This document shows, in pieces, positions 1 to 64,000 of a DNA stretch of 64,000 bases (its first letter is position 1; every line of letters starts with the position of its first letter). The translations under genes and the position numbers were made by a program. A model generated the notes under the pieces. The model saw nothing but the letters and a program-made list of their open reading frames with translations, was not told the DNA's origin and did not search any database. This DNA comes from Polyangiaceae bacterium (GTDB lineage: Bacteria > Myxococcota_A > Polyangia > Polyangiales > Polyangiaceae): contig JAHBVX010000003.1 in the NCBI GenBank assembly GCA_019637295.1, forward strand, positions 682,001 through 746,000, written 5' to 3'.

Positions 1-12
1 AGCGACCCGGCA

Positions 13-1116
13 TCACGGAACGCCGGGGTTGTCGGTCAGGTCCTGTTCCGAGTCGCCACGCGTAAGCCACCAGTTGGTCATTTCGCTGAGGTCGGGCACT
101 GCCGTGACTGCTGGACCAGCTAGCATCATGGTTGGGCCTAGGCCTGACAACGAGCGCGATAGGCGTGATGGGAGAAAGTAGCCAAAGGATGAGGCTGTGC
201 GCCGAGCCCACGGGTCAGAATGAGCAGCCTTGATGAACTGCGCGCCATCCAGCTCGAGTCGAACCGTCGCTGCTTCGATCAGGGCCCCCAGTGACTCAAC
301 ATCCAACCTGGCAACGTACACGTCGCTGATGACTCCCATCTGAACGCCTGCGGCCGTTCTCACGAGCTTCGTGAATGCGTACCCCGTCAACCGGCCGCGT
401 CTGTAGGCGTAGTGTTCTCCGTAGTTTGCCACTGGACACTCCCAAAACCGCCAACGAACGAAGGCGCCACTTCGATGGGCCACGATCCTATGAGAGGTAT
501 GTGTGCGGTCCCAGAGTTCGTCGAGTTCTGTGACGCTGGGCCGGTCGCACACAACCTCCACGTCCCCTGCACGCGCCCCAACAGCCTGCGCTTGGGTAAA
601 GGCACGCTGACCAAGTCGAAATGCCCCTGAAACAGCGGCCCTCAGAGGTGCCGGCACGCTGATGCCGGAATGCCCCCGACGATGCAGCATTTCGTGAACG
701 AGCGCCGTAGGGTCGACCACTCTGAAGCAAGGCTCGAATGCGCCAACCTCCGAGTAGCCCAGCTTCTTGTACAGCCTGTACGCAGGTGGGGTCATTCCCA
801 GCAAACACATCAAGTCCGTCGCGCGGAGCACATGATTCAAGAGCTCGACGGCGAACCCGCGCTTCCTCCATTTCTCGCCGACCAGCAACTCCATCAGGTA
901 GACGGAGTCAATTGACTTTCTGCGAACCAATATCCGCTGTCGCAGCACTCCAAGATGTGCAGCCACCTCGCCTTCCTCCCACAGCAGGTAAAGGTCCGCG
1001 AACCTCTCGGGGTTGCTAGAGTCAAACAGCCAGGAGAAAGCGCGCGCACCGCGGTCGCGACCGCGGAACGCGCGGACGGCTTCCACATCGGACGGAGTCA
1101 TCGGCGCTATGTCCAT
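13..1116 (-). CDS. GNAT-family N-acyltransferase of the polysaccharide cluster
   Basis: A 367-residue protein read as an acyl-CoA-dependent N-acyltransferase. The N-terminal third (about residues 1-135) has GNAT layout: a strand followed by VGEKWRKRGFAVELLNHV, which fits the acyl-CoA binding R/Q-x-x-G-x-A loop, then LYKKLGYSEVG, the usual GNAT closing motif. Residues 200-330 look like a second GNAT-like half containing WRFWECP. The gene is last in a minus-strand run with a deacetylase-like gene (16 bp gap) and a glycosyltransferase, so acylation of an amino sugar is a reasonable role. The substrate cannot be read from sequence. The family call is fairly sure, the function inferred. Confidence 0.75.
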   Translation of the reverse strand: MDIAPMTPSDVEAVRAFRGRDRGARAFSWLFDSSNPERFADLYLLWEEGEVAAHLGVLRQRILVRRKSIDSVYLMELLVGEKWRKRGFAVELLNHVLRATDLMCLLGMTPPAYRLYKKLGYSEVGAFEPCFRVVDPTALVHEMLHRRGHSGISVPAPLRAAVSGAFRLGQRAFTQAQAVGARAGDVEVVCDRPSVTELDELWDRTHTSHRIVAHRSGAFVRWRFWECPVANYGEHYAYRRGRLTGYAFTKLVRTAAGVQMGVISDVYVARLDVESLGALIEAATVRLELDGAQFIKAAHSDPWARRTASSFGYFLPSRLSRSLSGLGPTMMLAGPAVTAVPDLSEMTNWWLTRGDSEQDLTDNPGVP

Positions 1117-1131
1117 GCTTCCGACTTTCTG

Positions 1132-1887
1132 CTACTTGTCATACAGTTGAAAGAATCGCCTTCTCGCCCTGAGAGCCGCGAGCGCTGCTCTGCCGGCGCA
1201 ACGGTCGACAGTCCCGAGGGCAGCACCAAGTCCGCCCCCGAGCACGTCACGAAAAGGAACAAGTCGCGCCTGATTTTTCGCGCAGAACCGCTCGAAGTCA
1301 CGAAGTGAACCTTCGGTCGCGGCGTTCCAATGGTAACATACGGTCTGCACTCCCCAGGGCACCGGCAACACTCGCTCGGTCATCTGCGGAACCAGTAGCA
1401 CTCCGCCATACTCGACGGGGAACGATGAGTACCCATCCGTCACGGCGAAGATGTCCGCTTCCTTCAGCGCGGCAACCGTTGCCAGGTCGAAGGAATGCCA
1501 CGGAGCCATGAACGCTTCGATGTGAAGACCGGCGGAGCGAAGGACTGCAGCACCGACTGAAACGCATTCTCGCTGTTCGCTTATGGGAACGCCAGCAAAC
1601 TCGCTCCGAAACCCGTTGACGCCAAAGAGGCCACCCATGCGACTACGAATCACGTGCTGAAAGCCGTGTTGAGCGACTCCCCATCCACGCCCCTGCAGGT
1701 CTCGGACAACCGACCAGAAGTCCTCGCGGCGCGGGTATGCCAACAACTCGGGATCGCGATTGTCAGGGATGACTCCCAGCAGAGGGTAGACACCGTAGCG
1801 CTCGCAGATCTCGATGACCCGTTCGAACGTCGGCCACGCCATGTTGGGCGCGATATCGTCGAAGCGCACTACCAGTCGAGACGCCAT
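1132..1887 (-). CDS. Polysaccharide deacetylase-like protein (DUF2334 type)
   Basis: I place the start at the ATG at 1887. The open frame reaches 2028, but that extension overlaps the upstream glycosyltransferase and has no family look. The protein, about 251 residues, opens with LVVRFDDIAP, the NodB-fold first strand with paired metal-binding Asp residues. It continues with GVIPDN and WGVAQHGFQH, the His-containing motif that would complete a metal site, and later FMAPWHSFD. These agree with a DUF2334/NodB-like carbohydrate deacetylase. It lies 8 bp after the glycosyltransferase gene and 16 bp before the GNAT gene, so N-deacetylation followed by re-acylation of a sugar is possible. Activity is inferred. 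Confidence 0.75.
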   Translation of the reverse strand: MASRLVVRFDDIAPNMAWPTFERVIEICERYGVYPLLGVIPDNRDPELLAYPRREDFWSVVRDLQGRGWGVAQHGFQHVIRSRMGGLFGVNGFRSEFAGVPISEQRECVSVGAAVLRSAGLHIEAFMAPWHSFDLATVAALKEADIFAVTDGYSSFPVEYGGVLLVPQMTERVLPVPWGVQTVCYHWNAATEGSLRDFERFCAKNQARLVPFRDVLGGGLGAALGTVDRCAGRAALAALRARRRFFQLYDK

Positions 1888-1895
1888 TCTGAACC

Positions 1896-2969
1896 CTATG
1901 TCACACCGTGGAGTACTCGCTCCGCCCGACGACGCCAGGTGAACTCTCGTTCCAGCCGTTCTCGTGCGGCGCTGCCCAGACGATGCCGAAGTTGAGGATC
2001 TGCCAGGCTCGTCAACGCCTCGACCCACGCTTCCAGGTCATCGGGCGCGACAAGAAGACCCGTCACTCCATCCTCCAAGACCTCTCTGATCACCGGGAAG
2101 TCAGATGCCACGGTCGGCTTACCGCGAGCCATGTACTCGAAGAGCTTCATTGGTGAGATCCAGTCAATGTGAGGGGTAGACGCCTGGTAGGGCGCCAGGC
2201 AGACGTCCATGCGCTCGTACAACGGTCCAAGATTCCCGTGCGGGACGAAGCCGTGGAAGTGAAGGTTTACGCGACTCTGTCGTTGCTGCATACGAGCCAC
2301 CTCTGCGGGTGTCCCGCCCACGACGTGGAAGTCAATAAGCGGCAGCCGTTCTGCTAGTTTCGCGATGCGTTCCACGCCATAGCCTTGCGAGAACGACCCG
2401 ACGTATCCAACGCGCATAGGCCCTGCTTCTCGCTCACTTGTCGGGTCGGTCGGGTCCGCCGCGTCGTGGGCGACGACTGCCTTCTCCCGTGGCAAGAACG
2501 GGAACAGATCCAAGTAGAGCTGCTGAAGTCGATGCGAGATGAATATGACCCGGGCAAACTCGGAGCGTCGGTAGATGTAGCCCTCCAATTGCTCCCACAG
2601 CACGTTCTTCGGTCGCCAATGCGACTCGAAGATATAGGGAATTCGAAGGCTCCCCAACAACGGTAGAGGGTAGAGTTCCCTAGCGTATAGCAGGTCAGGG
2701 CGGTGGCCGGATCTGATGTGAGCGACGACCCTGCGAGTATAGTCCACGGCACCGAGTACCCTCAGGTTTGCCCGCCGATGACGGACTAGCGTGAAGACCC
2801 GTTCCACACCGTACAAGTCGAACGGATCGACGTCGGAGAGATCCCCCGTTGGCGCATGCAACTCGACCTCGTTCCCCAACTGGGCGAACGCCTGACACAT
2901 CCGCATCGCATGAACGCTAGCTGCGCTCCTGGAGGGAATTCGAGCACCCGAGAGGTATGCGATTCGCAT
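1896..2969 (-). CDS. Glycosyltransferase, GT4 family (GT-B fold)
   Basis: The start is the ATG at 2969 (MRIAYLSG), because GT4 enzymes begin at the first Rossmann strand; the frame is open to 3014 but the extra 15 residues are not typical. The N-terminal acceptor domain has the loop IPSRSAASVHAMRM. The C-terminal donor domain carries MRVGYVGSFSQGYGVERI, LAPYQAS and GKPTVASDFPVIREVLEDG, ending in the usual LVAPDD segment. It is predicted to be a cytoplasmic, nucleotide-sugar dependent sugar transferase acting on a lipid-linked oligosaccharide. It heads the three-gene minus-strand run with the deacetylase-like and GNAT genes. Sugar specificity is unknown. Confidence 0.85.
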   Translation of the reverse strand: MRIAYLSGARIPSRSAASVHAMRMCQAFAQLGNEVELHAPTGDLSDVDPFDLYGVERVFTLVRHRRANLRVLGAVDYTRRVVAHIRSGHRPDLLYARELYPLPLLGSLRIPYIFESHWRPKNVLWEQLEGYIYRRSEFARVIFISHRLQQLYLDLFPFLPREKAVVAHDAADPTDPTSEREAGPMRVGYVGSFSQGYGVERIAKLAERLPLIDFHVVGGTPAEVARMQQRQSRVNLHFHGFVPHGNLGPLYERMDVCLAPYQASTPHIDWISPMKLFEYMARGKPTVASDFPVIREVLEDGVTGLLVAPDDLEAWVEALTSLADPQLRHRLGSAARERLEREFTWRRRAERVLHGVT

Positions 2970-3075
2970 CACGCAGTACCCAACGCGTGTACCGCAGTTC
3001 CGCTCCCGAACCAAGGCCCACTATGCTCGCCTCACCCTTGCCACTCTGGTAAGGGAGGGCGAAAGGTGTCCCGCC

Positions 3076-4113
3076 ATGACTCGCTCCGCTGCCATCATCA
3101 TCCCAGCACTGAACTGCGCTGCTACCATCGGGAAGACGATAGACTCAGCACTGGCCCAGGACTGGGACGGTGAGCTCGAAGTACTAGTGATCGACAATGG
3201 TTCCTCAGATGACACACGCGAGCTCGCGGCGGCCCGGTCCGTGACTGTCGTGTCGGAACTCCGACGCGGACGAAGCATCGCACGCAACACGGGCGCAGCG
3301 AGATCTGCCGGACAGATCCTGGCGTTCATGGATGCGGACTGCGAGGTTCCCACACGTTGGCTTCGGGACGCTGCGGAACTACTGGAACAGGTGCCGTGGG
3401 TTGGAGCAGTGCAGGCACGGATTCGTAAGCGCGACGATGTGCTCCCGGCCGAGGACTCTATCCACGCGCGATGGTACCTTCCATTCCTCGACACCTGCGC
3501 CCTCGTAACGACTCGAAGGAACTTCGCCAATGCACGGGGGTTCGACGAGATGCTGCCGCGAAATGTGGACATGGATTTTTCATTTCGCCTGCTCGCATGC
3601 GGGTATGCGCTCGGACTGCTCCCCGACGCGGTGGCAATAAAGCACCACGACCTCAATGTTCGCGACGTGCTGCGCCGGGGCTGGGACGGCGGAACGAGCG
3701 TTGCGCAGGTGGACAAGAAGTGGCGCCACCTGGTGCCTCGAACGCCGACTCGCTTGCTTGGTGCGCTCCAGGCTTGGGCGCAACGCCTCACCAAGGCCCG
3801 AACCTCCCCCCATCCCGGACTGGAAGCGATAGAGCAGTCTGCCCAGCTTCTAGGCTATGGCGCTGGCGTACTCACCCGCGTCCATCGCACTGAATATGAG
3901 CCACTCACCCCTCTGGCCAAGATCCTGGGCGGAGCTCGCTCGCTCGCGGTCACCCCGAGTGGGGGGTTCATCTATGACCGCAGGGTCAACGCGCGACTAT
4001 GCCTGACGCGCGCCGAACTGGGCGCACTCGAGGAACTGGCGGGCGGCCACTACTTCTCGAGGCACGGCGTGGAGGATCGCGACCGAGTTCGGCTCAACGA
4101 AGCGCTCTCTTAG
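3076..4113 (+). CDS. Glycosyltransferase, GT2 family (GT-A fold)
   Basis: A 345-residue protein beginning with the classic GT2 strand AAIIIPALN, then VLVIDNGSSDDT, GRSIARNTGA and the metal-binding FMDADCEVP (DxD-like). A later MDFSFRLLACGY segment fits the catalytic ED-type helix region with Asp retained. It lacks transmembrane helices, so it is probably a cytoplasmic transferase for the surface polysaccharide. The ATG is preceded by AAAGGTG at 3062-3068, 7 bases away, a good ribosome binding site. It is transcribed alone between minus-strand genes, and its stop overlaps the flippase stop by 4 bp in convergent orientation. Residues 250-345 resemble no domain I recognise. Confidence 0.85.
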   Translation: MTRSAAIIIPALNCAATIGKTIDSALAQDWDGELEVLVIDNGSSDDTRELAAARSVTVVSELRRGRSIARNTGAARSAGQILAFMDADCEVPTRWLRDAAELLEQVPWVGAVQARIRKRDDVLPAEDSIHARWYLPFLDTCALVTTRRNFANARGFDEMLPRNVDMDFSFRLLACGYALGLLPDAVAIKHHDLNVRDVLRRGWDGGTSVAQVDKKWRHLVPRTPTRLLGALQAWAQRLTKARTSPHPGLEAIEQSAQLLGYGAGVLTRVHRTEYEPLTPLAKILGGARSLAVTPSGGFIYDRRVNARLCLTRAELGALEELAGGHYFSRHGVEDRDRVRLNEALS

Positions 4114-5594
4114 TTTCTCAGTGCTCTTCTTAGGCGTTCCCGCAGTGTCCCGACGTCACCCAGTCCCTCTCGAACTACTGCCACGATGGACGTCGGTCGG
4201 ATGACCGCGAGCACAGCGACGTACACGCCGGCGCCGAGACTTACCAGTAGGATGAGGCGACCGAATGACCCGACGTCCTGCAGTCGGTCTCTCAGCCACA
4301 GCACGCTTACCCCCATGACACCCGCCGCTACGAGCGGCCAAGTCTGAGGTGCAAGGTAATCTCGCCACGCACGCAATCCAATCAAACGCAACAACGCACT
4401 CGTCGCCAAAGTCACGACGACAGCGACAAGCACAATCGCAGTCGCTACTCCCTCCACGCCAAAGCGCACTCCATACAGGCTCGCTCCGACGAGTAGAACC
4501 AGTTCGGCTACTCGACGAAGCACAGCCAGTCGCACGCGACCGGTCGCGGTGAAGAGCGAGACCATGTAAGGGTCGACTGCATGCACTATCCCGGCAAAGC
4601 ACATGATCTGGAGCGGACGGACTATTGGCTCCCACTTTGGGCCGAACACAATCTCAACAAACTCCGGCGCAACGACCGCGAGCCCCACCAGGAGTGGAGA
4701 ACTGACGATGGCGGTCACCAAGACTGCTTTTCGCAACCCTCTTCCCAGCCTGTCCGTTTCTGTCTGTATACGGGAGAAAGCAGTGAAGAGGACGGCGTTC
4801 ACGGCGCGGGTGACTCGTGCTTGCGGCAACCGCATGATTTCAAACGCCTTGCTGTAGAATCCCACCGATGTGACGCCCAAATAGCGCCCCACGATTAGGA
4901 AGTCGACGTTGTCGGACGCGTAGTAGGCCAGGTTTCGGACGAAGAGCCACCCGCCAAACCGAATCAATCGTGCGCTCCCTCGGAAATCAGTACCTAGCGT
5001 TGGAAGCCAGCGTGCGGCAGCACACGCCAATCCGGCGGTCGTCGCGCTACCGAGTATTCTTCCCACTACAAGGCTCCACACTCCGTATCCGCACCACGCG
5101 AGAGCGATGGCCACCACCACCTCCAACGTGCGAGATGTAAGTTCGATCAAGGCCGTGGAACGGAAGTTCAGATCGCGAACGAGGATCGCGAGAGACGGCG
5201 ACGAGAAGCAGTCAACCACCATGTACACGCCGATTGCGGGGAGTACGCTTGCAAGCACTGGCTCTTGAAAGTAGGCAACTACACTTGGCACAAGCGCGAG
5301 CAGCCCGAGGAACAAGAGCAGCTTGAGACCCAAGTCAATAAGGAACAGGGTGTTGACTTGCTTCGCGCTAACTGGTTCTGCCTGTTGAACCAGAGCGGAG
5401 CTAAATCCGAAGTCGCCGACCTTGGTCGCTAGGTCCACGACCATGAAGCAGAGCGCGACAACGCCGAAGTCTCGGGGCTCGAGCAGTCGAGCGAGAACTG
5501 CCGTACCCGCAAACAACACGCCGGCGGTCGCCGCTCGCCCGGCGAGAGTATGGACAACGCCAGACTTAGTCCGCTGGGCGAGTGAGTCAGACAT
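4110..5594 (-). CDS. Wzx-like lipid-linked oligosaccharide flippase (MATE-fold)
   Basis: A 494-residue polytopic membrane protein with about 12-14 hydrophobic helices. It has the N-terminal signature of the polysaccharide transporter family: GVVHTLAGRAATAGVLFAGTA, then LARLLEPRDFGVVAL, followed by DFGFSSALVQ. This family flips undecaprenyl-linked repeat units across the inner membrane. Its start overlaps the end of the upstream membrane-protein gene by 8 bp, which suggests translational coupling. With the polymerase-like genes at 5587-9421 it points to a Wzx/Wzy-type assembly route. Family call is firm; the exact substrate is not known. Confidence 0.88.
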   Translation of the reverse strand: MSDSLAQRTKSGVVHTLAGRAATAGVLFAGTAVLARLLEPRDFGVVALCFMVVDLATKVGDFGFSSALVQQAEPVSAKQVNTLFLIDLGLKLLLFLGLLALVPSVVAYFQEPVLASVLPAIGVYMVVDCFSSPSLAILVRDLNFRSTALIELTSRTLEVVVAIALAWCGYGVWSLVVGRILGSATTAGLACAAARWLPTLGTDFRGSARLIRFGGWLFVRNLAYYASDNVDFLIVGRYLGVTSVGFYSKAFEIMRLPQARVTRAVNAVLFTAFSRIQTETDRLGRGLRKAVLVTAIVSSPLLVGLAVVAPEFVEIVFGPKWEPIVRPLQIMCFAGIVHAVDPYMVSLFTATGRVRLAVLRRVAELVLLVGASLYGVRFGVEGVATAIVLVAVVVTLATSALLRLIGLRAWRDYLAPQTWPLVAAGVMGVSVLWLRDRLQDVGSFGRLILLVSLGAGVYVAVLAVIRPTSIVAVVREGLGDVGTLRERLRRALRN

Positions 5595-6837
5595 CCTGAC
5601 GAGCCAACCCCGCGTCCGACCGCCTGTGCCTGCTCTGCGTGTCGCGCCTTCCCACTGGCCGGCGCCTCATCTCGTGAAGAGCAACAGCTGCACCCACAAG
5701 AATCGGCAGCATCTTGTTGCGGTGTCGGTGAGCCGTGCCGTAGTTTGAGACGCCTATCGCGAACGTGACAGCAAGGGCTCCAAAGGCCGCCAGTACGAGC
5801 AGAGCATCCCGCCGAGATGCCAACAGCGAACGCCCCATCCAAACTTGCCAGAACAACGCGAGGAATAGCAGAGAATCGATGAGTCCGATGGCATCAGCGG
5901 TACTGCGCAGCATCCAGGGGAAGGGAGCGAACAAGAAGTAGATGAGCCTGATGGGTGTCTGCCACGCGAGGTCCACCGGGGTCTCCGGATGTAGATCCGC
6001 GAGATATACAGCTCTGCCAGTCGCGTAGTTCTCTTGCGTCCGAGCCAATTCGACCATGTCCCCAGAGGCTACCTGCTGGAACTTGTCGAGCCCGAACCCC
6101 GTTGAGAACACCACCCCGATGATTCCAATTCCTCCAACCAGGGCAAGCGTGCTTCGACCGAGACGCTTCGTTTCCCCGGTTGCGATCTGACGCAACCAAC
6201 GTCCAACGAGCCAGATGCCTCCAATGAGGAGGACGGCGGCCATGCCAGAATGGAACGCCATGCTAATCCCCACCGCGATGAGCGCGCCCAACATCTGCAG
6301 GATCCGGCGCTGTTGCTGCCACTGCGCGAATAGCAGGATCGCTAACGTAAGGGGATAGGTCACGGCAACTTCCCGAAGCAAAACTGCCGAGAAGTAGATG
6401 AGACTCGGAAACAATGCGACGAGCCATGAGGCACGAATCGCGGCACGACGCGAGTGCGCAAGAGTCTCGGCCAATCTTGCAACGTTCAAGATCACTAGTG
6501 TCCCGAAGAGAACATTGACCCCCTGCATCATCAGGCGACTCCTGTCGAACACCGCATAGAAGAGGCTAATCACCCATGTATAGAGTTCCGCGCCGGTGCT
6601 GACGTATTCGAGCGTTCCAAGCGCACCGTTGCGCGCCCAGTAGTAGGCAAAGTGGTCAAACCGGAAGCTGTCATCTTGACCCGGCAAGCGGTACACCGTG
6701 TCGTCGACGACCGCCAACGCTGCGCGAAGTGCGAATCCCGTCAAGAGCGCGGACGCGAGGTGTGGATTGCGAACCACTACTACAGTCACAACGATCAGCC
6801 CGATCGCCAGCGACACCACTCCCAGCGCACTAGCCAT
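5587..6837 (-). CDS. Polytopic membrane protein, EpsG/Wzy polymerase-like or GT-C-like
   Basis: A 416-residue protein with about 10 hydrophobic stretches. After a first helix it has LPGQDDSFRFDHFAYYWA, an acidic periplasmic loop just after helix 2, which is a layout seen in EpsG/Wzy polymerases and GT-C transferases. A conserved-looking LVALFPSLIYFSAVLLREV segment follows. The C-terminus is basic (MRRRPVGRRD). It sits between the O-antigen ligase-like gene and the flippase in one minus-strand run, overlapping the latter by 8 bp. It is most likely a polysaccharide polymerase or a lipid-sugar dependent transferase; the sequence alone does not decide which. Confidence 0.65.
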   Translation of the reverse strand: MASALGVVSLAIGLIVVTVVVVRNPHLASALLTGFALRAALAVVDDTVYRLPGQDDSFRFDHFAYYWARNGALGTLEYVSTGAELYTWVISLFYAVFDRSRLMMQGVNVLFGTLVILNVARLAETLAHSRRAAIRASWLVALFPSLIYFSAVLLREVAVTYPLTLAILLFAQWQQQRRILQMLGALIAVGISMAFHSGMAAVLLIGGIWLVGRWLRQIATGETKRLGRSTLALVGGIGIIGVVFSTGFGLDKFQQVASGDMVELARTQENYATGRAVYLADLHPETPVDLAWQTPIRLIYFLFAPFPWMLRSTADAIGLIDSLLFLALFWQVWMGRSLLASRRDALLVLAAFGALAVTFAIGVSNYGTAHRHRNKMLPILVGAAVALHEMRRRPVGRRDTQSRHRRSDAGLARQDV

Positions 6838-6877
6838 GGACCTCGAAGCTTACTGTCGTCAGGAGGAGCATCCGACC

Positions 6878-9421
6878 CTACTTCCCGCGTGCCCGCGCGG
6901 CATCGGCCCGTTGGATGGCGCGTATGGCCGCGCCGTTCATTCCAGCCCTCACCGCGGCCAATGAGACTCGTTCCCAGGCTGCGGAACTATCCACGATCCG
7001 AGCTGATCTTTCGTAGAGCTCGGTAGCAGGGCCCCACAGCTCGTGCTCGCTGAGTGCGCCGCCCAGCCTAGCGCAGACATCGGCACAGGCTCCGACCGGA
7101 GTGCAGCTGCCGTTCAGAAGTCCGTTCGCTATCCCGAGCAGTTCACTTGGGGCCTTCGCCTCTCGAGCCGCCACGACTCGCCATCGAATGCACTCGAGCT
7201 GAGGATCACCATCGGGACATCCCGCAGCTAGTAGCATCCTAGCGTCGTCCAGCCTTCCTTGTGACATCTGAACCCGGGCCTTGATGACTTGCGCGTTCTT
7301 CCAGTGTCCGTCCCTGTGCTCCAGGAGACCGGCAAGCACAAGGACGCGCTCCGAGCAGATGCGCGCCTCGTTTCCCTGGCACACCCCAGACTTGGATACC
7401 AGTGCCTCAAGGAGATCACCCGCGCGCGTCTGAATCGTCTCGACGCTGTCGGGATCGCGTCGAATCGCCTCCTCGAGCAACTCGCCGCGCATCTTCACGT
7501 CCTCAGTCTTGCGAGCCATGGCTAGCAGCACGGCCGCTCCGCGGGCACCCTCTGGAGCAACTTGCAGGAGTTCCGTCGTGGCCGCGCCCAATGCAAAGGC
7601 GAGGCCCAGCGCGGACTGCGTTAGCGAGTAGTCTCGCTCGAGCGCCATTCGTAGGGACAACCTAGACTGCCCATGCGCACCCCGCCGGGCCAATGCGTGC
7701 GCCAACAGCAAGTGCGGCCGGCCATCCATCGGGTCTCGTTCGATCGCGCGAGCGATCCAAGGCAGCGCGTTCTCTCCACGCTGGTGCACCAGAATCCCGC
7801 CCAAGTATGGCAAGAACGGATCTGCGGGACGCCAGCGCATTGCTGCACGAATCGAGTCTAGAGTCCTCCGTTGGTCGGCGTCGCCCATCTCTTTCAATCC
7901 ACTGACCGCGGAGCCGAAGATTCTGCGCTCATCAAGCACGGTCGATGTACCCAGTGCCAGGGTGAAGAGTGCGAGGCACACCAGTGCGGCGGGGAATGCC
8001 TTGTGGTACAGGCGGGATTTGGTGAATCCTCCGTGTCGCGCAGAACCGACAAGCACCCCAAACGCAGCGCTGAAAGCGATACTGACGGACGCTACCTCGA
8101 AAGCCAGGTCGACCAAGTTGTGCAGCAGGAGCGCAGCCAGGCCCACAGCGGTACACATGGCGGCTCGGCTGGTCTTGACACCGAGGGCTGGCGGACGGCA
8201 CAGCCAAGCGAAGCCTACCAGCGCAAGAGCCGCGACTATCACACCCCACTCTGCCGCCCAGTGGGCGATGAAGTTCTCAGCATGCGAGTACACGTGCCGC
8301 CCCATGTCCCTCCGATAGCTGGCAAAGGCAGTTTCGAATGCACCTCTGCCGACACCGGTAGCCGGGTAGTCAGAGATAAGCGGGACGCTCCACGAGATGA
8401 ACTCGAACTTCTCCGCGCCTTCTTCCAGCAATGCGGCCCAGAGTTCCCCCTGAGCGGAAAGCGCGAACAGGGCTCCCCCACCCAGTAGCGCTCCCAACGG
8501 GACGAGGGCAGCGATGCGGCCGCGCAACCGTCCCAGCCGACTCGGCTGCAACAGGAACGCTGTTACCAGAGCGAGTAACCCGACGGCGAGCGCCACCCAC
8601 CCACCCCGCGAGCCTGAGAGTCCGGTTACTGCCATCACTACGCTGACCCCGCCTACCACCATCCACCTAGGTCCCGCCGCGACGAGTCGTGAGAACCCCA
8701 GGCCGAGTCCCGCGAAAGCCCCCAGGTTGAGGTAGCCCGCCAGGTTGTTCGGGTTGAGCAATGGTGCAAGGGCAAAATATGGATTCGCATGAACTGGCTC
8801 GTAGAAGCCATACAGCCGCGTCGCTCCAACAGCGCGATGCGACAAGGTGACCAACGCGAGCACGAGCGCCGTGCCAAACAGCGTAAGGAGCACGGTGGCC
8901 AGTCGGTCCTGCCGTCCCAAGTACACTGCTGTGGCGTACACTGCGGAGTACGTCGCCCACTTCAGCGCTTCAACGAGGGATGCCCTCGGATCGAGAGAAA
9001 TGCTCATCCATGCCGACGGTTGGCCGAGCAGGTCCAAGGTACCCAGCCACACTTCGTACCCAGTCGGCGAAACGGCCCGCACTATGCTTGGTGGTAGCGG
9101 CACGGCCTGAAGCGCCGAGTAGCCGGCAAGCAGAAGCATCAAGGCGGAACCTAGAGGTAAGCCCTTCCCTTCGCGTCGGAGCTCGCTCAGCGCCAAGCCA
9201 GCGCTGAGTGCCGCCACGACGCTTACACAGACGACGGTCACGACGTGGACCGCACCAATCGCCAACGCCGAGCCGCTGACTATGATGACAAGAAGACCGG
9301 CGGTGACCTGCTCCGGCCTGCGGAGTATCCGCTCCAAGCGGTGGGGCCGCGATAGCGGTGCACTACGACGACGTCGGGCTCGCGCAGGAGCGGCATCCGC
9401 CTTCCCCAGCGGTGCGCTCAC
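6878..9421 (-). CDS. O-antigen ligase/Wzy-like membrane protein with C-terminal TPR-like domain
   Basis: A large 847-residue two-part protein. Residues 40-480 hold 10-12 hydrophobic helices with a long periplasmic loop containing SWSVPLISDYPATGVGRGAFETAF and YSHAENFIAHWAAEWG. This is the Wzy_C/WaaL signature region, in which Arg and His residues act in glycan transfer. Residues 500-847 are soluble and helical with TPR-like packing (RRTLDSIRAAMRWRPADP, AIERDPMDGRPHLLLAHALA, EAIRRDPDSVETIQ). The start overlaps the stop of the upstream glycosyltransferase by 4 bp (ATGA). It could be the polymerase or the ligase of the pathway; the TPR tail could bind partners or lie periplasmically. Confidence 0.8.
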   Translation of the reverse strand: MSAPLGKADAAPARARRRRSAPLSRPHRLERILRRPEQVTAGLLVIIVSGSALAIGAVHVVTVVCVSVVAALSAGLALSELRREGKGLPLGSALMLLLAGYSALQAVPLPPSIVRAVSPTGYEVWLGTLDLLGQPSAWMSISLDPRASLVEALKWATYSAVYATAVYLGRQDRLATVLLTLFGTALVLALVTLSHRAVGATRLYGFYEPVHANPYFALAPLLNPNNLAGYLNLGAFAGLGLGFSRLVAAGPRWMVVGGVSVVMAVTGLSGSRGGWVALAVGLLALVTAFLLQPSRLGRLRGRIAALVPLGALLGGGALFALSAQGELWAALLEEGAEKFEFISWSVPLISDYPATGVGRGAFETAFASYRRDMGRHVYSHAENFIAHWAAEWGVIVAALALVGFAWLCRPPALGVKTSRAAMCTAVGLAALLLHNLVDLAFEVASVSIAFSAAFGVLVGSARHGGFTKSRLYHKAFPAALVCLALFTLALGTSTVLDERRIFGSAVSGLKEMGDADQRRTLDSIRAAMRWRPADPFLPYLGGILVHQRGENALPWIARAIERDPMDGRPHLLLAHALARRGAHGQSRLSLRMALERDYSLTQSALGLAFALGAATTELLQVAPEGARGAAVLLAMARKTEDVKMRGELLEEAIRRDPDSVETIQTRAGDLLEALVSKSGVCQGNEARICSERVLVLAGLLEHRDGHWKNAQVIKARVQMSQGRLDDARMLLAAGCPDGDPQLECIRWRVVAAREAKAPSELLGIANGLLNGSCTPVGACADVCARLGGALSEHELWGPATELYERSARIVDSSAAWERVSLAAVRAGMNGAAIRAIQRADAARARGK

Positions 9422-10569
9422 CCTGGCGCTCCGGACGGAGCGACGAGTTCGTCATACAGCGCGACCGTCTCGCGCGTCATCTGTTCCACACTGAAACGCT
9501 TTCGGAACACTGCTCGTGCATCAAACACGAAACGAGCGCGCTCCGTGTCGGGAAGCGATAGCATGTGGCGGATCCCATCGACTAGGGCCGCAGAGTCCCC
9601 GGGCGGTACCAGCCAACCCGTCACCCCATGCTCCACCACACCTGGGATTCCGCCTACACTCGTGAGCACCATCGGGACGCCCGCCGCCATCGCCTCGAGC
9701 ACAACCAGTGGCAACCCCTCAATATCTGAAGACAGCACGAAGACGTCCGCAAGCTGGTAGGCGGGCGCCACTGGATCCAACATCCCGGGAAAGCTCACCA
9801 AATCGTCGATCCCGAGTTCCACCGCCTCCTGGGCCAGCCTCGTGCGGAGCGATCCGTCGCCTACTATGACCAAACGGTAGGTCGGGTCATGTCTGCACAA
9901 TGTCGCGAAGGCACGCAGGAGCAACGAGTAGTTCTTCTCGGTTTCCAACCTACCGACGGTCAAGACGACCCGCTGCCCTGGCCGGAGCTGAAGCTGTTCG
10001 CGCAGAGCCTGCACAGCAGGCTCGGCGCCGAAGCGTAGCCGGTCCTCATCCACTCCATTGGGCACCACACGGACCTTGTCCTTCCCAACCGTACCCAGAC
10101 GAATGTGCTCTTGGGCCACCAGTTCGCTAACCGCCGTAACGCAGTCGACGAGTGCGTCCGTCCATCGCAACATTCGTCGAAACAAGGGGGGGCCCACGAA
10201 CGTACTGTGGATGGCACCTACAGTCGGTGCTCGAACGCCGGATAGCCGCAGGAAGCGCCCACAGATGTCTCCGTAGAACATCACGCCATGCACCACGTCG
10301 GGTGCAATCGAGCCTACAAGCCGCCGCAAGCGAACTAGAGCTATTGGCGTCCCTACCGCCCGCCGCAAACCCAGGTGGCGCACATCGGCACCCGCGTCAA
10401 CGAACTGCGCGCTCAATACGTCCGGCGGGCCCAGAGAGACCACCACGGGATGCCATACTCGCTGGTCCATACGTCGAACGAGCTCAAGAAGCACCATCTC
10501 GGCGCCACCGCGCGCGAGCCGGGCGATGATGAACAGAACCGTCTTCGGCTGCTCACCCGGTTGGGGCAT
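9418..10569 (-). CDS. Glycosyltransferase, GT4 family
   Basis: A 383-residue GT-B protein with the standard elements of GT4: TVLFIIARLARGGAEMVLLEL at the N-terminus, VVPNGVDEDRL in the linker, and VVLTVGRLETEKNYSLLLRAF opening the donor domain. The E-x7-E motif is present as EGLPLVVLEAMAAG, followed by SVGGIPGVVEHG. The GGAE motif near the N-terminus is typical of exopolysaccharide transferases. Its start lies 17 bp inside the end of the AsnB-type gene, and its stop overlaps the next gene, so it belongs to the operon running from 12487 to 4110. The sugar transferred is unknown. Confidence 0.88.
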   Translation of the reverse strand: MPQPGEQPKTVLFIIARLARGGAEMVLLELVRRMDQRVWHPVVVSLGPPDVLSAQFVDAGADVRHLGLRRAVGTPIALVRLRRLVGSIAPDVVHGVMFYGDICGRFLRLSGVRAPTVGAIHSTFVGPPLFRRMLRWTDALVDCVTAVSELVAQEHIRLGTVGKDKVRVVPNGVDEDRLRFGAEPAVQALREQLQLRPGQRVVLTVGRLETEKNYSLLLRAFATLCRHDPTYRLVIVGDGSLRTRLAQEAVELGIDDLVSFPGMLDPVAPAYQLADVFVLSSDIEGLPLVVLEAMAAGVPMVLTSVGGIPGVVEHGVTGWLVPPGDSAALVDGIRHMLSLPDTERARFVFDARAVFRKRFSVEQMTRETVALYDELVAPSGAPG

Positions 10570-12487
10570 GGCACCTCCGCCATTGTTCGAAGATCAGAAT
10601 GGTCCACAGTCGTTGGCTCAGATCTCGATCACCTCGCAGGTGTTCCTGCCACGCTTCGTCCACCGCGCGCATGTCGATGAACCCATCGAGCTCTGCCCGA
10701 CGCGCCATCAGTAGATCCGCCGCCCAATCTCGCAGCGGTCCGCGAAGCCACTCCCCGAGGGGGATGACGAAGCCCATCTTGGGCCGCTCGACGAGTGCAG
10801 GGGGAACGTACCGATGCAGGATCTGGCGGAGTGCCCACTTGCCGGTTCCGCGTCTGACCTTGAACGAGGCCGGGAGCTGCCAGGCAAACTCGATCAGCCG
10901 ATGGTCGAGGAGCGGCACGCGGGCTTCAAGGGACACCCCCATGCTCGCGCGGTCCACCTTGGTTAGGATGTCATCAGGCAGGTATGTCTGCAGGTCCCGC
11001 AGGATGATCCGACTTCTCACGTCAGCTGTGTCCAACGGAAGCTGTAACTCCGCGGCCGTGTTGGCTCCTTTCACGAAGTGCGGTGGCCAGAACGTCGCGA
11101 GCCTGCGATACAAATCGGAGGGACTGTCTGCTTGGAGTACAGACGCCAACTTGTGGACCTGCGGCCCGGGACGGCGCACGAGGCGGCCAAGGGGACCAAG
11201 CCTCGTGAACGTCGCGTCCCACGCCGCGAGTGATCGCCCGCCGATCGCTCGAGCAGCCGTTCGACGCAACGCCCTGGGCGTACCGCGCATCGCGGCCCAC
11301 ACCCACGGCATTACCACGTGTCGATTGTACCCTCCGAGAAGCTCGTCACCGCCGTCCCCGGACAGCGCAACCGTCACATGGCGTCTGGCAAGTTCGGACA
11401 CGAGATACGTAGGTATTTGGGAGGAGTCCGCGAAGGGTTCGTCGTAGAGTTCGGGCAGCTTCGGTACCACGGAGCGCGCCGCGTCTCCGGTCACCAGGAG
11501 CGTCGTGTGCTCGCAGCCCAAGTGCGCGGCGACGGCTTCGGCGCTCTTCGACTCGTCATAGTACGACGACTCGTTCCCGATTGAGAAGGTCCGAACCGGA
11601 CGACTGCTCAGAGATTGCATAAGCGCCACGACGGTCGAGGAATCGACCCCGCCGGATAGGAATGCCCCAAGCGGCACGTCGGCTACCAGGCGGAGGCGCA
11701 CAGCGTCGAGGAGCAACTGTTCAAGTCGTTCCAGGAGTTGGTGCTCGTTGTCGGACGCACGTTCCGCGAGGCCACGACGTGCGACGTCTTCCACCGACCA
11801 GAACGCGACTTCGCGCACCGACGACCGATCGGGAGCGGCAAAGGAGAGGATCGTTCCGGGGCGCACCTTGCGTGCGTCAGCGTAGATACTGCGAGGGGCA
11901 GGCACATACGCAAACTGCATGTAGCCGTCGAGTGCGTCCCGGTCGAGACGCCGCGAGAACTCTGGAAGACAGGTGAGCGCCTTCAACTCCGAGGCGACGA
12001 CGATCCCACCCGGCAATTCACCGTAGTAGAGCGGTTTGATGCCGAGGCGATCACGAACGAGGTGCAATTGTCGTTCGGCATTGTCCCACACGGCGAGCGC
12101 GAACATGCCGATGAATCGCTCCACGGCGGCTCGGAGACCCCAAGCCTCAATGGCGGCCAGGACGACTTCGGTGTCGGAGTGTCCTCGGAACACCGGAGCA
12201 CGCCCGGACGCCTCGAGCTCGGCGCGGAGCGGGGCGAAGTTGTAGACCTCACCGTTGAAGGAGAGCACGAAACGTCCCGACGCTGAGACCATTGGCTGTC
12301 GCCCCTCGTCCGATAAGTCCACGATGGACAGCCGCCGGTGACCGAGAGCAACACTCCCATCGGAGGAAACCCAAGCACCGCTTCCGTCGGGTCCGCGATG
12401 TGCCAACTGATCCGTCATCCTGCCGGCTGCCCGCAGGGTCTCGCTCCTATCCAGACGCCTCGTCCAGATGCCAGTTACACCGCACAT
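10553..12487 (-). CDS. asnB: AsnB-type glutamine-hydrolysing amidotransferase
   Basis: A 644-residue class II glutamine amidotransferase. It begins MCGVTGIW, giving the N-terminal nucleophile Cys2 after Met removal. The glutaminase domain continues with LAHRGPDGSGAW, LGHRRLSIVDLS and FNGEVYNF. The synthetase domain carries the PP-loop FLSGGVDSSTVVALM, the SGDGGDELLGGYNR motif and LEARVPLLDHRLIE. In a polysaccharide cluster this family often amidates uronic acids, as WbpS does in O-antigen synthesis, rather than making free asparagine. The WbpA-type dehydrogenase at 18 kb supports that reading. It is the first gene of the minus-strand operon and faces a divergent methyltransferase gene. Confidence 0.88.
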   Translation of the reverse strand: MCGVTGIWTRRLDRSETLRAAGRMTDQLAHRGPDGSGAWVSSDGSVALGHRRLSIVDLSDEGRQPMVSASGRFVLSFNGEVYNFAPLRAELEASGRAPVFRGHSDTEVVLAAIEAWGLRAAVERFIGMFALAVWDNAERQLHLVRDRLGIKPLYYGELPGGIVVASELKALTCLPEFSRRLDRDALDGYMQFAYVPAPRSIYADARKVRPGTILSFAAPDRSSVREVAFWSVEDVARRGLAERASDNEHQLLERLEQLLLDAVRLRLVADVPLGAFLSGGVDSSTVVALMQSLSSRPVRTFSIGNESSYYDESKSAEAVAAHLGCEHTTLLVTGDAARSVVPKLPELYDEPFADSSQIPTYLVSELARRHVTVALSGDGGDELLGGYNRHVVMPWVWAAMRGTPRALRRTAARAIGGRSLAAWDATFTRLGPLGRLVRRPGPQVHKLASVLQADSPSDLYRRLATFWPPHFVKGANTAAELQLPLDTADVRSRIILRDLQTYLPDDILTKVDRASMGVSLEARVPLLDHRLIEFAWQLPASFKVRRGTGKWALRQILHRYVPPALVERPKMGFVIPLGEWLRGPLRDWAADLLMARRAELDGFIDMRAVDEAWQEHLRGDRDLSQRLWTILIFEQWRRCHAPTG

Positions 12488-12718
12488 GCCTGTCTCTAAG
12501 TCGTTGGAGGGGTCGAGGAGCTTGCTCCAATCCTAGCCCTACTGCGGAGCCTAGCCAGATACGGCCCTGCAACCAACAAGCGGGCGCAGGCAACGGCGTG
12601 CGCAAGCAATCCCGGCGAAAGCGTTCGCTTAGGTGCTCCCTGCGCCCTTCCCGTTCAATCCCACCCCTGCCCGCGAATCCCTGTCCTTCTGTCGTCATCG
12701 CTGCTAGAGAACGCACCT
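12488..12718. promoter_or_regulatory. Divergent intergenic region between amidotransferase and methyltransferase genes
   Basis: This 231-bp gap separates two divergently transcribed genes, so it should hold promoters for both. It contains a short perfect inverted repeat GGAGC-TT-GCTCC near 12515. I see no convincing -35/-10 pair and no strong Shine-Dalgarno sequence before the ATG at 12719. The assignment rests on gene orientation only. Confidence 0.35.
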
Positions 12719-13399
12719 ATGTTTGTCGATCGGAAGCACATTCTGGTTCGGCGGTGGTCCAACCGCGTCCTGCAAAGGATCGCCCCTCACTTCGAAGGTG
12801 ACGTGGTCAACGTGTCAGCGTGGGATGACCGAGACAAGGAGGGGGGTACCTACCGCCGCTACTTCCGACGCTCATCATCCTACCGTCGCACCAACTACCC
12901 TGGGTTTCGCGGCTTTCGCGGCGACTCGGACGAGATCGAACTGGACCTGACCCAACCGCTTTCCAACGAACTGAAGAGTGCTTTCGACGTCGTATACAAT
13001 CATACGACACTCGAGCACATCTTCGACGTGAAGACGGCGTTCTCGAACCTTTGCGAGATGTCTCGAGATGTTGTGATCGTGGTTGTCCCTTTCAGTCAGG
13101 TCCAACACGAGAGCGAGTCGTACGCAGACTACTGGAGGTTCACCCCGACTTGCCTTCGCGCGCTGTTTCGCGAGAACGGGATGGACGTCATTTTCGAGGC
13201 AGAGAGTCCGCACAGGCGGGCTTCCATCTACCTGCTCTTCGCGGGGTCGAAGCACCCAAACCGCCATAAGAGCCGACTGCCGGCCTACCGAACGATCCGA
13301 GAAGCTGGACACTGGATAGGACGAAGCTACTTGGTCTCCGGCTTTCAGTTCGCCAAATACCGAACCCAGCGATTGCTGGGTATCGCGGGCACCGAATAG
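12719..13399 (+). CDS. Class I SAM-dependent methyltransferase-like protein
   Basis: A 226-residue protein resembling the methyltransferases of glycan clusters, but with a weakened cofactor site. GDVVNVSAWDDRDKEGGTY stands where the glycine-rich loop is expected. DVVYNHTTLEHIFDV matches the post-I motif (usually D-x-x-x-x-x-x-LEHI) and VVIVVVPFSQV the motif III strand. YADYWRFTPTCLRALF matches the common YWRFTP segment of sugar-cluster methyltransferases. It is the first plus-strand gene after the divergent region, and the lone AsnB-like gene follows 14 bp later. It may methylate the sugar or act without catalysis; the acceptor is unknown. Confidence 0.7.
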   Translation: MFVDRKHILVRRWSNRVLQRIAPHFEGDVVNVSAWDDRDKEGGTYRRYFRRSSSYRRTNYPGFRGFRGDSDEIELDLTQPLSNELKSAFDVVYNHTTLEHIFDVKTAFSNLCEMSRDVVIVVVPFSQVQHESESYADYWRFTPTCLRALFRENGMDVIFEAESPHRRASIYLLFAGSKHPNRHKSRLPAYRTIREAGHWIGRSYLVSGFQFAKYRTQRLLGIAGTE

Positions 13400-13413
13400 C
13401 CGGGCAGGGTATC

Positions 13414-14664
13414 GTGGACCTATCCGAGGCCCGAATCCGCGGGTTCTTAAAGCTGGGCTACTTCCTCGACGCTACGGCCTCTCACTACCCCATCGACTTC
13501 TCTCGAATCGATCGCGAGAGATACGCGGACGTTCCAGAAGAAGAGCTAGTACGAATCGGCCGAAAGGCGCTCCGAGACTCCGTCTCCGCAGGTTTTACCT
13601 GCCAGAAGACTCATGTCCTCCCTCTAAGCGGTGGGTACGACAGCCGCCTGATCCTAGCGGAGTTGCTGGAGCACACACCCGCGCGCAACATCGAAACTTA
13701 CACGTACGGTGTTCCGCACTCCTACGACTACGACATCGGCGCTCACATCGCAAAGGTAGCTGGAACGCGACATGTCCCACTGCCGCTCGGCTCGTTCACC
13801 TATCAGTTCGACGACTTGCTGGACTTCGCGGCTCGCACACGGTGCCAAGGTGCATTCCTTCACTGCCCGCCGTTCTGGATACTGGACCGCCTGTATGCGG
13901 GGGCAACGGTGTGGTCAGGCTACGTCGGTGACGCAGTTGTCGGCAGTCATTTCCACGACCCCCCGTCGCCAACCGTCGCGCAGGCAAAGTGTCGATACCT
14001 CGCCAACCGGGCGATTGTGCGCTCCGTGAATCTCCACGGGTGCTCGGACCAGGAGTTCTTGCCATACGTGTCGAGCGGCGACATCAACCCAGACCTCCTC
14101 ACGTGGGATGAGCAGGTGTTGTTTAGTGAAGGCGTACGAAAATTCACTGAGCCACTGGTCCTCGTACCAGGATTCGACTACCGCACGCCGCTCATAAACT
14201 CCCCGTGGATGGACTTGATGCTCAGCGTCCCCAATACTCTACGCCTGGGCCAACGCCTCATGCTTCAGATGGCACGTGCGTGGTTCCCTCGGCTCTTTTC
14301 TCTGCCGTCGAAGGCTACGTTTGGTCTTCCGCCGTCGACGCCAGCAGCTCGCCTCAGACTGAGGCGGCATACGGATCGTCTTCGCAAACTGCTCCATCGG
14401 ATTCAGCCCAAGGTCAGCTACCCATTCTTGATCGCCAATGACTTCGACGAGGCGTTTCGATCTAGCCCCGACTGGATTGAAATTGCACGGCTTTCCCTAT
14501 CTCGCCTCAAGGAACGGGGTATCGTGTACTGGCTCGACCTCGACTACCTCTGGGCTTCTCATCAGCGGCGCTCACGCAACCTTGGCGACGCCCTCATGGT
14601 TCTCGTGTGCTTGGAAGCGAACCTGACTTCAGCCGCGGGAACAAATGTGCACAGCAGCCCCTAG
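13414..14664 (+). CDS. Stand-alone asparagine synthetase-like (PP-loop) domain protein
   Basis: The start is a GTG 14 bp after the methyltransferase stop. The 416-residue protein has the ATP pyrophosphatase loop LPLSGGYDSRLILAELL (SGGxDS) at about residue 70, and later DYRTPLINSPWMDLMLS, which matches the RTPLLD...D region of AsnB synthetase domains. It has no N-terminal glutaminase: the first 65 residues lack Cys2 and the RGPD motifs. It therefore cannot hydrolyse glutamine itself and would need ammonia, another amine, or a partner glutaminase. Similar lone domains occur in exopolysaccharide and natural-product clusters. It probably adenylates a carboxylate, perhaps a uronic acid. Domain call firm, role inferred. 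Confidence 0.75.
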   Translation: MDLSEARIRGFLKLGYFLDATASHYPIDFSRIDRERYADVPEEELVRIGRKALRDSVSAGFTCQKTHVLPLSGGYDSRLILAELLEHTPARNIETYTYGVPHSYDYDIGAHIAKVAGTRHVPLPLGSFTYQFDDLLDFAARTRCQGAFLHCPPFWILDRLYAGATVWSGYVGDAVVGSHFHDPPSPTVAQAKCRYLANRAIVRSVNLHGCSDQEFLPYVSSGDINPDLLTWDEQVLFSEGVRKFTEPLVLVPGFDYRTPLINSPWMDLMLSVPNTLRLGQRLMLQMARAWFPRLFSLPSKATFGLPPSTPAARLRLRRHTDRLRKLLHRIQPKVSYPFLIANDFDEAFRSSPDWIEIARLSLSRLKERGIVYWLDLDYLWASHQRRSRNLGDALMVLVCLEANLTSAAGTNVHSSP

Positions 14665-14704
14665 CTTACGGCAAGTCTTGAGCTATCATTTCGGGGTTTG
14701 TGTC

Positions 14705-14710
14705 GGAGGT
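14705..14710 (+). promoter_or_regulatory. Ribosome binding site deciding the RCC1 gene start
   Basis: GGAGGT lies 7 bases before the ATG at 14718. It rules in favour of that ATG over the in-frame GTG at 14700, which would begin upstream of this site. Confidence 0.7.
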
Positions 14711-14717
14711 ACCCAGC

Positions 14718-17700
14718 ATGCGACCGTCGTTCCAACTGTTTTGCCTGCTCGCGATCGCGCTCTGCAGTTCTTGCACGACCCACTCAATAGACGACGATGT
14801 TGCTGAGGTCACTCGCGCCATCTGCACGTCCGGTTCGTTGAACGTGACGCCCATTGGGCCCACAGACCCGGGAACCCAAGTTACGTTGGTCGCCGCCTCG
14901 GTAGCATGCGGAGCGGGGGAAACCGCTGAGTTTCGCTTCGGGTACCATCGCGAGGGCGTCCCTGGCCTAACGCTAATCCAGGACTGGAGCACCAGCGACA
15001 CCGCGCATTGGGACACGACAGGACTTCCGAGCGGTAAGTATGTCTTGTATGCCTATGCCCGTGCGGTGGGTACGACAGCGACCAGCTATCGAACCGCTCC
15101 CTACATGTTGAAAGACGTGTGCACCTCAACCACGCTCGCGGCTTCACCTACAAGTCCCCAGGCTGCGGGAACGTTAGTCACACTTTCGGCGCAGGCGACC
15201 TGCACCGGCGGCACGGCCGAGTACCGATTCCTCTACCGACGGATTGACCAGGTACCATGGCTGGAACTCCAGGGCTGGACAACAACCGGCTCTGCCGCGT
15301 GGGACACGAGCGGCTTTACTGAGGCGAAGTACAACCTTGTTGTGCAAGTACGGCGCCAAGGCAACGCTTCCGGCTGGGAGGGAATCCAGTACCTTTTGTT
15401 CGAGCTCGGCGGGTTCCCCACGCTCACGAGCGGGCTGCACTTCACTTGCGCGCGGCTCCCAGACGGGTCAGTTCGCTGCTGGGGAAACAATGCCTATGGG
15501 CAGCATGGGGCCACGACGCCGGACGTCGGTCTCGCGCCTGGCGAGATGGGCGACGCCCTTCCTAGTGTCGATCTCGGGGGTGGGAATACCGCTATGGCGC
15601 TGACTGCTGGTCCACACCACGCATGCGCAATCCTCAACAACGGTTCTGTCAAGTGTTGGGGCGAGAACCGCAACGGCGCACTAGGCTTGGGCGACCTTAA
15701 CCATCGCTCTGCAGGTGCCGGCGAGCTAGGTGACGCGCTTCCGGCTGTAGCTCTCGGCACCGGGAGAACGGCACGGTCCATCTCTGCTGGCTACTCCTTC
15801 ACCTGCGCGCTACTCGACAACGATCAGGTCAAGTGCTGGGGCGCCAACGCTCATGGGCAACTCGGGCAGGGTCATACCGCCGATATCGGCGATGCCCCCG
15901 GGGAGATGGGCGATACACTTCCGCCCATTGATCTCGGGTCCGGTAGAACCGCTAAGGCCATCACAACAGGCCATAGCCACGTTTGTGCTCTGCTGGACAA
16001 CGACCAGGTCAAGTGTTGGGGCTACAATACTGCCTTTGGTGTCCTTGGGCTAGGTGACACTGTGGGGCGAGGCGATCATCCCGGAGAGATGGGCGATGCC
16101 CTGCCAGCGGTCGATCTTGGCGCCGGTCGGACGGCAGTGTCGCTAACGGCGGGCGCACAACATACCTGCGCGGTCCTCGACAACCAGTCTGTTAAGTGCT
16201 GGGGCCAGGCCGGACGGGGTCAACTTGGACTCGGAGATACCAACCACCGCGGTGACGCTTCGGGCGAAATGGGAGATGCGCTGCCCGCGGTAGATCTGGG
16301 ACCCGGGCAGGTCGCGAACGAAGTCTTCGCCGGCACATCGCACACCTGCGCTGTTCTCACTACCGGCAATATCAAGTGTTGGGGGGACAACCGCTCCGGT
16401 CAGCTTGGGCTTGGAGACACCGCAGAGCGTGGCTCAGTTCCCGGGACGATGGGGGGGGCTTTGCCGACTGTCTCACTGGGAACGGGGAGAACCGCCTCCG
16501 CTCTTTCGGTCGGCCTTGCCTCGACGTGCGCGCTGCTCGATAATCAGACTATCAAGTGCTGGGGCGGGAACGGGACCGGGGCGTTGGGCATCGGCGACAA
16601 CGTCAACCGCGGCGACAAGCCGGGACAGATGGGCGACTCGCTCCCGATCGTGTCGGTGGGCACCTCCCTCTCTGTATTAGCACTCCCCACGGGCAACCCT
16701 AACCTCTTCAACTGTGCACGATTGAGTGACGCTTCGATCAAGTGTTGGGGCAGCAACTACCTGGGCGAACTAGGTGTGGGGGCGTCGACAGCGGTCGCAG
16801 ACGAACCGAACGAAGCGGCCTCGACGGTCAATCTCGGCGCAGGTCGCACCGCAGTCGCAATCGGGGCCGCCAACTATGCACTGTGTGTCTTGCTGGATAC
16901 TGCTCAGGTCAAGTGCATGGGCGCCGGCTCCGCGCTACTTGGGCAAGGTGACCGTCGTTCGCGCGGCGCTCGTCCTACCGACCAGGGTGATAATCTTGCG
17001 CCTATCCCCTTGGGCACCGGACGAAGCGTCAGGCAACTCGCCGTCGGGGCAGCGCATGCCTGCGCAATACTCGACAACAGCCAACTCAAGTGTTGGGGCG
17101 ACAACGCATATGGGCAGCTAGGCCTTGGGGACGCGCACGCTCGCGGAGACGACCCTGGGGAACTCGGGGACGGCCTTGCAGTCGTTCAGCTAGGGTCCGG
17201 CCGCTTTGCTCGTTCCATCTTTGCCGGAGGCAACGCAACGTGCGCGATCTTGGACAACGCCGACCTCAAGTGTTGGGGCCAGAACAGCTGGGGACGCCTC
17301 GGGCTGGGTGACACGGCGCATCGTGGCGACAATCCAGGGGAGATGGGAGACGCATTGCCTGTCGTAGACCTTGGCACCGGGAGGCGTGCCACAACCTTGG
17401 CGATGGGAGGCAATAGTACTTGTGCGACGCTAGACAACCTCGTGTTGAAGTGTTGGGGGGGCGGCGGGCAGGGACTCCTCGGCACAGGGGCAACGCAACC
17501 CCTCGGTGACGGTCCGGGAGAGATGGGAGATGCACTGCCCGGGGTGAGCTTGGGGTCAGGGCTGGTGCCGCGTTCGGTAGCAGTAGGACTTCATCACGTG
17601 TGCGTCGCATTGGATAACTCCCGTGTGAAGTGCTGGGGAGATGGCGAGTGGGGTCAGACGGGATTGGGAAGTTCGACTGACCTTGGCGATCAACCCAACG

Positions 17701-17915
17701 AGATGGGTGATGCCCTACCCTTCGTCAGCTTAGGGGCAGCCCGCTACTCGCAGTCGGTCAGCGCTGGGCAGAGTCACAGTTGCAGCGTCTTCAGAGATTC
17801 AACGATCAAGTGCTGGGGAGACAACGCGATCGGACAATTGGGCATAGGAGGGAACCTCGCACGAGGCAGGGCTCCGGGGCAAATGGGCGAATCCCTCCCG
17901 GAGGTTCAGTTCTGA
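14718..17915 (+). CDS. Surface lipoprotein with 14 RCC1-type repeats
   Basis: The protein of about 1065 residues begins with a lipoprotein-like signal (LLAIALCSSC). It then has two similar domains of about 95 residues, each with a Cys pair, a YRF/FRF segment, and W-x-x-x-DTSG or W-x-x-x-DTTGL-like turns, probably Ig-like. From about residue 240 it holds 14 consecutive repeats of about 60 residues. Each has the pattern H-x-C-A-x-L-D-N-x-x-[VI]-K-C-W-G-x-N-x-x-G-x-L-G-x-G-D, then GEMGDALPxVxLGxGRTA. These are RCC1 blades, and 14 fits two seven-bladed propellers. Each blade has two Cys, suggesting a disulfide per blade outside the cell. It may mediate adhesion or carbohydrate binding. Confidence 0.85.
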   Translation: MRPSFQLFCLLAIALCSSCTTHSIDDDVAEVTRAICTSGSLNVTPIGPTDPGTQVTLVAASVACGAGETAEFRFGYHREGVPGLTLIQDWSTSDTAHWDTTGLPSGKYVLYAYARAVGTTATSYRTAPYMLKDVCTSTTLAASPTSPQAAGTLVTLSAQATCTGGTAEYRFLYRRIDQVPWLELQGWTTTGSAAWDTSGFTEAKYNLVVQVRRQGNASGWEGIQYLLFELGGFPTLTSGLHFTCARLPDGSVRCWGNNAYGQHGATTPDVGLAPGEMGDALPSVDLGGGNTAMALTAGPHHACAILNNGSVKCWGENRNGALGLGDLNHRSAGAGELGDALPAVALGTGRTARSISAGYSFTCALLDNDQVKCWGANAHGQLGQGHTADIGDAPGEMGDTLPPIDLGSGRTAKAITTGHSHVCALLDNDQVKCWGYNTAFGVLGLGDTVGRGDHPGEMGDALPAVDLGAGRTAVSLTAGAQHTCAVLDNQSVKCWGQAGRGQLGLGDTNHRGDASGEMGDALPAVDLGPGQVANEVFAGTSHTCAVLTTGNIKCWGDNRSGQLGLGDTAERGSVPGTMGGALPTVSLGTGRTASALSVGLASTCALLDNQTIKCWGGNGTGALGIGDNVNRGDKPGQMGDSLPIVSVGTSLSVLALPTGNPNLFNCARLSDASIKCWGSNYLGELGVGASTAVADEPNEAASTVNLGAGRTAVAIGAANYALCVLLDTAQVKCMGAGSALLGQGDRRSRGARPTDQGDNLAPIPLGTGRSVRQLAVGAAHACAILDNSQLKCWGDNAYGQLGLGDAHARGDDPGELGDGLAVVQLGSGRFARSIFAGGNATCAILDNADLKCWGQNSWGRLGLGDTAHRGDNPGEMGDALPVVDLGTGRRATTLAMGGNSTCATLDNLVLKCWGGGGQGLLGTGATQPLGDGPGEMGDALPGVSLGSGLVPRSVAVGLHHVCVALDNSRVKCWGDGEWGQTGLGSSTDLGDQPNEMGDALPFVSLGAARYSQSVSAGQSHSCSVFRDSTIKCWGDNAIGQLGIGGNLARGRAPGQMGESLPEVQF

Positions 17916-17993
17916 GGACGGCTTCAGCGGGCAACCAGCCCGCCGACTTTGGCGATGCATGTAGCCCAGAGCCCAGCTACCCTCCGCCGAGCC

Positions 17994-19295
17994 ATGGGTA
18001 AGCTACGAGAGCGCATCGACTCCAAGCAGGCAAGTGTCGTCATTGTTGGGATCGGGTATGTCGGCCTGCCCCTCGCCGTCGAGTTTGCCAAGTCGGGCTT
18101 CCAAACGGTGGGGCTGGATCCGGACTCACGCAAGGTCGATCGGGTCACCGCGGGCGAGTCCTACATCGCCGATGTGCCCACTGCGGAGCTGGCCGAATGC
18201 GTGAGCGAGGGACGTCTCCGCGCAACCTCCGATCCGGCGGCGCTGGCCGACGCGGACGCGGTCGTTGTTTGCGTCCCCACGCCGCTCAACAAGACGAAGG
18301 ACCCTGACATGAGGTTCATCGTAGCGGTCACCGAGCAGATAGCTGCCCACCAGCACGATGATATGGTCATCGTCCTCGAGTCCACCACCTATCCAGGTAC
18401 GACGAGCGAGGTCCTCGTGCCCAAGCTCACCGAGAAGGGTTTCGAACTCGGCAAGACCGTGTTCGTAGCATTCTCGCCCGAGCGAGTCGATCCGGGCAAT
18501 GCCGTGTTCAAGACCCGAAACACGCCGAAAGTCATCGGCGGGGCGAGCTCCGCATGCCTCGAGATGGCCACCGCTCTCTACTCCAACATCATCGACACCC
18601 TCGTGCCGGTCTCCTCCACCGAGGCCGCCGAGATGGTCAAGCTGCTCGAGAACACCTTCCGCGCAGTCAACATAGGCTTGGTCAACGAGGTTGCCATGAT
18701 GAGTCGACGGCTCGGACTCGATCCGTTCGAGGTGATCCGGGCGGCAGCCTCCAAGCCGTTCGGCTTCATGCCGTTCTATCCAGGGCCGGGCCTGGGCGGA
18801 CACTGCATTCCAATCGATCCGCTGTACCTCTCCTGGAAGCTCCGAACCCTCAAGTACCAGGCTCGTTTCATCGAGCTTGCGGACACCATCAACAGCGCGA
18901 TGCCCTCGTACGTCGTGGACCGAGTCGCCGAGGCGCTGAACGACCACCGCAAGCCAGTCCGCGGCTCGAAGATCCTCGTGTACGGGGCCGCGTACAAGAA
19001 GGACGTCTCTGATGTTCGCGAGAGCCCAGCACTGACCGTGATCCACGAACTCGTCACCCGCGGCGCCCAGGTTTCCTACCTGGATCCGCATGTGCCCCGT
19101 TTGACGGAGGAGGGTTTGGAGATGGAGAGTGCGGATCCGGGCACCCACTTTGGAGCCTACGACGTCGTAGTCATCATCACGGACCACACCGCACTGGACA
19201 GGGAGCGCCTGCTCGAAGAGGCCCAACTGATCGTGGACACCCGGGACACGCTGCGCGGGCAGGTCAAAGATCCGGAGCGGGTCTACGGACTCTGA
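17994..19295 (+). CDS. wbpA: UDP-N-acetylglucosamine 6-dehydrogenase (WbpA type)
   Basis: Oxidises a UDP-HexNAc to the uronic acid with two NAD+. The nucleotide-binding VVIVGIGYVGLPLAVEF is near the N-terminus. CVPTPLNKTKDPDM and LESTTYPGTTSEVL are close to WbpA of Pseudomonas rather than to plain UDP-glucose dehydrogenases. SPERVDPGNAVF precedes KVIGGASS. The catalytic Cys is in GPGLGGHCIPIDPLYLSWK, and the C-terminal domain has VYGAAYKKDVSDVRESPAL. I choose the ATG at 17994, which gives the usual short lead before the Rossmann strand; a TTG at 17949 and an ATG at 17955 are also in frame. The epimerase gene follows 8 bp downstream. Confidence 0.85.
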   Translation: MGKLRERIDSKQASVVIVGIGYVGLPLAVEFAKSGFQTVGLDPDSRKVDRVTAGESYIADVPTAELAECVSEGRLRATSDPAALADADAVVVCVPTPLNKTKDPDMRFIVAVTEQIAAHQHDDMVIVLESTTYPGTTSEVLVPKLTEKGFELGKTVFVAFSPERVDPGNAVFKTRNTPKVIGGASSACLEMATALYSNIIDTLVPVSSTEAAEMVKLLENTFRAVNIGLVNEVAMMSRRLGLDPFEVIRAAASKPFGFMPFYPGPGLGGHCIPIDPLYLSWKLRTLKYQARFIELADTINSAMPSYVVDRVAEALNDHRKPVRGSKILVYGAAYKKDVSDVRESPALTVIHELVTRGAQVSYLDPHVPRLTEEGLEMESADPGTHFGAYDVVVIITDHTALDRERLLEEAQLIVDTRDTLRGQVKDPERVYGL

Positions 19296-19303
19296 GGTAG
19301 AGC

Positions 19304-20245
19304 ATGAAGTACTTGGTTACGGGAGGCGCGGGCTTCATCGGATCGCACCTGGTCGACGCCCTGCGGCGGAACGACCACGAGGTTGTCGTGCTCGACAACT
19401 TCGAGACCGGTCATCGCGCGAATCTTGCGCATCATGCTACCGGCGTAGAGATCATCGAGGGAGACCTGCGCAGTCAGTCCGACGTGGCGAAGGCAGTCTC
19501 GGGATGCGTCGGCGTATTTCATCAAGCTGCGCTTCCGTCCGTCCCCCGGTCCATGAAGGACCCCGCCACGACACACGACGTGAACTCGACGGGCACGCTG
19601 AACGTGCTGTGGGCCGCTCACCAGTCTGGTGTCCGCCGAGTCGTGCTCGCATCCTCCTCATCCGTGTATGGCGACACTCCACGTCTCCCCAAGGAGGAGT
19701 CGATGGAGCTCTTGCCCAAGTCGCCCTACGCCGCGAGCAAGCTCTCGAGCGAGGTCTATGCCGCTGCATTCTCCCGCGGATACGGACTCGAGACGGTAGC
19801 GTTGCGCTACTTCAACGTCTTCGGCCCACGCCAGGACCCCAACTCCCCGTACGCCGCGGTCGTTCCCATCTGGCTACGGCGCATGAGCCAGGGCCAACCC
19901 CCGGTCATCTTCGGAGATGGGCAGCAGTCCCGAGATTTCACGTTCATCGACAACGTAGTCGACGCCAACTTGCGGGCCATGCAGCAGATGGAAGCCTCGG
20001 GGCGGGCGTTCAACGTCGCGGCGGGCGAACGAGTCGTGCTCCTCGAACTCGCTCGCGAGTTGATGCGCGCCTACGGTTTCGACCAGCCATTGGAGTTCAC
20101 GGACCGCCGCGCCGGGGACATCGAGCACTCGTGGGCGGACGTGGACCAAGCTCGCCAGGTGCTAGGCTACGCCGCCCTCGTCCCGTGGCGCGACGGCGTG
20201 ACCCGAACCGTCGAGTGGTTTCGCACCCAGCAACTCGGCAGGTAA
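19304..20245 (+). CDS. NAD-dependent UDP-sugar 4-epimerase (WbpP/TviC-like SDR)
   Basis: A 313-residue extended SDR protein. It has the cofactor motif VTGGAGFIGSHLVDAL, then ASSSSVYGD, the catalytic S-PYAASK (Tyr-x-x-x-Lys) and LRYFNVFGPRQDPNSPYAAVVP. The QAALPSVPRS segment resembles the SVPRS motif of WbpP-type UDP-GlcNAc 4-epimerases, which fits its pairing with a WbpA-type dehydrogenase: together they could make UDP-GalNAcA. GAGGT sits about 6 bases before the ATG. The next gene starts 2 bp after its stop. Epimerase rather than dehydratase is favoured because the motifs lack the RmlB signature, but activity on N-acetyl sugars is inferred. Confidence 0.82.
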   Translation: MKYLVTGGAGFIGSHLVDALRRNDHEVVVLDNFETGHRANLAHHATGVEIIEGDLRSQSDVAKAVSGCVGVFHQAALPSVPRSMKDPATTHDVNSTGTLNVLWAAHQSGVRRVVLASSSSVYGDTPRLPKEESMELLPKSPYAASKLSSEVYAAAFSRGYGLETVALRYFNVFGPRQDPNSPYAAVVPIWLRRMSQGQPPVIFGDGQQSRDFTFIDNVVDANLRAMQQMEASGRAFNVAAGERVVLLELARELMRAYGFDQPLEFTDRRAGDIEHSWADVDQARQVLGYAALVPWRDGVTRTVEWFRTQQLGR

Positions 20246-20247
20246 CC

Positions 20248-21432
20248 GTGTCGACCCCCATGCATGTCGCCATCGTCGGAGGCGACCCACACTACCTGCT
20301 GAACTTTCGGGGAGCGTTGATCCGAGACCTCCGGTCTCGGGGGCATTCGGTGACCGCACTTGCCGGCGGGGCTGCCCCCGACGTCCAGCGAGCGCTCGCC
20401 CAACTGAATGTGCAGTACGAATCCTTCCCCCTCGACAGACAGGGCACCAGGCCCACCACAGAAGCACGAACCGTGCTGCACCTGACGAGGAGCCTGCTGC
20501 GGCTTCGGCCTGACGTCGTGCTCACCTACACACCGAAGGTCATCGTGTATGCCACCGCGGCCGCGAGACTGTCTCGCGTCAAGCGCGTCTGCGCATTGGT
20601 CACGGGTCTTGGGACCGCGTTCACCGACACGAGCCGTGAGCGCCGGCGTGTCAACGTGGTAGTGCGAGCCCTGATGGCGCTTGCGCTTCGGGGTGTCGAC
20701 CTGGCGGTGTTTCAGAACGACGACGACCGCGCTGAACTTTTGCGACGCCGAGTCCTGTCAGGACGCACACGCACTGCCAGGGTCAATGGCTCCGGGATCG
20801 ACACCGCACACTTCGCCTACACTCCTCCACCGACCGGATCGGACACGGTGTTTCTGCTCGTCGCTCGGCTCCAGCGCGAGAAGGGCGTCTACGAGTATGC
20901 CGAGGCCGCGCGGCTGCTGAAGGAGCGGGGCGTCCCGGCCCGCTGCGTGCTGGTTGGTCCCATCGATGCACACCCTGCTGCCATCGATCCCATCGACCTC
21001 GAGCGTTGGCAGGACGAGGGCACCATCGAGTGGGCTGGGCCGAAGAAGGACGTGCGACCCCTGCTCGCGGACTGCAACGTGTTCGTGCTCCCGTCGTATC
21101 GCGAGGGGACGCCGCGGTCCTCACTGGAGGCCTTGGCGGTCGGCAGACCCGTCATCACCACCGATGTCCCGGGCTGCCGAGAAACCGTGCAGGCGAACGT
21201 GAATGGCCTACTCGTGCCAGCTCGCAATGGGCGCGCGCTGGCCGATGCGATGCAAGAACTTGCGGGCCGTCCCGACCTGCGACGCTCCATGGGCGAGGCG
21301 AGCCGACGTCTGGCAGAGCGCAAGTTCGACGTGAACCTCGTCAACGCGCACATGCTTGCGCTCTTGGAGGGATTGTGCGTACCACGGCTAGCTCCGGAGA
21401 GAGCAGTTGACGAAGAAGTGACTCGACAATAG
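20248..21432 (+). CDS. Glycosyltransferase, GT4 family (PglA/CapM-like)
   Basis: The open frame runs back to 19504 inside the epimerase gene, but the real start is a GTG at 20248, or the ATG at 20260 that yields MHVAIVGGDPHYLLNFRGAL. The NFR segment after the first strand is characteristic of PglA/CapM-like N-acetylgalactosaminyl or fucosaminyl transferases. VRPLLADCNVFVLPSYREGTP and SLEALAVGRPVITTDVPGCRETV form the donor site, with E-x7-E present as EGTPRSSLE. It follows the dehydrogenase/epimerase pair at 2 bp, so a GalNAcA-type sugar is a plausible donor. Residues near the C-terminus (ERAVDEEVTRQ) are polar and unremarkable. Confidence 0.85.
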   Translation: MSTPMHVAIVGGDPHYLLNFRGALIRDLRSRGHSVTALAGGAAPDVQRALAQLNVQYESFPLDRQGTRPTTEARTVLHLTRSLLRLRPDVVLTYTPKVIVYATAAARLSRVKRVCALVTGLGTAFTDTSRERRRVNVVVRALMALALRGVDLAVFQNDDDRAELLRRRVLSGRTRTARVNGSGIDTAHFAYTPPPTGSDTVFLLVARLQREKGVYEYAEAARLLKERGVPARCVLVGPIDAHPAAIDPIDLERWQDEGTIEWAGPKKDVRPLLADCNVFVLPSYREGTPRSSLEALAVGRPVITTDVPGCRETVQANVNGLLVPARNGRALADAMQELAGRPDLRRSMGEASRRLAERKFDVNLVNAHMLALLEGLCVPRLAPERAVDEEVTRQ

Positions 21433-21441
21433 CGTCCGCCC

Positions 21442-22293
21442 ATGGCGCGTCCAACCTCCGCCACGGCACGGCTGCGGGCCGCGCTTCGCCCATCACTGGA
21501 CGCCATGGTGCGGGTTTTGTCGTCCTCTAGTCGGGTCGCTCACATCGCGTCTCACCTGCGCAACAGAATGGATTCGGTGGTCGCGCTCCACCTGGGCCTC
21601 GACCTGAATCAGGAGACCAACGGCGAGGCATGGGTGGTCCGCGCATTGGCACCCCGGATCCGCAATTTCGTGGATGTCGGCGCAAACATCGGCGACTGGA
21701 CGCAGATGGTGCTGGAGGCGGTCCCAGGGGTCGAGCGGGGCTTCCTGTTCGAGCCTGCCGAGGAGACCGCTAGCCGTCTGCGCGAGCGATTCGTCGGCGA
21801 CCACCGGCTCGAAGTCATCCAGGCTGCGGCTTCGGATTCCGTGGGTGAACTCGAGTTCTTCGAAGAGCCAGACGCTGGCCGTCACTCGTCCGTGCTCGGC
21901 GCCTATGCGCGGGGTGCACGCGCCGTTCGGGTCCGCTGCACCACGCTCGACGCGGAGCTCGAGTCCCGCGGTGCCGAGACCATCGACTACCTGAAGATCG
22001 ACGCCGAGGGCCATGACCTGAGCGTGCTCCGGGGAGCGGTGCAACTGCTCAGGAGCGGCCGGGTCGCTTTCCTACAGTTCGAGTACAACGAAGCCTGGCG
22101 GCTCAGCGGAAGTCGCCTTTCGGACGCGCTTGCGTTGCTCGAGGGCTGCGACTTCGACGTCTTCTTGCTCAAGAGCAACGCTCTGTGGACGTTCCCCTAC
22201 GACACCTACGGGGAGTACTACCGGTACTCGAACTTCGTGGGCGTACACCGCGGCACCCACATCCCGAAGTCGATGGTGCGCGGTCGCGCGTAG
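21442..22293 (+). CDS. FkbM-family SAM-dependent methyltransferase
   Basis: A 283-residue protein with the FkbM signature: NFVDVGANIGDWTQMVLEAV (SAM-binding motif I with D-V-G-A-N-x-G), GFLFEPAEETASRLRERF, and VRCTTLDAEL followed by DYLKIDAEGHDLSVLRGA (the K-I-D-x-E-G motif typical of the family). FkbM enzymes usually O-methylate sugars or polyketides. It starts 9 bp after the glycosyltransferase stop and ends the plus-strand polysaccharide operon, 7 bp from the convergent LamG-like gene. O-methylation of a sugar of the surface polysaccharide is the likely role; position and substrate are unknown. Confidence 0.85.
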   Translation: MARPTSATARLRAALRPSLDAMVRVLSSSSRVAHIASHLRNRMDSVVALHLGLDLNQETNGEAWVVRALAPRIRNFVDVGANIGDWTQMVLEAVPGVERGFLFEPAEETASRLRERFVGDHRLEVIQAAASDSVGELEFFEEPDAGRHSSVLGAYARGARAVRVRCTTLDAELESRGAETIDYLKIDAEGHDLSVLRGAVQLLRSGRVAFLQFEYNEAWRLSGSRLSDALALLEGCDFDVFLLKSNALWTFPYDTYGEYYRYSNFVGVHRGTHIPKSMVRGRA

Positions 22294-22300
22294 CCGTCCA

Positions 22301-23302
22301 TCAGATCCCCCACTTGGTCTGAAGCTTCGACCGCACCTCCAAGCGCTCTGCGGCAGACAGCGCTCGATCGTAGACAACCGTCTCATGAAGGTGCAGAGGC
22401 GCGTGTTTTACCGGCGTCGCGTCGTAACACATTGAACCCGACCGAAGGCGGGTCTTCACCCGCTGCGCACTGGCCGTCGTGTCCTGCAGTACTCCGTCGA
22501 CCAGCAGGTCCCGAGCACCGGTGGCCGTCGCGACGAACTCGAACACCATCGGCCCGACGTGATTCAGGTAGCTGGTCGTGCCAGCGAGCTTCTGCGGGGC
22601 AGAGGCGGAGTTCTGATACACGTGCGCGACTCCTTGGTACCCGGCATACATGACCGTCCCATCCGTTGGGGGTGTCGAGTCTCGATTGCTCCAGATGGGC
22701 AGGACGTTGGTCGTGGGCACATTCCCCACCACGAAGAACAACGTATACGCATCCGCGATCACCTCGGGCCCGGTCAGGTTCAGCCGATCGTCTACGCCGT
22801 CGCACTGTACGGCTGGCTTGCCGTTCACCAGCCCCACGGTGGGTGCCTGTGGCATCGTGGAGGTCGCGGTGGAACTGCCGCACTTGTCGGCCCACGAGAT
22901 CATCGCGTTTCCAGAGAGGGTGTGGGTCGCGCTGTCCTCCGCATCGAGCCAGAGCACGCAGTTCGGGATGTCGCTCGGCTTCCACACGGGTGCGCCGCCG
23001 GTGCCACCCGTGCCACCGGGGCCCGCATCGGAACCGCCACTACCGCCAACACTGGCGTCCGCGCCGCCGCTTCCGCCTTGACCGCCTACGGCTCCACCCT
23101 GGCCGCCGACCGCACCGCCCGCTCCCCCGAGGGATCCGTCCGGCCAGTTGTTTCCCCCCTGGCCTCCGAGCGAGGTGCCACCTGTGCCAGAACCGCCTGC
23201 ACCACCAGTCGGATCCGCTGTCCCCTCGGTGTCGAGCGAGCACGCGGCAACCAGCCCGGTAACGGCGCACAGACACAAGGAGAAGCCCCGCTTCGACGAC
23301 AC
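22301..23302 (-). CDS. LamG/concanavalin-like lipoprotein with Gly-rich linker
   Basis: I start at the GTG at 23302, which gives a good lipoprotein signal (FSLCLCAVTGLVAAC) with lipobox VAAC; the longer frame to 23428 adds a non-signal extension. After the lipid anchor comes a low-complexity GGAGG/GGQGG/GGSGG linker of about 95 residues, then a folded domain of about 215 residues beginning CVLWLDAEDS. This has the jelly-roll LamG layout: ISWADKCG, VQCDGVDDRLNL, ATGARDLLVDGVLQD and HETVVYDRALSAAERLEVRS. It is probably an outer-surface carbohydrate-binding lipoprotein. It converges on the polysaccharide operon; no functional link is shown. Confidence 0.75.
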   Translation of the reverse strand: MSSKRGFSLCLCAVTGLVAACSLDTEGTADPTGGAGGSGTGGTSLGGQGGNNWPDGSLGGAGGAVGGQGGAVGGQGGSGGADASVGGSGGSDAGPGGTGGTGGAPVWKPSDIPNCVLWLDAEDSATHTLSGNAMISWADKCGSSTATSTMPQAPTVGLVNGKPAVQCDGVDDRLNLTGPEVIADAYTLFFVVGNVPTTNVLPIWSNRDSTPPTDGTVMYAGYQGVAHVYQNSASAPQKLAGTTSYLNHVGPMVFEFVATATGARDLLVDGVLQDTTASAQRVKTRLRSGSMCYDATPVKHAPLHLHETVVYDRALSAAERLEVRSKLQTKWGI

Positions 23303-23364
23303 GCTGAAGACGATAGCACAACAGCCCAGCCGCGCGACGAGCCGAAACGACGTAGTTTCAGCGG

Positions 23365-24052
23365 ATGTCGTTCCGGGCACCGCACTCGGCTGGCGCCGCT
23401 CGTGGCCCGCGCCTGGCTGCGGTGGCATGCCTCTAGTGGTTGGTGTTGATCTGGGCGTGGCCGCCCGCCCATCTGACCCTCACTGTCGACGACTCGTTCA
23501 TTCCTCTGTTTATTGTTGCCTCGCTCTCCACGGTGGGCGTTGCGGCCCGGTATCGCGCTTTGCCTGGTGGCAAATCTGGTGCTGTCGCGCCACCGCCTCT
23601 CCCCAGCCTCCTACTCCAGCTATCTCGCTGCTGCGCGGACCGGTCAGTGGTTGCGAGAGCACACCCCGGCGACTGCACGGATTGGCGGTTGGGATTGCGG
23701 AATCGCGGCAGCGTACTCCCGGCGCACGTTCTTTCAGCTCGAGGGACTCGTCGGCTCCCGGAACCTCTACTCCCACCTCGAGCGGGGACAGTTGAGCCAC
23801 TATCTCGACAGCCGCGGAGTCGATTGGATCGCTCAGCCGGTTCGACTCCCCGCGACGCCGGTCATTGCCGGGCTCGATCTCGGCGCCTGGCGGGTCCGCC
23901 GCTCCGAGTGCGTCCGGTTCACTCCGGTCCTCGAGCCAGGCACTTCGTCCACACGGATGTACTTGGTTCTGGAGCGAAGCGGCGACAGTCGGTCGCTGGC
24001 GGAGTTCCTCGCGGCTTCTGATCCCTGTGCACTCGCCCTGTCTGCACCATGA
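23365..24052 (+). pseudogene. Decayed GT-C (PMT/ArnT-like) glycosyltransferase, middle deleted
   Basis: From the ATG at 23365 one frame reads an N-terminus with a first membrane helix, interrupted by TAG at 23434-23436, then continues WLVLIWAWPPAHLTLTVDDSFI. This is the usual first helix and acidic loop of PMT-like transferases. Just after this (near 23500) the similarity jumps to another frame, which reads to 24052. That frame starts with a last helix (IALCLVANLVL), then ARTGQWLREHTPATARIGGWDCG and NLYSHL, a typical C-terminal periplasmic tail of the same family. All the central helices are missing. One nonsense codon plus an internal deletion with frame change explain it. Confidence 0.6.
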
Positions 24053-24060
24053 GGGAGGTC

Positions 24061-25908
24061 TCAAGTACCCGGCTCTCCCGCTCGCTCGGTCGCCTGCAAG
24101 AGCGCGGCGTACACCCCGCCGTGATTGGCGAGTTCTTCGTGCGTCCCTTGCTCGACCACCCGCCCATGCTCCAACACCAGGATCGTATCGGCGGCTCTCA
24201 CAGACGCCAGCCGATGCGACACGATGAGCGCGCATGCCGATGCCGGTACCGTAGCCAGCCTGCGAAGCAGGACCGCTTCGGCGGCGGGATCGAGCCGGGA
24301 TGTAGGCTCGTCCAGAATGAGAAGTCGTGCGCTGTCCCGCATGAACATCCGGGCAAGCGCGATGCGCTGCCATTGCCCCAGGGAAAGGTCCAAACCGCCG
24401 TCGAAGAGTCGCCCGAGCTGCGTGGTGTATCCATCCGGGAGGGCGGTCAGGTCCTCGTGTATCAGCGCCTGCTGGGCTGCGTCCTTCCATCTCTCCGGGT
24501 CGTCGACGTGGGCTACGTCGCCCAGCCCGATGTTCCTCCCGGCACTCAGCTGGTAGCGCGCGAAGTCTTGCACCACGATCGCCATCCGTGCGAGCAACGC
24601 GTCGCGATCCCACTCCCGCACGTCGAGCTCATCCACCAAGACTCGACCCGATCCAGGCGCGTACAGCCCCATCGCCAGCTTGGCAAGGGTGGTCTTCCCC
24701 GCCCCGTTCGCTCCAACAACCGCCATTGAAGTCCCTGCGGGCAATGAGAACGTCACGTCACGAAGAGCTGGCTCGGTTCGACCGGGGTACGTGAACGAAA
24801 CCTGTTCGAACCGCAGCCCCGCTCCCGGCTCCACCCCCACTTGGACCGTCCCGCCGCGCGGCGTGACGGAGTACTCCAGGTACTCGTGAAGGAGCGACAG
24901 GTAGAGGTTGTCTTCGTGCATCGCGGCCACAGAAACCAGCAGGATTCCAACCAGGGACTGCGCCTGCTTCAAGACGATGAAGAGCATCGCCATCTCACCA
25001 ATGGACACTCGCTTGTCCATCGCGGCCCAAGCAACGACCGCGTAGCCCGCGGCCAGCGCAGCGGCGCCAAGAGAGGCCAGCAGGAAGCCCCACACCCCAC
25101 GCCGCACCGTGAGCTTTCGGTCTTGTTCGAACAGCAGCCGAAATATCCTGGCATGTTCCTCGAGCAGATAGGGACCGATCCCGAGGGTCTTAACCTCCTG
25201 CGCGTACTCGAGCTGCGCGATCACGGTCTCGAGGTACTCTTGCCGCCGTGCGTCTGGTGTCTGACGCCGGTACAACCGGAACGCGTCCGCATTGAAGCGC
25301 ACCTCCGCGATGATCGCGGGCAACGCGGCGAGCCCCATCAGCAGGACCAACCAGGGCGAGAATCGCGCGATCAAGACGGCGTACCCGATGAGGGAGAGTG
25401 ACTCTTGGGCAACGGTCAACGCTGAACGCACCAGCCCCAAGGGACGATGCGCGGCGTCCTTCCGTGCGCGCGTCAGCAGGTCCTGAACAGCAGGGCTCTC
25501 TAGATCCGATAGTTCGAGCGACAGGGTCTTGCGCAGCACTCGCTCGGTGACGTGCTGGGCGAGCTGGACTCTGAGCAAGGCCTCGCAGACCGCGAGCCCC
25601 CGATATGCTGCGAGCAGCGCTGCGATCAAGCACAACTCGACCACAAGCCAGCGCACCACGAGACCGCGATCGTCGGCTCCGCCGCTGGCCGCCGCGACGA
25701 TCACCCCGTCCACGATCAGCTTGCCCACATACGCTATGAACACCGGAAGGACGCCTGCCGCGAGGCTCGCCGCTGCCAGCCAGAGCGACAGACGAGGATT
25801 GGTGACCCAAACCAGTGCGACTGCCCGACTGAGGTAGGTTCCCAGTCCAAATAGTCGTCGCACGCCAACGCGGCCGCGGGCCGGTTCCTGTTCCTCCGAG
25901 GACTGCAT
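24061..25908 (-). CDS. ABC exporter, fused permease and ATPase
   Basis: A 615-residue half-transporter with six hydrophobic helices between about residues 25 and 330, then a nucleotide-binding domain. Walker A is GANGAGKTTL (about 399-408), the Q-loop VVQDF (about 445-449), the signature LSLGQ (509-513), Walker B LLILDEP (about 529-535) and the H-loop IVSHRL. It should work as a homodimer in the inner membrane, exporting a lipid, peptide or glycolipid. The signature is LSLGQ, a mild variant of LSGGQ. Its stop is 8 bp from the end of the convergent pseudogene. It could serve the neighbouring polysaccharide cluster, but nothing in the sequence fixes the substrate. Confidence 0.85.
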   Translation of the reverse strand: MQSSEEQEPARGRVGVRRLFGLGTYLSRAVALVWVTNPRLSLWLAAASLAAGVLPVFIAYVGKLIVDGVIVAAASGGADDRGLVVRWLVVELCLIAALLAAYRGLAVCEALLRVQLAQHVTERVLRKTLSLELSDLESPAVQDLLTRARKDAAHRPLGLVRSALTVAQESLSLIGYAVLIARFSPWLVLLMGLAALPAIIAEVRFNADAFRLYRRQTPDARRQEYLETVIAQLEYAQEVKTLGIGPYLLEEHARIFRLLFEQDRKLTVRRGVWGFLLASLGAAALAAGYAVVAWAAMDKRVSIGEMAMLFIVLKQAQSLVGILLVSVAAMHEDNLYLSLLHEYLEYSVTPRGGTVQVGVEPGAGLRFEQVSFTYPGRTEPALRDVTFSLPAGTSMAVVGANGAGKTTLAKLAMGLYAPGSGRVLVDELDVREWDRDALLARMAIVVQDFARYQLSAGRNIGLGDVAHVDDPERWKDAAQQALIHEDLTALPDGYTTQLGRLFDGGLDLSLGQWQRIALARMFMRDSARLLILDEPTSRLDPAAEAVLLRRLATVPASACALIVSHRLASVRAADTILVLEHGRVVEQGTHEELANHGGVYAALLQATERAGEPGT

Positions 25909-26365
25909 CGCCGACTCTCGGGGTCATAACACGGCTTCACAGCTGGGCTCGACTGACCGCCTGGGCTCCGGAAGACGGTGAGGCCCGGTCGCGCACAAGG
26001 GTGCGCCTGCGTCTCACGGTGACCCGGCGACGGACCGGACTCGGACCTTCCGTACCGGGGCCATGCACGCGTGGACACACGGTCCAGGACAACACGGCGC
26101 CCCGCCGAAGATCCGGCAGAGGAGCCGGAGGCAACGGCTGATGCTCGGCTGCAGTGGTGCGGCACGTCTGCCCTGTGGGGAGGGGCGCGTTGGGCGCACC
26201 ACGCGTTTCGCAAACGCCCCCGCCCCCGCCCCCGGCGAACGCTAGACGCAAACGCAAACGTCGAACGGACACGCGATCGCCCGCGCCCGCGCGCAGCGTC
26301 GACGGCAGCAGTCCGCCGTTGCCCGCTCCCCCCCGTCGCGCGATCCTCCGGCACCGCGCCCTGCG
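25909..26365. other. 457-bp intergenic region without a supported gene
   Basis: This divergent gap separates the ABC exporter from the Cys-rich protein gene. It is GC-rich, and every open frame in it has shadow-like composition, so I call no gene. It contains one short CGCNNN hexamer run (listed separately). Promoters for both neighbours should lie here, but I see no clear elements. Confidence 0.5.
26209..26262. repeat. Short CGCNNN hexamer array
   Basis: Four phased hexamers (CGCAAA and three CGCCCC) run from 26209 to 26232. Degenerate units with CGAACG and ACGCAAACGCAAACG follow to about 26262. This is the smallest member of the CGCNNN class seen in this window. Confidence 0.5.
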
Positions 26366-27895
26366 ATGCTGACGACTCTCCTCCCCTCGCTCACCCTCGC
26401 CGTCGCCGTCGCCTGGGCCCTGCTCGCCCGGCGCGCGGTCCTCCGGCGCCGCCGGTGGCGGGGGTTGGTGCGATGGGGGGACGCGCTCCGGCGCCGGCGG
26501 TTGTTGGCTCGAGCGCCGCTGCTGGAGCGCGCGGGGCAGCGGGAGGCGGGGCCGGTCGTGCTGCGGGGGGTCCTCCGGCAGCGGGGGCCTGGCGCCGGCG
26601 GTTGGGTGATGAGCGGAGAGGGGCGGACCCGGCGGGGGACGCCGCTGGCGGGGCGGCCGATTGGGGCCTCGGGGTCCGAGCTCCGGCGCGAGCACGGCCT
26701 CGAGCTCGAGGACGGGACGGTCGTCGCGCTCGCGCCGCCGCTGCGCGTGGTCGTCGGCAGCAAGCAGCAGTTCGGGAGCATCACGCTCCGGTGGCTGTAC
26801 GGCGGTGAGCGCGTGCTCGCGCTGGGGGTGCTTCGAGGCGAGGACCGGACGCGGGACTACCGCACGGGCACGGAGCAAGCCTGGACGCTCGAGCCCCTCG
26901 GCGACGCGGTGCTGCTCGCGTCGGAGCCTGCGGCGTCTGCTGCGGAGTCTGCGCGCGCGACGACCTCGGGTGAGCCCGCGGCCTCTCGGGACACGACCGC
27001 GAGAGGGTCGGACGGCGACACGACGGCGGGACCGGACGCGTCCCTCGGGCTGTCGGCGGCGTGCGTGGGGTGGGGAGCGCCGCGCTGGGCGGTGGTTGCG
27101 CTGCTCGCCGCGACGCTCGGCACCGCGCTGTGGCACGCCGCGAGTCGCGCGCAGCGATCGCGCGAGCAACGCTGTGCTGCAGAGCTCGCGTGCGAGCAGG
27201 CCGGGCTGTGCGGCGCGGTCTGGTCCGGGGGCGTGGTCGTGTGCGGGGCCACCCATGACGCGCACTGCGAGGCAGCGGCGGTGTGTCGTGAGCAGAATCG
27301 CTGTCGGGCCGTCGACGGCGTGTGCGCGCCGCTGGACTGCAAGCGGCCGTGCGAGACGAACGGCGCGTGCGTCCCCCAGGGCACGACCTGCGTCGCCGTC
27401 TCCGAGGAGGACTGCGGCCGGTCGTGGAACTGCGAGCACAGCGGGTTGTGCACGTTGCGCGGCGGTCGCTGCGTGCTCACGGCCGACGGCCGGCGGGACT
27501 GCTCGAACGACCCGGCGTGCGCGTACGGAGGCCTCTGCACCTCGACGCCCAAGGGCTGCCTGGCCGTGAGTCGTCAGGACTGCGAACGCTCGGAGGTCTG
27601 CAAGGAACGTGGGCGCTGCTCTCCCGACGCCTTCGGGATCTGCCGCGCCCTGTCCGACGCGGACTGCAAGGGCAGCCGCCTGTGCCGCGAGTGGGGCTTC
27701 TGCACCGCGGTAGAAGGCGGCTGCGCCCTGAGCCGCGACGACACCTGCGGCGCCTCCACCGAGTGTGACTACCGAGGCAAGTGCACAAAGGTGGGCAAGG
27801 ACTGCGTGCCCACGCGCAACGAGCACTGCGAGTCCGCGTCCATCTGCGTGACGAGCGAGCAGTGCAGAGTCGCCGACCAACAGTGCGTGAAGTAG
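26366..27895 (+). CDS. Single-pass membrane protein with nine four-Cys repeats
   Basis: A 509-residue protein I do not recognise. It starts with a hydrophobic helix (TLLPSLTLAVAVAWALLARRA), followed by a basic segment and a domain to about residue 185. A second hydrophobic helix lies near residues 241-260 (WAVVALLAATLGTALW). The remaining 250 residues are nine tandem repeats of about 27 residues with the pattern C-x(3-5)-C-x4-C-x(5-7)-C, often D-C-x4-x-C-x3-G-x-C-x5-G-x-C, giving 36 Cys. These would be disulfide-bonded modules if exported. The first half could sit in the cytoplasm or be a membrane-embedded sensor. The gene is flanked by hexamer arrays. Confidence 0.7.
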   Translation: MLTTLLPSLTLAVAVAWALLARRAVLRRRRWRGLVRWGDALRRRRLLARAPLLERAGQREAGPVVLRGVLRQRGPGAGGWVMSGEGRTRRGTPLAGRPIGASGSELRREHGLELEDGTVVALAPPLRVVVGSKQQFGSITLRWLYGGERVLALGVLRGEDRTRDYRTGTEQAWTLEPLGDAVLLASEPAASAAESARATTSGEPAASRDTTARGSDGDTTAGPDASLGLSAACVGWGAPRWAVVALLAATLGTALWHAASRAQRSREQRCAAELACEQAGLCGAVWSGGVVVCGATHDAHCEAAAVCREQNRCRAVDGVCAPLDCKRPCETNGACVPQGTTCVAVSEEDCGRSWNCEHSGLCTLRGGRCVLTADGRRDCSNDPACAYGGLCTSTPKGCLAVSRQDCERSEVCKERGRCSPDAFGICRALSDADCKGSRLCREWGFCTAVEGGCALSRDDTCGASTECDYRGKCTKVGKDCVPTRNEHCESASICVTSEQCRVADQQCVK

Positions 27896-27914
27896 TCCCC
27901 GTCCGCCACGGCCC

Positions 27915-28025
27915 CGCCCACGCCAACGCCCACGCAAACGCCAACGCTCCCACGCCCACGCCAACGCCATCCGCCAACGCCAACGCCAACGCCAACGCCA
28001 ACGCCAACGCCAACGCCAACGCCAG
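27915..28025. repeat. CGCNNN hexamer array with eight perfect CGCCAA units
   Basis: The array lies between the convergent ends of the Cys-rich gene and the four-helix-bundle gene. Units read CGCCCA, CGCCAA, CGCCCA, CGCAAA, CGCCAA, CGCTCC, a 2-base slip, CGCCCA, CGCCAA, CGCCAT, a 1-base slip, then eight perfect CGCCAA (27972-28019) and CGCCAG. The uniform block looks like recent slippage expansion. Confidence 0.85.
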
Positions 28026-28046
28026 CCCCCCCTCGCGCACTCCGCA

Positions 28047-28388
28047 TCAGCGTCGCGGCGGCCCTTGGGTGACGCGCACCAGCGTCCCAATCACCCGATT
28101 GAACGCCGCCACCCGCTCCGCCGACAGCGGCGGCAGGTAGCCCATGACCTCCGCGACTTCGAAGCACGCCTGCGCTTCCCGCAGCGACCCCAGCGCGCTC
28201 GAGTACCGCGCCCCGCGGTTGCGCCCCCGCGACTGCGATCCTTCCGCGACGTTCAGCGGCGCGCTCGCCAGCGCACGCCGACACTGCCGCGCCAGATCCG
28301 GCTCCCTGCGCTCGAGCTCGCGCACCAGCGGCATCACGTCCCGGATCAGCTCCAACAAGACCGAGTAAATTCGCAACATCGTGAACAC
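28047..28388 (-). CDS. Four-helix-bundle protein of the 23S rRNA intervening-sequence (S23) family
   Basis: A 113-residue, all-helical protein. It carries the family core SAPLNVAEGSQSRG, followed by RYSSALGSLREAQACFEVAEVMGYL, which match the conserved N-[IV]-AEG-x-x-R and A-x-GSLxE segments. Members were first found encoded in 23S rRNA intervening sequences, but most are free-standing genes of unknown role that form pentamers. The true start may be the second Met (28379). Its last codons (VTQGPPRR) are encoded by a half-copy of the GACCCA/TGGGTC-type element common around 31-33 kb. Neighbours give no clue to function. Confidence 0.8.
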   Translation of the reverse strand: MFTMLRIYSVLLELIRDVMPLVRELERREPDLARQCRRALASAPLNVAEGSQSRGRNRGARYSSALGSLREAQACFEVAEVMGYLPPLSAERVAAFNRVIGTLVRVTQGPPRR

Positions 28389-28576
28389 TCCTCACTCACT
28401 CACCCACCGCCCGCGCCCAGTGCGCGGCGGCCGCCGCCCGCCACCAGGCTCGCGCAGGCGCTGTCGAGGCTGCGCGAAGCGCACGGCGCGGAGCCACGCG
28501 CAGGCGCGAAGCGCCGAGCATGGCGAGCACCGCCCCGGCCTCGACCGCGCCGAGCAAGCCGGTACGATCGACAGAA

Positions 28577-28660
28577 GTGCCAGCGTCAGTGCCAGCGTCA
28601 GGGGCAGTGTCAGTGACAGCGTCAGCGTCAGGGGCAGTGACAGCGGCAGTGACAGTGTCA
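28577..28660. repeat. GNGNCA hexamer array, 14 units
   Basis: Fourteen consecutive 6-base units all fit G-N-G-N-C-A without a phase break: GTGCCA, GCGTCA, GTGCCA, GCGTCA, GGGGCA, GTGTCA, GTGACA and so on. It shares its consensus with the longer array at 30728-30943, and like that one it is followed at once by a CGCNNN array. Confidence 0.85.
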
Positions 28661-28663
28661 TCC

Positions 28664-28747
28664 CGCCCCCGCCCCCGCCCCCGCCCCCGCCCGCGCGAAC
28701 GCCCACGCCCACGCCCACGCCTACGCGAACGCCCACGCCCACGCCCG
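28664..28747. repeat. CGCNNN hexamer array, 14 units
   Basis: Fourteen units in unbroken 6-bp phase: four CGCCC[C/G], CGCGAA, three CGCCCA, CGCCTA, CGCGAA, two CGCCCA and CGCCCG, with one further CGCCCC at the start. It lies about 50 bp upstream of the gene at 28801. Confidence 0.85.
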
Positions 28748-28800
28748 ACCCACGAGTCGATGTGGACCACCCACGAACGGTGTAGTCTCCGCCCTCAGCG

Positions 28801-29373
28801 ATGCGTACCGTGAAGCCCACGAGCGGACTCGCCCTGCTGGCGCTGGTCGGGGCGGCCCTGCCCGCCGCGCCGGCGCGCGCGCAGAGCCCGCCGGTGGAGG
28901 CGCCGGACGAAGTCGCGTCGGGCCCGCAAATCGAGAGCGAGCACGAGTGGTACGGGCCCTCGGTGCTGGCGGTCTACGGCGCCGGCTACGGCGCGGTGGG
29001 GCTCGGCTGGCTCGGCAGACAGACGCGCTACGACGCTCTGCGCGTGGGCGGGACGGTGCTGCAGGGCGCAGGCGCGCTGACCATGCTCATCGTCGTTCCC
29101 GCGCTGCACTGGCAACACGATGAAGTGGGCAAGGGCTTCATCTCCCTCGGCGGACAGGTGGGCTCGGCCGCCCTCGGCGGCGTCATCGGCCGCGCGGCCT
29201 CGGACGGAGACACGGACTGGATGTTCCTGGGCGCCGCCATCGGGCACGCCTGCTTCGCGCTCGGGGACGGCTTGTTGCTGGCCCGTCGCGAGCGCGTCAT
29301 CTCGGTCCAGACCACGGCGCGCCTCGAGCTCGTGCCCATGGGCCTCGGCGCGGGGCTGCGCCTGTCCCACTGA
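28801..29373 (+). CDS. Exported or membrane protein of unknown function
   Basis: A 190-residue protein with a cleavable signal peptide (LALLALVGAALPAAPARAQS, cleavage likely after ARA). The mature part begins with an acidic Pro-rich stretch. It has three or four hydrophobic, Gly-rich segments (SVLAVYGAGYGAVGLGWLG, GALTMLIVVPALHW, LGGQVGSAALGGVIG, MFLGAAIGHACFALGDGLLL) and ends in a strand-like LELVPMGLGAGLRL, as seen at the C-terminus of small myxobacterial envelope proteins. No family is recognised. It stands alone between repeat arrays and the convergent aldo/keto reductase gene. Confidence 0.7.
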   Translation: MRTVKPTSGLALLALVGAALPAAPARAQSPPVEAPDEVASGPQIESEHEWYGPSVLAVYGAGYGAVGLGWLGRQTRYDALRVGGTVLQGAGALTMLIVVPALHWQHDEVGKGFISLGGQVGSAALGGVIGRAASDGDTDWMFLGAAIGHACFALGDGLLLARRERVISVQTTARLELVPMGLGAGLRLSH

Positions 29374-29452
29374 CGGCCCTCGCGACCCGGCGGCCTGCGC
29401 GGTAAGTCCTACCGCGGGCAAGTCGGACTCTGACTCGAAGCCGAAGATTCGC

Positions 29453-30634
29453 CTACACCAACACCCGCGCCGCGCGCTGCATGAGCGCGGGGATGTCGAC
29501 GCCGTGAGGGCAGGCCGCGGCGGCTCGGCTGAAGTCCACGCCCTCGAGCCGGCGGGCGGCGGCGGGTTGCTCGGCGAACACGCGCCGAGCCTTGCTCGGG
29601 TCGCCGTACGCGTCGTGGTAGGTCAGGCTGCGCAGCGTGCGCGAGACGCTCACGGGAGCGTCGATGGCCGAGCCGCACAGGTGATCGCAGCCGTGGCAGG
29701 CGTAGGGCCGAGTGACCTCCGCGTAGCGGCGTAGCGCGTCGCGCTCGAGCTGTCCGAGCTTTTGTCGGTCCACCGCGGCGCCGATGTTCTCTCGCAGCTG
29801 AGTCAGGTCGGTCATGTGGGAGACGGCGGCCGTGATGCGGGTGTCCTCCCACACGGCCTTGAGCACCGACTGGTACTTGTTCCACTTGCCGGTCTGCTCG
29901 AACTTGGTCCACGCATCGCGGAACCCCGCCTCCGCGCCCTGGGTCTTCATGGCGATGAGGCCCACGTTCGCCTTGTGCGCCGCGTCGATGGCGCGGTTCA
30001 GCTCCTTGTCGCCGTACTGGCGGAAATTGTAGCGAAACATGACGGCGTCCACCATCGAGCGCTGGGCCGCGGCGTGCAGCAGCTCGGGCACGTTGCCGTG
30101 GTGACAGGAGAAGCCGAAGAACTTGATCTTCCCCTCCTTCTTCAGCCGCTCCACCGTCTGGAGCAGCTCTTTGTCATCGAGCGGCGCGACTTCGTCGAGC
30201 TGGTGTAGGAAGTACAGATCGATCGACTTCACCTTCATGGTGTCGAGGCTGATGGCCACGTCCTGGGCGAAGCCCTTCGCGCTCCACTTCTCGGTCTTGG
30301 AGGTGATCCAGGTCTTGTCCCGCGCGCCGAGCTTGCGCAGCGTGCTGCCGGCGTCTCGCTCGGAGGTGCCGCCCGCGTATTTGCGCGCGGTGTCGATGTA
30401 GTTGGCGCCGTACTGCAGCGCGAGCTCGATGCGCCGGTCCATCCCCTTGAAGCCCATGCCCCCGCCCACGAGCAGGATGGGCACCGTCTGCTTCGTCTTG
30501 CCCAGCATGCGCCGCGGCACCTGCGGCAGCTTCTTCTGCGCCTGGGCGACCCCCGGGGCGAGCACCGCGCCCGCCGAGGCGACGGCAGAGAGCGTAAGCA
30601 AGTGGCGGCGGCTCAGGGCGCGCTGGTCGGTCAA
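29453..30634 (-). CDS. Tat-exported aldo/keto reductase with C-terminal Cys cluster
   Basis: I choose the TTG at 30634 because AGAGGAG lies just upstream and the protein then opens with a compact Tat signal (SRRHLLTLSAVASAGAVLAPGVAQA). The AKR barrel follows: GANYIDTARKYAGGTSE (catalytic Asp and Tyr), WITSKTEK (catalytic Lys), DLYFLHQLDE (His) and KFFGFSCHHGN. The tail beyond the barrel has CHGCDHLCG and, about 75 residues later, ACPHGVDIP, the Cys pattern of the ferredoxin-like extension found in some AKRs. Such enzymes reduce aldehydes or ketones with NAD(P)H. Export of a folded, cofactor-loaded enzyme fits the Tat route. Substrate unknown. Confidence 0.85.
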   Translation of the reverse strand: MTDQRALSRRHLLTLSAVASAGAVLAPGVAQAQKKLPQVPRRMLGKTKQTVPILLVGGGMGFKGMDRRIELALQYGANYIDTARKYAGGTSERDAGSTLRKLGARDKTWITSKTEKWSAKGFAQDVAISLDTMKVKSIDLYFLHQLDEVAPLDDKELLQTVERLKKEGKIKFFGFSCHHGNVPELLHAAAQRSMVDAVMFRYNFRQYGDKELNRAIDAAHKANVGLIAMKTQGAEAGFRDAWTKFEQTGKWNKYQSVLKAVWEDTRITAAVSHMTDLTQLRENIGAAVDRQKLGQLERDALRRYAEVTRPYACHGCDHLCGSAIDAPVSVSRTLRSLTYHDAYGDPSKARRVFAEQPAAARRLEGVDFSRAAAACPHGVDIPALMQRAARVLV

Positions 30635-30727
30635 CTCGGTCTCCTCTCGCAATGCATAGCGGCCGAACCCTACGTCTAGCACGCGATCTCCGGGTGACCA
30701 GGGGTGTTCGACTCCCACGCAGAGACC

Positions 30728-30943
30728 GTGACAGCGTCCGTGTCGGGGACTGCGTCCGTGTCGGGGACTGTGTCAGGGTCCGTGTCAGGGACTGCGTCCG
30801 TGTCGGGGACTGCGTCCGTGTCGGGGACTGTGTCAGGGTCCGTGTCAGGGACTGCGTCCGTGTCGGGGGCTGCGTCCGTGTCGGGGGCTGCGTCCGTGTC
30901 GGGGACTGCGTCCGTGTCGGCGCCAGTGGCGGGGTCAGTGACG
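30728..30943. repeat. GNGNCN hexamer array, 36 units with internal 60-bp duplication
   Basis: All 36 consecutive hexamers fit G-N-G-N-C-N with no phase break; the common ones are GCGTCC, GTGTCG, GGGACT, GTGTCA and GGGTCC. The ten units at 30734-30793 are repeated exactly at 30794-30853, so the array has grown by duplication of a 60-bp block as well as by single units and an 18-bp triplet (GCGTCC-GTGTCG-GGGACT). Confidence 0.9.
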
Positions 30944-30952
30944 AGCACCGAA

Positions 30953-31060
30953 CGCCAACGCGAACGCCCGCGCAAGCGCGCTCGCCCACGCGAACGCGCT
31001 CGCCCACGCCCGAGCCCACGCGAACGGGCTCGCCCACGCCCACGCGAACGCCTTCGTCGC
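30953..31060. repeat. CGCNNN hexamer array following the GNGNCN array
   Basis: Eighteen units in phase: CGCCAA, CGCGAA, CGCCCG, CGCAAG, CGCGCT, CGCCCA, CGCGAA, CGCGCT and so on, with two point-mutated units (AGCCCA, CGGGCT). It begins 9 bp after the GNGNCN array, the same order and orientation as at 28577-28747. Confidence 0.85.
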
Positions 31061-31076
31061 GTTCTCGCTCGCTCGC

Positions 31077-31133
31077 GACCCAACGTGGGGCGTCGTCGTC
31101 GCGCTCGCGCTCGCTCGCGACCCAACGTGGGTC
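31077..31133. repeat. Two copies of palindrome GACCCA-ACG-TGGGTC upstream of the HNH gene
   Basis: Copy one (31077-31091) has a single mismatch in its right arm (TGGGGC). Copy two (31119-31133) is a perfect 6+3+6 inverted repeat. Both sit in a larger direct repeat (CTCGCTCGCGACCCAACGTG) spaced 42 bp apart. The same palindrome, with a G in the centre, recurs inside the HNH gene. Confidence 0.8.
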
Positions 31134-31367
31134 GTCGGTCGTTGCGCTCTCGCGAAGAATGTCTCGCGCTCATGTCGATTTCGCTGGACAGCATTTTCGA
31201 CGCGCCGCGTGCACGCTCCGCAGGCGGATGTGGATGAGCGCTCTCCGAGCCCTGCGCGGCGCGCTGGCGCGCTCTCGCGCGCGCGGCGAGTTTCGAGGCG
31301 ATCACCCGCGCCCTCGCCGCGCAGCGCGCCGCTGAGAGGGCCAAGATTTCGCGTGCTATGCGAGGGC

Positions 31368-32951
31368 ATGCACGAGAGCCAGCACCAACGCCAACACCAG
31401 GGCCACTACCACCGCGACTACGAGCCGGCGCTGCCGACGCGCGAGCTCATCGAGCGCGTGCGTGCGCTGCTCACGGATCAGAGGCGGGCCGAGCGGCTGC
31501 TCTGCCGCTACCTGGCGGATCTGGCCGAGCGGGTCCGGGGCCGCAGCGATCCAGAGCTCGGCGCCTACGCGGACGAGCTGCATGCCGCGAGGTGCTGCTT
31601 TGGTTTGGGGGTCCGGCAGACGCGGGAACGGCTCCGGGTCGGGTTTGCGCTGCGCACGCTGCCCGCGATCGAGCGCGCGTTCGTCGAGGGTGACCTGTCG
31701 TACTCGCGGGTGCGCGAGGTGACGCGCGTGGCCACCACCGAGACGGAGCTTGCGTGGCTCGAGCTCGCGCAGCGGCTCGACATGCGCGCCCTCGAACGCC
31801 GGGTGGCGGGAGTAGAGGAGGCCGCGCGCATGGCGGCTGGAGCGAGTGCCGCGTCGGCCGCAGCGAGCGTGGGCGCAGCACCCGCGGCGAGTGTGAGCGC
31901 ATCGCCCGCGACGAGCGTCGGCGGGACGCTCGCACTGGGCGCGGGAGCGCGTGGCGACGGGCACGCTCGCGCCGAGTGGCGAACGCCGTCCTGCGTGCGG
32001 GTCACGGTCGAGCTCTCGGCGGAGGCGTGGGCGCTGCTCGAGCGGGCCATGCAGGGCGCGCGGGACGCCAGCGGCGGGGGCATGAGCGACGGCGACGCGC
32101 TGGAAGCGCTGGCGCGTGACGCGCTCGCGGAGCAGAGCCGCGGCTCGGACGCGGCGGAGCCGCGGCGCGCCGTCGTGCTCTACGAGTGCGCGCGGTGCCA
32201 GAGCAGCGAGCTCGATACCCGCGCCGGCGGCGTGGAGCTCGCGCCGGCCGCTGCCGCGGCGCTCGGCTGCGGCGCGCACGAGCACGACCTCCGAGTCACC
32301 GAGCGCGCGGCGGAGGCGACCAGCGCGACCCTGGGGAACGTGGAGCCACGCGGCGGTCCCATGCCGGCCGGCGTGCGTCGCGCGGTGCTCTTGCGAGATC
32401 GCGCGACCTGCCGCGTGCCCGGCTGCCATCGCCGGCGCTACGTGGACGTGCACCACCTGCGCGCGCAGTCGAGGGGTGGCGAGCACTCGCGGCGCAACTG
32501 CGTGTGTCTCTGCACCACGCACCACCTGCTGCTGCATGAGGGCAAGCTCCGCATCGAGGGCAACGCCGACGTCGCCGCCTCCCTGCGCTTCTTCGACGTC
32601 CACGGCGAGCTCACCGCGGCTCCGCTCGGGTGCCCGGTGACCCAAGGTGGGTCGTCGCCAGGCGCCGTGACCCAAGGTGGGTCGTGGGATGGCGCGGCGA
32701 AGCAGTGCGACGCCGTCACCCAAGGTGGGTCGTCGCCAGACGCCGTGACCCAAGGTGGGTCGTGGGGAGCGGAGGCCGGAGCGCGGTTGCTTCGGGTGAT
32801 GGCGCGGCGCGGCGGGTGGACGACGGACGGCCTCGTGGACGCGAGCGGGCTGCCGGTGCCTGCCGTGAGCGCGACGCTGGTCGCGCTTCAGCTCGAGGCG
32901 CGGGTGCGGGTGCGCCGGGGGTGCTTCGAGGTGGCAACTGGCCACGGGTAG
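31368..32951 (+). CDS. HNH endonuclease with DUF222-like N-terminal region
   Basis: The start is taken as the ATG at 31368; the frame is open to 31209, and a GTG at 31353 is also possible. The first 150 residues are helical (LIERVRALLTDQRRAERLLCRYLADL, VEGDLSYSRVREVTRVATTETE), as in DUF222/13E12-type HNH proteins. An Ala/Ser-rich linker follows. The HNH domain is RDRATCRVPGCHRRRYVDVHHLRAQSRGGE with NCVCLCTTHHLLLHEG, retaining the Cys pairs and the catalytic His. The tail contains four in-frame VTQGGS blocks encoded by palindromic repeats, then a helix-turn-helix-like end (LVDASGLPVPAVSATLVALQLE). It may be a mobile or host-defence nuclease. Confidence 0.85.
   Translation: MHESQHQRQHQGHYHRDYEPALPTRELIERVRALLTDQRRAERLLCRYLADLAERVRGRSDPELGAYADELHAARCCFGLGVRQTRERLRVGFALRTLPAIERAFVEGDLSYSRVREVTRVATTETELAWLELAQRLDMRALERRVAGVEEAARMAAGASAASAAASVGAAPAASVSASPATSVGGTLALGAGARGDGHARAEWRTPSCVRVTVELSAEAWALLERAMQGARDASGGGMSDGDALEALARDALAEQSRGSDAAEPRRAVVLYECARCQSSELDTRAGGVELAPAAAAALGCGAHEHDLRVTERAAEATSATLGNVEPRGGPMPAGVRRAVLLRDRATCRVPGCHRRRYVDVHHLRAQSRGGEHSRRNCVCLCTTHHLLLHEGKLRIEGNADVAASLRFFDVHGELTAAPLGCPVTQGGSSPGAVTQGGSWDGAAKQCDAVTQGGSSPDAVTQGGSWGAEAGARLLRVMARRGGWTTDGLVDASGLPVPAVSATLVALQLEARVRVRRGCFEVATGHG
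32639..32761 (+). repeat. Four palindromic GACCCAAGGTGGGTC units within the HNH coding sequence
   Basis: Units lie at 32639-32653, 32669-32683, 32717-32731 (CACCCA variant) and 32747-32761, spaced 30, 48 and 30 bp, so a 78-bp block is duplicated. All spacings are multiples of 6 and keep the frame, encoding VTQGGS each time. Each core is an inverted repeat GACCCA-AGG-TGGGTC. Confidence 0.85.
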
Positions 32952-32959
32952 CTGAACTG

Positions 32960-33075
32960 CCGTCTCGACTCCCGGTCCTTGCAAGCCGCTCGGGCAGGCG
33001 CTTGTCCCCAAGGTCGGCACCTGCAAACTCGGCCCCGACCGAGGCGGGATCCATCCGCGGATGGTACTTGGCCAT
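32960..33075 (-). pseudogene. Truncated N-terminus of an IS4-family transposase
   Basis: From the ATG at 33075 the minus strand reads MAKYHPRM, then SVGAEFAGADLGDKRLPERL. This closely follows the transposase DNA-binding motif at the N-terminus of IS4-type transposases (E-F-x-x-A-x-L-G-D-x-R-x-x-x-R-L). After about 38 codons the frame runs into the complement of the HNH gene and similarity ends, so the DDE catalytic domain is gone. No inverted terminal repeats or target duplication are apparent. Confidence 0.55.
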
Positions 33076-33163
33076 GGCGAAACGATAGCCGCGCTGTTGC
33101 TCCATGCCGACCCGCAGCCGCAAGTGATCGAAATGATCCAGGAACATATGACCACGGGTCAGA

Positions 33164-33292
33164 CGCGAACGCCGCCCAGCCCACGCGAACGCCCACGCCC
33201 ACGCCCACGCGAACGCCCCCGCCCAGGCCCACGCGAACGCGCCACGCCCACGCGAACGCCCACGCCCAGGCCCACGCGAACGCCCACGCCCA
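33164..33292. repeat. CGCNNN hexamer array with phase slips
   Basis: About 20 units, mostly CGCCCA and CGCGAA with CGCCCC and GGCCCA variants. They run in three phase blocks separated by slips of 1-2 bases (near 33182 and 33244). It lies 70 bp downstream of the transposase remnant and about 110 bp before the histidine kinase gene. Confidence 0.8.
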
Positions 33293-33402
33293 AGACTGTG
33301 ATTCCTACAATTGCTACACCCCACCTCGAGTTGCGCTGCCGTTTCGCACGCGCAGCCGCTGTCGCTTTCCACGGCGGCGAAACTGAGTCACCCTAGGATC
33401 GA

Positions 33403-34941
33403 GTGCCCATGCCGGAACACAAGCTCGCGCAGGAGGTGCTCGATAGTCTGCACGAGGGCTGCCAGGTCATCAGCCCGGAGTATCGCTACCTGTACGTGAA
33501 CGACGCGCTCGTGCGGCAAGGCAAGCAGTCGCGGGAGCAGCTGCTCGGCAAGACCATGATGGAGTGCTACCCGGGCATCGAGCAGACGGCGATGTGGAAC
33601 GACCTGCAGGCTTGCCTGACGGACCGCGTCGAGCGCACCCTGGAGAACGAGTTCACCTTTCCCGACGGCACGAGGGGCTGCTTCGAGCTGCGCTTCGTGC
33701 CGGTGCCGGCCGGCGTCTGCATCTTGTCGCTGGACGTGACGGCGTCCAAGCGGGACGCCGAGGCGCTCGCGCGCATGCAGGAGCAGCTGTGGCACGCCCA
33801 GAAGATGGAGGCGGTGGGCAGGCTGGCCGGCGGCGTAGCGCACGACTTCAACAACCTGCTCTCGGTGATCTCGAGCTACACGAGCTTGATGCTCACGGAC
33901 CTGCCCTCCGGCGATCCGCTCCGTGACGACGTGACGGAGATCCACAAGGCCGCCGAGCGGGCCGCCCAGCTGACCCGTCAGCTGCTCGCCTTCAGCCGCC
34001 GCCAGCTGCTCGAGCCCCGGGTCCTGGACTTGAACCAAGTGCTCGGCGGCATGGAGAACATGCTGCGCCGGCTGCTGGGCGCGGACGTCGAGCTGCGGCT
34101 CGTGAAGAGCCCCGGACTCGGCAAGGTGCTGATCGATCCCAGCTCGGTGGAGCAGACGGTGATGAACCTCGCGGTCAACGCCCGGGACGCCATGCCCACC
34201 GGCGGCAAGCTGACCATCGAGACGCGCAACGTCGAGCTGGACGAGGGCTACGCCGACCAGCACTTCGACGTCACTCCCGGCGCGTACGTGATGCTGGCCA
34301 TGAGCGACACCGGCAGCGGGATGGACCGCGCGACGCAGGCCCGGATCTTCGAGCCGTTTTTCACCACCAAGCCCGCCGGCAAGGGCACCGGCCTCGGGCT
34401 GGCGTCGGTGTTCGGTACGCTGAAGCAGAGCGGTGGCCACATCTGGGTGTACAGCGAGCTCGGCAAGGGCACGACCTTCAAGGTCTACCTGCCCCGCACC
34501 CGCGACGACGCGGCCTCGGACCCGCCCGAGACCCCGCCGCCCGAGTCCGTGCGCGGCAGCGAGACCCTCCTGGTGGTGGAGGATGACGACGCGGTGCGCG
34601 CGGTGTGCGTGAACATCCTGCGCCGAAACGGCTACCGCGTGCTCGAAGCTCCGAACGGTGGCGAGGCGCTGATGATCTGCGAGCAGCACCCGGCCACCAT
34701 CCACCTGATGATCACGGACGTGGTGCTGCCGCGCATGAGCGGGCGACTGCTGGCCGAGCGTGTGGCGCCGCTGCGGCCGCACATGAAGCTCCTGTTCATG
34801 TCGGGCTACACGGACGAGGCGGTGCTGCAGCACGGCATCCTCGAGTCGGAGGTGGAGTACCTGCAGAAGCCCCTCACCCCCGACACGCTGTTGCGTAAGG
34901 TGCGCCAGGTGCTGAGCGCGAAGCGCAGCGCGCCCGGCTAG
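33403..34941 (+). CDS. Hybrid sensor histidine kinase with C-terminal receiver domain
   Basis: A 512-residue cytoplasmic protein (GTG start at 33403; an ATG two codons on is equally possible). Residues 5-115 form a PAS domain (YRYLYVNDALVRQG, ERTLENEFTFPDG). The phospho-acceptor is His147 in GGVAHDFNNLL. The ATPase domain has the N-box LAVNARDAM (Asn259), the G1 box SDTGSGM and the G2 box KGTGLGLA. A receiver follows with the EDDD acidic pocket near residues 393-396, Asp439 in MITDVVLP and Lys in YLQKPL. The lack of membrane helices suggests it senses a soluble ligand. It has no partner response regulator nearby, so its output is unknown. Confidence 0.9.
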   Translation: MPMPEHKLAQEVLDSLHEGCQVISPEYRYLYVNDALVRQGKQSREQLLGKTMMECYPGIEQTAMWNDLQACLTDRVERTLENEFTFPDGTRGCFELRFVPVPAGVCILSLDVTASKRDAEALARMQEQLWHAQKMEAVGRLAGGVAHDFNNLLSVISSYTSLMLTDLPSGDPLRDDVTEIHKAAERAAQLTRQLLAFSRRQLLEPRVLDLNQVLGGMENMLRRLLGADVELRLVKSPGLGKVLIDPSSVEQTVMNLAVNARDAMPTGGKLTIETRNVELDEGYADQHFDVTPGAYVMLAMSDTGSGMDRATQARIFEPFFTTKPAGKGTGLGLASVFGTLKQSGGHIWVYSELGKGTTFKVYLPRTRDDAASDPPETPPPESVRGSETLLVVEDDDAVRAVCVNILRRNGYRVLEAPNGGEALMICEQHPATIHLMITDVVLPRMSGRLLAERVAPLRPHMKLLFMSGYTDEAVLQHGILESEVEYLQKPLTPDTLLRKVRQVLSAKRSAPG

Positions 34942-35012
34942 GTCGGCGCGCGAGGCCCAGGCGAGGCAACCCGCCGGTCGCCTCTGCCCCCCCGGTCCCC
35001 CCCTCGCGAAGC

Positions 35013-35276
35013 TCAACCCCGCGCAGCGCGATCCTCGCCGTGACGACGCCGGAGCAGGACGGCGGCGGCGGCCACCAAGAACAGGAGCCAGGCCGGACTG
35101 CGGCTCGTACCCGGGGTGCTGCAGCCACAGCCTGCCGCGGTCTCGGAGGCGTGGCTCGAGCCCTGGACGACGCACGCGCCGTCTTCACACACCTGTCCGG
35201 AGCCGCACTGCGCGTTCGCCGTGCAGAGCGCCGGCGAGCAACTCGAACCGCCGCAGCCGCTCCCGCACTGCGTCAC
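35013..35276 (-). pseudogene. C-terminal remnant of a MYXO-CTERM surface protein
   Basis: The 87-residue frame begins with Cys-rich sequence (QCGSGCGGSSC, ANAQCGSGQVCEDGACV). It ends in GCGCSTPG, one hydrophobic helix (PAWLLFLVAAAAVLL) and RRRHGED. Cys-containing motif, single helix and Arg cluster form the MYXO-CTERM sorting signal that anchors proteins on the myxobacterial surface. There is no signal peptide. The Cys-rich reading continues back to about 35310 and then meets the start of the plus-strand kinase gene, so the protein appears to have lost its N-terminal part. A short intact gene cannot be excluded but could not be exported. Confidence 0.6.
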
Positions 35277-35315
35277 GGCTCCGGCCTTGCAGCTGCCCTC
35301 GCCGTCGCAGCTGGC

Positions 35316-37145
35316 GTGAGGCCGGCGACGGAAGCGGTGGATGAGGCAGCGGAGCTGGGCTCGATGGCGACCCTGCTGCGGGAGGCCGGGATCGAGGATG
35401 CGGCGGCGTTCCCGCGCGGGGCGACGATCCGACTCGCGCCCGCGATCGGGAACGAGGACACGATCGCCGCGCCGCAGATGGCGGCAGCGCGCCCGTTGCC
35501 GCGCATCTCGGTCGACTTGCGGGCGGGAGACGCGACCTCCGCGCGCCCAGCCGCTCCCGCGCCGGACCTACAGGTGGTGCACGTCATCGGTGAAGGGGGC
35601 ATGGGCCGGGTCCTGCTCGCGCGCCAACACTCCCTGCGCCGAGACGTCGCCGTCAAGACCGCGAAGGACGGAGCGCCCGCCAGCGCCCTCGGCGCCATCC
35701 GGCTCGAGGCCGAGTTCACGGGGCAGCTCGAGCACCCGGCCATCGTGCCCGTGCACGCCTTGGGCGTGGATGACGCGGGGCGGCCGCTGATGGTGATGAA
35801 GCGCATCGAGGGTGTCGGTTGGGATGTCTTGCTGCATCAACCCTCGCACGCTGCCTGGGACGCCTGGCCGAGCCAAGGACGCGATCGCCTGGCGGATCAC
35901 CTGCACATCCTGATGCAGATCGCCAACGCGCTTCACTTCGCGCACAGTCGAGGGATCGTCCACCGCGACGTCAAGCCAGAGAACGTGCTGATCGGTCAGT
36001 ACGGCGACGTGTACCTCGCCGACTGGGGCATCGCCACGCGCGCCGGATCGACCGACGCGCGCCTGTGCGGCACGCCGGCGTACCTGGCGCCCGAGATGGT
36101 CGGCGGAGGAGTCATCGACGCGCGCACGGACGTCTACCTCCTCGGCGCGACCCTGCACGAGGTCCTCACGTCCTCGCCCCGCCATGACGCCAGCTCCGCC
36201 GCGGGCGCGCTGGTCGCGGCGCTGCGCTCCGAGCCCTACACCTACCCGGATGACGTTCCCGTGGAGCTGCAGGCGCTCGCCAACGCGGCGTGTCACCTGG
36301 AGCCGGGCGCGCGACCGGCCAGCGCCAAGGAGTTTCGAGATCGGCTCGCCGACTACCTGGCGCACCGTGAGTCCGTCGCTATCGGGCAGCGCGCCCTCGG
36401 GCGACTCGAGAGACTCGAGAGCCTGTCGGCGGTGAGTGACCCCAGCGCCGAGCAGCGGCGCGAGCTGGACAAGCTCGTGGTCGAGGCGCGCTTCGGCCTG
36501 GAGCAAGCCCTGGCGGCGTGGGACGGGAACGCTGGAGCGCGCGCCGGGCTCGAGCGCCTCGACGGGCTGCTGGACGCGCGCAACGCGAGGTCCGCCGAGC
36601 TCGAGCGGCAAGCGCGGGACCAGGATCCGAGCATGCACGCGCGCGAGCGGGCCCTGGCGACCTCGTTGCTTGGAGCGTTCGGCATCGCGGACGCCATCTA
36701 CGCGCTGACCGTGCTCGACGAGCCCACACCCACGATACTGATCATCGCGCCCGTGCTGGCGGCGTGCGTGCTCCTGGTCGCCGCGGCCTTGATGCGCGGC
36801 TCCGTGCTGTCGACCGCCCTGAATCGTCGGGCGTTCACGGCGCTGCTCGTTGGCATCTTCGCCATGCTGCTAGGCCGAGTCGCCGGCGTGCTGATGGGGA
36901 TCGATCCCGCCGCCCACTTCGCGCGCGACGCCATGGTCTTGGCCACCATGCTGGCGGTGACCGCCGTCTTCTCGCTGCGCTGGCTCTTGGCGCCCGCCGC
37001 CGCGTTCGCCGCAGGCGCGATCGCCGCCCTCCTGGACCCCGCCTCGGCCATGCGCTCTTTCGTCCTGGCCGAGTCGGCCGCGATGGTCCTGTCCGCCGGC
37101 CTCGCCTGGTACACGCTACGGGACCCGGCGAAGACGGCCGATTGA
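35316..37145 (+). CDS. Ser/Thr protein kinase with C-terminal membrane bundle
   Basis: The frame is open from 35040, but I start at the GTG at 35316 (an ATG at 35364 is the alternative). The kinase domain has IGEGGMGRVLLARQ, VAVKTAKDG, the catalytic IVHRDVKPENVLI, a DWG instead of DFG metal motif in YLADWGIA, and GTPAYLAPEM with D-x-R-T-D-V-Y-L-L-G. After residue 340 comes an Arg/Glu-rich helical region, then from about residue 450 five or six hydrophobic helices. It is thus probably membrane-bound with the kinase in the cytoplasm. The HRD Asp and VAVK Lys are intact, so it should be active. Confidence 0.85.
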   Translation: MRPATEAVDEAAELGSMATLLREAGIEDAAAFPRGATIRLAPAIGNEDTIAAPQMAAARPLPRISVDLRAGDATSARPAAPAPDLQVVHVIGEGGMGRVLLARQHSLRRDVAVKTAKDGAPASALGAIRLEAEFTGQLEHPAIVPVHALGVDDAGRPLMVMKRIEGVGWDVLLHQPSHAAWDAWPSQGRDRLADHLHILMQIANALHFAHSRGIVHRDVKPENVLIGQYGDVYLADWGIATRAGSTDARLCGTPAYLAPEMVGGGVIDARTDVYLLGATLHEVLTSSPRHDASSAAGALVAALRSEPYTYPDDVPVELQALANAACHLEPGARPASAKEFRDRLADYLAHRESVAIGQRALGRLERLESLSAVSDPSAEQRRELDKLVVEARFGLEQALAAWDGNAGARAGLERLDGLLDARNARSAELERQARDQDPSMHARERALATSLLGAFGIADAIYALTVLDEPTPTILIIAPVLAACVLLVAAALMRGSVLSTALNRRAFTALLVGIFAMLLGRVAGVLMGIDPAAHFARDAMVLATMLAVTAVFSLRWLLAPAAAFAAGAIAALLDPASAMRSFVLAESAAMVLSAGLAWYTLRDPAKTAD

Positions 37146-37257
37146 GCAGAGCGCCCAGCGTGCAAGGAGACCTGGAGTCCCACCTCCCCCCACCTGGGCG
37201 TACCTATCGACCTCGGCCCAGGCGTCCCCTTCCTCCGGGATGGTACGTTACCGAGCG

Positions 37258-39855
37258 ATGACGTTTCGACGACGATCCTACGGTCTGGTTTTGTCCATCG
37301 CGGGAGCGGCCCTGGCGGCGGCGCCCGCCTGTTCGGGCGAGGACGGCGGCGGCGGCGGCGGCAAGAGCTGCTCGATCGGCGGGGAGCGTTTCGCGCCGGG
37401 GGATCCCACCGGGCACCCGGACGTGTACGGCGCGAAGGCGGCGGGTCAGGCGCGCGCGGGCCGCATCACCAGCGCCGCCGACGTCGTGCAGCCCGCTCAC
37501 GGCCGGCAGCGGGTCAACGTCGGCGACTTCGTGCTCGCCAACGACAAGGTCGCCTTCGTGATCGAAGACAAGGGCCTGAGCGACGGCTACGCCCGCTTCG
37601 GGGGCGAGATCTTGAGCGTCGATCGCGTCGGGGACGACGGGCGCCCCATCGGCCAGAGCTACTACGTCGAGACGCTCATGGCGCTCGGCGTCGAGATGAT
37701 CAACCCCGAGACCGTCAGCGTGCTGAACGACGGCTCGGACGGCCAAGCCGCGGTCGTGCGCGTGGCCGGCCCGCTCGAGGCCATCCCGTTCATGGACGGC
37801 GCCCTCGGCGTGCTGTTCCCGCGCCGCTACGGCCTACAGGCGGCCTACGACTACGTGCTCGAGCCCGGCAGCGAGCGGCTGCTCGTGCGCCTGGGCCTCA
37901 AGAACCCGGAGAAGACGCCGGTGAACATCGCCGTCGACAACATCACCGACGACATGCACGGCTTCTTCCAGCTGAACATGAACCAGTTCGTGACGGCGGA
38001 GCACGGCTTCGCCGGAGCCAAGGGCAAGCTGGACTGGGCCGGCTTCGTCAACCCGGGCACCAGCTTCGCGTGGCGCTCGCCCCGAGGCCAGCTCAACTTC
38101 GGCGTCGAGATCAGCGGCTTCGTGTACACCCTCGCGCCGGGCTTCACGGTGGACGGCTGCACCACCCATGTCAGCGACCACGCCGAGATCATCGCCGGCG
38201 GCTTCGAGTACGACGCCCTGCGCGAGGCCATCCGCCGGGTGGACGACGCCGCGCCCTGGCGCACGATCGAGGGCGTCGTGCGGGACTCCTCCGGCGCGCC
38301 GGTGGCGGACGCGCTGGTCCACGCGCTGGGCGCGTCCGGCGAGTACCTGAGCCGCACCCGCTCGGCCAGCGACGGCAGCTACGTCATCCACGCTCCCGCA
38401 CAGGCCATCAAGCTGGTGCCTCAGGCGAGCGGCTACCCCTTGGGCGCGGGCGTCGACGTCGACGCGCAGACCGGCTCCCTCGACTTGCCCTTCGCGTCCA
38501 CCGGCACCGTGACCGTGACCATCACCGACGCCGACACGGCCACCGCCATCCCCGCGCGCGTCCAGGTCATCCCCCAGAGCGGGGTGAGCGCTTCCCCCGC
38601 GGCTTACGGACAGGAAGACGAGCGCAACGGCCGCCTGCACCAGGCCTTCGCCGTCAGCGGCGAGACCACGCTGGTGGTGCCGCCGGGCACGCATCGTTTG
38701 GTGGTCAGTCGCGGGTACGAATACGAGCACTACGACCAGGAGGTGACGATCACCGCCGGCCAGACCGAGGCGGTCGCCGTCGCCCTCGAGCGCAGCGTGG
38801 ACAGCACCGGCTGGATGTGCGCGGACTTCCACATCCACTCCAAGTACAGCGCGGACAGCAGCGACCCAGCCGAGCTCAAGGTGGTGCAGGCCATCGCCGA
38901 CGGCCTGGAGATCCCCGTATCGAGCGAGCACGAGTGGATCATCGACTTTCAGCCCATCATCGCGGCGCTGGGGCTCACCGACTGGGCCTTCGGTATGCCC
39001 AGCGAGGAGCTGACCACCTTCACCTGGGGCCACTTCGGCGTCGTGCCGCTGTTCCCGAAGCCAGACGAGCTCAACAACGGCGCCGTGGAGTGGATCGGGC
39101 GCCTGCCGCCGGAGATGTTCGCCGACGTCCAGGGGCGCCCGGAGGATCCGTTCTTCATCGTCAATCACCCGAGCGGCGGCAACTTCGGCTCCTACTTCAG
39201 CCAGGCGGGTCTGGACGCGACGGGCGTGGGCAAGGACGCGCAGCTGTGGAGCGACGACTTCGACGGCATCGAGGTGTTCAACGACTCGGATCTCGAGGAG
39301 AATCGCAAGAAGAGCTTCGCCGACTGGATGGCCATCCTGAAGAACGGCAAGCACGTGTACGCGGTCGGCTCCAGCGATAGCCACCACGTGCGCTCGAGCC
39401 CCGTGGGCTACCCGCGTACGTGCCTGTTCTTCGGGCACGACGATCCCAAGCAGCTCACCGCCAACATCGTGCGGGATGTGCTCGCCAGCGGCCAGTCCAC
39501 CATCAGCGGCGGCCTGTTCATGACGGTGGAGGGCCCCGGCGGCGAGAAGCCCGGGGCGGTCCTGAACGCGGGCGGCTCGACCGTCACCTTCACCATCACC
39601 GTGCAAGCGCCGAGCTGGATCGACGCGACCGAGCTCGAGACCTTCGTCAACGGCGAGTCCCTCGGCTTTCAGCCCCTCGAGCCCCTCGGCGCCGGCACCG
39701 GGCAAACCTTCGTCAACCAGGTCACCGTCACCCTCGACGCGAGCCGCCCGGAGAATTTCGTGCTCTTCCACGCCAAGGGCGAGAGCGATCTCGCGCCCCT
39801 GCACCCCGGGCGGCGGCCCTTCGCGGTCTCGAATCCCATCTTCATCAAGCCGTGA
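37258..39855 (+). CDS. CehA/McbA-like PHP-domain metallohydrolase, exported
   Basis: I favour the ATG at 37258, giving a lipoprotein-like signal (LVLSIAGAALAAAPAC); an ATG at 37240 is also in frame. After a Gly linker, residues 40-330 form a beta-rich domain. Residues about 330-405 look like a carboxypeptidase regulatory-like fold (VVRDSSGAPVADALVHA, SDGSYVIHAP), and a second beta domain follows. The PHP domain starts with DFHIHSKYSADS, with SSEHEW, FFIVNHPSGGN and AVGSSDSHHV supplying further metal ligands. These are phosphoesterase/hydrolase-like sites of the CehA/McbA family. The TGA stop is itself the first bases of a 25-unit hexamer array. Substrate unknown. Confidence 0.82.
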   Translation: MTFRRRSYGLVLSIAGAALAAAPACSGEDGGGGGGKSCSIGGERFAPGDPTGHPDVYGAKAAGQARAGRITSAADVVQPAHGRQRVNVGDFVLANDKVAFVIEDKGLSDGYARFGGEILSVDRVGDDGRPIGQSYYVETLMALGVEMINPETVSVLNDGSDGQAAVVRVAGPLEAIPFMDGALGVLFPRRYGLQAAYDYVLEPGSERLLVRLGLKNPEKTPVNIAVDNITDDMHGFFQLNMNQFVTAEHGFAGAKGKLDWAGFVNPGTSFAWRSPRGQLNFGVEISGFVYTLAPGFTVDGCTTHVSDHAEIIAGGFEYDALREAIRRVDDAAPWRTIEGVVRDSSGAPVADALVHALGASGEYLSRTRSASDGSYVIHAPAQAIKLVPQASGYPLGAGVDVDAQTGSLDLPFASTGTVTVTITDADTATAIPARVQVIPQSGVSASPAAYGQEDERNGRLHQAFAVSGETTLVVPPGTHRLVVSRGYEYEHYDQEVTITAGQTEAVAVALERSVDSTGWMCADFHIHSKYSADSSDPAELKVVQAIADGLEIPVSSEHEWIIDFQPIIAALGLTDWAFGMPSEELTTFTWGHFGVVPLFPKPDELNNGAVEWIGRLPPEMFADVQGRPEDPFFIVNHPSGGNFGSYFSQAGLDATGVGKDAQLWSDDFDGIEVFNDSDLEENRKKSFADWMAILKNGKHVYAVGSSDSHHVRSSPVGYPRTCLFFGHDDPKQLTANIVRDVLASGQSTISGGLFMTVEGPGGEKPGAVLNAGGSTVTFTITVQAPSWIDATELETFVNGESLGFQPLEPLGAGTGQTFVNQVTVTLDASRPENFVLFHAKGESDLAPLHPGRRPFAVSNPIFIKP

Positions 39856-40002
39856 GCGGGGGCGGGGGCGGGCGCGTTCGCGTGGGCGTTCGCGTTCGCG
39901 TTCGCGTGAGCGGGGGCGGGGGCGGGGGCGGGGGCGTTCGCGTTCGCGTTCGCGTGAGCGGGGGCGGGGGCGTGAGCGAGGGCGTGAGCGGGGGCGGGGG
40001 CG
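39853..40002. repeat. NNNGCG (reverse CGCNNN) hexamer array, 25 units
   Basis: Twenty-five units in perfect 6-bp phase: TGAGCG, GGGGCG, GGCGCG, TTCGCG, TGGGCG and AGGGCG. The first unit is the stop codon TGA of the PHP gene plus GCG, and the array ends 3 bp before the stop codon of the convergent anti-sigma gene. It fills the whole intergenic space. Confidence 0.9.
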
Positions 40003-40005
40003 CCG

Positions 40006-40710
40006 TCATGGACCCAGCGCGTCGATCAGCGCCCGCGCCTCGGGTTGCCGGTATCCGCCCGCTTTGCCCTCGGCGAACGGCTCGAGCGCGGTCTTCGCTT
40101 CGCCCGTGCGACCGAGGCGCACGAGGCACAGCGCGCGGTTGTAGCGCGCCTCGAGCGCGAAGCGCCCCCGCGGGGCGGCGCTCAGGTAGCGCTCCCACGC
40201 CGTGATGGCCGCGCCGAAATCGCGCTGCTCGAAGTGAGCGCGATGGGCGGCGCGGTACAGCGCGTCGGCGGGATCCGCGGCGGGCAGTGCGGACGCGGAC
40301 GCTCCCGCGGCGCCGGACGGGGACGCGGCGGGCTCGTCGCTCGCCGCTTCCGCGGCCGGCTCCGCCCACGGCGCGGGCGCGACAGCGGGCGCGCTCGCAG
40401 CCGCGGAGACGGCGCGCACCCGTTCGTTCGCTGCGGGCGCCGCTCGGGTGAGCACCACGGCGCGCTCGGTGATCCCCAGCAGATCCGTCACCACGCGGGC
40501 GCTGCGCTCGAGGCCGCCCCCCGCCGCGGCCGCGCTGACCCCAAACAGCACGGCAGCCGCGGGCAGCACCCACAGGACGCGGCGGCCCCGGCTTCGCTCT
40601 CCGGCGTGCAGGTCTCGCAGGATGCGGGCGCGGGTCAGCTCCGCCGGCGCCGGCTCCCGCGCGAAGTCGTCGAGCGCCTCGAGCGCCTCACGCATCGGAT
40701 CGTCGGTCAT
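40006..40710 (-). CDS. Membrane anti-sigma-like protein with TPR-like tail
   Basis: The start is the ATG at 40710, which overlaps the sigma factor stop (ATGA), so the two should be translated together. The frame upstream of it is a shadow of the sigma gene. The first 70 residues are polar and helical (DPMREALEALDDFAREPAP), as in the cytoplasmic part of anti-sigma factors. One hydrophobic helix follows (VLWVLPAAAVLFGVSAAAAG), then an Ala/Pro-rich periplasmic linker. The C-terminal TPR/YbgF-like segment is ADALYRAAHRAHFEQRDFGAA, WERYLSAAPRGRFALEARYNRA. There is no ZAS HxxxCxxC zinc motif. Position and topology make it the probable anti-sigma factor. Confidence 0.7.
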   Translation of the reverse strand: MTDDPMREALEALDDFAREPAPAELTRARILRDLHAGERSRGRRVLWVLPAAAVLFGVSAAAAGGGLERSARVVTDLLGITERAVVLTRAAPAANERVRAVSAAASAPAVAPAPWAEPAAEAASDEPAASPSGAAGASASALPAADPADALYRAAHRAHFEQRDFGAAITAWERYLSAAPRGRFALEARYNRALCLVRLGRTGEAKTALEPFAEGKAGGYRQPEARALIDALGP

Positions 40711-41300
40711 CCGTGTCCCTCCCGCTCGAAGGCCTCTCGCAGCTTCTTCTTGGCGTGCATCAGGCGCGTGCGCACCGTGCCCTCCGGCGCGCCGACCATT
40801 TCGGCGACCTCGCGGGAGCCGAGCTCCTCCATCTCGCACAGCACGAAGGCCACGCGCTGATCGTGCGGCAGAGCATCCAGAGCGCGCACGAGCGCGCGCC
40901 GCAGCTCGGCGCGCCGCGCGTCCTGCTCGGGGGTTGCCGGCTCGCTGCGCGGCTCGTCGGTCAGCCGCTCGCTAGCGGCGCGTCGGCGCATGGCGCTGCG
41001 CAGGTGATGACGCGAGCGATTGACGGCGATCCCGAACAAGAACGAACGCAGCGTGGACTCCCCGCGGAAGCGCGAGGCCAGCTCGGGCAGCGACACGAAC
41101 ACGTCGTGCACCAGATCCTCGGCGGCGTGCGCGTCGCCGAGCAGGCGCCGCGCGAACGCGCGCAGCGGCGCGTGGTGCAGATCGTACGCCTCGCCCACGG
41201 CGCGTGGCTCGCCCCGACCGAGCCGCTCGAGCAGAGAGTCGTCGCCGCGCCGGCTCACGGCGGGAAGGTCCAACGAAACGTCCACTCGGGAAAGGGTCAT
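40707..41300 (-). CDS. ECF-family RNA polymerase sigma factor
   Basis: A 197-residue protein starting at the ATG at 41300. The much longer open frame to 43262 is fortuitous. Region 2 reads AVGEAYDLHHAPLRAFARRLLGDAHAAEDLVHDVFVSL, then FRGESTLRSFLFGIAVNRSRHHLR (region 2.4). Region 4 is ALDALPHDQRVAFVLCEMEELGSREVAEMVGAPEGTVRTRLMHAKKKL, the helix-turn-helix that reads the -35 element. The gene is followed by the anti-sigma-like gene with a 4-bp overlap and preceded by its own copy of the promoter motif seen at 42899 and 48189, which suggests positive autoregulation. Confidence 0.92.
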   Translation of the reverse strand: MTLSRVDVSLDLPAVSRRGDDSLLERLGRGEPRAVGEAYDLHHAPLRAFARRLLGDAHAAEDLVHDVFVSLPELASRFRGESTLRSFLFGIAVNRSRHHLRSAMRRRAASERLTDEPRSEPATPEQDARRAELRRALVRALDALPHDQRVAFVLCEMEELGSREVAEMVGAPEGTVRTRLMHAKKKLREAFEREGHG

Positions 41301-41338
41301 CACCGGGCCCGCGCCCCGGCTCGGGTGCGCCAGGGTGA

Positions 41339-41365
41339 GTGCCCGCGCCAGGCCGAAGCGTTCAA
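41339..41365 (-). promoter_or_regulatory. Putative ECF-sigma promoter of the sigma factor gene
   Basis: On the minus strand, TTGAACG (41359-41365), exactly 12 bases, then GCGGGCAC (41339-41346). The start codon lies 38 bases further on. The two blocks are identical, with identical spacing, to the sites at 42899-42925 and 48189-48215. Confidence 0.7.
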
Positions 41366-41413
41366 TGCCTCGCGACGATTCGGCCGGACCGGCGGAAATC
41401 CCGCCGATCCCGC

Positions 41414-42379
41414 TCACGGCGTCCACTGGATACCCCCGAGGGCGTCGGCCTGCTCGTCGGTCGCGCCGCCCTCGACCTCGACCCGCACGCGGGCCGCGGC
41501 GCCCACCCAGAGGCCAAACGAATCGCTCAGCCCCAGGCCGAGGGTGGCCCGCAGGCTCGCCACCTGATGGCGCTCGCGGGTGCTCGACTCCTCGAGCGGC
41601 GCTTCGAACGCGTAGCCCAGCCCCGGCTCGAAGCTCCAGCGACCGGCGGGCAGGTGCGCGCCGAGCACGAGCTCGCCGCGACCGAGCACCACCCGGCGAT
41701 CGCCGAGCGCATGGTCCGGGCTCATCCCGAAGGACAGCTCGTTGAACACGCTCCCGGTCACCAGCTTCACGCCAACGTTGGCCGGGAAGCGATACGACGC
41801 GAACCCGAGCACACTGGCGCGCGTGTTCTTCGCGACGGACACCAGGCCGATCGGCGCGCCGTCCACGTGCTCGGCGACGTTGACCACGCCGAGCTGCACG
41901 CCGGTCACGCGACCCGCGACGTTGACGGCGCCGAGCTGAACCCCATCCAGCCGCCGTGCGAACGTCACCGCGCCGAGCTGCATCCCGGTCAACGAGTCGT
42001 TGATGGCCAGCGGGGCCAGGTTGAGTCCCGAGCCTTGACCCTCGCCCAGGGTCACCGGCGCGATCTGCACGCCCTTGGGATCGCGGGCCCGCGCGAGCCC
42101 CGCCGCGAGCTGCGCCCCCGACAGCGAGCGATCGATGCGCGAGTAGCCCACGTCCAGCGCGAAGCCCTCGATCGCGCCCACGCGCCCGTACGCCAAGCCG
42201 AGCTCGAGATGCAGGCGCCGCTCCCGAGCGTCGGGGTAGAGCGCGATCGGCGCGAGCAGCTCGTCGAGCTGCTGCTGGGTGAAGGGCTTGGGGCTGTCCT
42301 GGGCGGGGACGGGCACAGCCATCGCCCACAGCAGACAGGCCAGCAGCCAGACGGCGAACTTCGGATGCGGTCGGGTCAT
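41414..42379 (-). CDS. Exported protein with LA_2272-type surface repeats and DUF3300-like N-terminus
   Basis: A 321-residue protein with a signal peptide (FAVWLLACLLWAMAVPVPAQD). The mature N-terminus FTQQQLDELLAPIALYPD is the opening motif of DUF3300 proteins, but the rest of that domain is absent. Then come repeats of about 20 residues: GVQIAPVTLG, GMQLGAVTFARRLD, GVQLGAVNVAGRVT, GVQLGVVNVAEHVD and APIGLVSVAKNT, as in LA_2272-type surface repeat proteins. The C-terminal half has alternating strands ending in ARVRVEVEGG and may be an outer membrane beta structure. It starts 21 bp after the stop of the frameshifted gene, so the two are probably co-transcribed. Confidence 0.75.
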   Translation of the reverse strand: MTRPHPKFAVWLLACLLWAMAVPVPAQDSPKPFTQQQLDELLAPIALYPDARERRLHLELGLAYGRVGAIEGFALDVGYSRIDRSLSGAQLAAGLARARDPKGVQIAPVTLGEGQGSGLNLAPLAINDSLTGMQLGAVTFARRLDGVQLGAVNVAGRVTGVQLGVVNVAEHVDGAPIGLVSVAKNTRASVLGFASYRFPANVGVKLVTGSVFNELSFGMSPDHALGDRRVVLGRGELVLGAHLPAGRWSFEPGLGYAFEAPLEESSTRERHQVASLRATLGLGLSDSFGLWVGAAARVRVEVEGGATDEQADALGGIQWTP

Positions 42380-42400
42380 GGCGGTCTCCGCGGCGGCGTT

Positions 42401-42890
42401 TCAGTTGAGGTCGGGGTCGAGCAGGTACGCGGGCTCCGGCGCGGGCTCGGGCTCCAGCGGGGCCGCCGTGTCGGGCTCCGGCAGCGGCGGGCGCGAGCTC
42501 GCGCAGCAGCTCGTCCGCCTCGTCGCGCACGAGGTTGCCCGCGAGCAGCGCGATAGCCTCGATGGCGGCGGCTTCGTCGCCGGGCAGCTCGATGGCGCGG
42601 CGCAGCGGCGGCCGGCCCGCGCGGCGCACCTGCAGCTCCGCGCGGCGGCGCGCGCGATCCACCCGCACGACCAGCGTGGTCGGCTGCGCGGCCTCGGCCA
42701 CGCTGACGCCGAGCTCCGCGGCGATGGCCTCGCGCAGCCGTCCGGCGTCGGGCCCCGACGGCGCGACGATCTGCACCCCGAGGGGCGCGGCCGCGGGCGC
42801 GCCGCCCGTGGGCGACGGCTCCGCGAGCGCTGTCAGCGGCACCCCGAGCGCCAGAGACGCGACGAGCGCGGCGACGAGGCGAGCGGTCAT
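42401..42890 (-). pseudogene. Exported protein gene with a probable single-base frameshift
   Basis: From the ATG at 42890 the frame gives a signal peptide (LVAALVASLALGVPLTALAE), then LGVQIVAPSGPDAGRLREAI, TTLVVRVDRARRRAELQVRR and EAIALLAGNLVRDEADELL. It then drifts into Arg-rich shadow sequence with no stop for over 2 kb. In the +1 frame, from about 42490, the sequence reads PLPEPDTAAPLEPEP and ends AYLLDPDLN with TGA at 42401-42403, just before the next gene. The 490-bp span is one base more than a multiple of three. Either a real indel or a sequencing error near 42490 explains this. The protein family is unknown to me. Confidence 0.6.
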
Positions 42891-42898
42891 GCTGTTGG

Positions 42899-42925
42899 GT
42901 GCCCGCGAGAGACCCGATCGTTCAA
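42899..42925 (-). promoter_or_regulatory. Putative ECF-sigma promoter of the frameshifted exported-protein gene
   Basis: On the minus strand, TTGAACG (42919-42925), 12 bases, GCGGGCAC (42899-42906). Only 8 bases separate it from the ATG at 42890, so the transcript would be leaderless or nearly so. The -35 block overlaps the stop codon of the zinc-ribbon gene. Confidence 0.7.
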
Positions 42926-43329
42926 CGCGACAGGCGCGCGAGCTTCTGGCCCAGCCACGCCCAGAGGGACGGCGCCTCGCTCGCGCGATCCGGCGCGCCG
43001 GCGCGACCGAGCGCCGACACACCATTGGCGTGCACGAAGGTGCCGGCGCACTCGCCGCAGCGATGCACCCGCGCCTCCGAGTCGGGCTCGGGATAGCCCG
43101 TCTCTTCGAGGGCCACCTGGCACACGGGGCACCGGAGCTGACCCAGCTTACCGGAGGGCCCGTCGCCGCGCCGCACGGACTGCGCGACCTGGCTCGGATC
43201 GCCGTCGAACCACTCGATGAACACGCCGCCGCAGCTGCTACAAACGTCCACCTCGCACTCACCCGTGTGCTCCACCGTCATGGCGGCACTGCACCCGGGA
43301 CACGCCAGAGACTCACTTCGGTACGACAC
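42922..43329 (-). CDS. Double zinc-ribbon protein (zf-TFIIB type)
   Basis: I start at the GTG at 43329, which avoids overlap with the tonB-like gene; the frame is open to 43494. The 135-residue protein has a first zinc ribbon formed by LACPGCSAAM and VDVCSSCGGVFIEW. A second one is formed by LRCPVCQVALEE and VHRCGECAGTFVHANG. The C-x2-C pairs and the C-x2-C-G-G-x-[FW] pattern match the zf-TFIIB family found in many bacterial proteins of unclear role. The C-terminus has an amphipathic helix (LWAWLGQKLARL). It lies 56 bp behind the TonB gene in the same direction. Metal binding is likely; function is unknown. Confidence 0.8.
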   Translation of the reverse strand: MSYRSESLACPGCSAAMTVEHTGECEVDVCSSCGGVFIEWFDGDPSQVAQSVRRGDGPSGKLGQLRCPVCQVALEETGYPEPDSEARVHRCGECAGTFVHANGVSALGRAGAPDRASEAPSLWAWLGQKLARLSR

Positions 43330-43385
43330 GCCGCGATGCTCACACCGATCCTGTGGGACCGCGATCGAAATGTGGCATCCCGCGC

Positions 43386-44141
43386 CTAGCTCTCGATCCG
43401 AAAGCGACACTGATACGTGACCAGGGTCGCGACGGGCCTGCCGCTGCGATCCTTGGGCGGACTCCAGCGGCTGCCCGCGACGGTGCGGCGACAAGCGTCG
43501 CCGAAGCCCGCGTCCGACTCGTCGAGCACCCCGAGCACCGTCGCGACGCCGGAGGGCTCGATGCGCACGCGCACCCGCGCCGCGCCTCCGACGCCGCGGG
43601 CCCGAGCGTCCGGCGGGAAGTTGCCGGCGAGTCGCCCCGCGAGCCCGGGCGGCTTCGGCTTCTCGCCGAGCTGGCGCACGGGGACGACCGCCGGGGGAGC
43701 GGGCGCCGCCGGGCGACTCGGCGCCGGCGCGCTCGCGACGGGCGCGGGCGGAGCCGGCGCCGGCGGCGCGCTCACCACGGGCGCGACGATGGGCGCGTCG
43801 GAGGAGGTCCCGTCGCCGCTCGGCAGCTCGAAGCCACCCGCGCTCGACTCGAGGTTCTCCCCGGTCGGCGCGCGGGGCGCCGCGGGGACGGCGCGCGGCG
43901 CGGCGGCGACCGGAGCGCGGTCCGCGCTGCTCGGCGCTGGCTCCGGCGCGGCGGTGGGCGCTGGCTCCGGCGGCGAAGCGGGCTCGTCCTCGACCGCCGG
44001 GGACGTGAGCACGAAGGAGACGGTCTCGGGCGCCGGCGGCGCAGCCGCCGGCGCCTCGGCCAGCGTGAGTGATCGCACCACCGCGCCGTGCAGCACCAGG
44101 CTGCCAAGTACGGCGAGGCCTCGACGCGCGGCGATGCTCAC
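43386..44141 (-). CDS. TonB-family energy transducer
   Basis: A 251-residue protein with an N-terminal membrane anchor (RRGLAVLGSLVLHGAVVRSL, containing the conserved SxxxH-type His), a long Pro/Ala-rich periplasmic spacer and a C-terminal TonB-like domain. The last includes VRVRIEPSGVATVLGVLDESDAGFGDACRRTVAGSRWSPP, where ...W-x-P is typical. It spans the periplasm and passes the energy of the ExbB/ExbD motor to an outer membrane receptor, here surely the product of 46098-48113. Its start overlaps the ExbD gene stop by 4 bp. The order receptor, lipoprotein, exbB, exbD, tonB makes a dedicated transport operon. Confidence 0.85.
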   Translation of the reverse strand: MSIAARRGLAVLGSLVLHGAVVRSLTLAEAPAAAPPAPETVSFVLTSPAVEDEPASPPEPAPTAAPEPAPSSADRAPVAAAPRAVPAAPRAPTGENLESSAGGFELPSGDGTSSDAPIVAPVVSAPPAPAPPAPVASAPAPSRPAAPAPPAVVPVRQLGEKPKPPGLAGRLAGNFPPDARARGVGGAARVRVRIEPSGVATVLGVLDESDAGFGDACRRTVAGSRWSPPKDRSGRPVATLVTYQCRFRIES

Positions 44142-44554
44142 AAGAGCTCCTCCGGACGCACGTTGAAGCCTAGATGAGTGACCCCCTCGCGACGCAAGAG
44201 GTCGATCACGCGCACGACGCGTCGGTGCGGCACGGCGCCGTCGGCGGAGATCAGCGCGCGGGGCGCCTGGCTCGCCTTCGCGACGGCCCGCACGCGCAGC
44301 GTGAAGGTCGCGTCGTCCACCAGCGCACCATCCAGGTACAGCGCGCCGCTCTTGTCCACGGAGATCGCCAGCACGCCCCCGGTGCTCTCGCCCGTCGCGC
44401 TGCGCGGTAGCTCGAGGGGAATGGCGCGCGACGCGACGTAGCTCGCGGTCACCATCAGCACCACGAGCAACACCAGCACGACGTCCACTAGCGGCGTCAC
44501 GTTGATACCCGTGATGGACTCGCTCGAGTCATCGAGGTCGCTCGCGCTGGCCAT
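44138..44554 (-). CDS. exbD: ExbD/TolR-family proton channel subunit
   Basis: A 138-residue protein with the hallmark ITGINVTPLVDVVLVLLVVLMV. This is the single membrane helix with the essential Asp in P-L-V-D that carries the proton path. A periplasmic domain follows, with ISVDKSGALYLDGALVDDATF and ALISADGAVPHRRVVRVIDLL. It starts 3 bp after the ExbB stop and overlaps the tonB start by 4 bp. With ExbB it forms the inner membrane motor powered by proton motive force. Confidence 0.92.
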   Translation of the reverse strand: MASASDLDDSSESITGINVTPLVDVVLVLLVVLMVTASYVASRAIPLELPRSATGESTGGVLAISVDKSGALYLDGALVDDATFTLRVRAVAKASQAPRALISADGAVPHRRVVRVIDLLRREGVTHLGFNVRPEELL

Positions 44555-44557
44555 GAC

Positions 44558-45190
44558 TCAGGTCTCCTCGCTGGGGGCGCGGCCGACGTGAGCGAGCACC
44601 TCCGCGCCCAGCGCTTCGGCGCGGGTCATCCGCGCGCGGACCATGCGATTGAAGGTGTTGAACGCGATCACCGCCGGCAGCGCGACGAGCAGACCCACGG
44701 CGGTCGCCACCAGCGCCTCGCCGACCTCGTTCATGAGGCCCTGTGAGATGCGGCCCTCCGCGCCGTCCAGCTCACGGAACGCGCGGATGATCCCGATCAC
44801 CGTGCCCAGCAGGCCGATGAAGGGCGCGTTGTTGCCCAGAGTGCCGAGGAACACCAGGTGCTGTTCGAGCTCGAGCTGCGCGAAGCGCCGCGCTCCTGCG
44901 AGCTTCTCGCGCGCACCATCCCCGTCCCGGGCGTCCAGCGCCGCGACGGCGACCCGCGCCTCGAAGGACGGCGACTCCTGCAGCCGGTGCCGCGCCGCCA
45001 CGACCTGGCCCCGCGCCAAGAGCGCCGCCACCTGCTCCGAGAGCTTGGGCACGTCGTCTCTCGAGAGCCAGAACACCACGCTGCGCTCGATGGTCACCGC
45101 CACCGCCGCCACGCTCGCTAGGCCCAGCAGCGCCAGCACCCAACCCGCGCCAAAGCTCGTCAACTTGCTCGCCATTTCCAGCCACGACAT
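44558..45190 (-). CDS. exbB: ExbB/TolQ/MotA-family proton channel subunit
   Basis: I start at the ATG at 45190, giving a 210-residue protein of normal family length; the frame is open to 45730, but that part is a shadow of the lipoprotein gene. The first membrane helix is GAGWVLALLGLASVAAVAVTIER. The family signature FLGTLGNNAPFIGLLGTVIGIIRAF comes next, then GEALVATAVGLLVALPAVIAFN with the conserved Thr and the pore-lining helix. It assembles as a pentamer around ExbD in the inner membrane. It lies 17 bp behind the lipoprotein gene. Confidence 0.92.
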   Translation of the reverse strand: MSWLEMASKLTSFGAGWVLALLGLASVAAVAVTIERSVVFWLSRDDVPKLSEQVAALLARGQVVAARHRLQESPSFEARVAVAALDARDGDGAREKLAGARRFAQLELEQHLVFLGTLGNNAPFIGLLGTVIGIIRAFRELDGAEGRISQGLMNEVGEALVATAVGLLVALPAVIAFNTFNRMVRARMTRAEALGAEVLAHVGRAPSEET

Positions 45191-45207
45191 CGTCTTGGTC
45201 CTCTCTT

Positions 45208-46101
45208 TCACGTGCCCGCGGGCACCAGACACAGGGCTCGTTCTGCGAGATCGGCCCCACCCCGTCCGTCCCGCAGCACGAACCAGAAGCGCACCACGCG
45301 CCCGCCAGCGGGCGCGCTCTTCGGCCGCGTCCAGGCGAAGCTCACGGCGGGGGGTGAGGTCGGCTCCGTCGGCTCCACGAACTGTCGAGTGGAGCCGAGC
45401 TCGCCCGCGTCCGAGAACGCCGCCACCGACAGGGTCTCGCGCACGCCGTCCACGACTTCTCGATCCGCGTCGCGCAGCGCCAGGGCGAGTCGGCTCTTGC
45501 CGCCCGTCGCGGGCACCGAAGGCCCGGTCCCACACGGATCGCTGCCCTCCGACCAGGGCGCGCCGTCCAGGGACAGCGCGTCGGCCGTCAGCTGCGGGTT
45601 CAGGTTGTCGACCTCCGGCGCCATGTCCAGCTCGAAGCTCACGCGCCCGCCGGCGTGGCCGTCGCTGCAGCCCATCGCCTCGGGCCAGTCGCTGGTCTGC
45701 AGGAGCGGACTCGCCACGCCAGCGCCGCACACCACGCCGAACAACAACAGACGCGACGACTCGCTCGGCGCGACGAACGCGAGCCGCGGCGCAGCGACGT
45801 CGAGCACGTCACGGCGCGCCTCGACCAGCGGCGGCGCGCTGCACCCCGGCACGTCACCCAGGACCGCGTCGCGCTCGCAGAGCCACAGCGCGTAGCTCGT
45901 CTCGGGCGCGCCACCCGGCGCGGCGAGCCACACCACGACCTCCGCGGACTCGCCCGGCGCCGGCGTCGCTCGCTCGGGCTGACCCGTAACCTCGCTCCGC
46001 GCGCCGATCGCGCGCGTCTTCTCGATCGTCTGCTCCGGGTGCAGCGGGTCTTCGCAGCCCAGGGTCGCCAGCATCAGCAGCGCGCCGCTCCTTCGGGTCA
46101 T
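45208..46101 (-). CDS. Lipoprotein of the TonB operon, unknown function
   Basis: A 297-residue protein with a short lipoprotein signal (GALLMLATLGC, lipobox TLGC). The mature part starts EDPLHPEQTIEKTRAIGAR and has several Cys in pairs (LWLCERDAVLGDVPGCSAPP, CGAGVASPL, MGCSDGHAGG) and beta-rich spacing (VSFELDMAPEVDNLNPQL, VVRFWFVLRDGRGG). No family is recognised. Its ATG overlaps the stop of the TonB-dependent receptor gene by 4 bp, and exbB follows 17 bp later. It is thus very likely a partner of the receptor, perhaps a surface substrate-binding lipoprotein as in other TonB systems; that role is inference. Confidence 0.75.
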   Translation of the reverse strand: MTRRSGALLMLATLGCEDPLHPEQTIEKTRAIGARSEVTGQPERATPAPGESAEVVVWLAAPGGAPETSYALWLCERDAVLGDVPGCSAPPLVEARRDVLDVAAPRLAFVAPSESSRLLLFGVVCGAGVASPLLQTSDWPEAMGCSDGHAGGRVSFELDMAPEVDNLNPQLTADALSLDGAPWSEGSDPCGTGPSVPATGGKSRLALALRDADREVVDGVRETLSVAAFSDAGELGSTRQFVEPTEPTSPPAVSFAWTRPKSAPAGGRVVRFWFVLRDGRGGADLAERALCLVPAGT

Positions 46102-48113
46102 AGCTCACCTCTCAGTCCAAGGTTCGGGAGGATGGGCAAGCCGCGCACCGGCTCGCTCCGCGAGTAGTCGTAGGAGTACGCCCTGCCCTGCGCGTTCTCT
46201 GCGTTGGTGGCGTTCTGCAGGTCGAGGTACGCCGTCAGGCGCGCCGCGCCGAGCTGCCACGCCTTCTGCACCATCACATCCAGCTGAAAGAACAGCGGGT
46301 CTTCCTCGGAGCCGACCGCGCCATACAGCGGCCGATACAGCCCGACCCGCGCGTCGTACACGCTGCCCAGCACCGGAGTGCTCGGGTTGCCCGACACGAC
46401 GCGCAGGCGCGCGCCGGCCGAGAATCCTGCGCCGAGCCGTTGGTGCAGCGCGGCCACGACGTTGTGCGTTTGATCGCTGTCGAAGCGACGCCAGGGTCCG
46501 TTGCGATCGCGCCGCTCGCTGCGGCTGAGGGTGTAGGCGAGCTGCGCGCGGGTGTCCGCCGTCGGACGCGCGGTGATGCCCAGCTCCGCGCCGATCACGC
46601 GCCCGTCGCCGTCGTTCACGAAGTACGGCGCGTTGCCGTCCGCGGAGGTGACCACGCGATGGGTCATCCGCTTGGCGAAGCCTTCGAGCTCCACGCTCAG
46701 GTCGTCCGAGAAGCGACGCTCGACACCCAGAGACGCGTGCAACGAGCGCTCGGGCTCGAGCTTCGGGTTACCGATGACGTCGATGATCTCGTAGTACTGC
46801 GGCGCCTGGGAGTACAGGCCCACCCCCGCGCCGAGCGCGGTGCTGTCGTCCAGGGCAAAGCGAGTCGTGAGGCGCGGATCCACGCTCAGCTGGCGCGACG
46901 GGAAGTACGCGTCGAGGCGCAGCGCCGGCACGATCCGCACCGCGCGGGACGCCGACCAGCCGAGCTCGAGGTACGCGCCAGGCGCGACCTGCGTCAGCGT
47001 GTCGGCCACCTCCACCCGCGGCCCGAGCGCGTTCGGGACTTCGAGCAGCGGATCCCCCTCGAGCTGGCGCGGACGCGTGCCGCGGTAGCTCCCGTCCAGG
47101 AACGTGGCCTTGGCGTCGACGCCCGTCACCAGGGTGAGTTCGCGCGACGCCGGCTCGGTCACCTCGCCGCGCAGGGTCAGCTCCCAGGACTTGAACTCGC
47201 CGGCGGTGTTTGGTCCCGCCTTCTGCTCGAAGAGCTGGCGCGACGCGCCGAGCAGCAGCCGGTGACCGCCGCCGTCCGCGCGCCGCCCTCGCGACGAGAG
47301 CGCGAGGTTGTGAAACTCGATCCGGCCGCCGGCGTCGCCGCGCAGCTCGGGATCCGACGCCAGCGGCCGGGCGAGCCTCAGCTCGATGCGGTCGCGGCTG
47401 CCGAACACCACGGCGCGCAGCGAGTGGGTCCTGGACAGCTCGCGCTCGACGACGGCCTGGTAGTCCCAGTACACCGGCGCCGCGATCACGCCGTAGGCGT
47501 CGTCCGGCGCGAAGGCGTCGAAGTACACGTCGATGTTGCTGCGTCGGGCCGCGACGGCCACCGACGTGTCGCGCGCCACGGGCCCCTCCACCAGCGCCGC
47601 CGAGTCGATCAAGGAGACATCCACCATGCCGTGCAGCCCGTCCATCGCGGGGCGGCGCAGGTTCGCCTCCACCACGCCGCCCGACATCCGTCCGTAGCGC
47701 GCGCCGAAGTTCGAGGGGTACACGTCCACGGACTCGAACAAGCGGGAGCTCACCACGCTGGTGAGCGAGCCAAAGTGGTAGAGCAGCGGCACCGTCATGC
47801 CGTCGATCAGCACCAAGCTGTGGAAGCTCGCCGCCCCGCGCAGGATGGGGGTACCGTCGCCGTCCGAGGGCCGACCGACGCCGGGCAAGAGCTCGATGGC
47901 GCGCATGGCGTCACCGCGGGTCCCGGCCACCTCCGTCAGCTCCTCCCTCCGGAGCGTGCGCTTCTTGGCTTCGCGCGGCGGCGCTTCGACCACCGCCTCC
48001 TCGCCGTACACGAGCTCGTCGTCGCTCTCGACCAGCTCCGGGTCGGCGTCGACCTCGGCCCGAACCGCGACGGGAATCATCAGGATCAGCATGGACCAGC
48101 CCAGTGCTCGCAC
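46098..48113 (-). CDS. TonB-dependent outer membrane receptor
   Basis: The start is the GTG at 48113, with a perfect GGAGGT site 5 bases upstream; the frame open to 48275 lacks a ribosome site and would run past the promoter. The 671-residue protein has a signal peptide (WSMLILMIPVAVRAE) and an acidic N-terminal strand that may be the TonB box. A plug domain follows: LRGAASFHSLVLIDGM, VYPSNFGARYGRMSGGVVEANLRRP. The rest is a 22-strand type barrel with strands ending in aromatic residues. It should import a siderophore, vitamin or oligosaccharide, powered by the adjacent ExbB-ExbD-TonB. It has no carboxypeptidase-like N-terminal domain. Confidence 0.9.
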   Translation of the reverse strand: MRALGWSMLILMIPVAVRAEVDADPELVESDDELVYGEEAVVEAPPREAKKRTLRREELTEVAGTRGDAMRAIELLPGVGRPSDGDGTPILRGAASFHSLVLIDGMTVPLLYHFGSLTSVVSSRLFESVDVYPSNFGARYGRMSGGVVEANLRRPAMDGLHGMVDVSLIDSAALVEGPVARDTSVAVAARRSNIDVYFDAFAPDDAYGVIAAPVYWDYQAVVERELSRTHSLRAVVFGSRDRIELRLARPLASDPELRGDAGGRIEFHNLALSSRGRRADGGGHRLLLGASRQLFEQKAGPNTAGEFKSWELTLRGEVTEPASRELTLVTGVDAKATFLDGSYRGTRPRQLEGDPLLEVPNALGPRVEVADTLTQVAPGAYLELGWSASRAVRIVPALRLDAYFPSRQLSVDPRLTTRFALDDSTALGAGVGLYSQAPQYYEIIDVIGNPKLEPERSLHASLGVERRFSDDLSVELEGFAKRMTHRVVTSADGNAPYFVNDGDGRVIGAELGITARPTADTRAQLAYTLSRSERRDRNGPWRRFDSDQTHNVVAALHQRLGAGFSAGARLRVVSGNPSTPVLGSVYDARVGLYRPLYGAVGSEEDPLFFQLDVMVQKAWQLGAARLTAYLDLQNATNAENAQGRAYSYDYSRSEPVRGLPILPNLGLRGEL

Positions 48114-48188
48114 GATCGACCTCCAGGGGAGCCGACCGAGACACGACGGCTCCGGGCGGAGCCAAGCGGCGGCGACTTCCGAGGATGC

Positions 48189-48215
48189 GTGCCCGCTCGC
48201 TCGAGTCCCGTTCAA
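48189..48215 (-). promoter_or_regulatory. Putative ECF-sigma promoter of the TonB receptor operon
   Basis: On the minus strand, TTGAACG (48209-48215), 12 bases, GCGGGCAC (48189-48196). It lies 75 bases before the receptor start codon and is identical in both blocks and spacing to the sites at 41339 and 42899. Confidence 0.7.
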
Positions 48216-48273
48216 CGAAAAGCGACCTCGCTTTGGGGAAGCCAAGGCCCCCGGCTGGCGTAGAGTCGACGCC

Positions 48274-48702
48274 ATGCGCCGCTCCGCTCACGCCCCGGCC
48301 CTCGTGCTCGTGCTGCTCGCCGCTCTGCTGGCGTGCAAGCCCAAGCACCGCGTCACCGGCAGCATCGTCGTCAACGGCGCGGAGTTCGTCGCCAAGCAGT
48401 GCTCCATCGCGGAGGTCAAGTCGAGCTTCTCCGGCGGCCCCACCGTGACTCGGTCCGTCACCCTCGTGGACGACAAGAACCGCCGGCTGTCCTTCAGCGA
48501 CAACGGCGGCGGCACGCTCCTCTACGCCGAGGGCGGCGGCCTACCGGACAACGTGGGCAGCGGCTGCGGCACCATCGCCTTCACGGGCAGCAGCGCGGAT
48601 CTGAGCGCGATGACGGTCGCCATCCACGTGGACTGCCGGGGAGGCGGCGTCCACACCCGGGCCAAGGCCAGCATCTCGGGCTGCGGGCAGTTCGGCCTGT
48701 AG
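48274..48702 (+). CDS. Small lipoprotein of unknown function
   Basis: A 142-residue protein with a clear lipoprotein signal (ALVLVLLAALLACKP, lipobox LLAC). The mature part is beta-rich, with VTGSIVVNGAEFVAKQC, TLVDDKNRRLSFSDNGGG, GCGTIAFTGSSADLSAM and VDCRGGGVHTRAKASISGCGQF. Four Cys in the mature part could form two disulfides. The frame is open from 47797, but that lies inside the receptor gene. It is divergent from the TonB operon, with about 60 bp between its ATG and the receptor promoter motif. No family is recognised. Confidence 0.72.
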   Translation: MRRSAHAPALVLVLLAALLACKPKHRVTGSIVVNGAEFVAKQCSIAEVKSSFSGGPTVTRSVTLVDDKNRRLSFSDNGGGTLLYAEGGGLPDNVGSGCGTIAFTGSSADLSAMTVAIHVDCRGGGVHTRAKASISGCGQFGL

Positions 48703-48732
48703 CGCCCGCGGTCGCGTGTCGCAGGCGCTACC

Positions 48733-50025
48733 TCAGCGCTCCTCGGCGAGCTCGTAGGCAGCGGTGGCCAGCCGGGTGAGCTTCTCGGTCGTCAAGGCGT
48801 CCATCGCGACGTTCTGGGCCTCGAGCACGACGCCGGCGTAGGGCGCCGCGAAGGTCCAGCCGTCGGCGCGCACGCGAGCGGCGGCGAGGGTGCCGGATAG
48901 ATCTCGGCTGCGACGACGTGGGCGCGCGATGGCGATCACCGCGTGCGTCGCGACGCGATCGGTCCAGCCGGTGGCGACGCTGAGCAAGAAGGGCCGATCG
49001 TGGAACACGCCCTCGATGGACCAGCGGCTGCCGTAGGTGGAGTGCTTGGTGAGCCCGTCCGGCGTGCGTCCGAGCCAGTAGCGGTTGAGCCACTCGAAGG
49101 GCAGCTCCATGCCCGCGCCGAACTCCCCTCGCAGCTCGTCCGCCAGCGCCACCAGGTGCTGCTCGAGGCTCGGCGTCAGCGTGCGAAAGGCGTACAGCGC
49201 CGCCAGCACCGGCAGCGCCAAACACGCGAGCATGCCCGCGGAGGCGTAGAAGCGGTACGCCGCCGAGCGCTGCGCGAGGGTGATCTCCGCTCGTAGCCGC
49301 TCGCGCTCGGCCTTGGCCAGCTCGAGCTCCGCGAGCTGCGACTCGGCCAGAGCGAAGGAGATGAGGCGGTCGGATTGCTCGGCGCTGGCCACCACCACCG
49401 AGCGGCAGAACCCGCACTGCAGCGAGTGCTCGCCCGGGCGAAACGTGACCGGCGCTCCGCAGACTCCGCACACCGCGCCCGCGCCGTGCCCCGCCGCGAG
49501 CCAGTCCCGCGCCTCGCCCTGACGCGCGGTACGGCGCCGTTTGTGACGCGTGGCCAAGCGCCACAGGGCGATGGACACGGCCACCAGGCCGATGATGACG
49601 ACGAACAGCGAGATCGCGACGAAGCCGCCGATCAGAGCTACGGCCCACAGCTCGTACTCGTCCGCCAGACTCGCGACCCAGCCGAAGAGGCCGACCACGG
49701 CCCCGATCACCGTCGGCACCCCCGCGATGAGCACGACGTACATCAGGCCCACGAGCTGCATCGTGCTGCCCATGCGACGGTAGCCTGCGACCTTGCGCTC
49801 GCTCGCCGCGCTCTTCAGGTGCTCCTGGGCGCGCGCGCGCGCTGCCTGCTCGGCCTGCATCTGCTGCCAGGCCCGCACCCGGATGTCGTGCGGGACCTCC
49901 TGCCAGCGATGACAAGAGGCGCACCACACGTGCCACGCCGTGGGATCGATGGGCAACGGCGCGCCGCAGCTGCCGCAGGGCACGCTCGATGCATCGTGGA
50001 TCCGGAGCTCCGTCGTGTGCAGCAC
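48733..50025 (-). CDS. Membrane protein with two zinc-ribbon segments
   Basis: A 430-residue protein. Near the N-terminus a zinc ribbon is formed by PCGSCGAPLP and VWCASCHRWQ. Two membrane helices follow (LVGLMYVVLIAGVPTVIGAVVGLFG, ALIGGFVAISLFVVIIGLVAVSIAL). A second ribbon is VCGVCGAPVTF with LQCGFCRSVVV, then an Arg/Glu-rich helix and a third membrane helix (MLACLALPVLAALYAF). The C-terminal 150 residues are soluble and mixed. A second, fully overlapping frame is open over the same span but has Arg-rich shadow composition. No function is recognised. It could be a membrane regulator with redox or zinc sensing. Confidence 0.72.
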   Translation of the reverse strand: MLHTTELRIHDASSVPCGSCGAPLPIDPTAWHVWCASCHRWQEVPHDIRVRAWQQMQAEQAARARAQEHLKSAASERKVAGYRRMGSTMQLVGLMYVVLIAGVPTVIGAVVGLFGWVASLADEYELWAVALIGGFVAISLFVVIIGLVAVSIALWRLATRHKRRRTARQGEARDWLAAGHGAGAVCGVCGAPVTFRPGEHSLQCGFCRSVVVASAEQSDRLISFALAESQLAELELAKAERERLRAEITLAQRSAAYRFYASAGMLACLALPVLAALYAFRTLTPSLEQHLVALADELRGEFGAGMELPFEWLNRYWLGRTPDGLTKHSTYGSRWSIEGVFHDRPFLLSVATGWTDRVATHAVIAIARPRRRSRDLSGTLAAARVRADGWTFAAPYAGVVLEAQNVAMDALTTEKLTRLATAAYELAEER

Positions 50026-50105
50026 GCATCCGTCACGATAGCAGCGCGAGCCGCTCAGATGGAGGGTCGTTGCGCCCGCGATCCCATCGGCCCATCCTCA
50101 CGAGG

Positions 50106-50303
50106 ATGAAGGTCCGTCTCGCCGTCGCCGGGGGCGTCGTGGTCGCGTTGGTCGCCACGCTGCTGCTCTATCGCGTGCTGCGGCCCCGTTGCGCGGACAT
50201 CGGCTCCTGGGACGAGTGCGAGGCGGCCTGGCACTGCTCGCCGGGCCACATCTCCGCCGCCGAGGGCTACACCGGGCCCATTTGGTTTTGTGAGACGCGG
50301 TGA
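50106..50303 (+). CDS. Small single-helix membrane protein
   Basis: A 65-residue protein with one N-terminal helix (LAVAGGVVVALVATLLLYRVL), then a short domain with CADIGSWDECEAAWHC and GYTGPIWFCET. Four Cys in the exposed part suggest two disulfides outside the membrane. The frame is open to 49989, but upstream of the ATG it overlaps the divergent gene. No family is recognised, and it may be a minor envelope protein. Confidence 0.55.
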   Translation: MKVRLAVAGGVVVALVATLLLYRVLRPRCADIGSWDECEAAWHCSPGHISAAEGYTGPIWFCETR

Positions 50304-50318
50304 CGGCTGCGCGCGCGC

Positions 50319-51902
50319 TCACAGACACGCGGCGCGGCCCGCAGGCGTCGAGAGGCCGCGATGGATGGCGACCAACATGCGCCGCAGGGCGGAGTGATCC
50401 TCGCCGACCACCAGCACGTCGAAGGCGCCTCGCTCCGGTGAGAAGCGCGCGACGGTGCAGGCGACCTTGCCCCGAACCAGCGACCCGAGAGCGCTCGCGA
50501 GCAGCGCCTCGTGCTCCTTGAACTGCGCGCGCTCCGCGGCGAGCCAGCGGCGGGTGCCCACCGTGAAGCGCGGGGCGTTACCGTCGCGGGTCTCGGCGAA
50601 GAAGCGGGCGATGTCGTCGCCGCCGTAGCGCGCGCGACTCTTGGCCGCGAACAGACCCGTGAACGAGCTCGTGGTGTCCTCGTCCTCCGCCAGCAGCGAC
50701 AGCACCCGCGTGTGATGGCGCAGGGAGGGCGAGAACAGGTCCCGATGGGCGCGAGCCGCGATGCGCAAGAATTCTTGGGAGAACACGTCCTCGACGTCGA
50801 GCAGCGCTTCGATGTGCGGCGCGAGCGCGCGCGCCAGCGCGTCCACCGCGTAGGGATGGTCCGCGCTCGGGTCGTACGCATACAGCGGCCGCTGTTCCCC
50901 CGAATACTCCGGGAACGCTCGGCGCATGAAGACGAGGTTGCCGAGCGCGGTCTGCATGGCCTCGTCCAGTACGTTCGCGCGCCTGAGGTTGGGCAGCCCG
51001 AGCCGGCCATCGATCTCGCGCGTGACCCGCCGGCGCGCCTCGTCGCTGGCGAGTGAGAGCAGGTAGTGCCCCGCCTCGTGCGCGACCACGCCGAGCAGCT
51101 CCGCACGGTCCTGCGGCGACCGCGTGAACCCCGGCGGCACGGGCAGGATCAGCGTGCGGCCGAGCGCGGTGGCCCGCAGCCGCCCCTCGGGCGCCGGCAC
51201 CAACACGGCGTCCATTGGCCCCTCCACGGCCGCACCGACGCCGTAGAAGCGCGCGACGCGGCCCACGAACTGAGCGAGCTTCGCGCGCTCGGCCGCCTCG
51301 GCGAGCTGACCCTGCGCGACCTCGAGCGAATCCCGAGCGGCGTGCCGCTTGTCGATGCGCGGCCCCAGTCGAGCGAAGGCGTTGCGGAGCACCGCCGCGT
51401 CCGCCGGCGGCAGCGCCAGCCGACCCAGCGCCGCCTCGAGCTCCGTCGCCGCCACGAACGCCTCGGCGAAGCGCTCGTGCACGTCGAGCCGCGGAGGCAG
51501 CGCATCGAGCCTGGGCGCGTCGTCCCCGCTCGGGGATCCGGAGTGGCGCGTGCGCACGGTCGCATACGCCGCCAGCGCCGCGCGCTCGGGCGGCGTCAAC
51601 GCCGCCGCCGCCTGCATCGCCTGCAGGTGCTCAGGCTGGGTGTGCGCATCGCTCCAGCGGCTCGCCTGATCGATCCACCAGAACCGCGTCGCGAGCGCCG
51701 CGCTGCGAAAGCCCACGGCGACGGGCGCTGCGGGGGTCGTGCTCGGACCGCGGGCGCGCGGGGCTTCGCTGCCGTCCGCCTCGGGCCGATCCGACGCGGT
51801 GACGGCGCTCCGCGCGGGAGCGGCGCGCTCGGCCCCCCAGGGCTCGGGGCACGCCGACGTCGCGCACGCGCCGCACGCGAGCGCCAGGGCGATCAGCCGC
51901 AC
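50319..51902 (-). CDS. Exported zinc metalloprotease-like lipoprotein (HEAGH)
   Basis: I start at the GTG at 51902, giving the signal LIALALACGACATSAC. The 527-residue protein has VVAHEAGHYLLSLASDEA at about residue 280, the zinc-binding HExxH motif. LPNLRRANVLDEAMQTALGN follows about 30 residues later and may supply the third ligand Glu. The region before it (GRLRATALGRTLILPVPPGF) and the C-terminal AEDEDTTSSFTGLFAAKSRARYGGDDIA give no firm family match. It probably acts in the periplasm or on the outer membrane. It lies 35 bp behind another HExxH protease gene in the same direction. The peptidase call rests on the motif only. Confidence 0.68.
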   Translation of the reverse strand: MRLIALALACGACATSACPEPWGAERAAPARSAVTASDRPEADGSEAPRARGPSTTPAAPVAVGFRSAALATRFWWIDQASRWSDAHTQPEHLQAMQAAAALTPPERAALAAYATVRTRHSGSPSGDDAPRLDALPPRLDVHERFAEAFVAATELEAALGRLALPPADAAVLRNAFARLGPRIDKRHAARDSLEVAQGQLAEAAERAKLAQFVGRVARFYGVGAAVEGPMDAVLVPAPEGRLRATALGRTLILPVPPGFTRSPQDRAELLGVVAHEAGHYLLSLASDEARRRVTREIDGRLGLPNLRRANVLDEAMQTALGNLVFMRRAFPEYSGEQRPLYAYDPSADHPYAVDALARALAPHIEALLDVEDVFSQEFLRIAARAHRDLFSPSLRHHTRVLSLLAEDEDTTSSFTGLFAAKSRARYGGDDIARFFAETRDGNAPRFTVGTRRWLAAERAQFKEHEALLASALGSLVRGKVACTVARFSPERGAFDVLVVGEDHSALRRMLVAIHRGLSTPAGRAACL

Positions 51903-51936
51903 CCTGCCTGTGCCGCGATGAACCGACAATGCCAGC

Positions 51937-53376
51937 TCAGCGCCGAAGCACCTGGCGCGCCCCGCCGGCCGCGTGCTCGATGCGCGTGATCTCGCCGACG
52001 CTGGCGGGCAGGAACAGCCAGCCACCGTCGAGGTGATCGTAGGGCGTGTACCAGGCCTTGCTCACGAGGCCGCTGGCGCTGCTGGTGTCGACGGTGACCT
52101 CCACCTCTTGCCCGCTGGGGATGCCGGCGAAGCGAGTCTTCTGCCAGCGCGTGGAGCCCAGACCGTCGCTCGCGACGATCCAGTAGTCCGCGGGCGCGCC
52201 GATGATCTTCGGCGAGTTCACGTTCTGCCCGCGCGCGAACAGGCTGGTGTAGTTGTAGCCGGAGATGAACTGATTGTCGCAGTAGCTCATGATGTCCGTG
52301 GCTACCGCGGGGTCGTGCAGATCGCCGTTGGTGATGTCGTAGCCCCAGTCGCCGATGCGGCCGTTGGCGTGCGGGTACTGGCTGTCGATGCTCTGGGGCT
52401 CGAGCCCGGGACCGCAGTTGGCGTGCCGGCGACCGTGGGCGTGGCCGATCTCGTGCGCGGCGGTGTTGAGCGCGACCTGCGGAAAGCCGACGCCGAGTGC
52501 GAGCCGCAGCGACACGCTGCCCTCGTCCGGCGGATTGTCGTTCAACAGCGTGACGCCGAGCAGGCAGCCTCCGCCGCAGAACTGACCGATGCTCGCGGTG
52601 GGGTTGAACACGCCGTACAGGTAGGTGTCCGGTGGAATGCCCTCCGAGCCCCGGATGCCGAACAGGTTCAGGCCCACCTCCTGCCACCCGTAGCCGTTGG
52701 GCTGGATGGGCGAGCTCCACGGCACCGGCGCGTGTACGCTGACCTCCACGTCCGAGACGGGATAGAGCGAGCGGAAGCGCTCCCGGTAGCGCTCGACCTG
52801 CTCCTCGGAGGTGTCCGGCACCCGACCCGACCCGTCCGCGTTGTAGGCGTAGGGCACGATCAGGATCCGTAGCTTGTTGGGCTTGCCGGCCACCGCCACC
52901 TGCTGCGCGAAGCGCGCGAACTGGTTGTCCCCGCGGCCGTTGTCGAACTGCACCATGGACAGGGAGTACTGAAACGTCTCCTTGATGCGCGAGCCGGGGA
53001 TCTCGAAGTTGATGGTGCTCCCCAGGTCGGCGTCGCTGGAGCCGGGGCCGAGGATCAGCGCCTTCTCGATCGGCGGCTGCCCATCGAGCAGATCCAAGGT
53101 CGCGAGCACGGCCTCGCCGTCGTAGTCCGCGTTCGTCGAGTAGTAGGCGCGAAACAGCGCGTCACGACCCTGCACCAGCGGCACGCCCTCACCCGCCTGA
53201 CCACCGATCATCAGCGTGCGCTTGGGGCCTTGAAACAAGGCCGTCTCGCTCAGCTGCACGCCGATGGCGCCCACCAGCTTGTCCTCTGGCTTCTTTCCGG
53301 ACGAGTCGTCCGACCCCGAGCAGGCCGAGATCGCCATCAACACCAGAGCCAACGCACCGACCGAGACATGCCGCAT
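51937..53376 (-). CDS. Metzincin-type metallopeptidase lipoprotein (HEIGHAHGRRH)
   Basis: The start is the ATG at 53376, giving a lipoprotein signal (ALALVLMAISACSGSDD). The 479-residue protein has a beta-rich N-terminal half with a Gly-rich segment (GQAGEGVPLVQGRDALFRAYY) resembling adhesive or PKD-type repeats. The active site is AAHEIGHAHGRRHANCG, a complete HExxHxxGxxH zinc motif. The downstream DIMSYCDNQFISG supplies the metzincin Met-turn (M-S-Y). All residues needed for catalysis are visible. It likely degrades protein outside the cell, in keeping with a predatory or soil lifestyle. It precedes the HEAGH gene in the same strand. Confidence 0.85.
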   Translation of the reverse strand: MRHVSVGALALVLMAISACSGSDDSSGKKPEDKLVGAIGVQLSETALFQGPKRTLMIGGQAGEGVPLVQGRDALFRAYYSTNADYDGEAVLATLDLLDGQPPIEKALILGPGSSDADLGSTINFEIPGSRIKETFQYSLSMVQFDNGRGDNQFARFAQQVAVAGKPNKLRILIVPYAYNADGSGRVPDTSEEQVERYRERFRSLYPVSDVEVSVHAPVPWSSPIQPNGYGWQEVGLNLFGIRGSEGIPPDTYLYGVFNPTASIGQFCGGGCLLGVTLLNDNPPDEGSVSLRLALGVGFPQVALNTAAHEIGHAHGRRHANCGPGLEPQSIDSQYPHANGRIGDWGYDITNGDLHDPAVATDIMSYCDNQFISGYNYTSLFARGQNVNSPKIIGAPADYWIVASDGLGSTRWQKTRFAGIPSGQEVEVTVDTSSASGLVSKAWYTPYDHLDGGWLFLPASVGEITRIEHAAGGARQVLRR

Positions 53377-53470
53377 GGGCAGGGCATGACATGACACCCG
53401 CGGGGCGGCAAGGTGGCGATCGCTGGACACGCTGCTTGTCGCGACCCTGCGGGCGAGACAAGCTCGGTGC

Positions 53471-54367
53471 ATGACGCACCGCTTCAGCATCGCCGGCTGG
53501 CCCGGCGCCGTGGTCGCCCTCGGCCTGCTGTTGGTAGCGTGCAAGCAAGAGGACGTCGAGCGTCCGCGCGGGGGCTGCAAACCCGCGGACAACGTGCTGC
53601 TGTGCGGCCAGCCGCTGCTGATCGCGCACCGCGGCGGGGGGCGGCTGAGGCCCGAGTCCACCCTGCCCGCCTTCGAGCACGCGGCGACCCTCGGCGCGCA
53701 CGTGCTCGAGCTCGACGTGCACACGACCGCCGACGGCCACGTCGTGTGCATCCACGACGCCACGGTGGACCGCACCACCGACGGCGCCGGCGCGGTCCAG
53801 GGGCTGTCCCTGGCCGAGCTGCAGGCCCTCGACGCGGGTTACCGCTTCACCACCGATGGCGGCGCGACCCACCCCTTTCGGGGCCAAGGCGTCATCGTCC
53901 CCAGCCTCGAGGCCGTGCTGCAGCAGCACCCGGAGGCGTGGTTCTCCATCGAGATCAAGCAGCGCGAGCCGAACATGGTGGACGCGCTGCTCGGCGTGCT
54001 CGACGCCAACGGCGCGAACCAGCGGGTAGTGGTCGTCTCGTTCTACGACGACGTCGTGGCCGAGGTGCGCGCCAAGCGCCCGACCGTGCTCACGGGCATG
54101 GGCCTGGCGGAGATGCTCGAGCTCAGCACCCTCGACGACGAGCTGGAGAAGAGCTACCAGCCCGCGACGCGCATCGTGCAGCCACCCTTCGCCTCGATCA
54201 CCGAAGAGATGATCGCGCGCGCGGGCCGCCTCGACCTCCGGCTGCACGCCTGGACCGTGAACGACCGCCCCGAGATGGAGCGCCAGCTGGCCCTCGGCAC
54301 CCACGGCATCATGACCGACGACCCGGCGCTGCTCGCGGAGGTGCTGGCCGAGCACGGCGGCGAGTGA
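53471..54367 (+). CDS. Glycerophosphodiester phosphodiesterase lipoprotein
   Basis: A 298-residue GDPD-family protein. It has a lipoprotein signal (AVVALGLLLVAC), then LLIAHRGGGRLRPESTLPAFEHA with the catalytic His-Arg and the conserved E-N/S-T. LELDVHTTADGHVVCIHD follows, with metal-binding E-x-D and the second catalytic His, and then VDRTTDGAG, FSIEIKQ, LHAWTVND and GIMTDDP. It hydrolyses glycerophosphodiesters to glycerol-3-phosphate and an alcohol, for phospholipid recycling. The gene starts 95 bp from the divergent metalloprotease gene and stands alone. Confidence 0.92.
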   Translation: MTHRFSIAGWPGAVVALGLLLVACKQEDVERPRGGCKPADNVLLCGQPLLIAHRGGGRLRPESTLPAFEHAATLGAHVLELDVHTTADGHVVCIHDATVDRTTDGAGAVQGLSLAELQALDAGYRFTTDGGATHPFRGQGVIVPSLEAVLQQHPEAWFSIEIKQREPNMVDALLGVLDANGANQRVVVVSFYDDVVAEVRAKRPTVLTGMGLAEMLELSTLDDELEKSYQPATRIVQPPFASITEEMIARAGRLDLRLHAWTVNDRPEMERQLALGTHGIMTDDPALLAEVLAEHGGE

Positions 54368-54438
54368 GGGGCGGGGTCCCGCGCCGTCGCTCCGATTCCT
54401 GCAGCCCACGCCTGCGCAAGGCGCTACACTGGCCGGCG

Positions 54439-55758
54439 ATGACGAGGACGCGAAAGGTCGCTCGCATGGTCACGAGCCTGGCGCTGCTGGGCGCGATGTC
54501 GGCGGCTGGCTGCGGCGCGCGGGACACCGGCGAGTTCGAGTTCGATCCCATGGCGGGCAGCGCGGGCACCGGCGCGGGTGGGTTCGGCGGCGGCGGTAGC
54601 GGAGGGTTCAGCGGCACGGGGGCCAGCGGTGGTTTCGGCGGCGGCGTCGCCGGCGGCGCGGCGTTCGGCGGTGTGGCCGGAAGTGCAGCGTTCGGTGGTG
54701 TATCCGGCGCGGGAGCGTCCGGGGGCGTGGGCGCGTTCGGCGGCGTCGCGGGCGCAGCGGCGTCCGGCGGCATCGGTGGCGTCGCGGGCGGCGGCATGGG
54801 CGGCGTCGGCGGCATCCCGGGCACCGAGGACTGCACCAACGGCGTCGACGACAACGGTAACGGCTTGGTGGACTGCGAAGATCCGGAGTGCACCGTCGGC
54901 TTCGCCTGCACCGCGCCGGTGCCCACGGGCTGGGCGGGACCTGTCGCGTTCTATTCGGGCAGCGCCGCTCCGCCGAGCTGCAGCGGCTCCGGCGGCTTCC
55001 CGACCCTCGCCGCGGATGGCGGCAACGGGGTCAGCGCGTCGCCCGCGATCTGCAGCGCCTGCAGCTGTTCGACCGCGCAAGGCGTGGTCTGCCCGGTCGC
55101 GCAGATCACGCTGTTCTCGAACTCCACCTGCAACGGCACTGGCGGGACGCTCACCTTGCCGGCGGACGTGTGTCAGTCCTACGTCAGCCTGTCGGAGATC
55201 CGCAGCATCCGCTGGACGAGCTCCAACCCCGCCGGTGGCTCCTGCAATCCCGGTGCGCCCTCCCCGCCGGTGCTGCCGGAGCCGGTGTGGGCCCAGCGCG
55301 GTCGCGCCTGCGGCGGCGCGACGCAGGGCGGCGGCTGCGGCGGCGGCGCCTGCGTCGCGCGACCGAGCGCGCCCTTCAAGGCGCTGGCGTGCATTGGGCG
55401 GGTGGGCGATCACACCTGCCCCGCGGGCTTCCCGACCAAGAGCCAGTTCAGCGCCGGGGTGAACGATACCCGTGACTGCTCCGGCTGCACCTGCGGCGCT
55501 CCGAGCGGCGCGTCCTGCTCGGGCTCGCTCACCCTGGGCTCGAACGCCACCTGCAGCGCCGACGTGGCCACACTGAACGCGCCGGGCCAGTGCGCCTCGG
55601 TGGGCCCCGATCCCTCGCCGCCCACGCCGCCGTACCTCGAGTCGCGCAGCGCGCGCTACAACCAAGGTCCGGCCAGCACCGCCACCTGCGCTCCCGGCGG
55701 TGGGCAGCCCACCGGCGGCGTGACCGCCGGCACGACCGTGACCATCTGCTGCCCGTAG
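54439..55758 (+). CDS. Lipoprotein with Gly-rich linker and Cys-rich domain repeats
   Basis: The start is the ATG at 54439; the frame runs open from 53413 through the neighbouring gene. The 439-residue protein has a lipoprotein signal (SLALLGAMSAAGC), a linker of about 90 residues made of GGFGG/GASGG/GGVAG units, then EDCTNGVDDNGNGLVDCED, a D-x-D/N-x-N-G-type putative calcium-binding motif. Two related Cys-rich segments follow, with SACSCSTAQGVVC and GCTCGAPSGASC, each preceded by a Cys and followed by a T-L-P-A/N-A-P segment. It is typical of large paralogous lipoprotein families in Polyangia. Function unknown, surface location likely. Confidence 0.75.
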   Translation: MTRTRKVARMVTSLALLGAMSAAGCGARDTGEFEFDPMAGSAGTGAGGFGGGGSGGFSGTGASGGFGGGVAGGAAFGGVAGSAAFGGVSGAGASGGVGAFGGVAGAAASGGIGGVAGGGMGGVGGIPGTEDCTNGVDDNGNGLVDCEDPECTVGFACTAPVPTGWAGPVAFYSGSAAPPSCSGSGGFPTLAADGGNGVSASPAICSACSCSTAQGVVCPVAQITLFSNSTCNGTGGTLTLPADVCQSYVSLSEIRSIRWTSSNPAGGSCNPGAPSPPVLPEPVWAQRGRACGGATQGGGCGGGACVARPSAPFKALACIGRVGDHTCPAGFPTKSQFSAGVNDTRDCSGCTCGAPSGASCSGSLTLGSNATCSADVATLNAPGQCASVGPDPSPPTPPYLESRSARYNQGPASTATCAPGGGQPTGGVTAGTTVTICCP

Positions 55759-55798
55759 CGCCGCGCCGGCGGGCCGCGAGCCGTGCTACCGTTCGCCC

Positions 55799-58105
55799 AT
55801 GCGAGCCCTCCTGTCGCTCACTAGCTTGGGCCTGCTGGCGCTCCTCGCCGCAGCGTCCTGCGGCTCGGACGACGGCGGGAAGGTCGCCGGCGGCGGCGTG
55901 GGCGGCGGCAGCGGCGACGCGTCGAGCGACGCGCCCGCCGGCGGCACCGGGGGTGGGACCATCCTGCCGGACGGGTCCCCCGGCTGCCCGGGCGGCTGCG
56001 ACGGCGGCGTGTGTCTCTCGGGCGCCTGCTGCGCGCTCGAGAACGTCTGCGAGGGCGTGTGCTGCAGCGCCGGGGACGTGTGCTCCTTCGCGGCCTGCGT
56101 AACGCCGGGGAAGCTGTGCATCGACGCCACCGAGTGCGACGCGAGCGAGATCTGCGACTACTCCCTGGGCGACCCGCCGCCGGACGGCGGCGCGTCGGAC
56201 GCGGGCCAGTGCCAAGGCGGCGCGGAGCTGCGCACCGGGCGCTGCCTGCCGAAGCCACCCGAGTGCGCGCCCGGCGCCGAGCCGAAGCCCGGCGAGGCCA
56301 TCACCTGCTTGCCCGTGTGCGAGTACAAGCCGCCCGTCGGTCAGTTCAACCCGACCCTCAAGGCCCACTGGACCGGGGGCAACATCATGATGAGCCCCAT
56401 CGTGATCCAGCTCGACGACGACAACTGCGACGGCGTGGTGGACGAGCGGGACATCCCCGAGATCGTATTTTCGACCTTCGCCACCAACCAGTACAACAAC
56501 AACGGCACGCTGTGGGCCGTGTCCCTGGTCGGCGGCGTGTTCGTGGAGAAGTGGAGCGTCAATCCGCAGACGGATCGGATCAATCCCGGACGACAGCTGG
56601 CCTCGGGCAACATCGACGGCCTGCCCGGCAACGAGATCGTCGCTTGCACGGAGGACGGCAAGGTGCGGGCCTTCCGCGCGGACGGCAGCAGCCTGTGGGT
56701 GTCCTCCGCCGGGGGCTGCTTCATGCCCAACATCGGCGATCTCGACGGCGACGGACAGCCCGAGGTCGTGGTGGAGTCGCGAGTGCTCGACGGCAAGACC
56801 GGCGCCACGCTCTACACCCTCACCCCCGCCAACACGGAGAACGTCGTGCTCAGCGACATGACCGGGGACGGCAAGCTCGACATCGTCTCGCCCACGCGCA
56901 TCTACAAGTACGACGGCACCTTGATCGCCGACACGGGGCTGTCCGGCACCTACCAGGCGATTGGAGACTTCGACAAGGACGGCACCCCCGAGGTCGCGTC
57001 CATCCACAAGCCAACCCACATGCTCAGCGTGTGGCGCTACGACGCGAGCGAACCCGGCAACTTCAAGATCCTGCGCACCGGCATCGACATCAACGGCACC
57101 GCGCCGAACATCTGCCCGGTGGGGTCGAGCGGGTACACGACCGGCGGTGGGCCGCCCACCATCGCGGACTTCAACGGGGACGGTACCGCGGACGTCGCCG
57201 TGGCCGGCGGCATCGGCTACACGGTGATCGACGGCACCAAGATCCTGAACCCGGCGATCCCCGCCAATCAGACCAACCTCTGGCTCAAAGAGACGAAGGA
57301 CTGTTCGAGCTCGGCCACCGGCTCGAGCGTGTTCGACTTCGAAGGAGACGGCCTGGCCGAGGCCATCTATTCGGACGAGCACTACCTGCGCATCTACCGC
57401 GGCACCGACGGCGCCGAGCTGTGGAAGACCTGCAACACCACCGGGACGCTCTGGGAGTATCCGCTGGTGGCGGACGTGGACGCGGACGGCAAGGCGGACA
57501 TCGTGGTCATCTCCAACGACTACTCGTCCATCACCTGCGAGGGCATCAAGACCCGAGGTCTGCGCGTGTACGGCGACGAGAGCGGCAACTGGGTGCGCAC
57601 GCGCCGCATCTGGAACCAGCACGCCTACCACGTCACGAACGTGGAGGAGGACGGCACCATCCCGACCAGCGAGGTGAAGAACTGGACGGTCCCGCGGCTC
57701 AACAACTTCCGACAGAACGTCCAGCCCCAGGGTGAGTTCTCCGCGCCGGACTTGATCGTGAGTCTGCTGGCGCGCTGCACCTCCGGCTACGAGCTGGTCG
57801 CGCGGGTGCGCAACATCGGCCAGGCCAGCGTCCCGGCCGGCGTCGTGGTCGGATTCTACGAAGGGGATCCAGCGGCGGGCGGCACCCAGCTCGGCACGGG
57901 TCTGACGACCAAGACGCTGTACGCGGCGGAGGCCGAGGACGTGGTGCTCCCGCTGCCGAACGCCTCCCCCTCGGTCAAGAACGGAACCTCGCAGCTGTTC
58001 GCGGTGGTGGACGACGGGAGCCCGCCGCACTCCTGGGTGGAGTGCCGCACGGACAACAACAAGAGCCCGCCGGCGAGCGGCGCCTGCACCACGGGTCCCC
58101 GCTGA
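55799..58105 (+). CDS. FG-GAP/VCBS-repeat lipoprotein with Cys-rich N-terminal region
   Basis: A 768-residue protein with a lipoprotein signal (LLALLAAASCGSDD), a Gly-rich linker and a Cys-rich stretch (CPGGCDGGVCLSGACCALENVCEGVCC). From about residue 190 there are at least seven FG-GAP-like blades with calcium-binding loops: DDDNCDGVVDE, DLDGDGQPEVVV, DMTGDGKLDIVS, DFDKDGTPEVAS, DFNGDGTADVAV, DFEGDGLAEAI and DVDADGKADIVV. This suggests a seven-bladed integrin-like propeller. The C-terminal domain (LVARVRNIGQASVPAGVVVGFYEGDP) looks like a CARDB-type Ig domain. A surface adhesion or ligand-binding role is likely. Confidence 0.85.
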   Translation: MRALLSLTSLGLLALLAAASCGSDDGGKVAGGGVGGGSGDASSDAPAGGTGGGTILPDGSPGCPGGCDGGVCLSGACCALENVCEGVCCSAGDVCSFAACVTPGKLCIDATECDASEICDYSLGDPPPDGGASDAGQCQGGAELRTGRCLPKPPECAPGAEPKPGEAITCLPVCEYKPPVGQFNPTLKAHWTGGNIMMSPIVIQLDDDNCDGVVDERDIPEIVFSTFATNQYNNNGTLWAVSLVGGVFVEKWSVNPQTDRINPGRQLASGNIDGLPGNEIVACTEDGKVRAFRADGSSLWVSSAGGCFMPNIGDLDGDGQPEVVVESRVLDGKTGATLYTLTPANTENVVLSDMTGDGKLDIVSPTRIYKYDGTLIADTGLSGTYQAIGDFDKDGTPEVASIHKPTHMLSVWRYDASEPGNFKILRTGIDINGTAPNICPVGSSGYTTGGGPPTIADFNGDGTADVAVAGGIGYTVIDGTKILNPAIPANQTNLWLKETKDCSSSATGSSVFDFEGDGLAEAIYSDEHYLRIYRGTDGAELWKTCNTTGTLWEYPLVADVDADGKADIVVISNDYSSITCEGIKTRGLRVYGDESGNWVRTRRIWNQHAYHVTNVEEDGTIPTSEVKNWTVPRLNNFRQNVQPQGEFSAPDLIVSLLARCTSGYELVARVRNIGQASVPAGVVVGFYEGDPAAGGTQLGTGLTTKTLYAAEAEDVVLPLPNASPSVKNGTSQLFAVVDDGSPPHSWVECRTDNNKSPPASGACTTGPR

Positions 58106-59724
58106 CACCCTTTCCGTACACGTCGTTCGTCGAGGTCGCCCACGGCGCCTTGGGCGCGCTCAGCGTCGGGCAGGGCTCCGGCCGCGTGGTGCTGTTGCGC
58201 AAGGTCGTGCGCTCCGCGGTCTGGGACGACGCTACTCTGGAGGGTCTGGCCGACGCGGCCACGCGCGCCCGGGGGCTACACCATCCGAGTCGCCTCGCGG
58301 TCGTGGACTCCAACCGGGGGATCGACACCCTCACCGTCGCCACCGAGTACATGGAGGGCGTGCCGCTCTCGCTCTTGATGCAGCGCGCCCGGCAGAAGCG
58401 CTACGCGGTCTCGACCGGCGCCGCCCTGCGCGTCGCCGAGGAGCTCGTGCGCGCAGCCGTGGCCGCGGAAGAGTCGAGCGCCGACGACTGGACCGACTGG
58501 ACGCTGGCGGGGCTGCACCCCGAGTGCGTGCTGATCTCCCGCGGGGACGACGCGCTGCTCGCGGATCTCTCCACCGCGTCGCTGGAGCGCGCTCCCGCGC
58601 ACCCCACGGTCGCCGCCTACCGAGCGCCCGAGACCAGCGCGGCGCGGGGTTCGTCCGGCGCGACGGACTTCAGCATCGGCGCCATCCTGTGGGAGCTGCT
58701 CGCCGGTCGGGAGCTGTGCGAGCAGAGCGCGCCAAGCGCCACCGTGCAGAGCGTGCGACAGAAGGCGCTCGACGGCTCACTCCCTCGCCTCGGCGACCTG
58801 GCCCCCAGCGTGCCATCCCTCTTGAGCGAGATCGTCATGCAGTCCCTGCGCGCTGATCCGTCTGCGCGGTTTCCGAATGCGAGCGCTCTGGGTGAAGCCC
58901 TCACGGCGGTGCGACACGAGCGACGTCCCGGAGAGCTCGAGAGGCTGCTCGGCGAGCTCGGCGCGGACATCCTCGAGCGGCTCCAGAACGCCACCTTGCA
59001 CCAGGGCGGCGCGATGCCGTCGGGGCGACCCACGATGCACACCATCGACGCGTCGGTCCTGGCCATCCCCAAGGCCCCGCGACTGATCGGCCTGGCCGCG
59101 TTCCAGCCCGTGGAGGTCAAGACCCCAGAGCCCTCGGTGGAGTCGGGCCGTGCGGTGGACGCGCTCCTCGAGCCGTCGCCCCCCTCGGTCGGCCCCTCCC
59201 CGGCCCCGCCCACGAGCGCGCGCGGACCACAAGAGACGGTGCCCTTGCTGCTCGTGGACAAGCGCGCACCCGAAGCGCCAGCGCCGAGCCCGCCGCCCGC
59301 GCCGGCCGCGGCTCGCCTCACGACCGAGCCGGGAGTCACCCTCGACGATCTGCAGTTCGCGCCGCGACGGCGCTGGGGTCCGCTCGTGGTGGTGACCCTC
59401 GGCCTGTGTGGCGCCGTCGGCGTCGCCGTGGTGGCGCTCACGCAGCAGCCTGAGCCCGAGCGCGAAACGCCGATCGCCACAGCCAGCGCCGCCCAGCCCG
59501 ACGCGGTCGACGCAGCGCTGGAGCACGAGGTCGAGCCAACTCCAGACGCCGCGCCGCGGCCCAAGCGAGTCGTCACGCAGGAGCCCCGACAGCGCGACCG
59601 CAAACGGGACGCCGGCTCGCGACAAGCGGAGCCGCAACCGAAGCCCACCGCCAAACCCGCCGCGCCGGAGCCCGGCAGCGACAACCCCTACGTCGATCCG
59701 CCAGTCTCCAATCCGGGTTTTTGA
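58042..59724 (+). CDS. Kinase-fold protein lacking catalytic motifs (pseudokinase), membrane-anchored
   Basis: A 560-residue frame starting with a GTG that overlaps the upstream gene by 64 bp; a CTG at 58102, overlapping its stop, is the alternative. Residues 30-295 follow the kinase fold: LLRKVV, LTVATEYMEGVPLSLLMQRA and YRAPETSAA, with FSIGAILWELLAGREL. However, the HRD-x-K-P-x-N segment reads GLHPECVLI (no HRD Asp, no Asn), and the DFG segment reads LADLSTAS. A helical region and a Pro/Ala-rich linker lead to one membrane helix (VVVTLGLCGAVGVAVVAL) and a basic tail. It is probably a non-catalytic scaffold or sensor. The next gene encodes an active-looking kinase. Confidence 0.75.
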   Translation: MPHGQQQEPAGERRLHHGSPLTPFPYTSFVEVAHGALGALSVGQGSGRVVLLRKVVRSAVWDDATLEGLADAATRARGLHHPSRLAVVDSNRGIDTLTVATEYMEGVPLSLLMQRARQKRYAVSTGAALRVAEELVRAAVAAEESSADDWTDWTLAGLHPECVLISRGDDALLADLSTASLERAPAHPTVAAYRAPETSAARGSSGATDFSIGAILWELLAGRELCEQSAPSATVQSVRQKALDGSLPRLGDLAPSVPSLLSEIVMQSLRADPSARFPNASALGEALTAVRHERRPGELERLLGELGADILERLQNATLHQGGAMPSGRPTMHTIDASVLAIPKAPRLIGLAAFQPVEVKTPEPSVESGRAVDALLEPSPPSVGPSPAPPTSARGPQETVPLLLVDKRAPEAPAPSPPPAPAAARLTTEPGVTLDDLQFAPRRRWGPLVVVTLGLCGAVGVAVVALTQQPEPERETPIATASAAQPDAVDAALEHEVEPTPDAAPRPKRVVTQEPRQRDRKRDAGSRQAEPQPKPTAKPAAPEPGSDNPYVDPPVSNPGF

Positions 59725-59889
59725 CGTCTAGCGCAACGGGGAACGACCAGCGGCGGTCGCGTGCTCTGCTGGTCGACGTGTCCTGCGCTTCGCCAAGTTG
59801 TAGCACGGTTGACCCACTCGCCCTGTTTCGGCCGCGCCGAAGCGCCGCTGAATTGATTGCGGCCCCCTCGGGTTGCTGTAGCATGCTCG
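59725..59889. other. 165-bp intergenic region upstream of kinase operon
   Basis: The region is less GC-rich than its flanks. It contains TTGTAGCACGGTTGACC near 59798 but no clear -35/-10 pair. It should hold the promoter for the three overlapping genes from 59890 to 63238. Confidence 0.3.
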
Positions 59890-61374
59890 GTGGTGGAACC
59901 CGCCAGCTCGCCGGGGCAGCCCCTGATGATCTTGGAGCGCTATGCGCTCTTCGGCGCGCTGGCGTCCGGGGGCATGGCCACGGTGCACCTCGGGCGCCTG
60001 CTCGGGGCGGCGGGGTTCTCGCGGACCGTGGCCATCAAGCGCCTGCACGAGCAGTTCGCCAGCGATCCGGACTTCGTCGCCGCGTTCTTGGACGAGGCCC
60101 GCCTGGCCGCGCGCATTCGCCACCCGAACGTGGTGCCCACCCTGGACGTCGTCGCGACCGGGGGTCGGCTGTTCTTGGTGATGGAGTACGTGGAGGGCGA
60201 GTCCCTCTCGCGCTTGCTCAAGACCATGCTCCGCAGCGACATGCTGATGCCCATGCCCATCGCCGCGGCGATCATGGTGGGCGCGCTCAGCGGCCTGCAC
60301 GCGGCGCACGAGGCGTGCAGCGAGAAGGGGGAGCCGCTCATGCTGGTTCACCGCGACGTCTCGCCCCAAAACATCCTGGTCGGAACGGACGGCGTCCCGC
60401 GCGTGCTCGACTTCGGCGTGGCCAAAGCCATTGGGCGGCTGCAGTCCACGGACAGCGGTCGGCTGAAGGGCAAGGCCGCGTACATGGCGCCCGAGCAGGT
60501 TCGGGGCGCGAACGTGGACCGTCGCACGGACGTGTTCGCCGCCTCCATCGTGCTCTGGGAGATGCTCACCGGCGAGCGCCTGTTCGACGCCGACAACCAG
60601 GCCATGGCGCTCGATCGCGTGCTGTCGGCGCCGATCGAGCCGCCGAGCCGGCACGCCGAGGACATCCCCCCCGCGCTCGACGAGATCGTGCTGCGCGGCC
60701 TGGCGCGCAACGTGGACGAGCGCTGGCAGACCGCGCGGGACATGGCCCAGGCTCTGGAAGCCTGCATGACGCTCCCCTCCCCGACGCACATCGGCGCCTG
60801 GGTCGAGAGCATCGCGGGCGACTCACTGCACGAACGCGCGGAGCGAGTCGCGGAGGTCGAGAGCTCCACCAGCGATCCGGGGACTCGCGCGTCCGAGGCG
60901 CTGGCCACGCTGCAGGTGGTCGACGGTGCGGCGACCACCCTGGATCCCCTGCCCTCGTCGCCGGCGAGCCAGACCGGCTCGCGCTCGGCGGCCATCCCGC
61001 TGTCCGCGTCGATGCCGCCCCACCAACCCCGACGCCGCAGCCTGACGCCGGTGCTGATCTCCGCGGCGGCGCTGGTGGCGGTCGCCGCTTCCGTCACGGC
61101 GTGGATGCTCGGCAGAGGGTCCGCGAGTTCTCCCGAGGTCGCCGCGCCGGCGATCGCGCCGGCTCACGAGCCCACGGCCTCGGCACCGCCCGAGCCCGCG
61201 CCGCCCGCGGAGCCGAGCGCCGAGCCCGATGCTGCGCTGGCCGCAACGCCACCGTCCGCCGCGCCGCCCGCAGCCAAGAAGAAGCCGAGCCGCGCCGCAC
61301 CGGCCGTGGACTGCAGCGTCCCCTTCGTTCGCGACGAGCTCGGTCGCAAGATCTGGAAGCGGGAGTGCCTGTAG
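59890..61374 (+). CDS. Ser/Thr protein kinase with single membrane helix
   Basis: The start is uncertain: GTG at 59890, GTG at 59893, or ATG at 59926 (MILERYALFG). The kinase domain has ALASGGMATVHLGRL, VAIKRLHEQF, LVHRDVSPQNILV (catalytic HRD with Asn), VLDFGVAKAIG, and KAAYMAPEQVRG. It therefore looks fully active. After residue 280 comes a Ser/Thr/Pro-rich linker, one membrane helix (VLISAAALVAVAASVTAWML), and an Ala/Pro-rich periplasmic part. The Cys-containing C-terminus is VDCSVPFVRDELGRKIWKREC. The stop TAG shares its G with the GTG start of the next gene, so the two are translationally coupled. Confidence 0.9.
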   Translation: MVEPASSPGQPLMILERYALFGALASGGMATVHLGRLLGAAGFSRTVAIKRLHEQFASDPDFVAAFLDEARLAARIRHPNVVPTLDVVATGGRLFLVMEYVEGESLSRLLKTMLRSDMLMPMPIAAAIMVGALSGLHAAHEACSEKGEPLMLVHRDVSPQNILVGTDGVPRVLDFGVAKAIGRLQSTDSGRLKGKAAYMAPEQVRGANVDRRTDVFAASIVLWEMLTGERLFDADNQAMALDRVLSAPIEPPSRHAEDIPPALDEIVLRGLARNVDERWQTARDMAQALEACMTLPSPTHIGAWVESIAGDSLHERAERVAEVESSTSDPGTRASEALATLQVVDGAATTLDPLPSSPASQTGSRSAAIPLSASMPPHQPRRRSLTPVLISAAALVAVAASVTAWMLGRGSASSPEVAAPAIAPAHEPTASAPPEPAPPAEPSAEPDAALAATPPSAAPPAAKKKPSRAAPAVDCSVPFVRDELGRKIWKRECL

Positions 61375-62219
61375 TGCGACGGCTCGCAACCCTGGTCAGC
61401 GCCTGCGCGCTACTGTCGAGCGTGGCTGCCGCCCAAGCCAAGAAGGTGTCCAAGCAAGAGTGCTTCGGCGCGTCGGAGGAGGGCCAGCTGCTGAAGGTGC
61501 GTGGCGAGTTACTGGCCGCGCGGGAGCAGCTCGCCGTGTGCGCGGACACGGCTTGTCCCCGCGCCGTTCGCAAGGACTGCGAGGCGGGCTTGGAGGAGCT
61601 CGCGCGCATCACGCCGACCATCGTGCTCGGTGCGCAGGACGCCCAGGGCAGCGACCTCACGGACGTGGCGGTGACGGTGGATGGCAAGGCCTTGGTCGAG
61701 CAGCTCGACGGCAAGGCCATCGCCGTCGATCCGGGCAAGCGCGTGTTTCGCTTCCAGGCCGCGGGCTTGCCCGAACAGCGCCTGGAGGTGGTGGTGCGCG
61801 AAGGCGAGAAGGAGCGCATCATCCTGGTCAAGATGATGGCCGACGAGAAGCCGACGGGTGACCCACCGCCCGAGGTGGAGCCGGCGGGCTCGTCGCCGTC
61901 GACCACCACGCTGGTCGTCGGCGGCGTCGGGGCTGCGCTGCTCGTCGGCGCCGGCGTGGTGGGCCTGGTGGCGCTGAACAAGCGCTCGTCGCTGTACGAC
62001 CGCTGCGGCAAGGCGGGCACCTGCACCACGGACGAGGTCGACTCGGTGTACTCGCTGTACGACGTCTCCTACGTCGGCGCCGGCCTCGGCGGCGCGCTGC
62101 TGGCCACCGCCGCCGTGCTCCACTTCACCGGCTCGTCGTCGTCGTCGGAGCCCAGCGCCAAGCCTGGCGTGTCCGTAGCGCCCACCCTCGGCGGCGTCAC
62201 GCTGTGGGGGCGATTCTGA
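61374..62219 (+). CDS. Exported PEGA-like domain protein with two membrane helices
   Basis: It starts at the GTG overlapping the kinase stop (TAGTG). The 281-residue protein has a signal peptide (LATLVSACALLSSVAAAQA), then a Cys-containing helical part (ECFGASEEGQLLKVRGELLAAREQLAVCADTAC). Next is a beta domain like PEGA (VAVTVDGKALVEQLDGKAIAVDPGKRVFRFQA). Two membrane helices follow (LVVGGVGAALLVGAGVVGLVAL and VGAGLGGALLATAAVLHF) with CGKAGTCTTDEV between them. PEGA-type proteins commonly sit next to Hanks kinases in myxobacteria and may be their envelope partner. The next gene overlaps its stop. Confidence 0.78.
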   Translation: MRRLATLVSACALLSSVAAAQAKKVSKQECFGASEEGQLLKVRGELLAAREQLAVCADTACPRAVRKDCEAGLEELARITPTIVLGAQDAQGSDLTDVAVTVDGKALVEQLDGKAIAVDPGKRVFRFQAAGLPEQRLEVVVREGEKERIILVKMMADEKPTGDPPPEVEPAGSSPSTTTLVVGGVGAALLVGAGVVGLVALNKRSSLYDRCGKAGTCTTDEVDSVYSLYDVSYVGAGLGGALLATAAVLHFTGSSSSSEPSAKPGVSVAPTLGGVTLWGRF

Positions 62220-63238
62220 TGCGCAACGCGGGAGCGCTGCTGGCGGCCACGCTGCTGCTCGGCTGTCCATCCCTGGACGGCTTCGCCGGGGGGGACAAAG
62301 CGGAGGCAGGCGTCAGCGGCGGCGGCTTCTTGTCCCTCGCGGACGCGGCGCGGGTGTGTAGCAAGGTCGTGACCTGTCCCGAGCTGGACTACGCGATTGG
62401 CTTCTCGCTGTTGCTCCCCATGGAGCCCACGACCTTCTCCACGTGTGTCGACGTGCTCGCGGGTCCGCTGCCGCCCGGCCGCAGCGGCAAGGCAGAGCAG
62501 ACCGAGTCCCTCACCTGCGTGGCGAAGGCGACCAACTGCGCCGCCGCCGCCGCCTGTCTGCCCTACGAGTTCCCCTTGCCGGGTGATCCGCGCTGTGAGC
62601 TCGGGACCGGCGGCGCAGACGCCGGCGCGGACGGGGGCGGCGGCAGCAGCAACCCCAGCCGCTGCTCGGGCGACGGCAAGTCCGTCCTGCACTGCGGCTA
62701 CGACATGATCGTTCACTGCGGCCACGGACACTTCGGCGAGTCGAGCTGCGTGGTGGACTCGAACGACGTCCCGCGCTGTGTCGCGGCCACGACCTGCACC
62801 GTGAACGCGCCCATGTGCTCCAGCACGACGTCCATGTGGTGCGACGCGGTAGACAAGTTCACCTACGAGACGAACTGCGGTTACTGGGGCGCCGGCTGCG
62901 GCGCAGATCAGGCGACCGGCTCCTACTTCTGCCTGGTGAACGGGGCCATCCCGGAGTGCAGCACCGACGGCGTGCAGTGCGTCAGCGGTCGGGTCCGCGC
63001 GTGCTACGGCGGCTACTTCGGCGACATCGATTGTCCGGTGATGGGCAGCACCTGCAACCCCTACCCCATGCCGCACTGCTCACCGCCCAGCGCGGCGTGC
63101 AAGCAGACCGACAGCGACCTCAACGTCTGCCAGGGCAGCCAGCTCGCGCTGTGCGTCGGCGGCAAGCGGCAGACGCTGGACTGCGCGAGCATCGGCCTGA
63201 GCTGCGCAGAGGGCCCGAGCGGCGGCTACTGCGGGTAG
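62219..63238 (+). CDS. Cys-rich lipoprotein of the kinase operon
   Basis: The ATG overlaps the preceding TGA (TGATG). The 339-residue protein has a lipoprotein signal (GALLAATLLLGCPS, lipobox LLGC). The mature part has regularly spaced Cys: RVCSKVVTCPELDYAIG, STCVDVLAG, NCAAAAACLPYEFP and a Gly-rich linker. Repeated modules then have the layout ...RCSGDGKSVLHCGYDMIVHCGHGHFGES, ECSTDGVQCVSGRVRACYGGYFGDIDC and KQTDSDLNVCQGSQLALCVGG. These three similar modules of about 60 residues resemble each other closely (C-x-G-x(2-5)-C-x3-[YH]-F-G). Family unknown, likely exposed outside the cell. Confidence 0.75.
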   Translation: MRNAGALLAATLLLGCPSLDGFAGGDKAEAGVSGGGFLSLADAARVCSKVVTCPELDYAIGFSLLLPMEPTTFSTCVDVLAGPLPPGRSGKAEQTESLTCVAKATNCAAAAACLPYEFPLPGDPRCELGTGGADAGADGGGGSSNPSRCSGDGKSVLHCGYDMIVHCGHGHFGESSCVVDSNDVPRCVAATTCTVNAPMCSSTTSMWCDAVDKFTYETNCGYWGAGCGADQATGSYFCLVNGAIPECSTDGVQCVSGRVRACYGGYFGDIDCPVMGSTCNPYPMPHCSPPSAACKQTDSDLNVCQGSQLALCVGGKRQTLDCASIGLSCAEGPSGGYCG

Positions 63239-63312
63239 CCAGGGCGCGTTCCGCTCTTCTCGTTCGCCCGAGTTCGGTCTAACTTCGGCGGCTTCGATCG
63301 AGCGAGGGACCC

Positions 63313-64000
63313 ATGGCGAAGACCCCATTGTTTGGACGACTGCGACGAGTGGCGAGGACCGTGCTCGAGGGTGGCACTGCGAGCGAGCAGGCCCCGAGCA
63401 GCATTGGTCTGGCGCGGCGCGACTTCGTCGGGATGGCGCTGGCGGCAGCTGCCACGGGCGCTCTCGGTGCCACCGCGTGCGGCAGCGAGGACGACCCCAA
63501 GCCGGCGAAGGGAACGTCGCGCGTCGCTATCGTCGGCGCGGGCATCGCGGGACTTCACTGCGCGTATCGGCTGAAGCTCGCCGGCGTCAGCGCTACGGTG
63601 TTCGAGGCGGGCGATCGCGCGGGCGGGCGCATGTTCACCGGACGCGGCCTGTTCTCGGAGGGCCTCCTGTGCGAGCTCGGAGGCGAGCTGATCGACACCA
63701 ATCACCTCACGCTCTTCGGCCTCGCCGACGAGCTCGGCATCGAGCTCGACGACCGCGTCGACGGCGTAGCGCAGGGGTACAAGCACGACGTGTACTTCAT
63801 CGGTGGGCAGGAGGTTCCGGAGGCCACCATCGTGGCGCAGTTCGCGCAGGTTGCCCCGCTCATGGCCAAGGCCGTGGAGGACGCCGAGTCGGACGACGAC
63901 GCCTTCGCGACCCTCGACGAGACCAGCCTCGCGGACTGGCTCGCTCAGAACGTACCGCCCACCACCTTCCCGGAGCTGTTCGCGGTCCTCTCGGTCGCGT
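63313..64000 (+). CDS. Tat-exported flavin amine oxidase (start only, runs off the window)
   Basis: The first 229 codons are present, and the gene continues beyond base 64000. ATG 63313 has GAGGG 4 bases upstream. A twin-arginine signal (ARRDFVGMALAAAATGALGATACG) ends in a possible lipobox Cys. The FAD-binding motif follows: SRVAIVGAGIAGLHCAYRLKLAG (GxGxxG), then VFEAGDRAGGRMFTG, the second conserved flavin motif (E-x5-GGR-x-x-T/S). Further on is LLCELGGELIDTNH. This is the amine oxidase/protoporphyrinogen oxidase family, which oxidises amines with FAD. Substrate and exact function cannot be told from the N-terminal part. Confidence 0.85.
   Translation, partial: MAKTPLFGRLRRVARTVLEGGTASEQAPSSIGLARRDFVGMALAAAATGALGATACGSEDDPKPAKGTSRVAIVGAGIAGLHCAYRLKLAGVSATVFEAGDRAGGRMFTGRGLFSEGLLCELGGELIDTNHLTLFGLADELGIELDDRVDGVAQGYKHDVYFIGGQEVPEATIVAQFAQVAPLMAKAVEDAESDDDAFATLDETSLADWLAQNVPPTTFPELFAVLSVA

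Follow-up and report, generated by a model that had tools for sequence, protein, structure and literature searches.

The window, i.e., the whole stretch of 64,000 nucleotides analyzed here, stems from a Polyangiaceae bacterium (assembly GCA_019637295.1, contig JAHBVX010000003.1) and features a run of minus-strand genes that leads from a TonB-dependent receptor to an ECF sigma factor and a membrane protein with a periplasmic TPR domain (Table 1). The gene for the latter, which overlaps the end of the sigma gene and probably encodes an anti-sigma factor, was missing from the gene set given in a preliminary description of this DNA. Compared by sequence with PDB entries, the receptor yields weak matches to a ferredoxin receptor and another iron receptor (E 0.00094 and 0.002). 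The Pfam assignment of ExbB was obtained with a copy that begins six codons after the start codon ATG 45190. In this assembly, the surface-protein gene falls into two parts, with a frame break near 42485; the signal peptide of SURF weakly resembles DUF3300 proteins, and in the VIA list the surface protein has good coverage at residues 393-532 only. Rfam matches at gathering score are absent from the window.

Table 1. Genes and candidate promoter motifs of the locus (positions in the window)
Feature	Position	Strand	Basis or remark
Candidate promoter motif 1, TTGAACG-N12-GCGGGCAC-NCA	48186..48215 (without NCA 48189-48215)	-	75 nt before receptor GTG 48113
TonB-dependent receptor, plug and barrel, 671 aa from GTG 48113	46098..48113	-	Pfam
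Protein without recognized family (LIPO), 297 aa, between receptor and ExbB	45208..46101	-	Pfam scan
ExbB-type proton channel protein, start ATG 45190	44558..45190	-	Pfam
ExbD-type protein, 138 aa	44138..44554	-	Pfam
TonB-type protein, 251 aa	43386..44141	-	Pfam
TFIIB-type zinc-ribbon protein, 135 aa	42922..43329	-	Pfam
Candidate promoter motif 2	42896..42925 (without NCA 42899-42925)	-	8 nt before surface-protein ATG 42890
Surface protein, first part (EXP): signal peptide and small domain	42402..42890	-	
Surface protein, second part (SURF): LA_2272-type repeats and barrel	41414..42379	-	Pfam/NCBIfam
Candidate promoter motif 3	41336..41365 (without NCA 41339-41365)	-	38 nt before sigma-gene ATG 41300
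ECF sigma factor, 197 aa, sigma regions 2 and 4	40707..41300	-	Pfam/NCBIfam
Membrane protein with periplasmic TPR domain, 234 aa, probable anti-sigma factor	40006..40710	-	

The two-block motif and its distribution

Three exact copies of TTGAACG-N12-GCGGGCAC are present on the minus strand, just where the preliminary description had located them. Its statement that each copy lies upstream of a gene also holds, with distances that are counted to predicted start codons, but what it termed an exported-protein gene is one half of the split surface-protein gene. The copies were further said to differ outside the two blocks, which is correct except for the NCA that follows the second block in all three of them (TCA, CCA and GCA); the pattern extended in this way occurs three times in the window and not once in 100 shuffles. 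The stop codon of the zinc-ribbon gene sits within the -35 block of motif 2. In the whole genome (7,651,130 bases on 25 contigs), the exact motif is found three times, always at this locus, while the reversed control pattern has no exact match and about 0.03 copies per genome are expected by chance from base composition. With up to two mismatches, 52 matches (including the three exact ones) are counted against 74 for the reversed pattern, so that the motif is at or below background and is not randomly spread in the genome, a possibility the preliminary description had left for checking. Matches with one or two mismatches elsewhere in this genome do not exceed the reversed control and were rejected as targets, as was a relaxed-pattern match at C12:903013 that lies inside a gene according to our own gene calls. 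A GGGAAC-type match is also present in this genome at C12:768927.

The proposed search of related genomes proved informative. In the 350 bp that precede the related sigma gene, the motif is found at 17 of 30 loci with up to two mismatches and at 20 with up to three, and no such site is seen at the other ten; the 30 loci comprise the second copies L164 and L167 as well as the fragment L166, but not L165, the sequence of which is cut at the sigma gene. The reversed pattern does not occur at any of the 30 loci even with three mismatches, shuffled patterns matched once in 1,500 cases with up to two, and none of 20 paralogous sigma genes is preceded by the motif at this threshold. An antisense control gave matches with two mismatches at three of the 30 loci, which we read as divergent promoters. 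Nineteen further loci were newly found, some of them outside the class; five had no anchor, and 11 of the 14 that could be scored carry a site with up to two mismatches while three lack one. Among the matches listed, the named relatives comprise at least three full-length ones with 51-54% identity (L057-L059) and a partial one with 58% (L077), all of them MAGs, and of the three full-length ones listed only L058 has a site with up to two mismatches before the sigma gene. Altogether, 44 sites were collected from the 30 loci, compared to two for the reversed pattern. The spacer measures 12 bases in 18 of 19 matches when 8 to 17 are permitted, and the A three bases past the second block is retained in 35 of the 44 sites; column conservation among these sites is partly built in because they were selected at two mismatches or fewer.

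Motif and sigma factor also co-occur on the level of genomes. The 28 genomes with an orthologue of the sigma gene contain 82 motif matches versus 34 for the control, and the 30 genomes without one contain 14 versus 36 (Fisher p 3.5e-7), counts that omit G022, which has an orthologue fragment, and list G051 as lacking the orthologue although a fragment is present at a contig end. The motif accompanies the surface-protein and receptor genes also when these are situated downstream, in divergent orientation or on other contigs, and a receptor encoded elsewhere, alone or fused to TonB, can retain it (G019, G003 and G043). Of the 50 matches outside the sigma loci, 30 fall inside genes as called with our own codon-usage script, and many of them are thus due to chance. 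Exact matches in G011 and G022 are situated within an open frame, were taken as chance and are not counted as targets. An exact match in G041 is antisense within a called gene, yet is located 73 nt before another start. The additional putative targets in the relatives look mostly like exported proteins, as judged by eye from their N-termini and with a simple lipobox pattern.

Sigma factor, TPR protein and the conserved module

The protein encoded at 40707-41300 scores above cut-off for Pfam regions 2 and 4 and for the NCBIfam sigma70-ECF superfamily, contains little else and is an ECF (group IV) sigma factor. For the adjoining TPR protein, Pfam and NCBIfam report TPR motifs alone, mostly below cut-off, and neither collection finds a known anti-sigma domain on it. 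Its topology is that of a one-helix membrane protein: a hydrophobic stretch near residues 43-54 is present in the window's protein and in 24 of 26 translated TPR proteins, the exceptions being L163, which has none in the usual place, and L152, in which it is weak. A profile of the TPR protein gave no meaningful match to PDB sequences, and Foldseek matches of both models, that of the TPR domain included, did not reach E 0.001; the nearest solved folds for the periplasmic domain are 3qky (E 8.4e-3) and 2xev (1.3e-2). By its position and topology, the TPR membrane protein is the probable anti-sigma factor of the ECF sigma factor.

In tblastn searches of 31 related loci, the TPR protein adjoins the sigma gene at 27, and the four loci where it was not seen are within 569 bp of a stretch end. 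Either half of the surface protein is detected at 24 loci, the receptor at nine, and ExbB and ExbD at six each, and the zinc-ribbon protein was found at none of the 31. Judging from these counts, the conserved core is sigma factor, TPR membrane protein and surface barrel protein rather than TonB transport, and the earlier term "TonB-transport regulon" is too narrow. The pair of putative regulator and candidate switch recurs in many myxobacteria. No description of this module was found in the literature searched by title and start of abstract.

Interpretation of the motif and comparison with known systems

We consider the three motifs to be promoters of the ECF sigma factor encoded beside them, with the TPR protein as its anti-sigma factor, and assign this reading a probability of roughly 0.8. 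On the level of sequence, the comparisons establish the motif and the module as well as the confinement of the motif to the locus and its conservation together with the sigma gene; this sigma factor presumably binds the motif. The earlier proposal of an ECF promoter tied to the neighboring sigma factor is thereby well supported. The motif might instead be the binding site of another regulator, an activator or repressor of the same genes, and the second block, GGGCAC, indeed lacks the CGT that PMC8103513 names for classical ECF -10 boxes. That this is nevertheless quite improbable follows from two blocks at a fixed spacing of 12 bases, a GAAC in the first block that corresponds to the AAC of ECF -35 boxes (PMC8103513), sites that precede start codons by a few to about 80 bases in a single orientation towards the gene, and the co-occurrence with the sigma gene. 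Just about as improbable is an ECF promoter read mainly by a different ECF sigma factor encoded in these genomes. Such factors are numerous (a first look gave 86 candidates in this genome, of which 55 were scored), and second copies of the sigma gene in G021 and G058 lack the motif; against this stands its presence before this sigma gene and not before the 20 paralogous ones, as well as its depletion relative to the control in genomes without the orthologue.

Gene order is similar at part of the loci, and a motif devoid of any role could have persisted within a conserved operon simply because that part of it changes slowly. We regard this as very improbable, since the 12 spacer bases and the flanks vary while the blocks stay, and the motif recurs at rearranged and distant genes. 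Chance, for which one may cite that this genome has just three copies, is practically negligible in view of the genome-wide expectation and the shuffles and is contradicted by the upstream sites, the co-occurrence and the new loci; from genome counts, shuffles, composition and the sites of the relatives, we reject a chance origin and random genomic spread.

In the preferred reading, i.e., promoters read by the neighboring sigma factor, the layout would be a -35 element TTGAACG, a 12-base spacer and a -10 element GCGGGCAC followed by NNA. The sigma factor would boost the transcription both of the gene that encodes it and of the adjoining gene for the membrane-bound anti-sigma factor, whose short cytoplasmic segment may hold the sigma factor, while one helix spans the inner membrane and the periplasmic TPR domain would sense the state of the envelope. 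When this state changes, the sigma factor would be released and could activate the surface-protein gene as well as the receptor-ExbB-ExbD-TonB operon. The signal is presumably a state of the outer membrane or related to TonB. One regulator thus very probably uses the three motifs as switches for the gene that encodes it, for a surface protein and for a nutrient receptor.

PMC8103513 names RpoE-RseA and SigW-RsiW as pairs of ECF sigma factor and membrane anti-sigma factor. With this type the present system shares a sigma factor of regions 2 and 4 only, an adjoining membrane-protein gene, the motif before the sigma gene itself and the GAAC in the -35 block; the neighboring membrane protein also has a cytoplasmic N-terminus, a trait of autoregulated ECF systems with a membrane anti-sigma factor. 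Differences are a -10 block with GGGCAC instead of CGT and a candidate anti-sigma factor that combines a short N-terminus with a periplasmic TPR domain and gives no match to a known anti-sigma domain. Of the classical features stated in PMC8103513, AAC in the -35 box is contained in TTGAACG while CGT in the -10 box is not contained in GCGGGCAC; according to the same source, later ECF classifications drop the requirement for CGT. An ECF sigma factor adjoining a TonB receptor gene is reminiscent of FecA-FecR-FecI. An STN domain was found neither on the window's receptor nor on L171, L144 and L221, six other receptors having an N-terminus that is cut or uncertain, and a FecR domain was not found on the window's TPR protein or on two scanned orthologues; on this basis, Fec-type cell-surface signaling was rejected. 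Furthermore, FecI-like factors are listed as exceptions to autoregulation (PMC8103513), whereas the sigma gene here carries the motif itself.

In the CnrH-CnrY type, CnrY has a single membrane helix that is preceded by a short N-terminal segment. The TPR protein is likewise organized but possesses a periplasmic TPR domain, and sequence similarity between the two was not found. The CnrY anti-sigma domain is assigned to class II in PMC8103513. The same source describes ECF42 sigma factors, which carry a TPR extension and share with the present system the presence of a TPR domain; there, it is part of the sigma protein, whereas here it belongs to a separate membrane protein.

A myxobacterial ECF sigma factor thus gains a defined candidate promoter and, in a protein whose periplasmic TPR domain is unusual, a probable inhibitor; its predicted targets are mostly exported, the system extends over several families and beyond the class, and each step is open to a simple reporter test. 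Should the TPR domain be the sensor, a TonB receptor would be under the control of a sigma factor without a receptor signaling domain of the Fec type. It is conceivable, though rather doubtful, that signals pass from the outer membrane to the cytoplasm without STN and FecR: the barrel protein, with its small periplasmic N-terminal domain and long disordered linker, would meet the inner-membrane anti-sigma factor, with its TPR domain and similar linker, in the periplasm, and the TPR domain, the fold of which would be related to YbgF and BamD, would respond to the condition of TonB or of outer-membrane assembly and thereby control how far myxobacteria produce receptors, lipoproteins and copper-monooxygenase-like proteins. 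TPR folds are common, and the match to BamD and YbgF, which are the nearest Foldseek folds at an E value above 0.001, therefore shows no shared role; in contrast to these, the TPR domain here is anchored in the inner membrane and encoded beside a sigma factor.

Motif copies and gene order in the window

The preliminary description had reported three exact copies of the motif TTGAACG-N12-second block, and pattern search recovers them at these positions (see table). They are not randomly spread, as a whole-genome search demonstrates: the genome of 7,651,130 bases has just three exact copies, all on one strand and inside 7 kb at a single locus, as compared to about 0.03 per genome expected from base composition and to zero exact matches of the reversed pattern that served as control. 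With up to two mismatches allowed, the 52 motif matches in this genome are at or below background (74 for the control), and the local targets alone stand out as a predicted regulon. NCA after the second block is common to all three copies.

Features in the window, in minus-strand gene order, followed by repeat arrays and by genes in stretches fetched around related sigma genes (L-numbers; compared genomes are G-numbers)
Feature	Stretch	Position	Strand
Promoter 1	window	48189-48215	-
TonB-dependent receptor	window		-
Unknown-family protein	window		-
ExbB	window		-
ExbD	window		-
TonB	window	43386-44141	-
Zinc-ribbon protein	window		-
Promoter 2	window	42899-42925	-
Surface protein, first part	window	42402-42890	-
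Surface protein, second part	window	41414-42379	-
Promoter 3	window	41339-41365	-
ECF sigma factor	window	40707-41300	-
TPR-motif membrane protein	window	40006-40710	-
Tandem-repeat arrays	window	27915-28024, 28576-28746, 30730-31153, 33173-33292, 39851-40002	
TonB-receptor fusion protein, behind motif	L171	3115-5709	
TonB-receptor fusion protein, behind motif	L144	15970-18312	
Cu type II ascorbate-dependent monooxygenase-like, behind motif	L150 (G032)	10751-12121	
Cu type II ascorbate-dependent monooxygenase-like, behind motif	L141 (G004)	9565-10830	
Cu type II ascorbate-dependent monooxygenase-like, behind motif	L176 (G020)	10260-11558	
Second sigma-gene copy	L164 (G021)	9574-10104	
Second sigma-gene copy	L167 (G058)	9402-9902	

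The zinc-ribbon gene has its stop codon in the -35 block of promoter 2, and 8 nt lie between the end of that motif and the next start codon, so that the transcript would be nearly leaderless, judging from the usual distance between a -10 element and the transcript start. In its C-terminal part, the TonB protein of the window resembles the N-terminal end of NCBIfam's model for the myxochelin receptor MxcH, albeit far below cut-off, in agreement with the TonB-receptor fusions present in the same group. Short GC-rich tandem-repeat arrays, mostly with a period of 6 or multiples thereof (e.g. CGCCCA), recur in the window.

Conservation of the motif with the sigma factor

Among 59 genomes compared, the window's own included, 28 encode a full-length protein closely related to the sigma factor, the 27 besides the window's at 50-64% identity and E 3.6e-45 or better; the remaining ECF genes mostly share 30-40% identity (one 47%). 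Fragments of close relatives occur in G022 and G051. In total, 31 loci were fetched, including these two fragments and second copies in G021 and G058. When the unaltered motif of the window is taken as reference, 17 of 30 loci have a site with at most two mismatches in the 350 bp before the sigma gene and 20 have one with at most three; the other ten lack a site at this threshold. In the same regions the reversed pattern scored 0/30 at up to three mismatches, and shuffled regions yielded one site in 1,500 at up to two. The antisense strand has sites with two mismatches at 3/30 loci, all facing divergent genes, whose promoters we take them for. Upstream of 20 paralogous ECF genes no site was found at up to two mismatches and one at three. 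The second sigma-gene copies lack an upstream site even at up to four mismatches and may read another promoter. Among 377 genomes drawn more widely from the phylum, 36 contained an orthologue (E 1e-42 or better); they span seven families, and one of these, with 7 genomes, lies outside the class. Fourteen of 19 new loci could be scored and 11 of these have a site with at most two mismatches; the site at L261, a locus outside the class, is exact.

Across 30 loci (443 kb), the motif has 44 sites with at most two mismatches and the reversed pattern 2. A search that let the spacer vary from 8 to 17 gave 19 matches, 18 of them with 12. The consensus reads tTGAACG-N12-sCGGGCAC-nnA, the invariance of the blocks being partly a product of site selection; the A three bases past the second block, present in 35 of the 44 sites, had no part in that choice. 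The pattern NTGAACR-N12-SCGGGCAC co-occurs with the sigma orthologue (Fisher p 3.5e-7; G022 left out and G051, which has a fragment, counted as lacking it): 82 matches versus 34 for the reversed control in 28 genomes with a full orthologue, and 14 versus 36 in 30 genomes without. Of the 82, 32 are at sigma loci and 50 elsewhere. A variant ending in GGGAAC-NNA gave 10 matches (control 4), five of them at sigma loci.

The predicted regulon

The motif is real, conserved and promoter-like, and by sequence comparison a coherent regulon is predicted around one ECF sigma factor. The preliminary description had proposed that this factor reads three identical promoters of a TonB-transport regulon. This reading is supported in part: a coherent regulon with TonB uptake as one output agrees with our data, but its centre is formed by the sigma factor, the TPR protein and the surface protein. 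The surface-protein gene varies in position: at some loci it precedes the sigma gene, at others it follows the TPR gene, and at one it is divergent; at most of these it has its own motif. In G019 five contigs each carry a gene behind the motif, the products being the sigma factor, the surface protein's first part, a fusion of TonB and receptor, and two further proteins, one a lipoprotein and the other small and exported. A fusion adjoins the sigma gene in G043 and the receptor resides on a different contig in G003, in both cases with the motif upstream.

Many of the distal matches are due to chance: 30 of the 50 lie inside genes, 16 are promoter-like (a start within 250 nt and outside called genes) and four neither, as compared to 12, 1 and 1 of the 14 matches in genomes without orthologue (p 0.057). 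Judged by eye, 14 of the 16 promoter-like targets look exported, the exceptions being a DUF2382 protein and a methyltransferase. Several kinds recur behind the motif, distally or beside the sigma gene: receptors or TonB-receptor fusions (G003, G019, G043, and G036 at 560 nt), Cu type II monooxygenase-like proteins (G032, G020 at about 256 nt, G004 with a GGGAAC site), beta-lactamase-family lipoproteins (G048, G020) and small Cys-rich lipoproteins (G019, G020, G015), the latter alike by look and without mutual alignment. A tandem pair of barrel proteins (G021), a Ysc84 lipoprotein and a crystallin-like lipoprotein are also preceded by it. The monooxygenase-like proteins hint that the signal or the output may involve copper.

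The TPR membrane protein and the surface protein

The start of the TPR protein and the end of the sigma match are about 40 bases apart at most, and the protein is present at 27/31 loci; the other four stretches end within 569 bp downstream. A short N-terminus, a single hydrophobic stretch (near residue 43-54 in 24 of 26 proteins, weak in L152 and elsewhere in L163) and a variable linker precede the conserved TPR part. The AF2 model has helices 5-17 and 22-62 at moderate pLDDT (about 60-78) and the TPR domain near 98, the closest solved folds of the latter being the TPR domains of BamD and YbgF, as weak matches. The TPR protein has the position and topology of a membrane anti-sigma factor, which a review describes as the kind of control found most widely among ECF factors (PMC8103513). 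We infer this role rather than assign it, since no sequence match to known anti-sigma domains was found; class II domains named there include CnrY and NepR. The system would resemble autoregulated ECF factors paired with a membrane anti-sigma factor. Literature searches turned up no description of this sigma/TPR/surface-protein module in titles or opening lines of abstracts. A Fec-type system (the subject of PMC11637429, PMC7186176 and PMC9249621) was rejected by two domain tests: no STN domain was found on the receptors that were scanned in full length (window, L171, L144, L221), nor a FecR domain on the TPR protein (window and two orthologues). FecI-like factors are mentioned in the review as exceptions to autoregulation (PMC8103513).

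In relatives the surface protein is a single protein of roughly 500-600 residues. In the AF2 model of the same-genus protein, a helix at the N-terminus is followed by a small alpha/beta domain, and a disordered linker leads on to a long beta part; residues 395-532 resemble outer-membrane barrels with eight strands, OprF among them (Z 16.6, rmsd 2.5, 124 aligned). LA_2272-type repeats score above cut-off in the window's protein. Its gene is split there: the first part runs out of frame near 42485 and the second restarts at 42379, with a signal peptide weakly DUF3300-like below the Pfam cut-off. All 15 relatives in which both parts were detected have them in a single ORF, two more having the first part only. 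The split may be a real rearrangement or an assembly error. The short string CCCGAC flanks the extra stretch on both sides.
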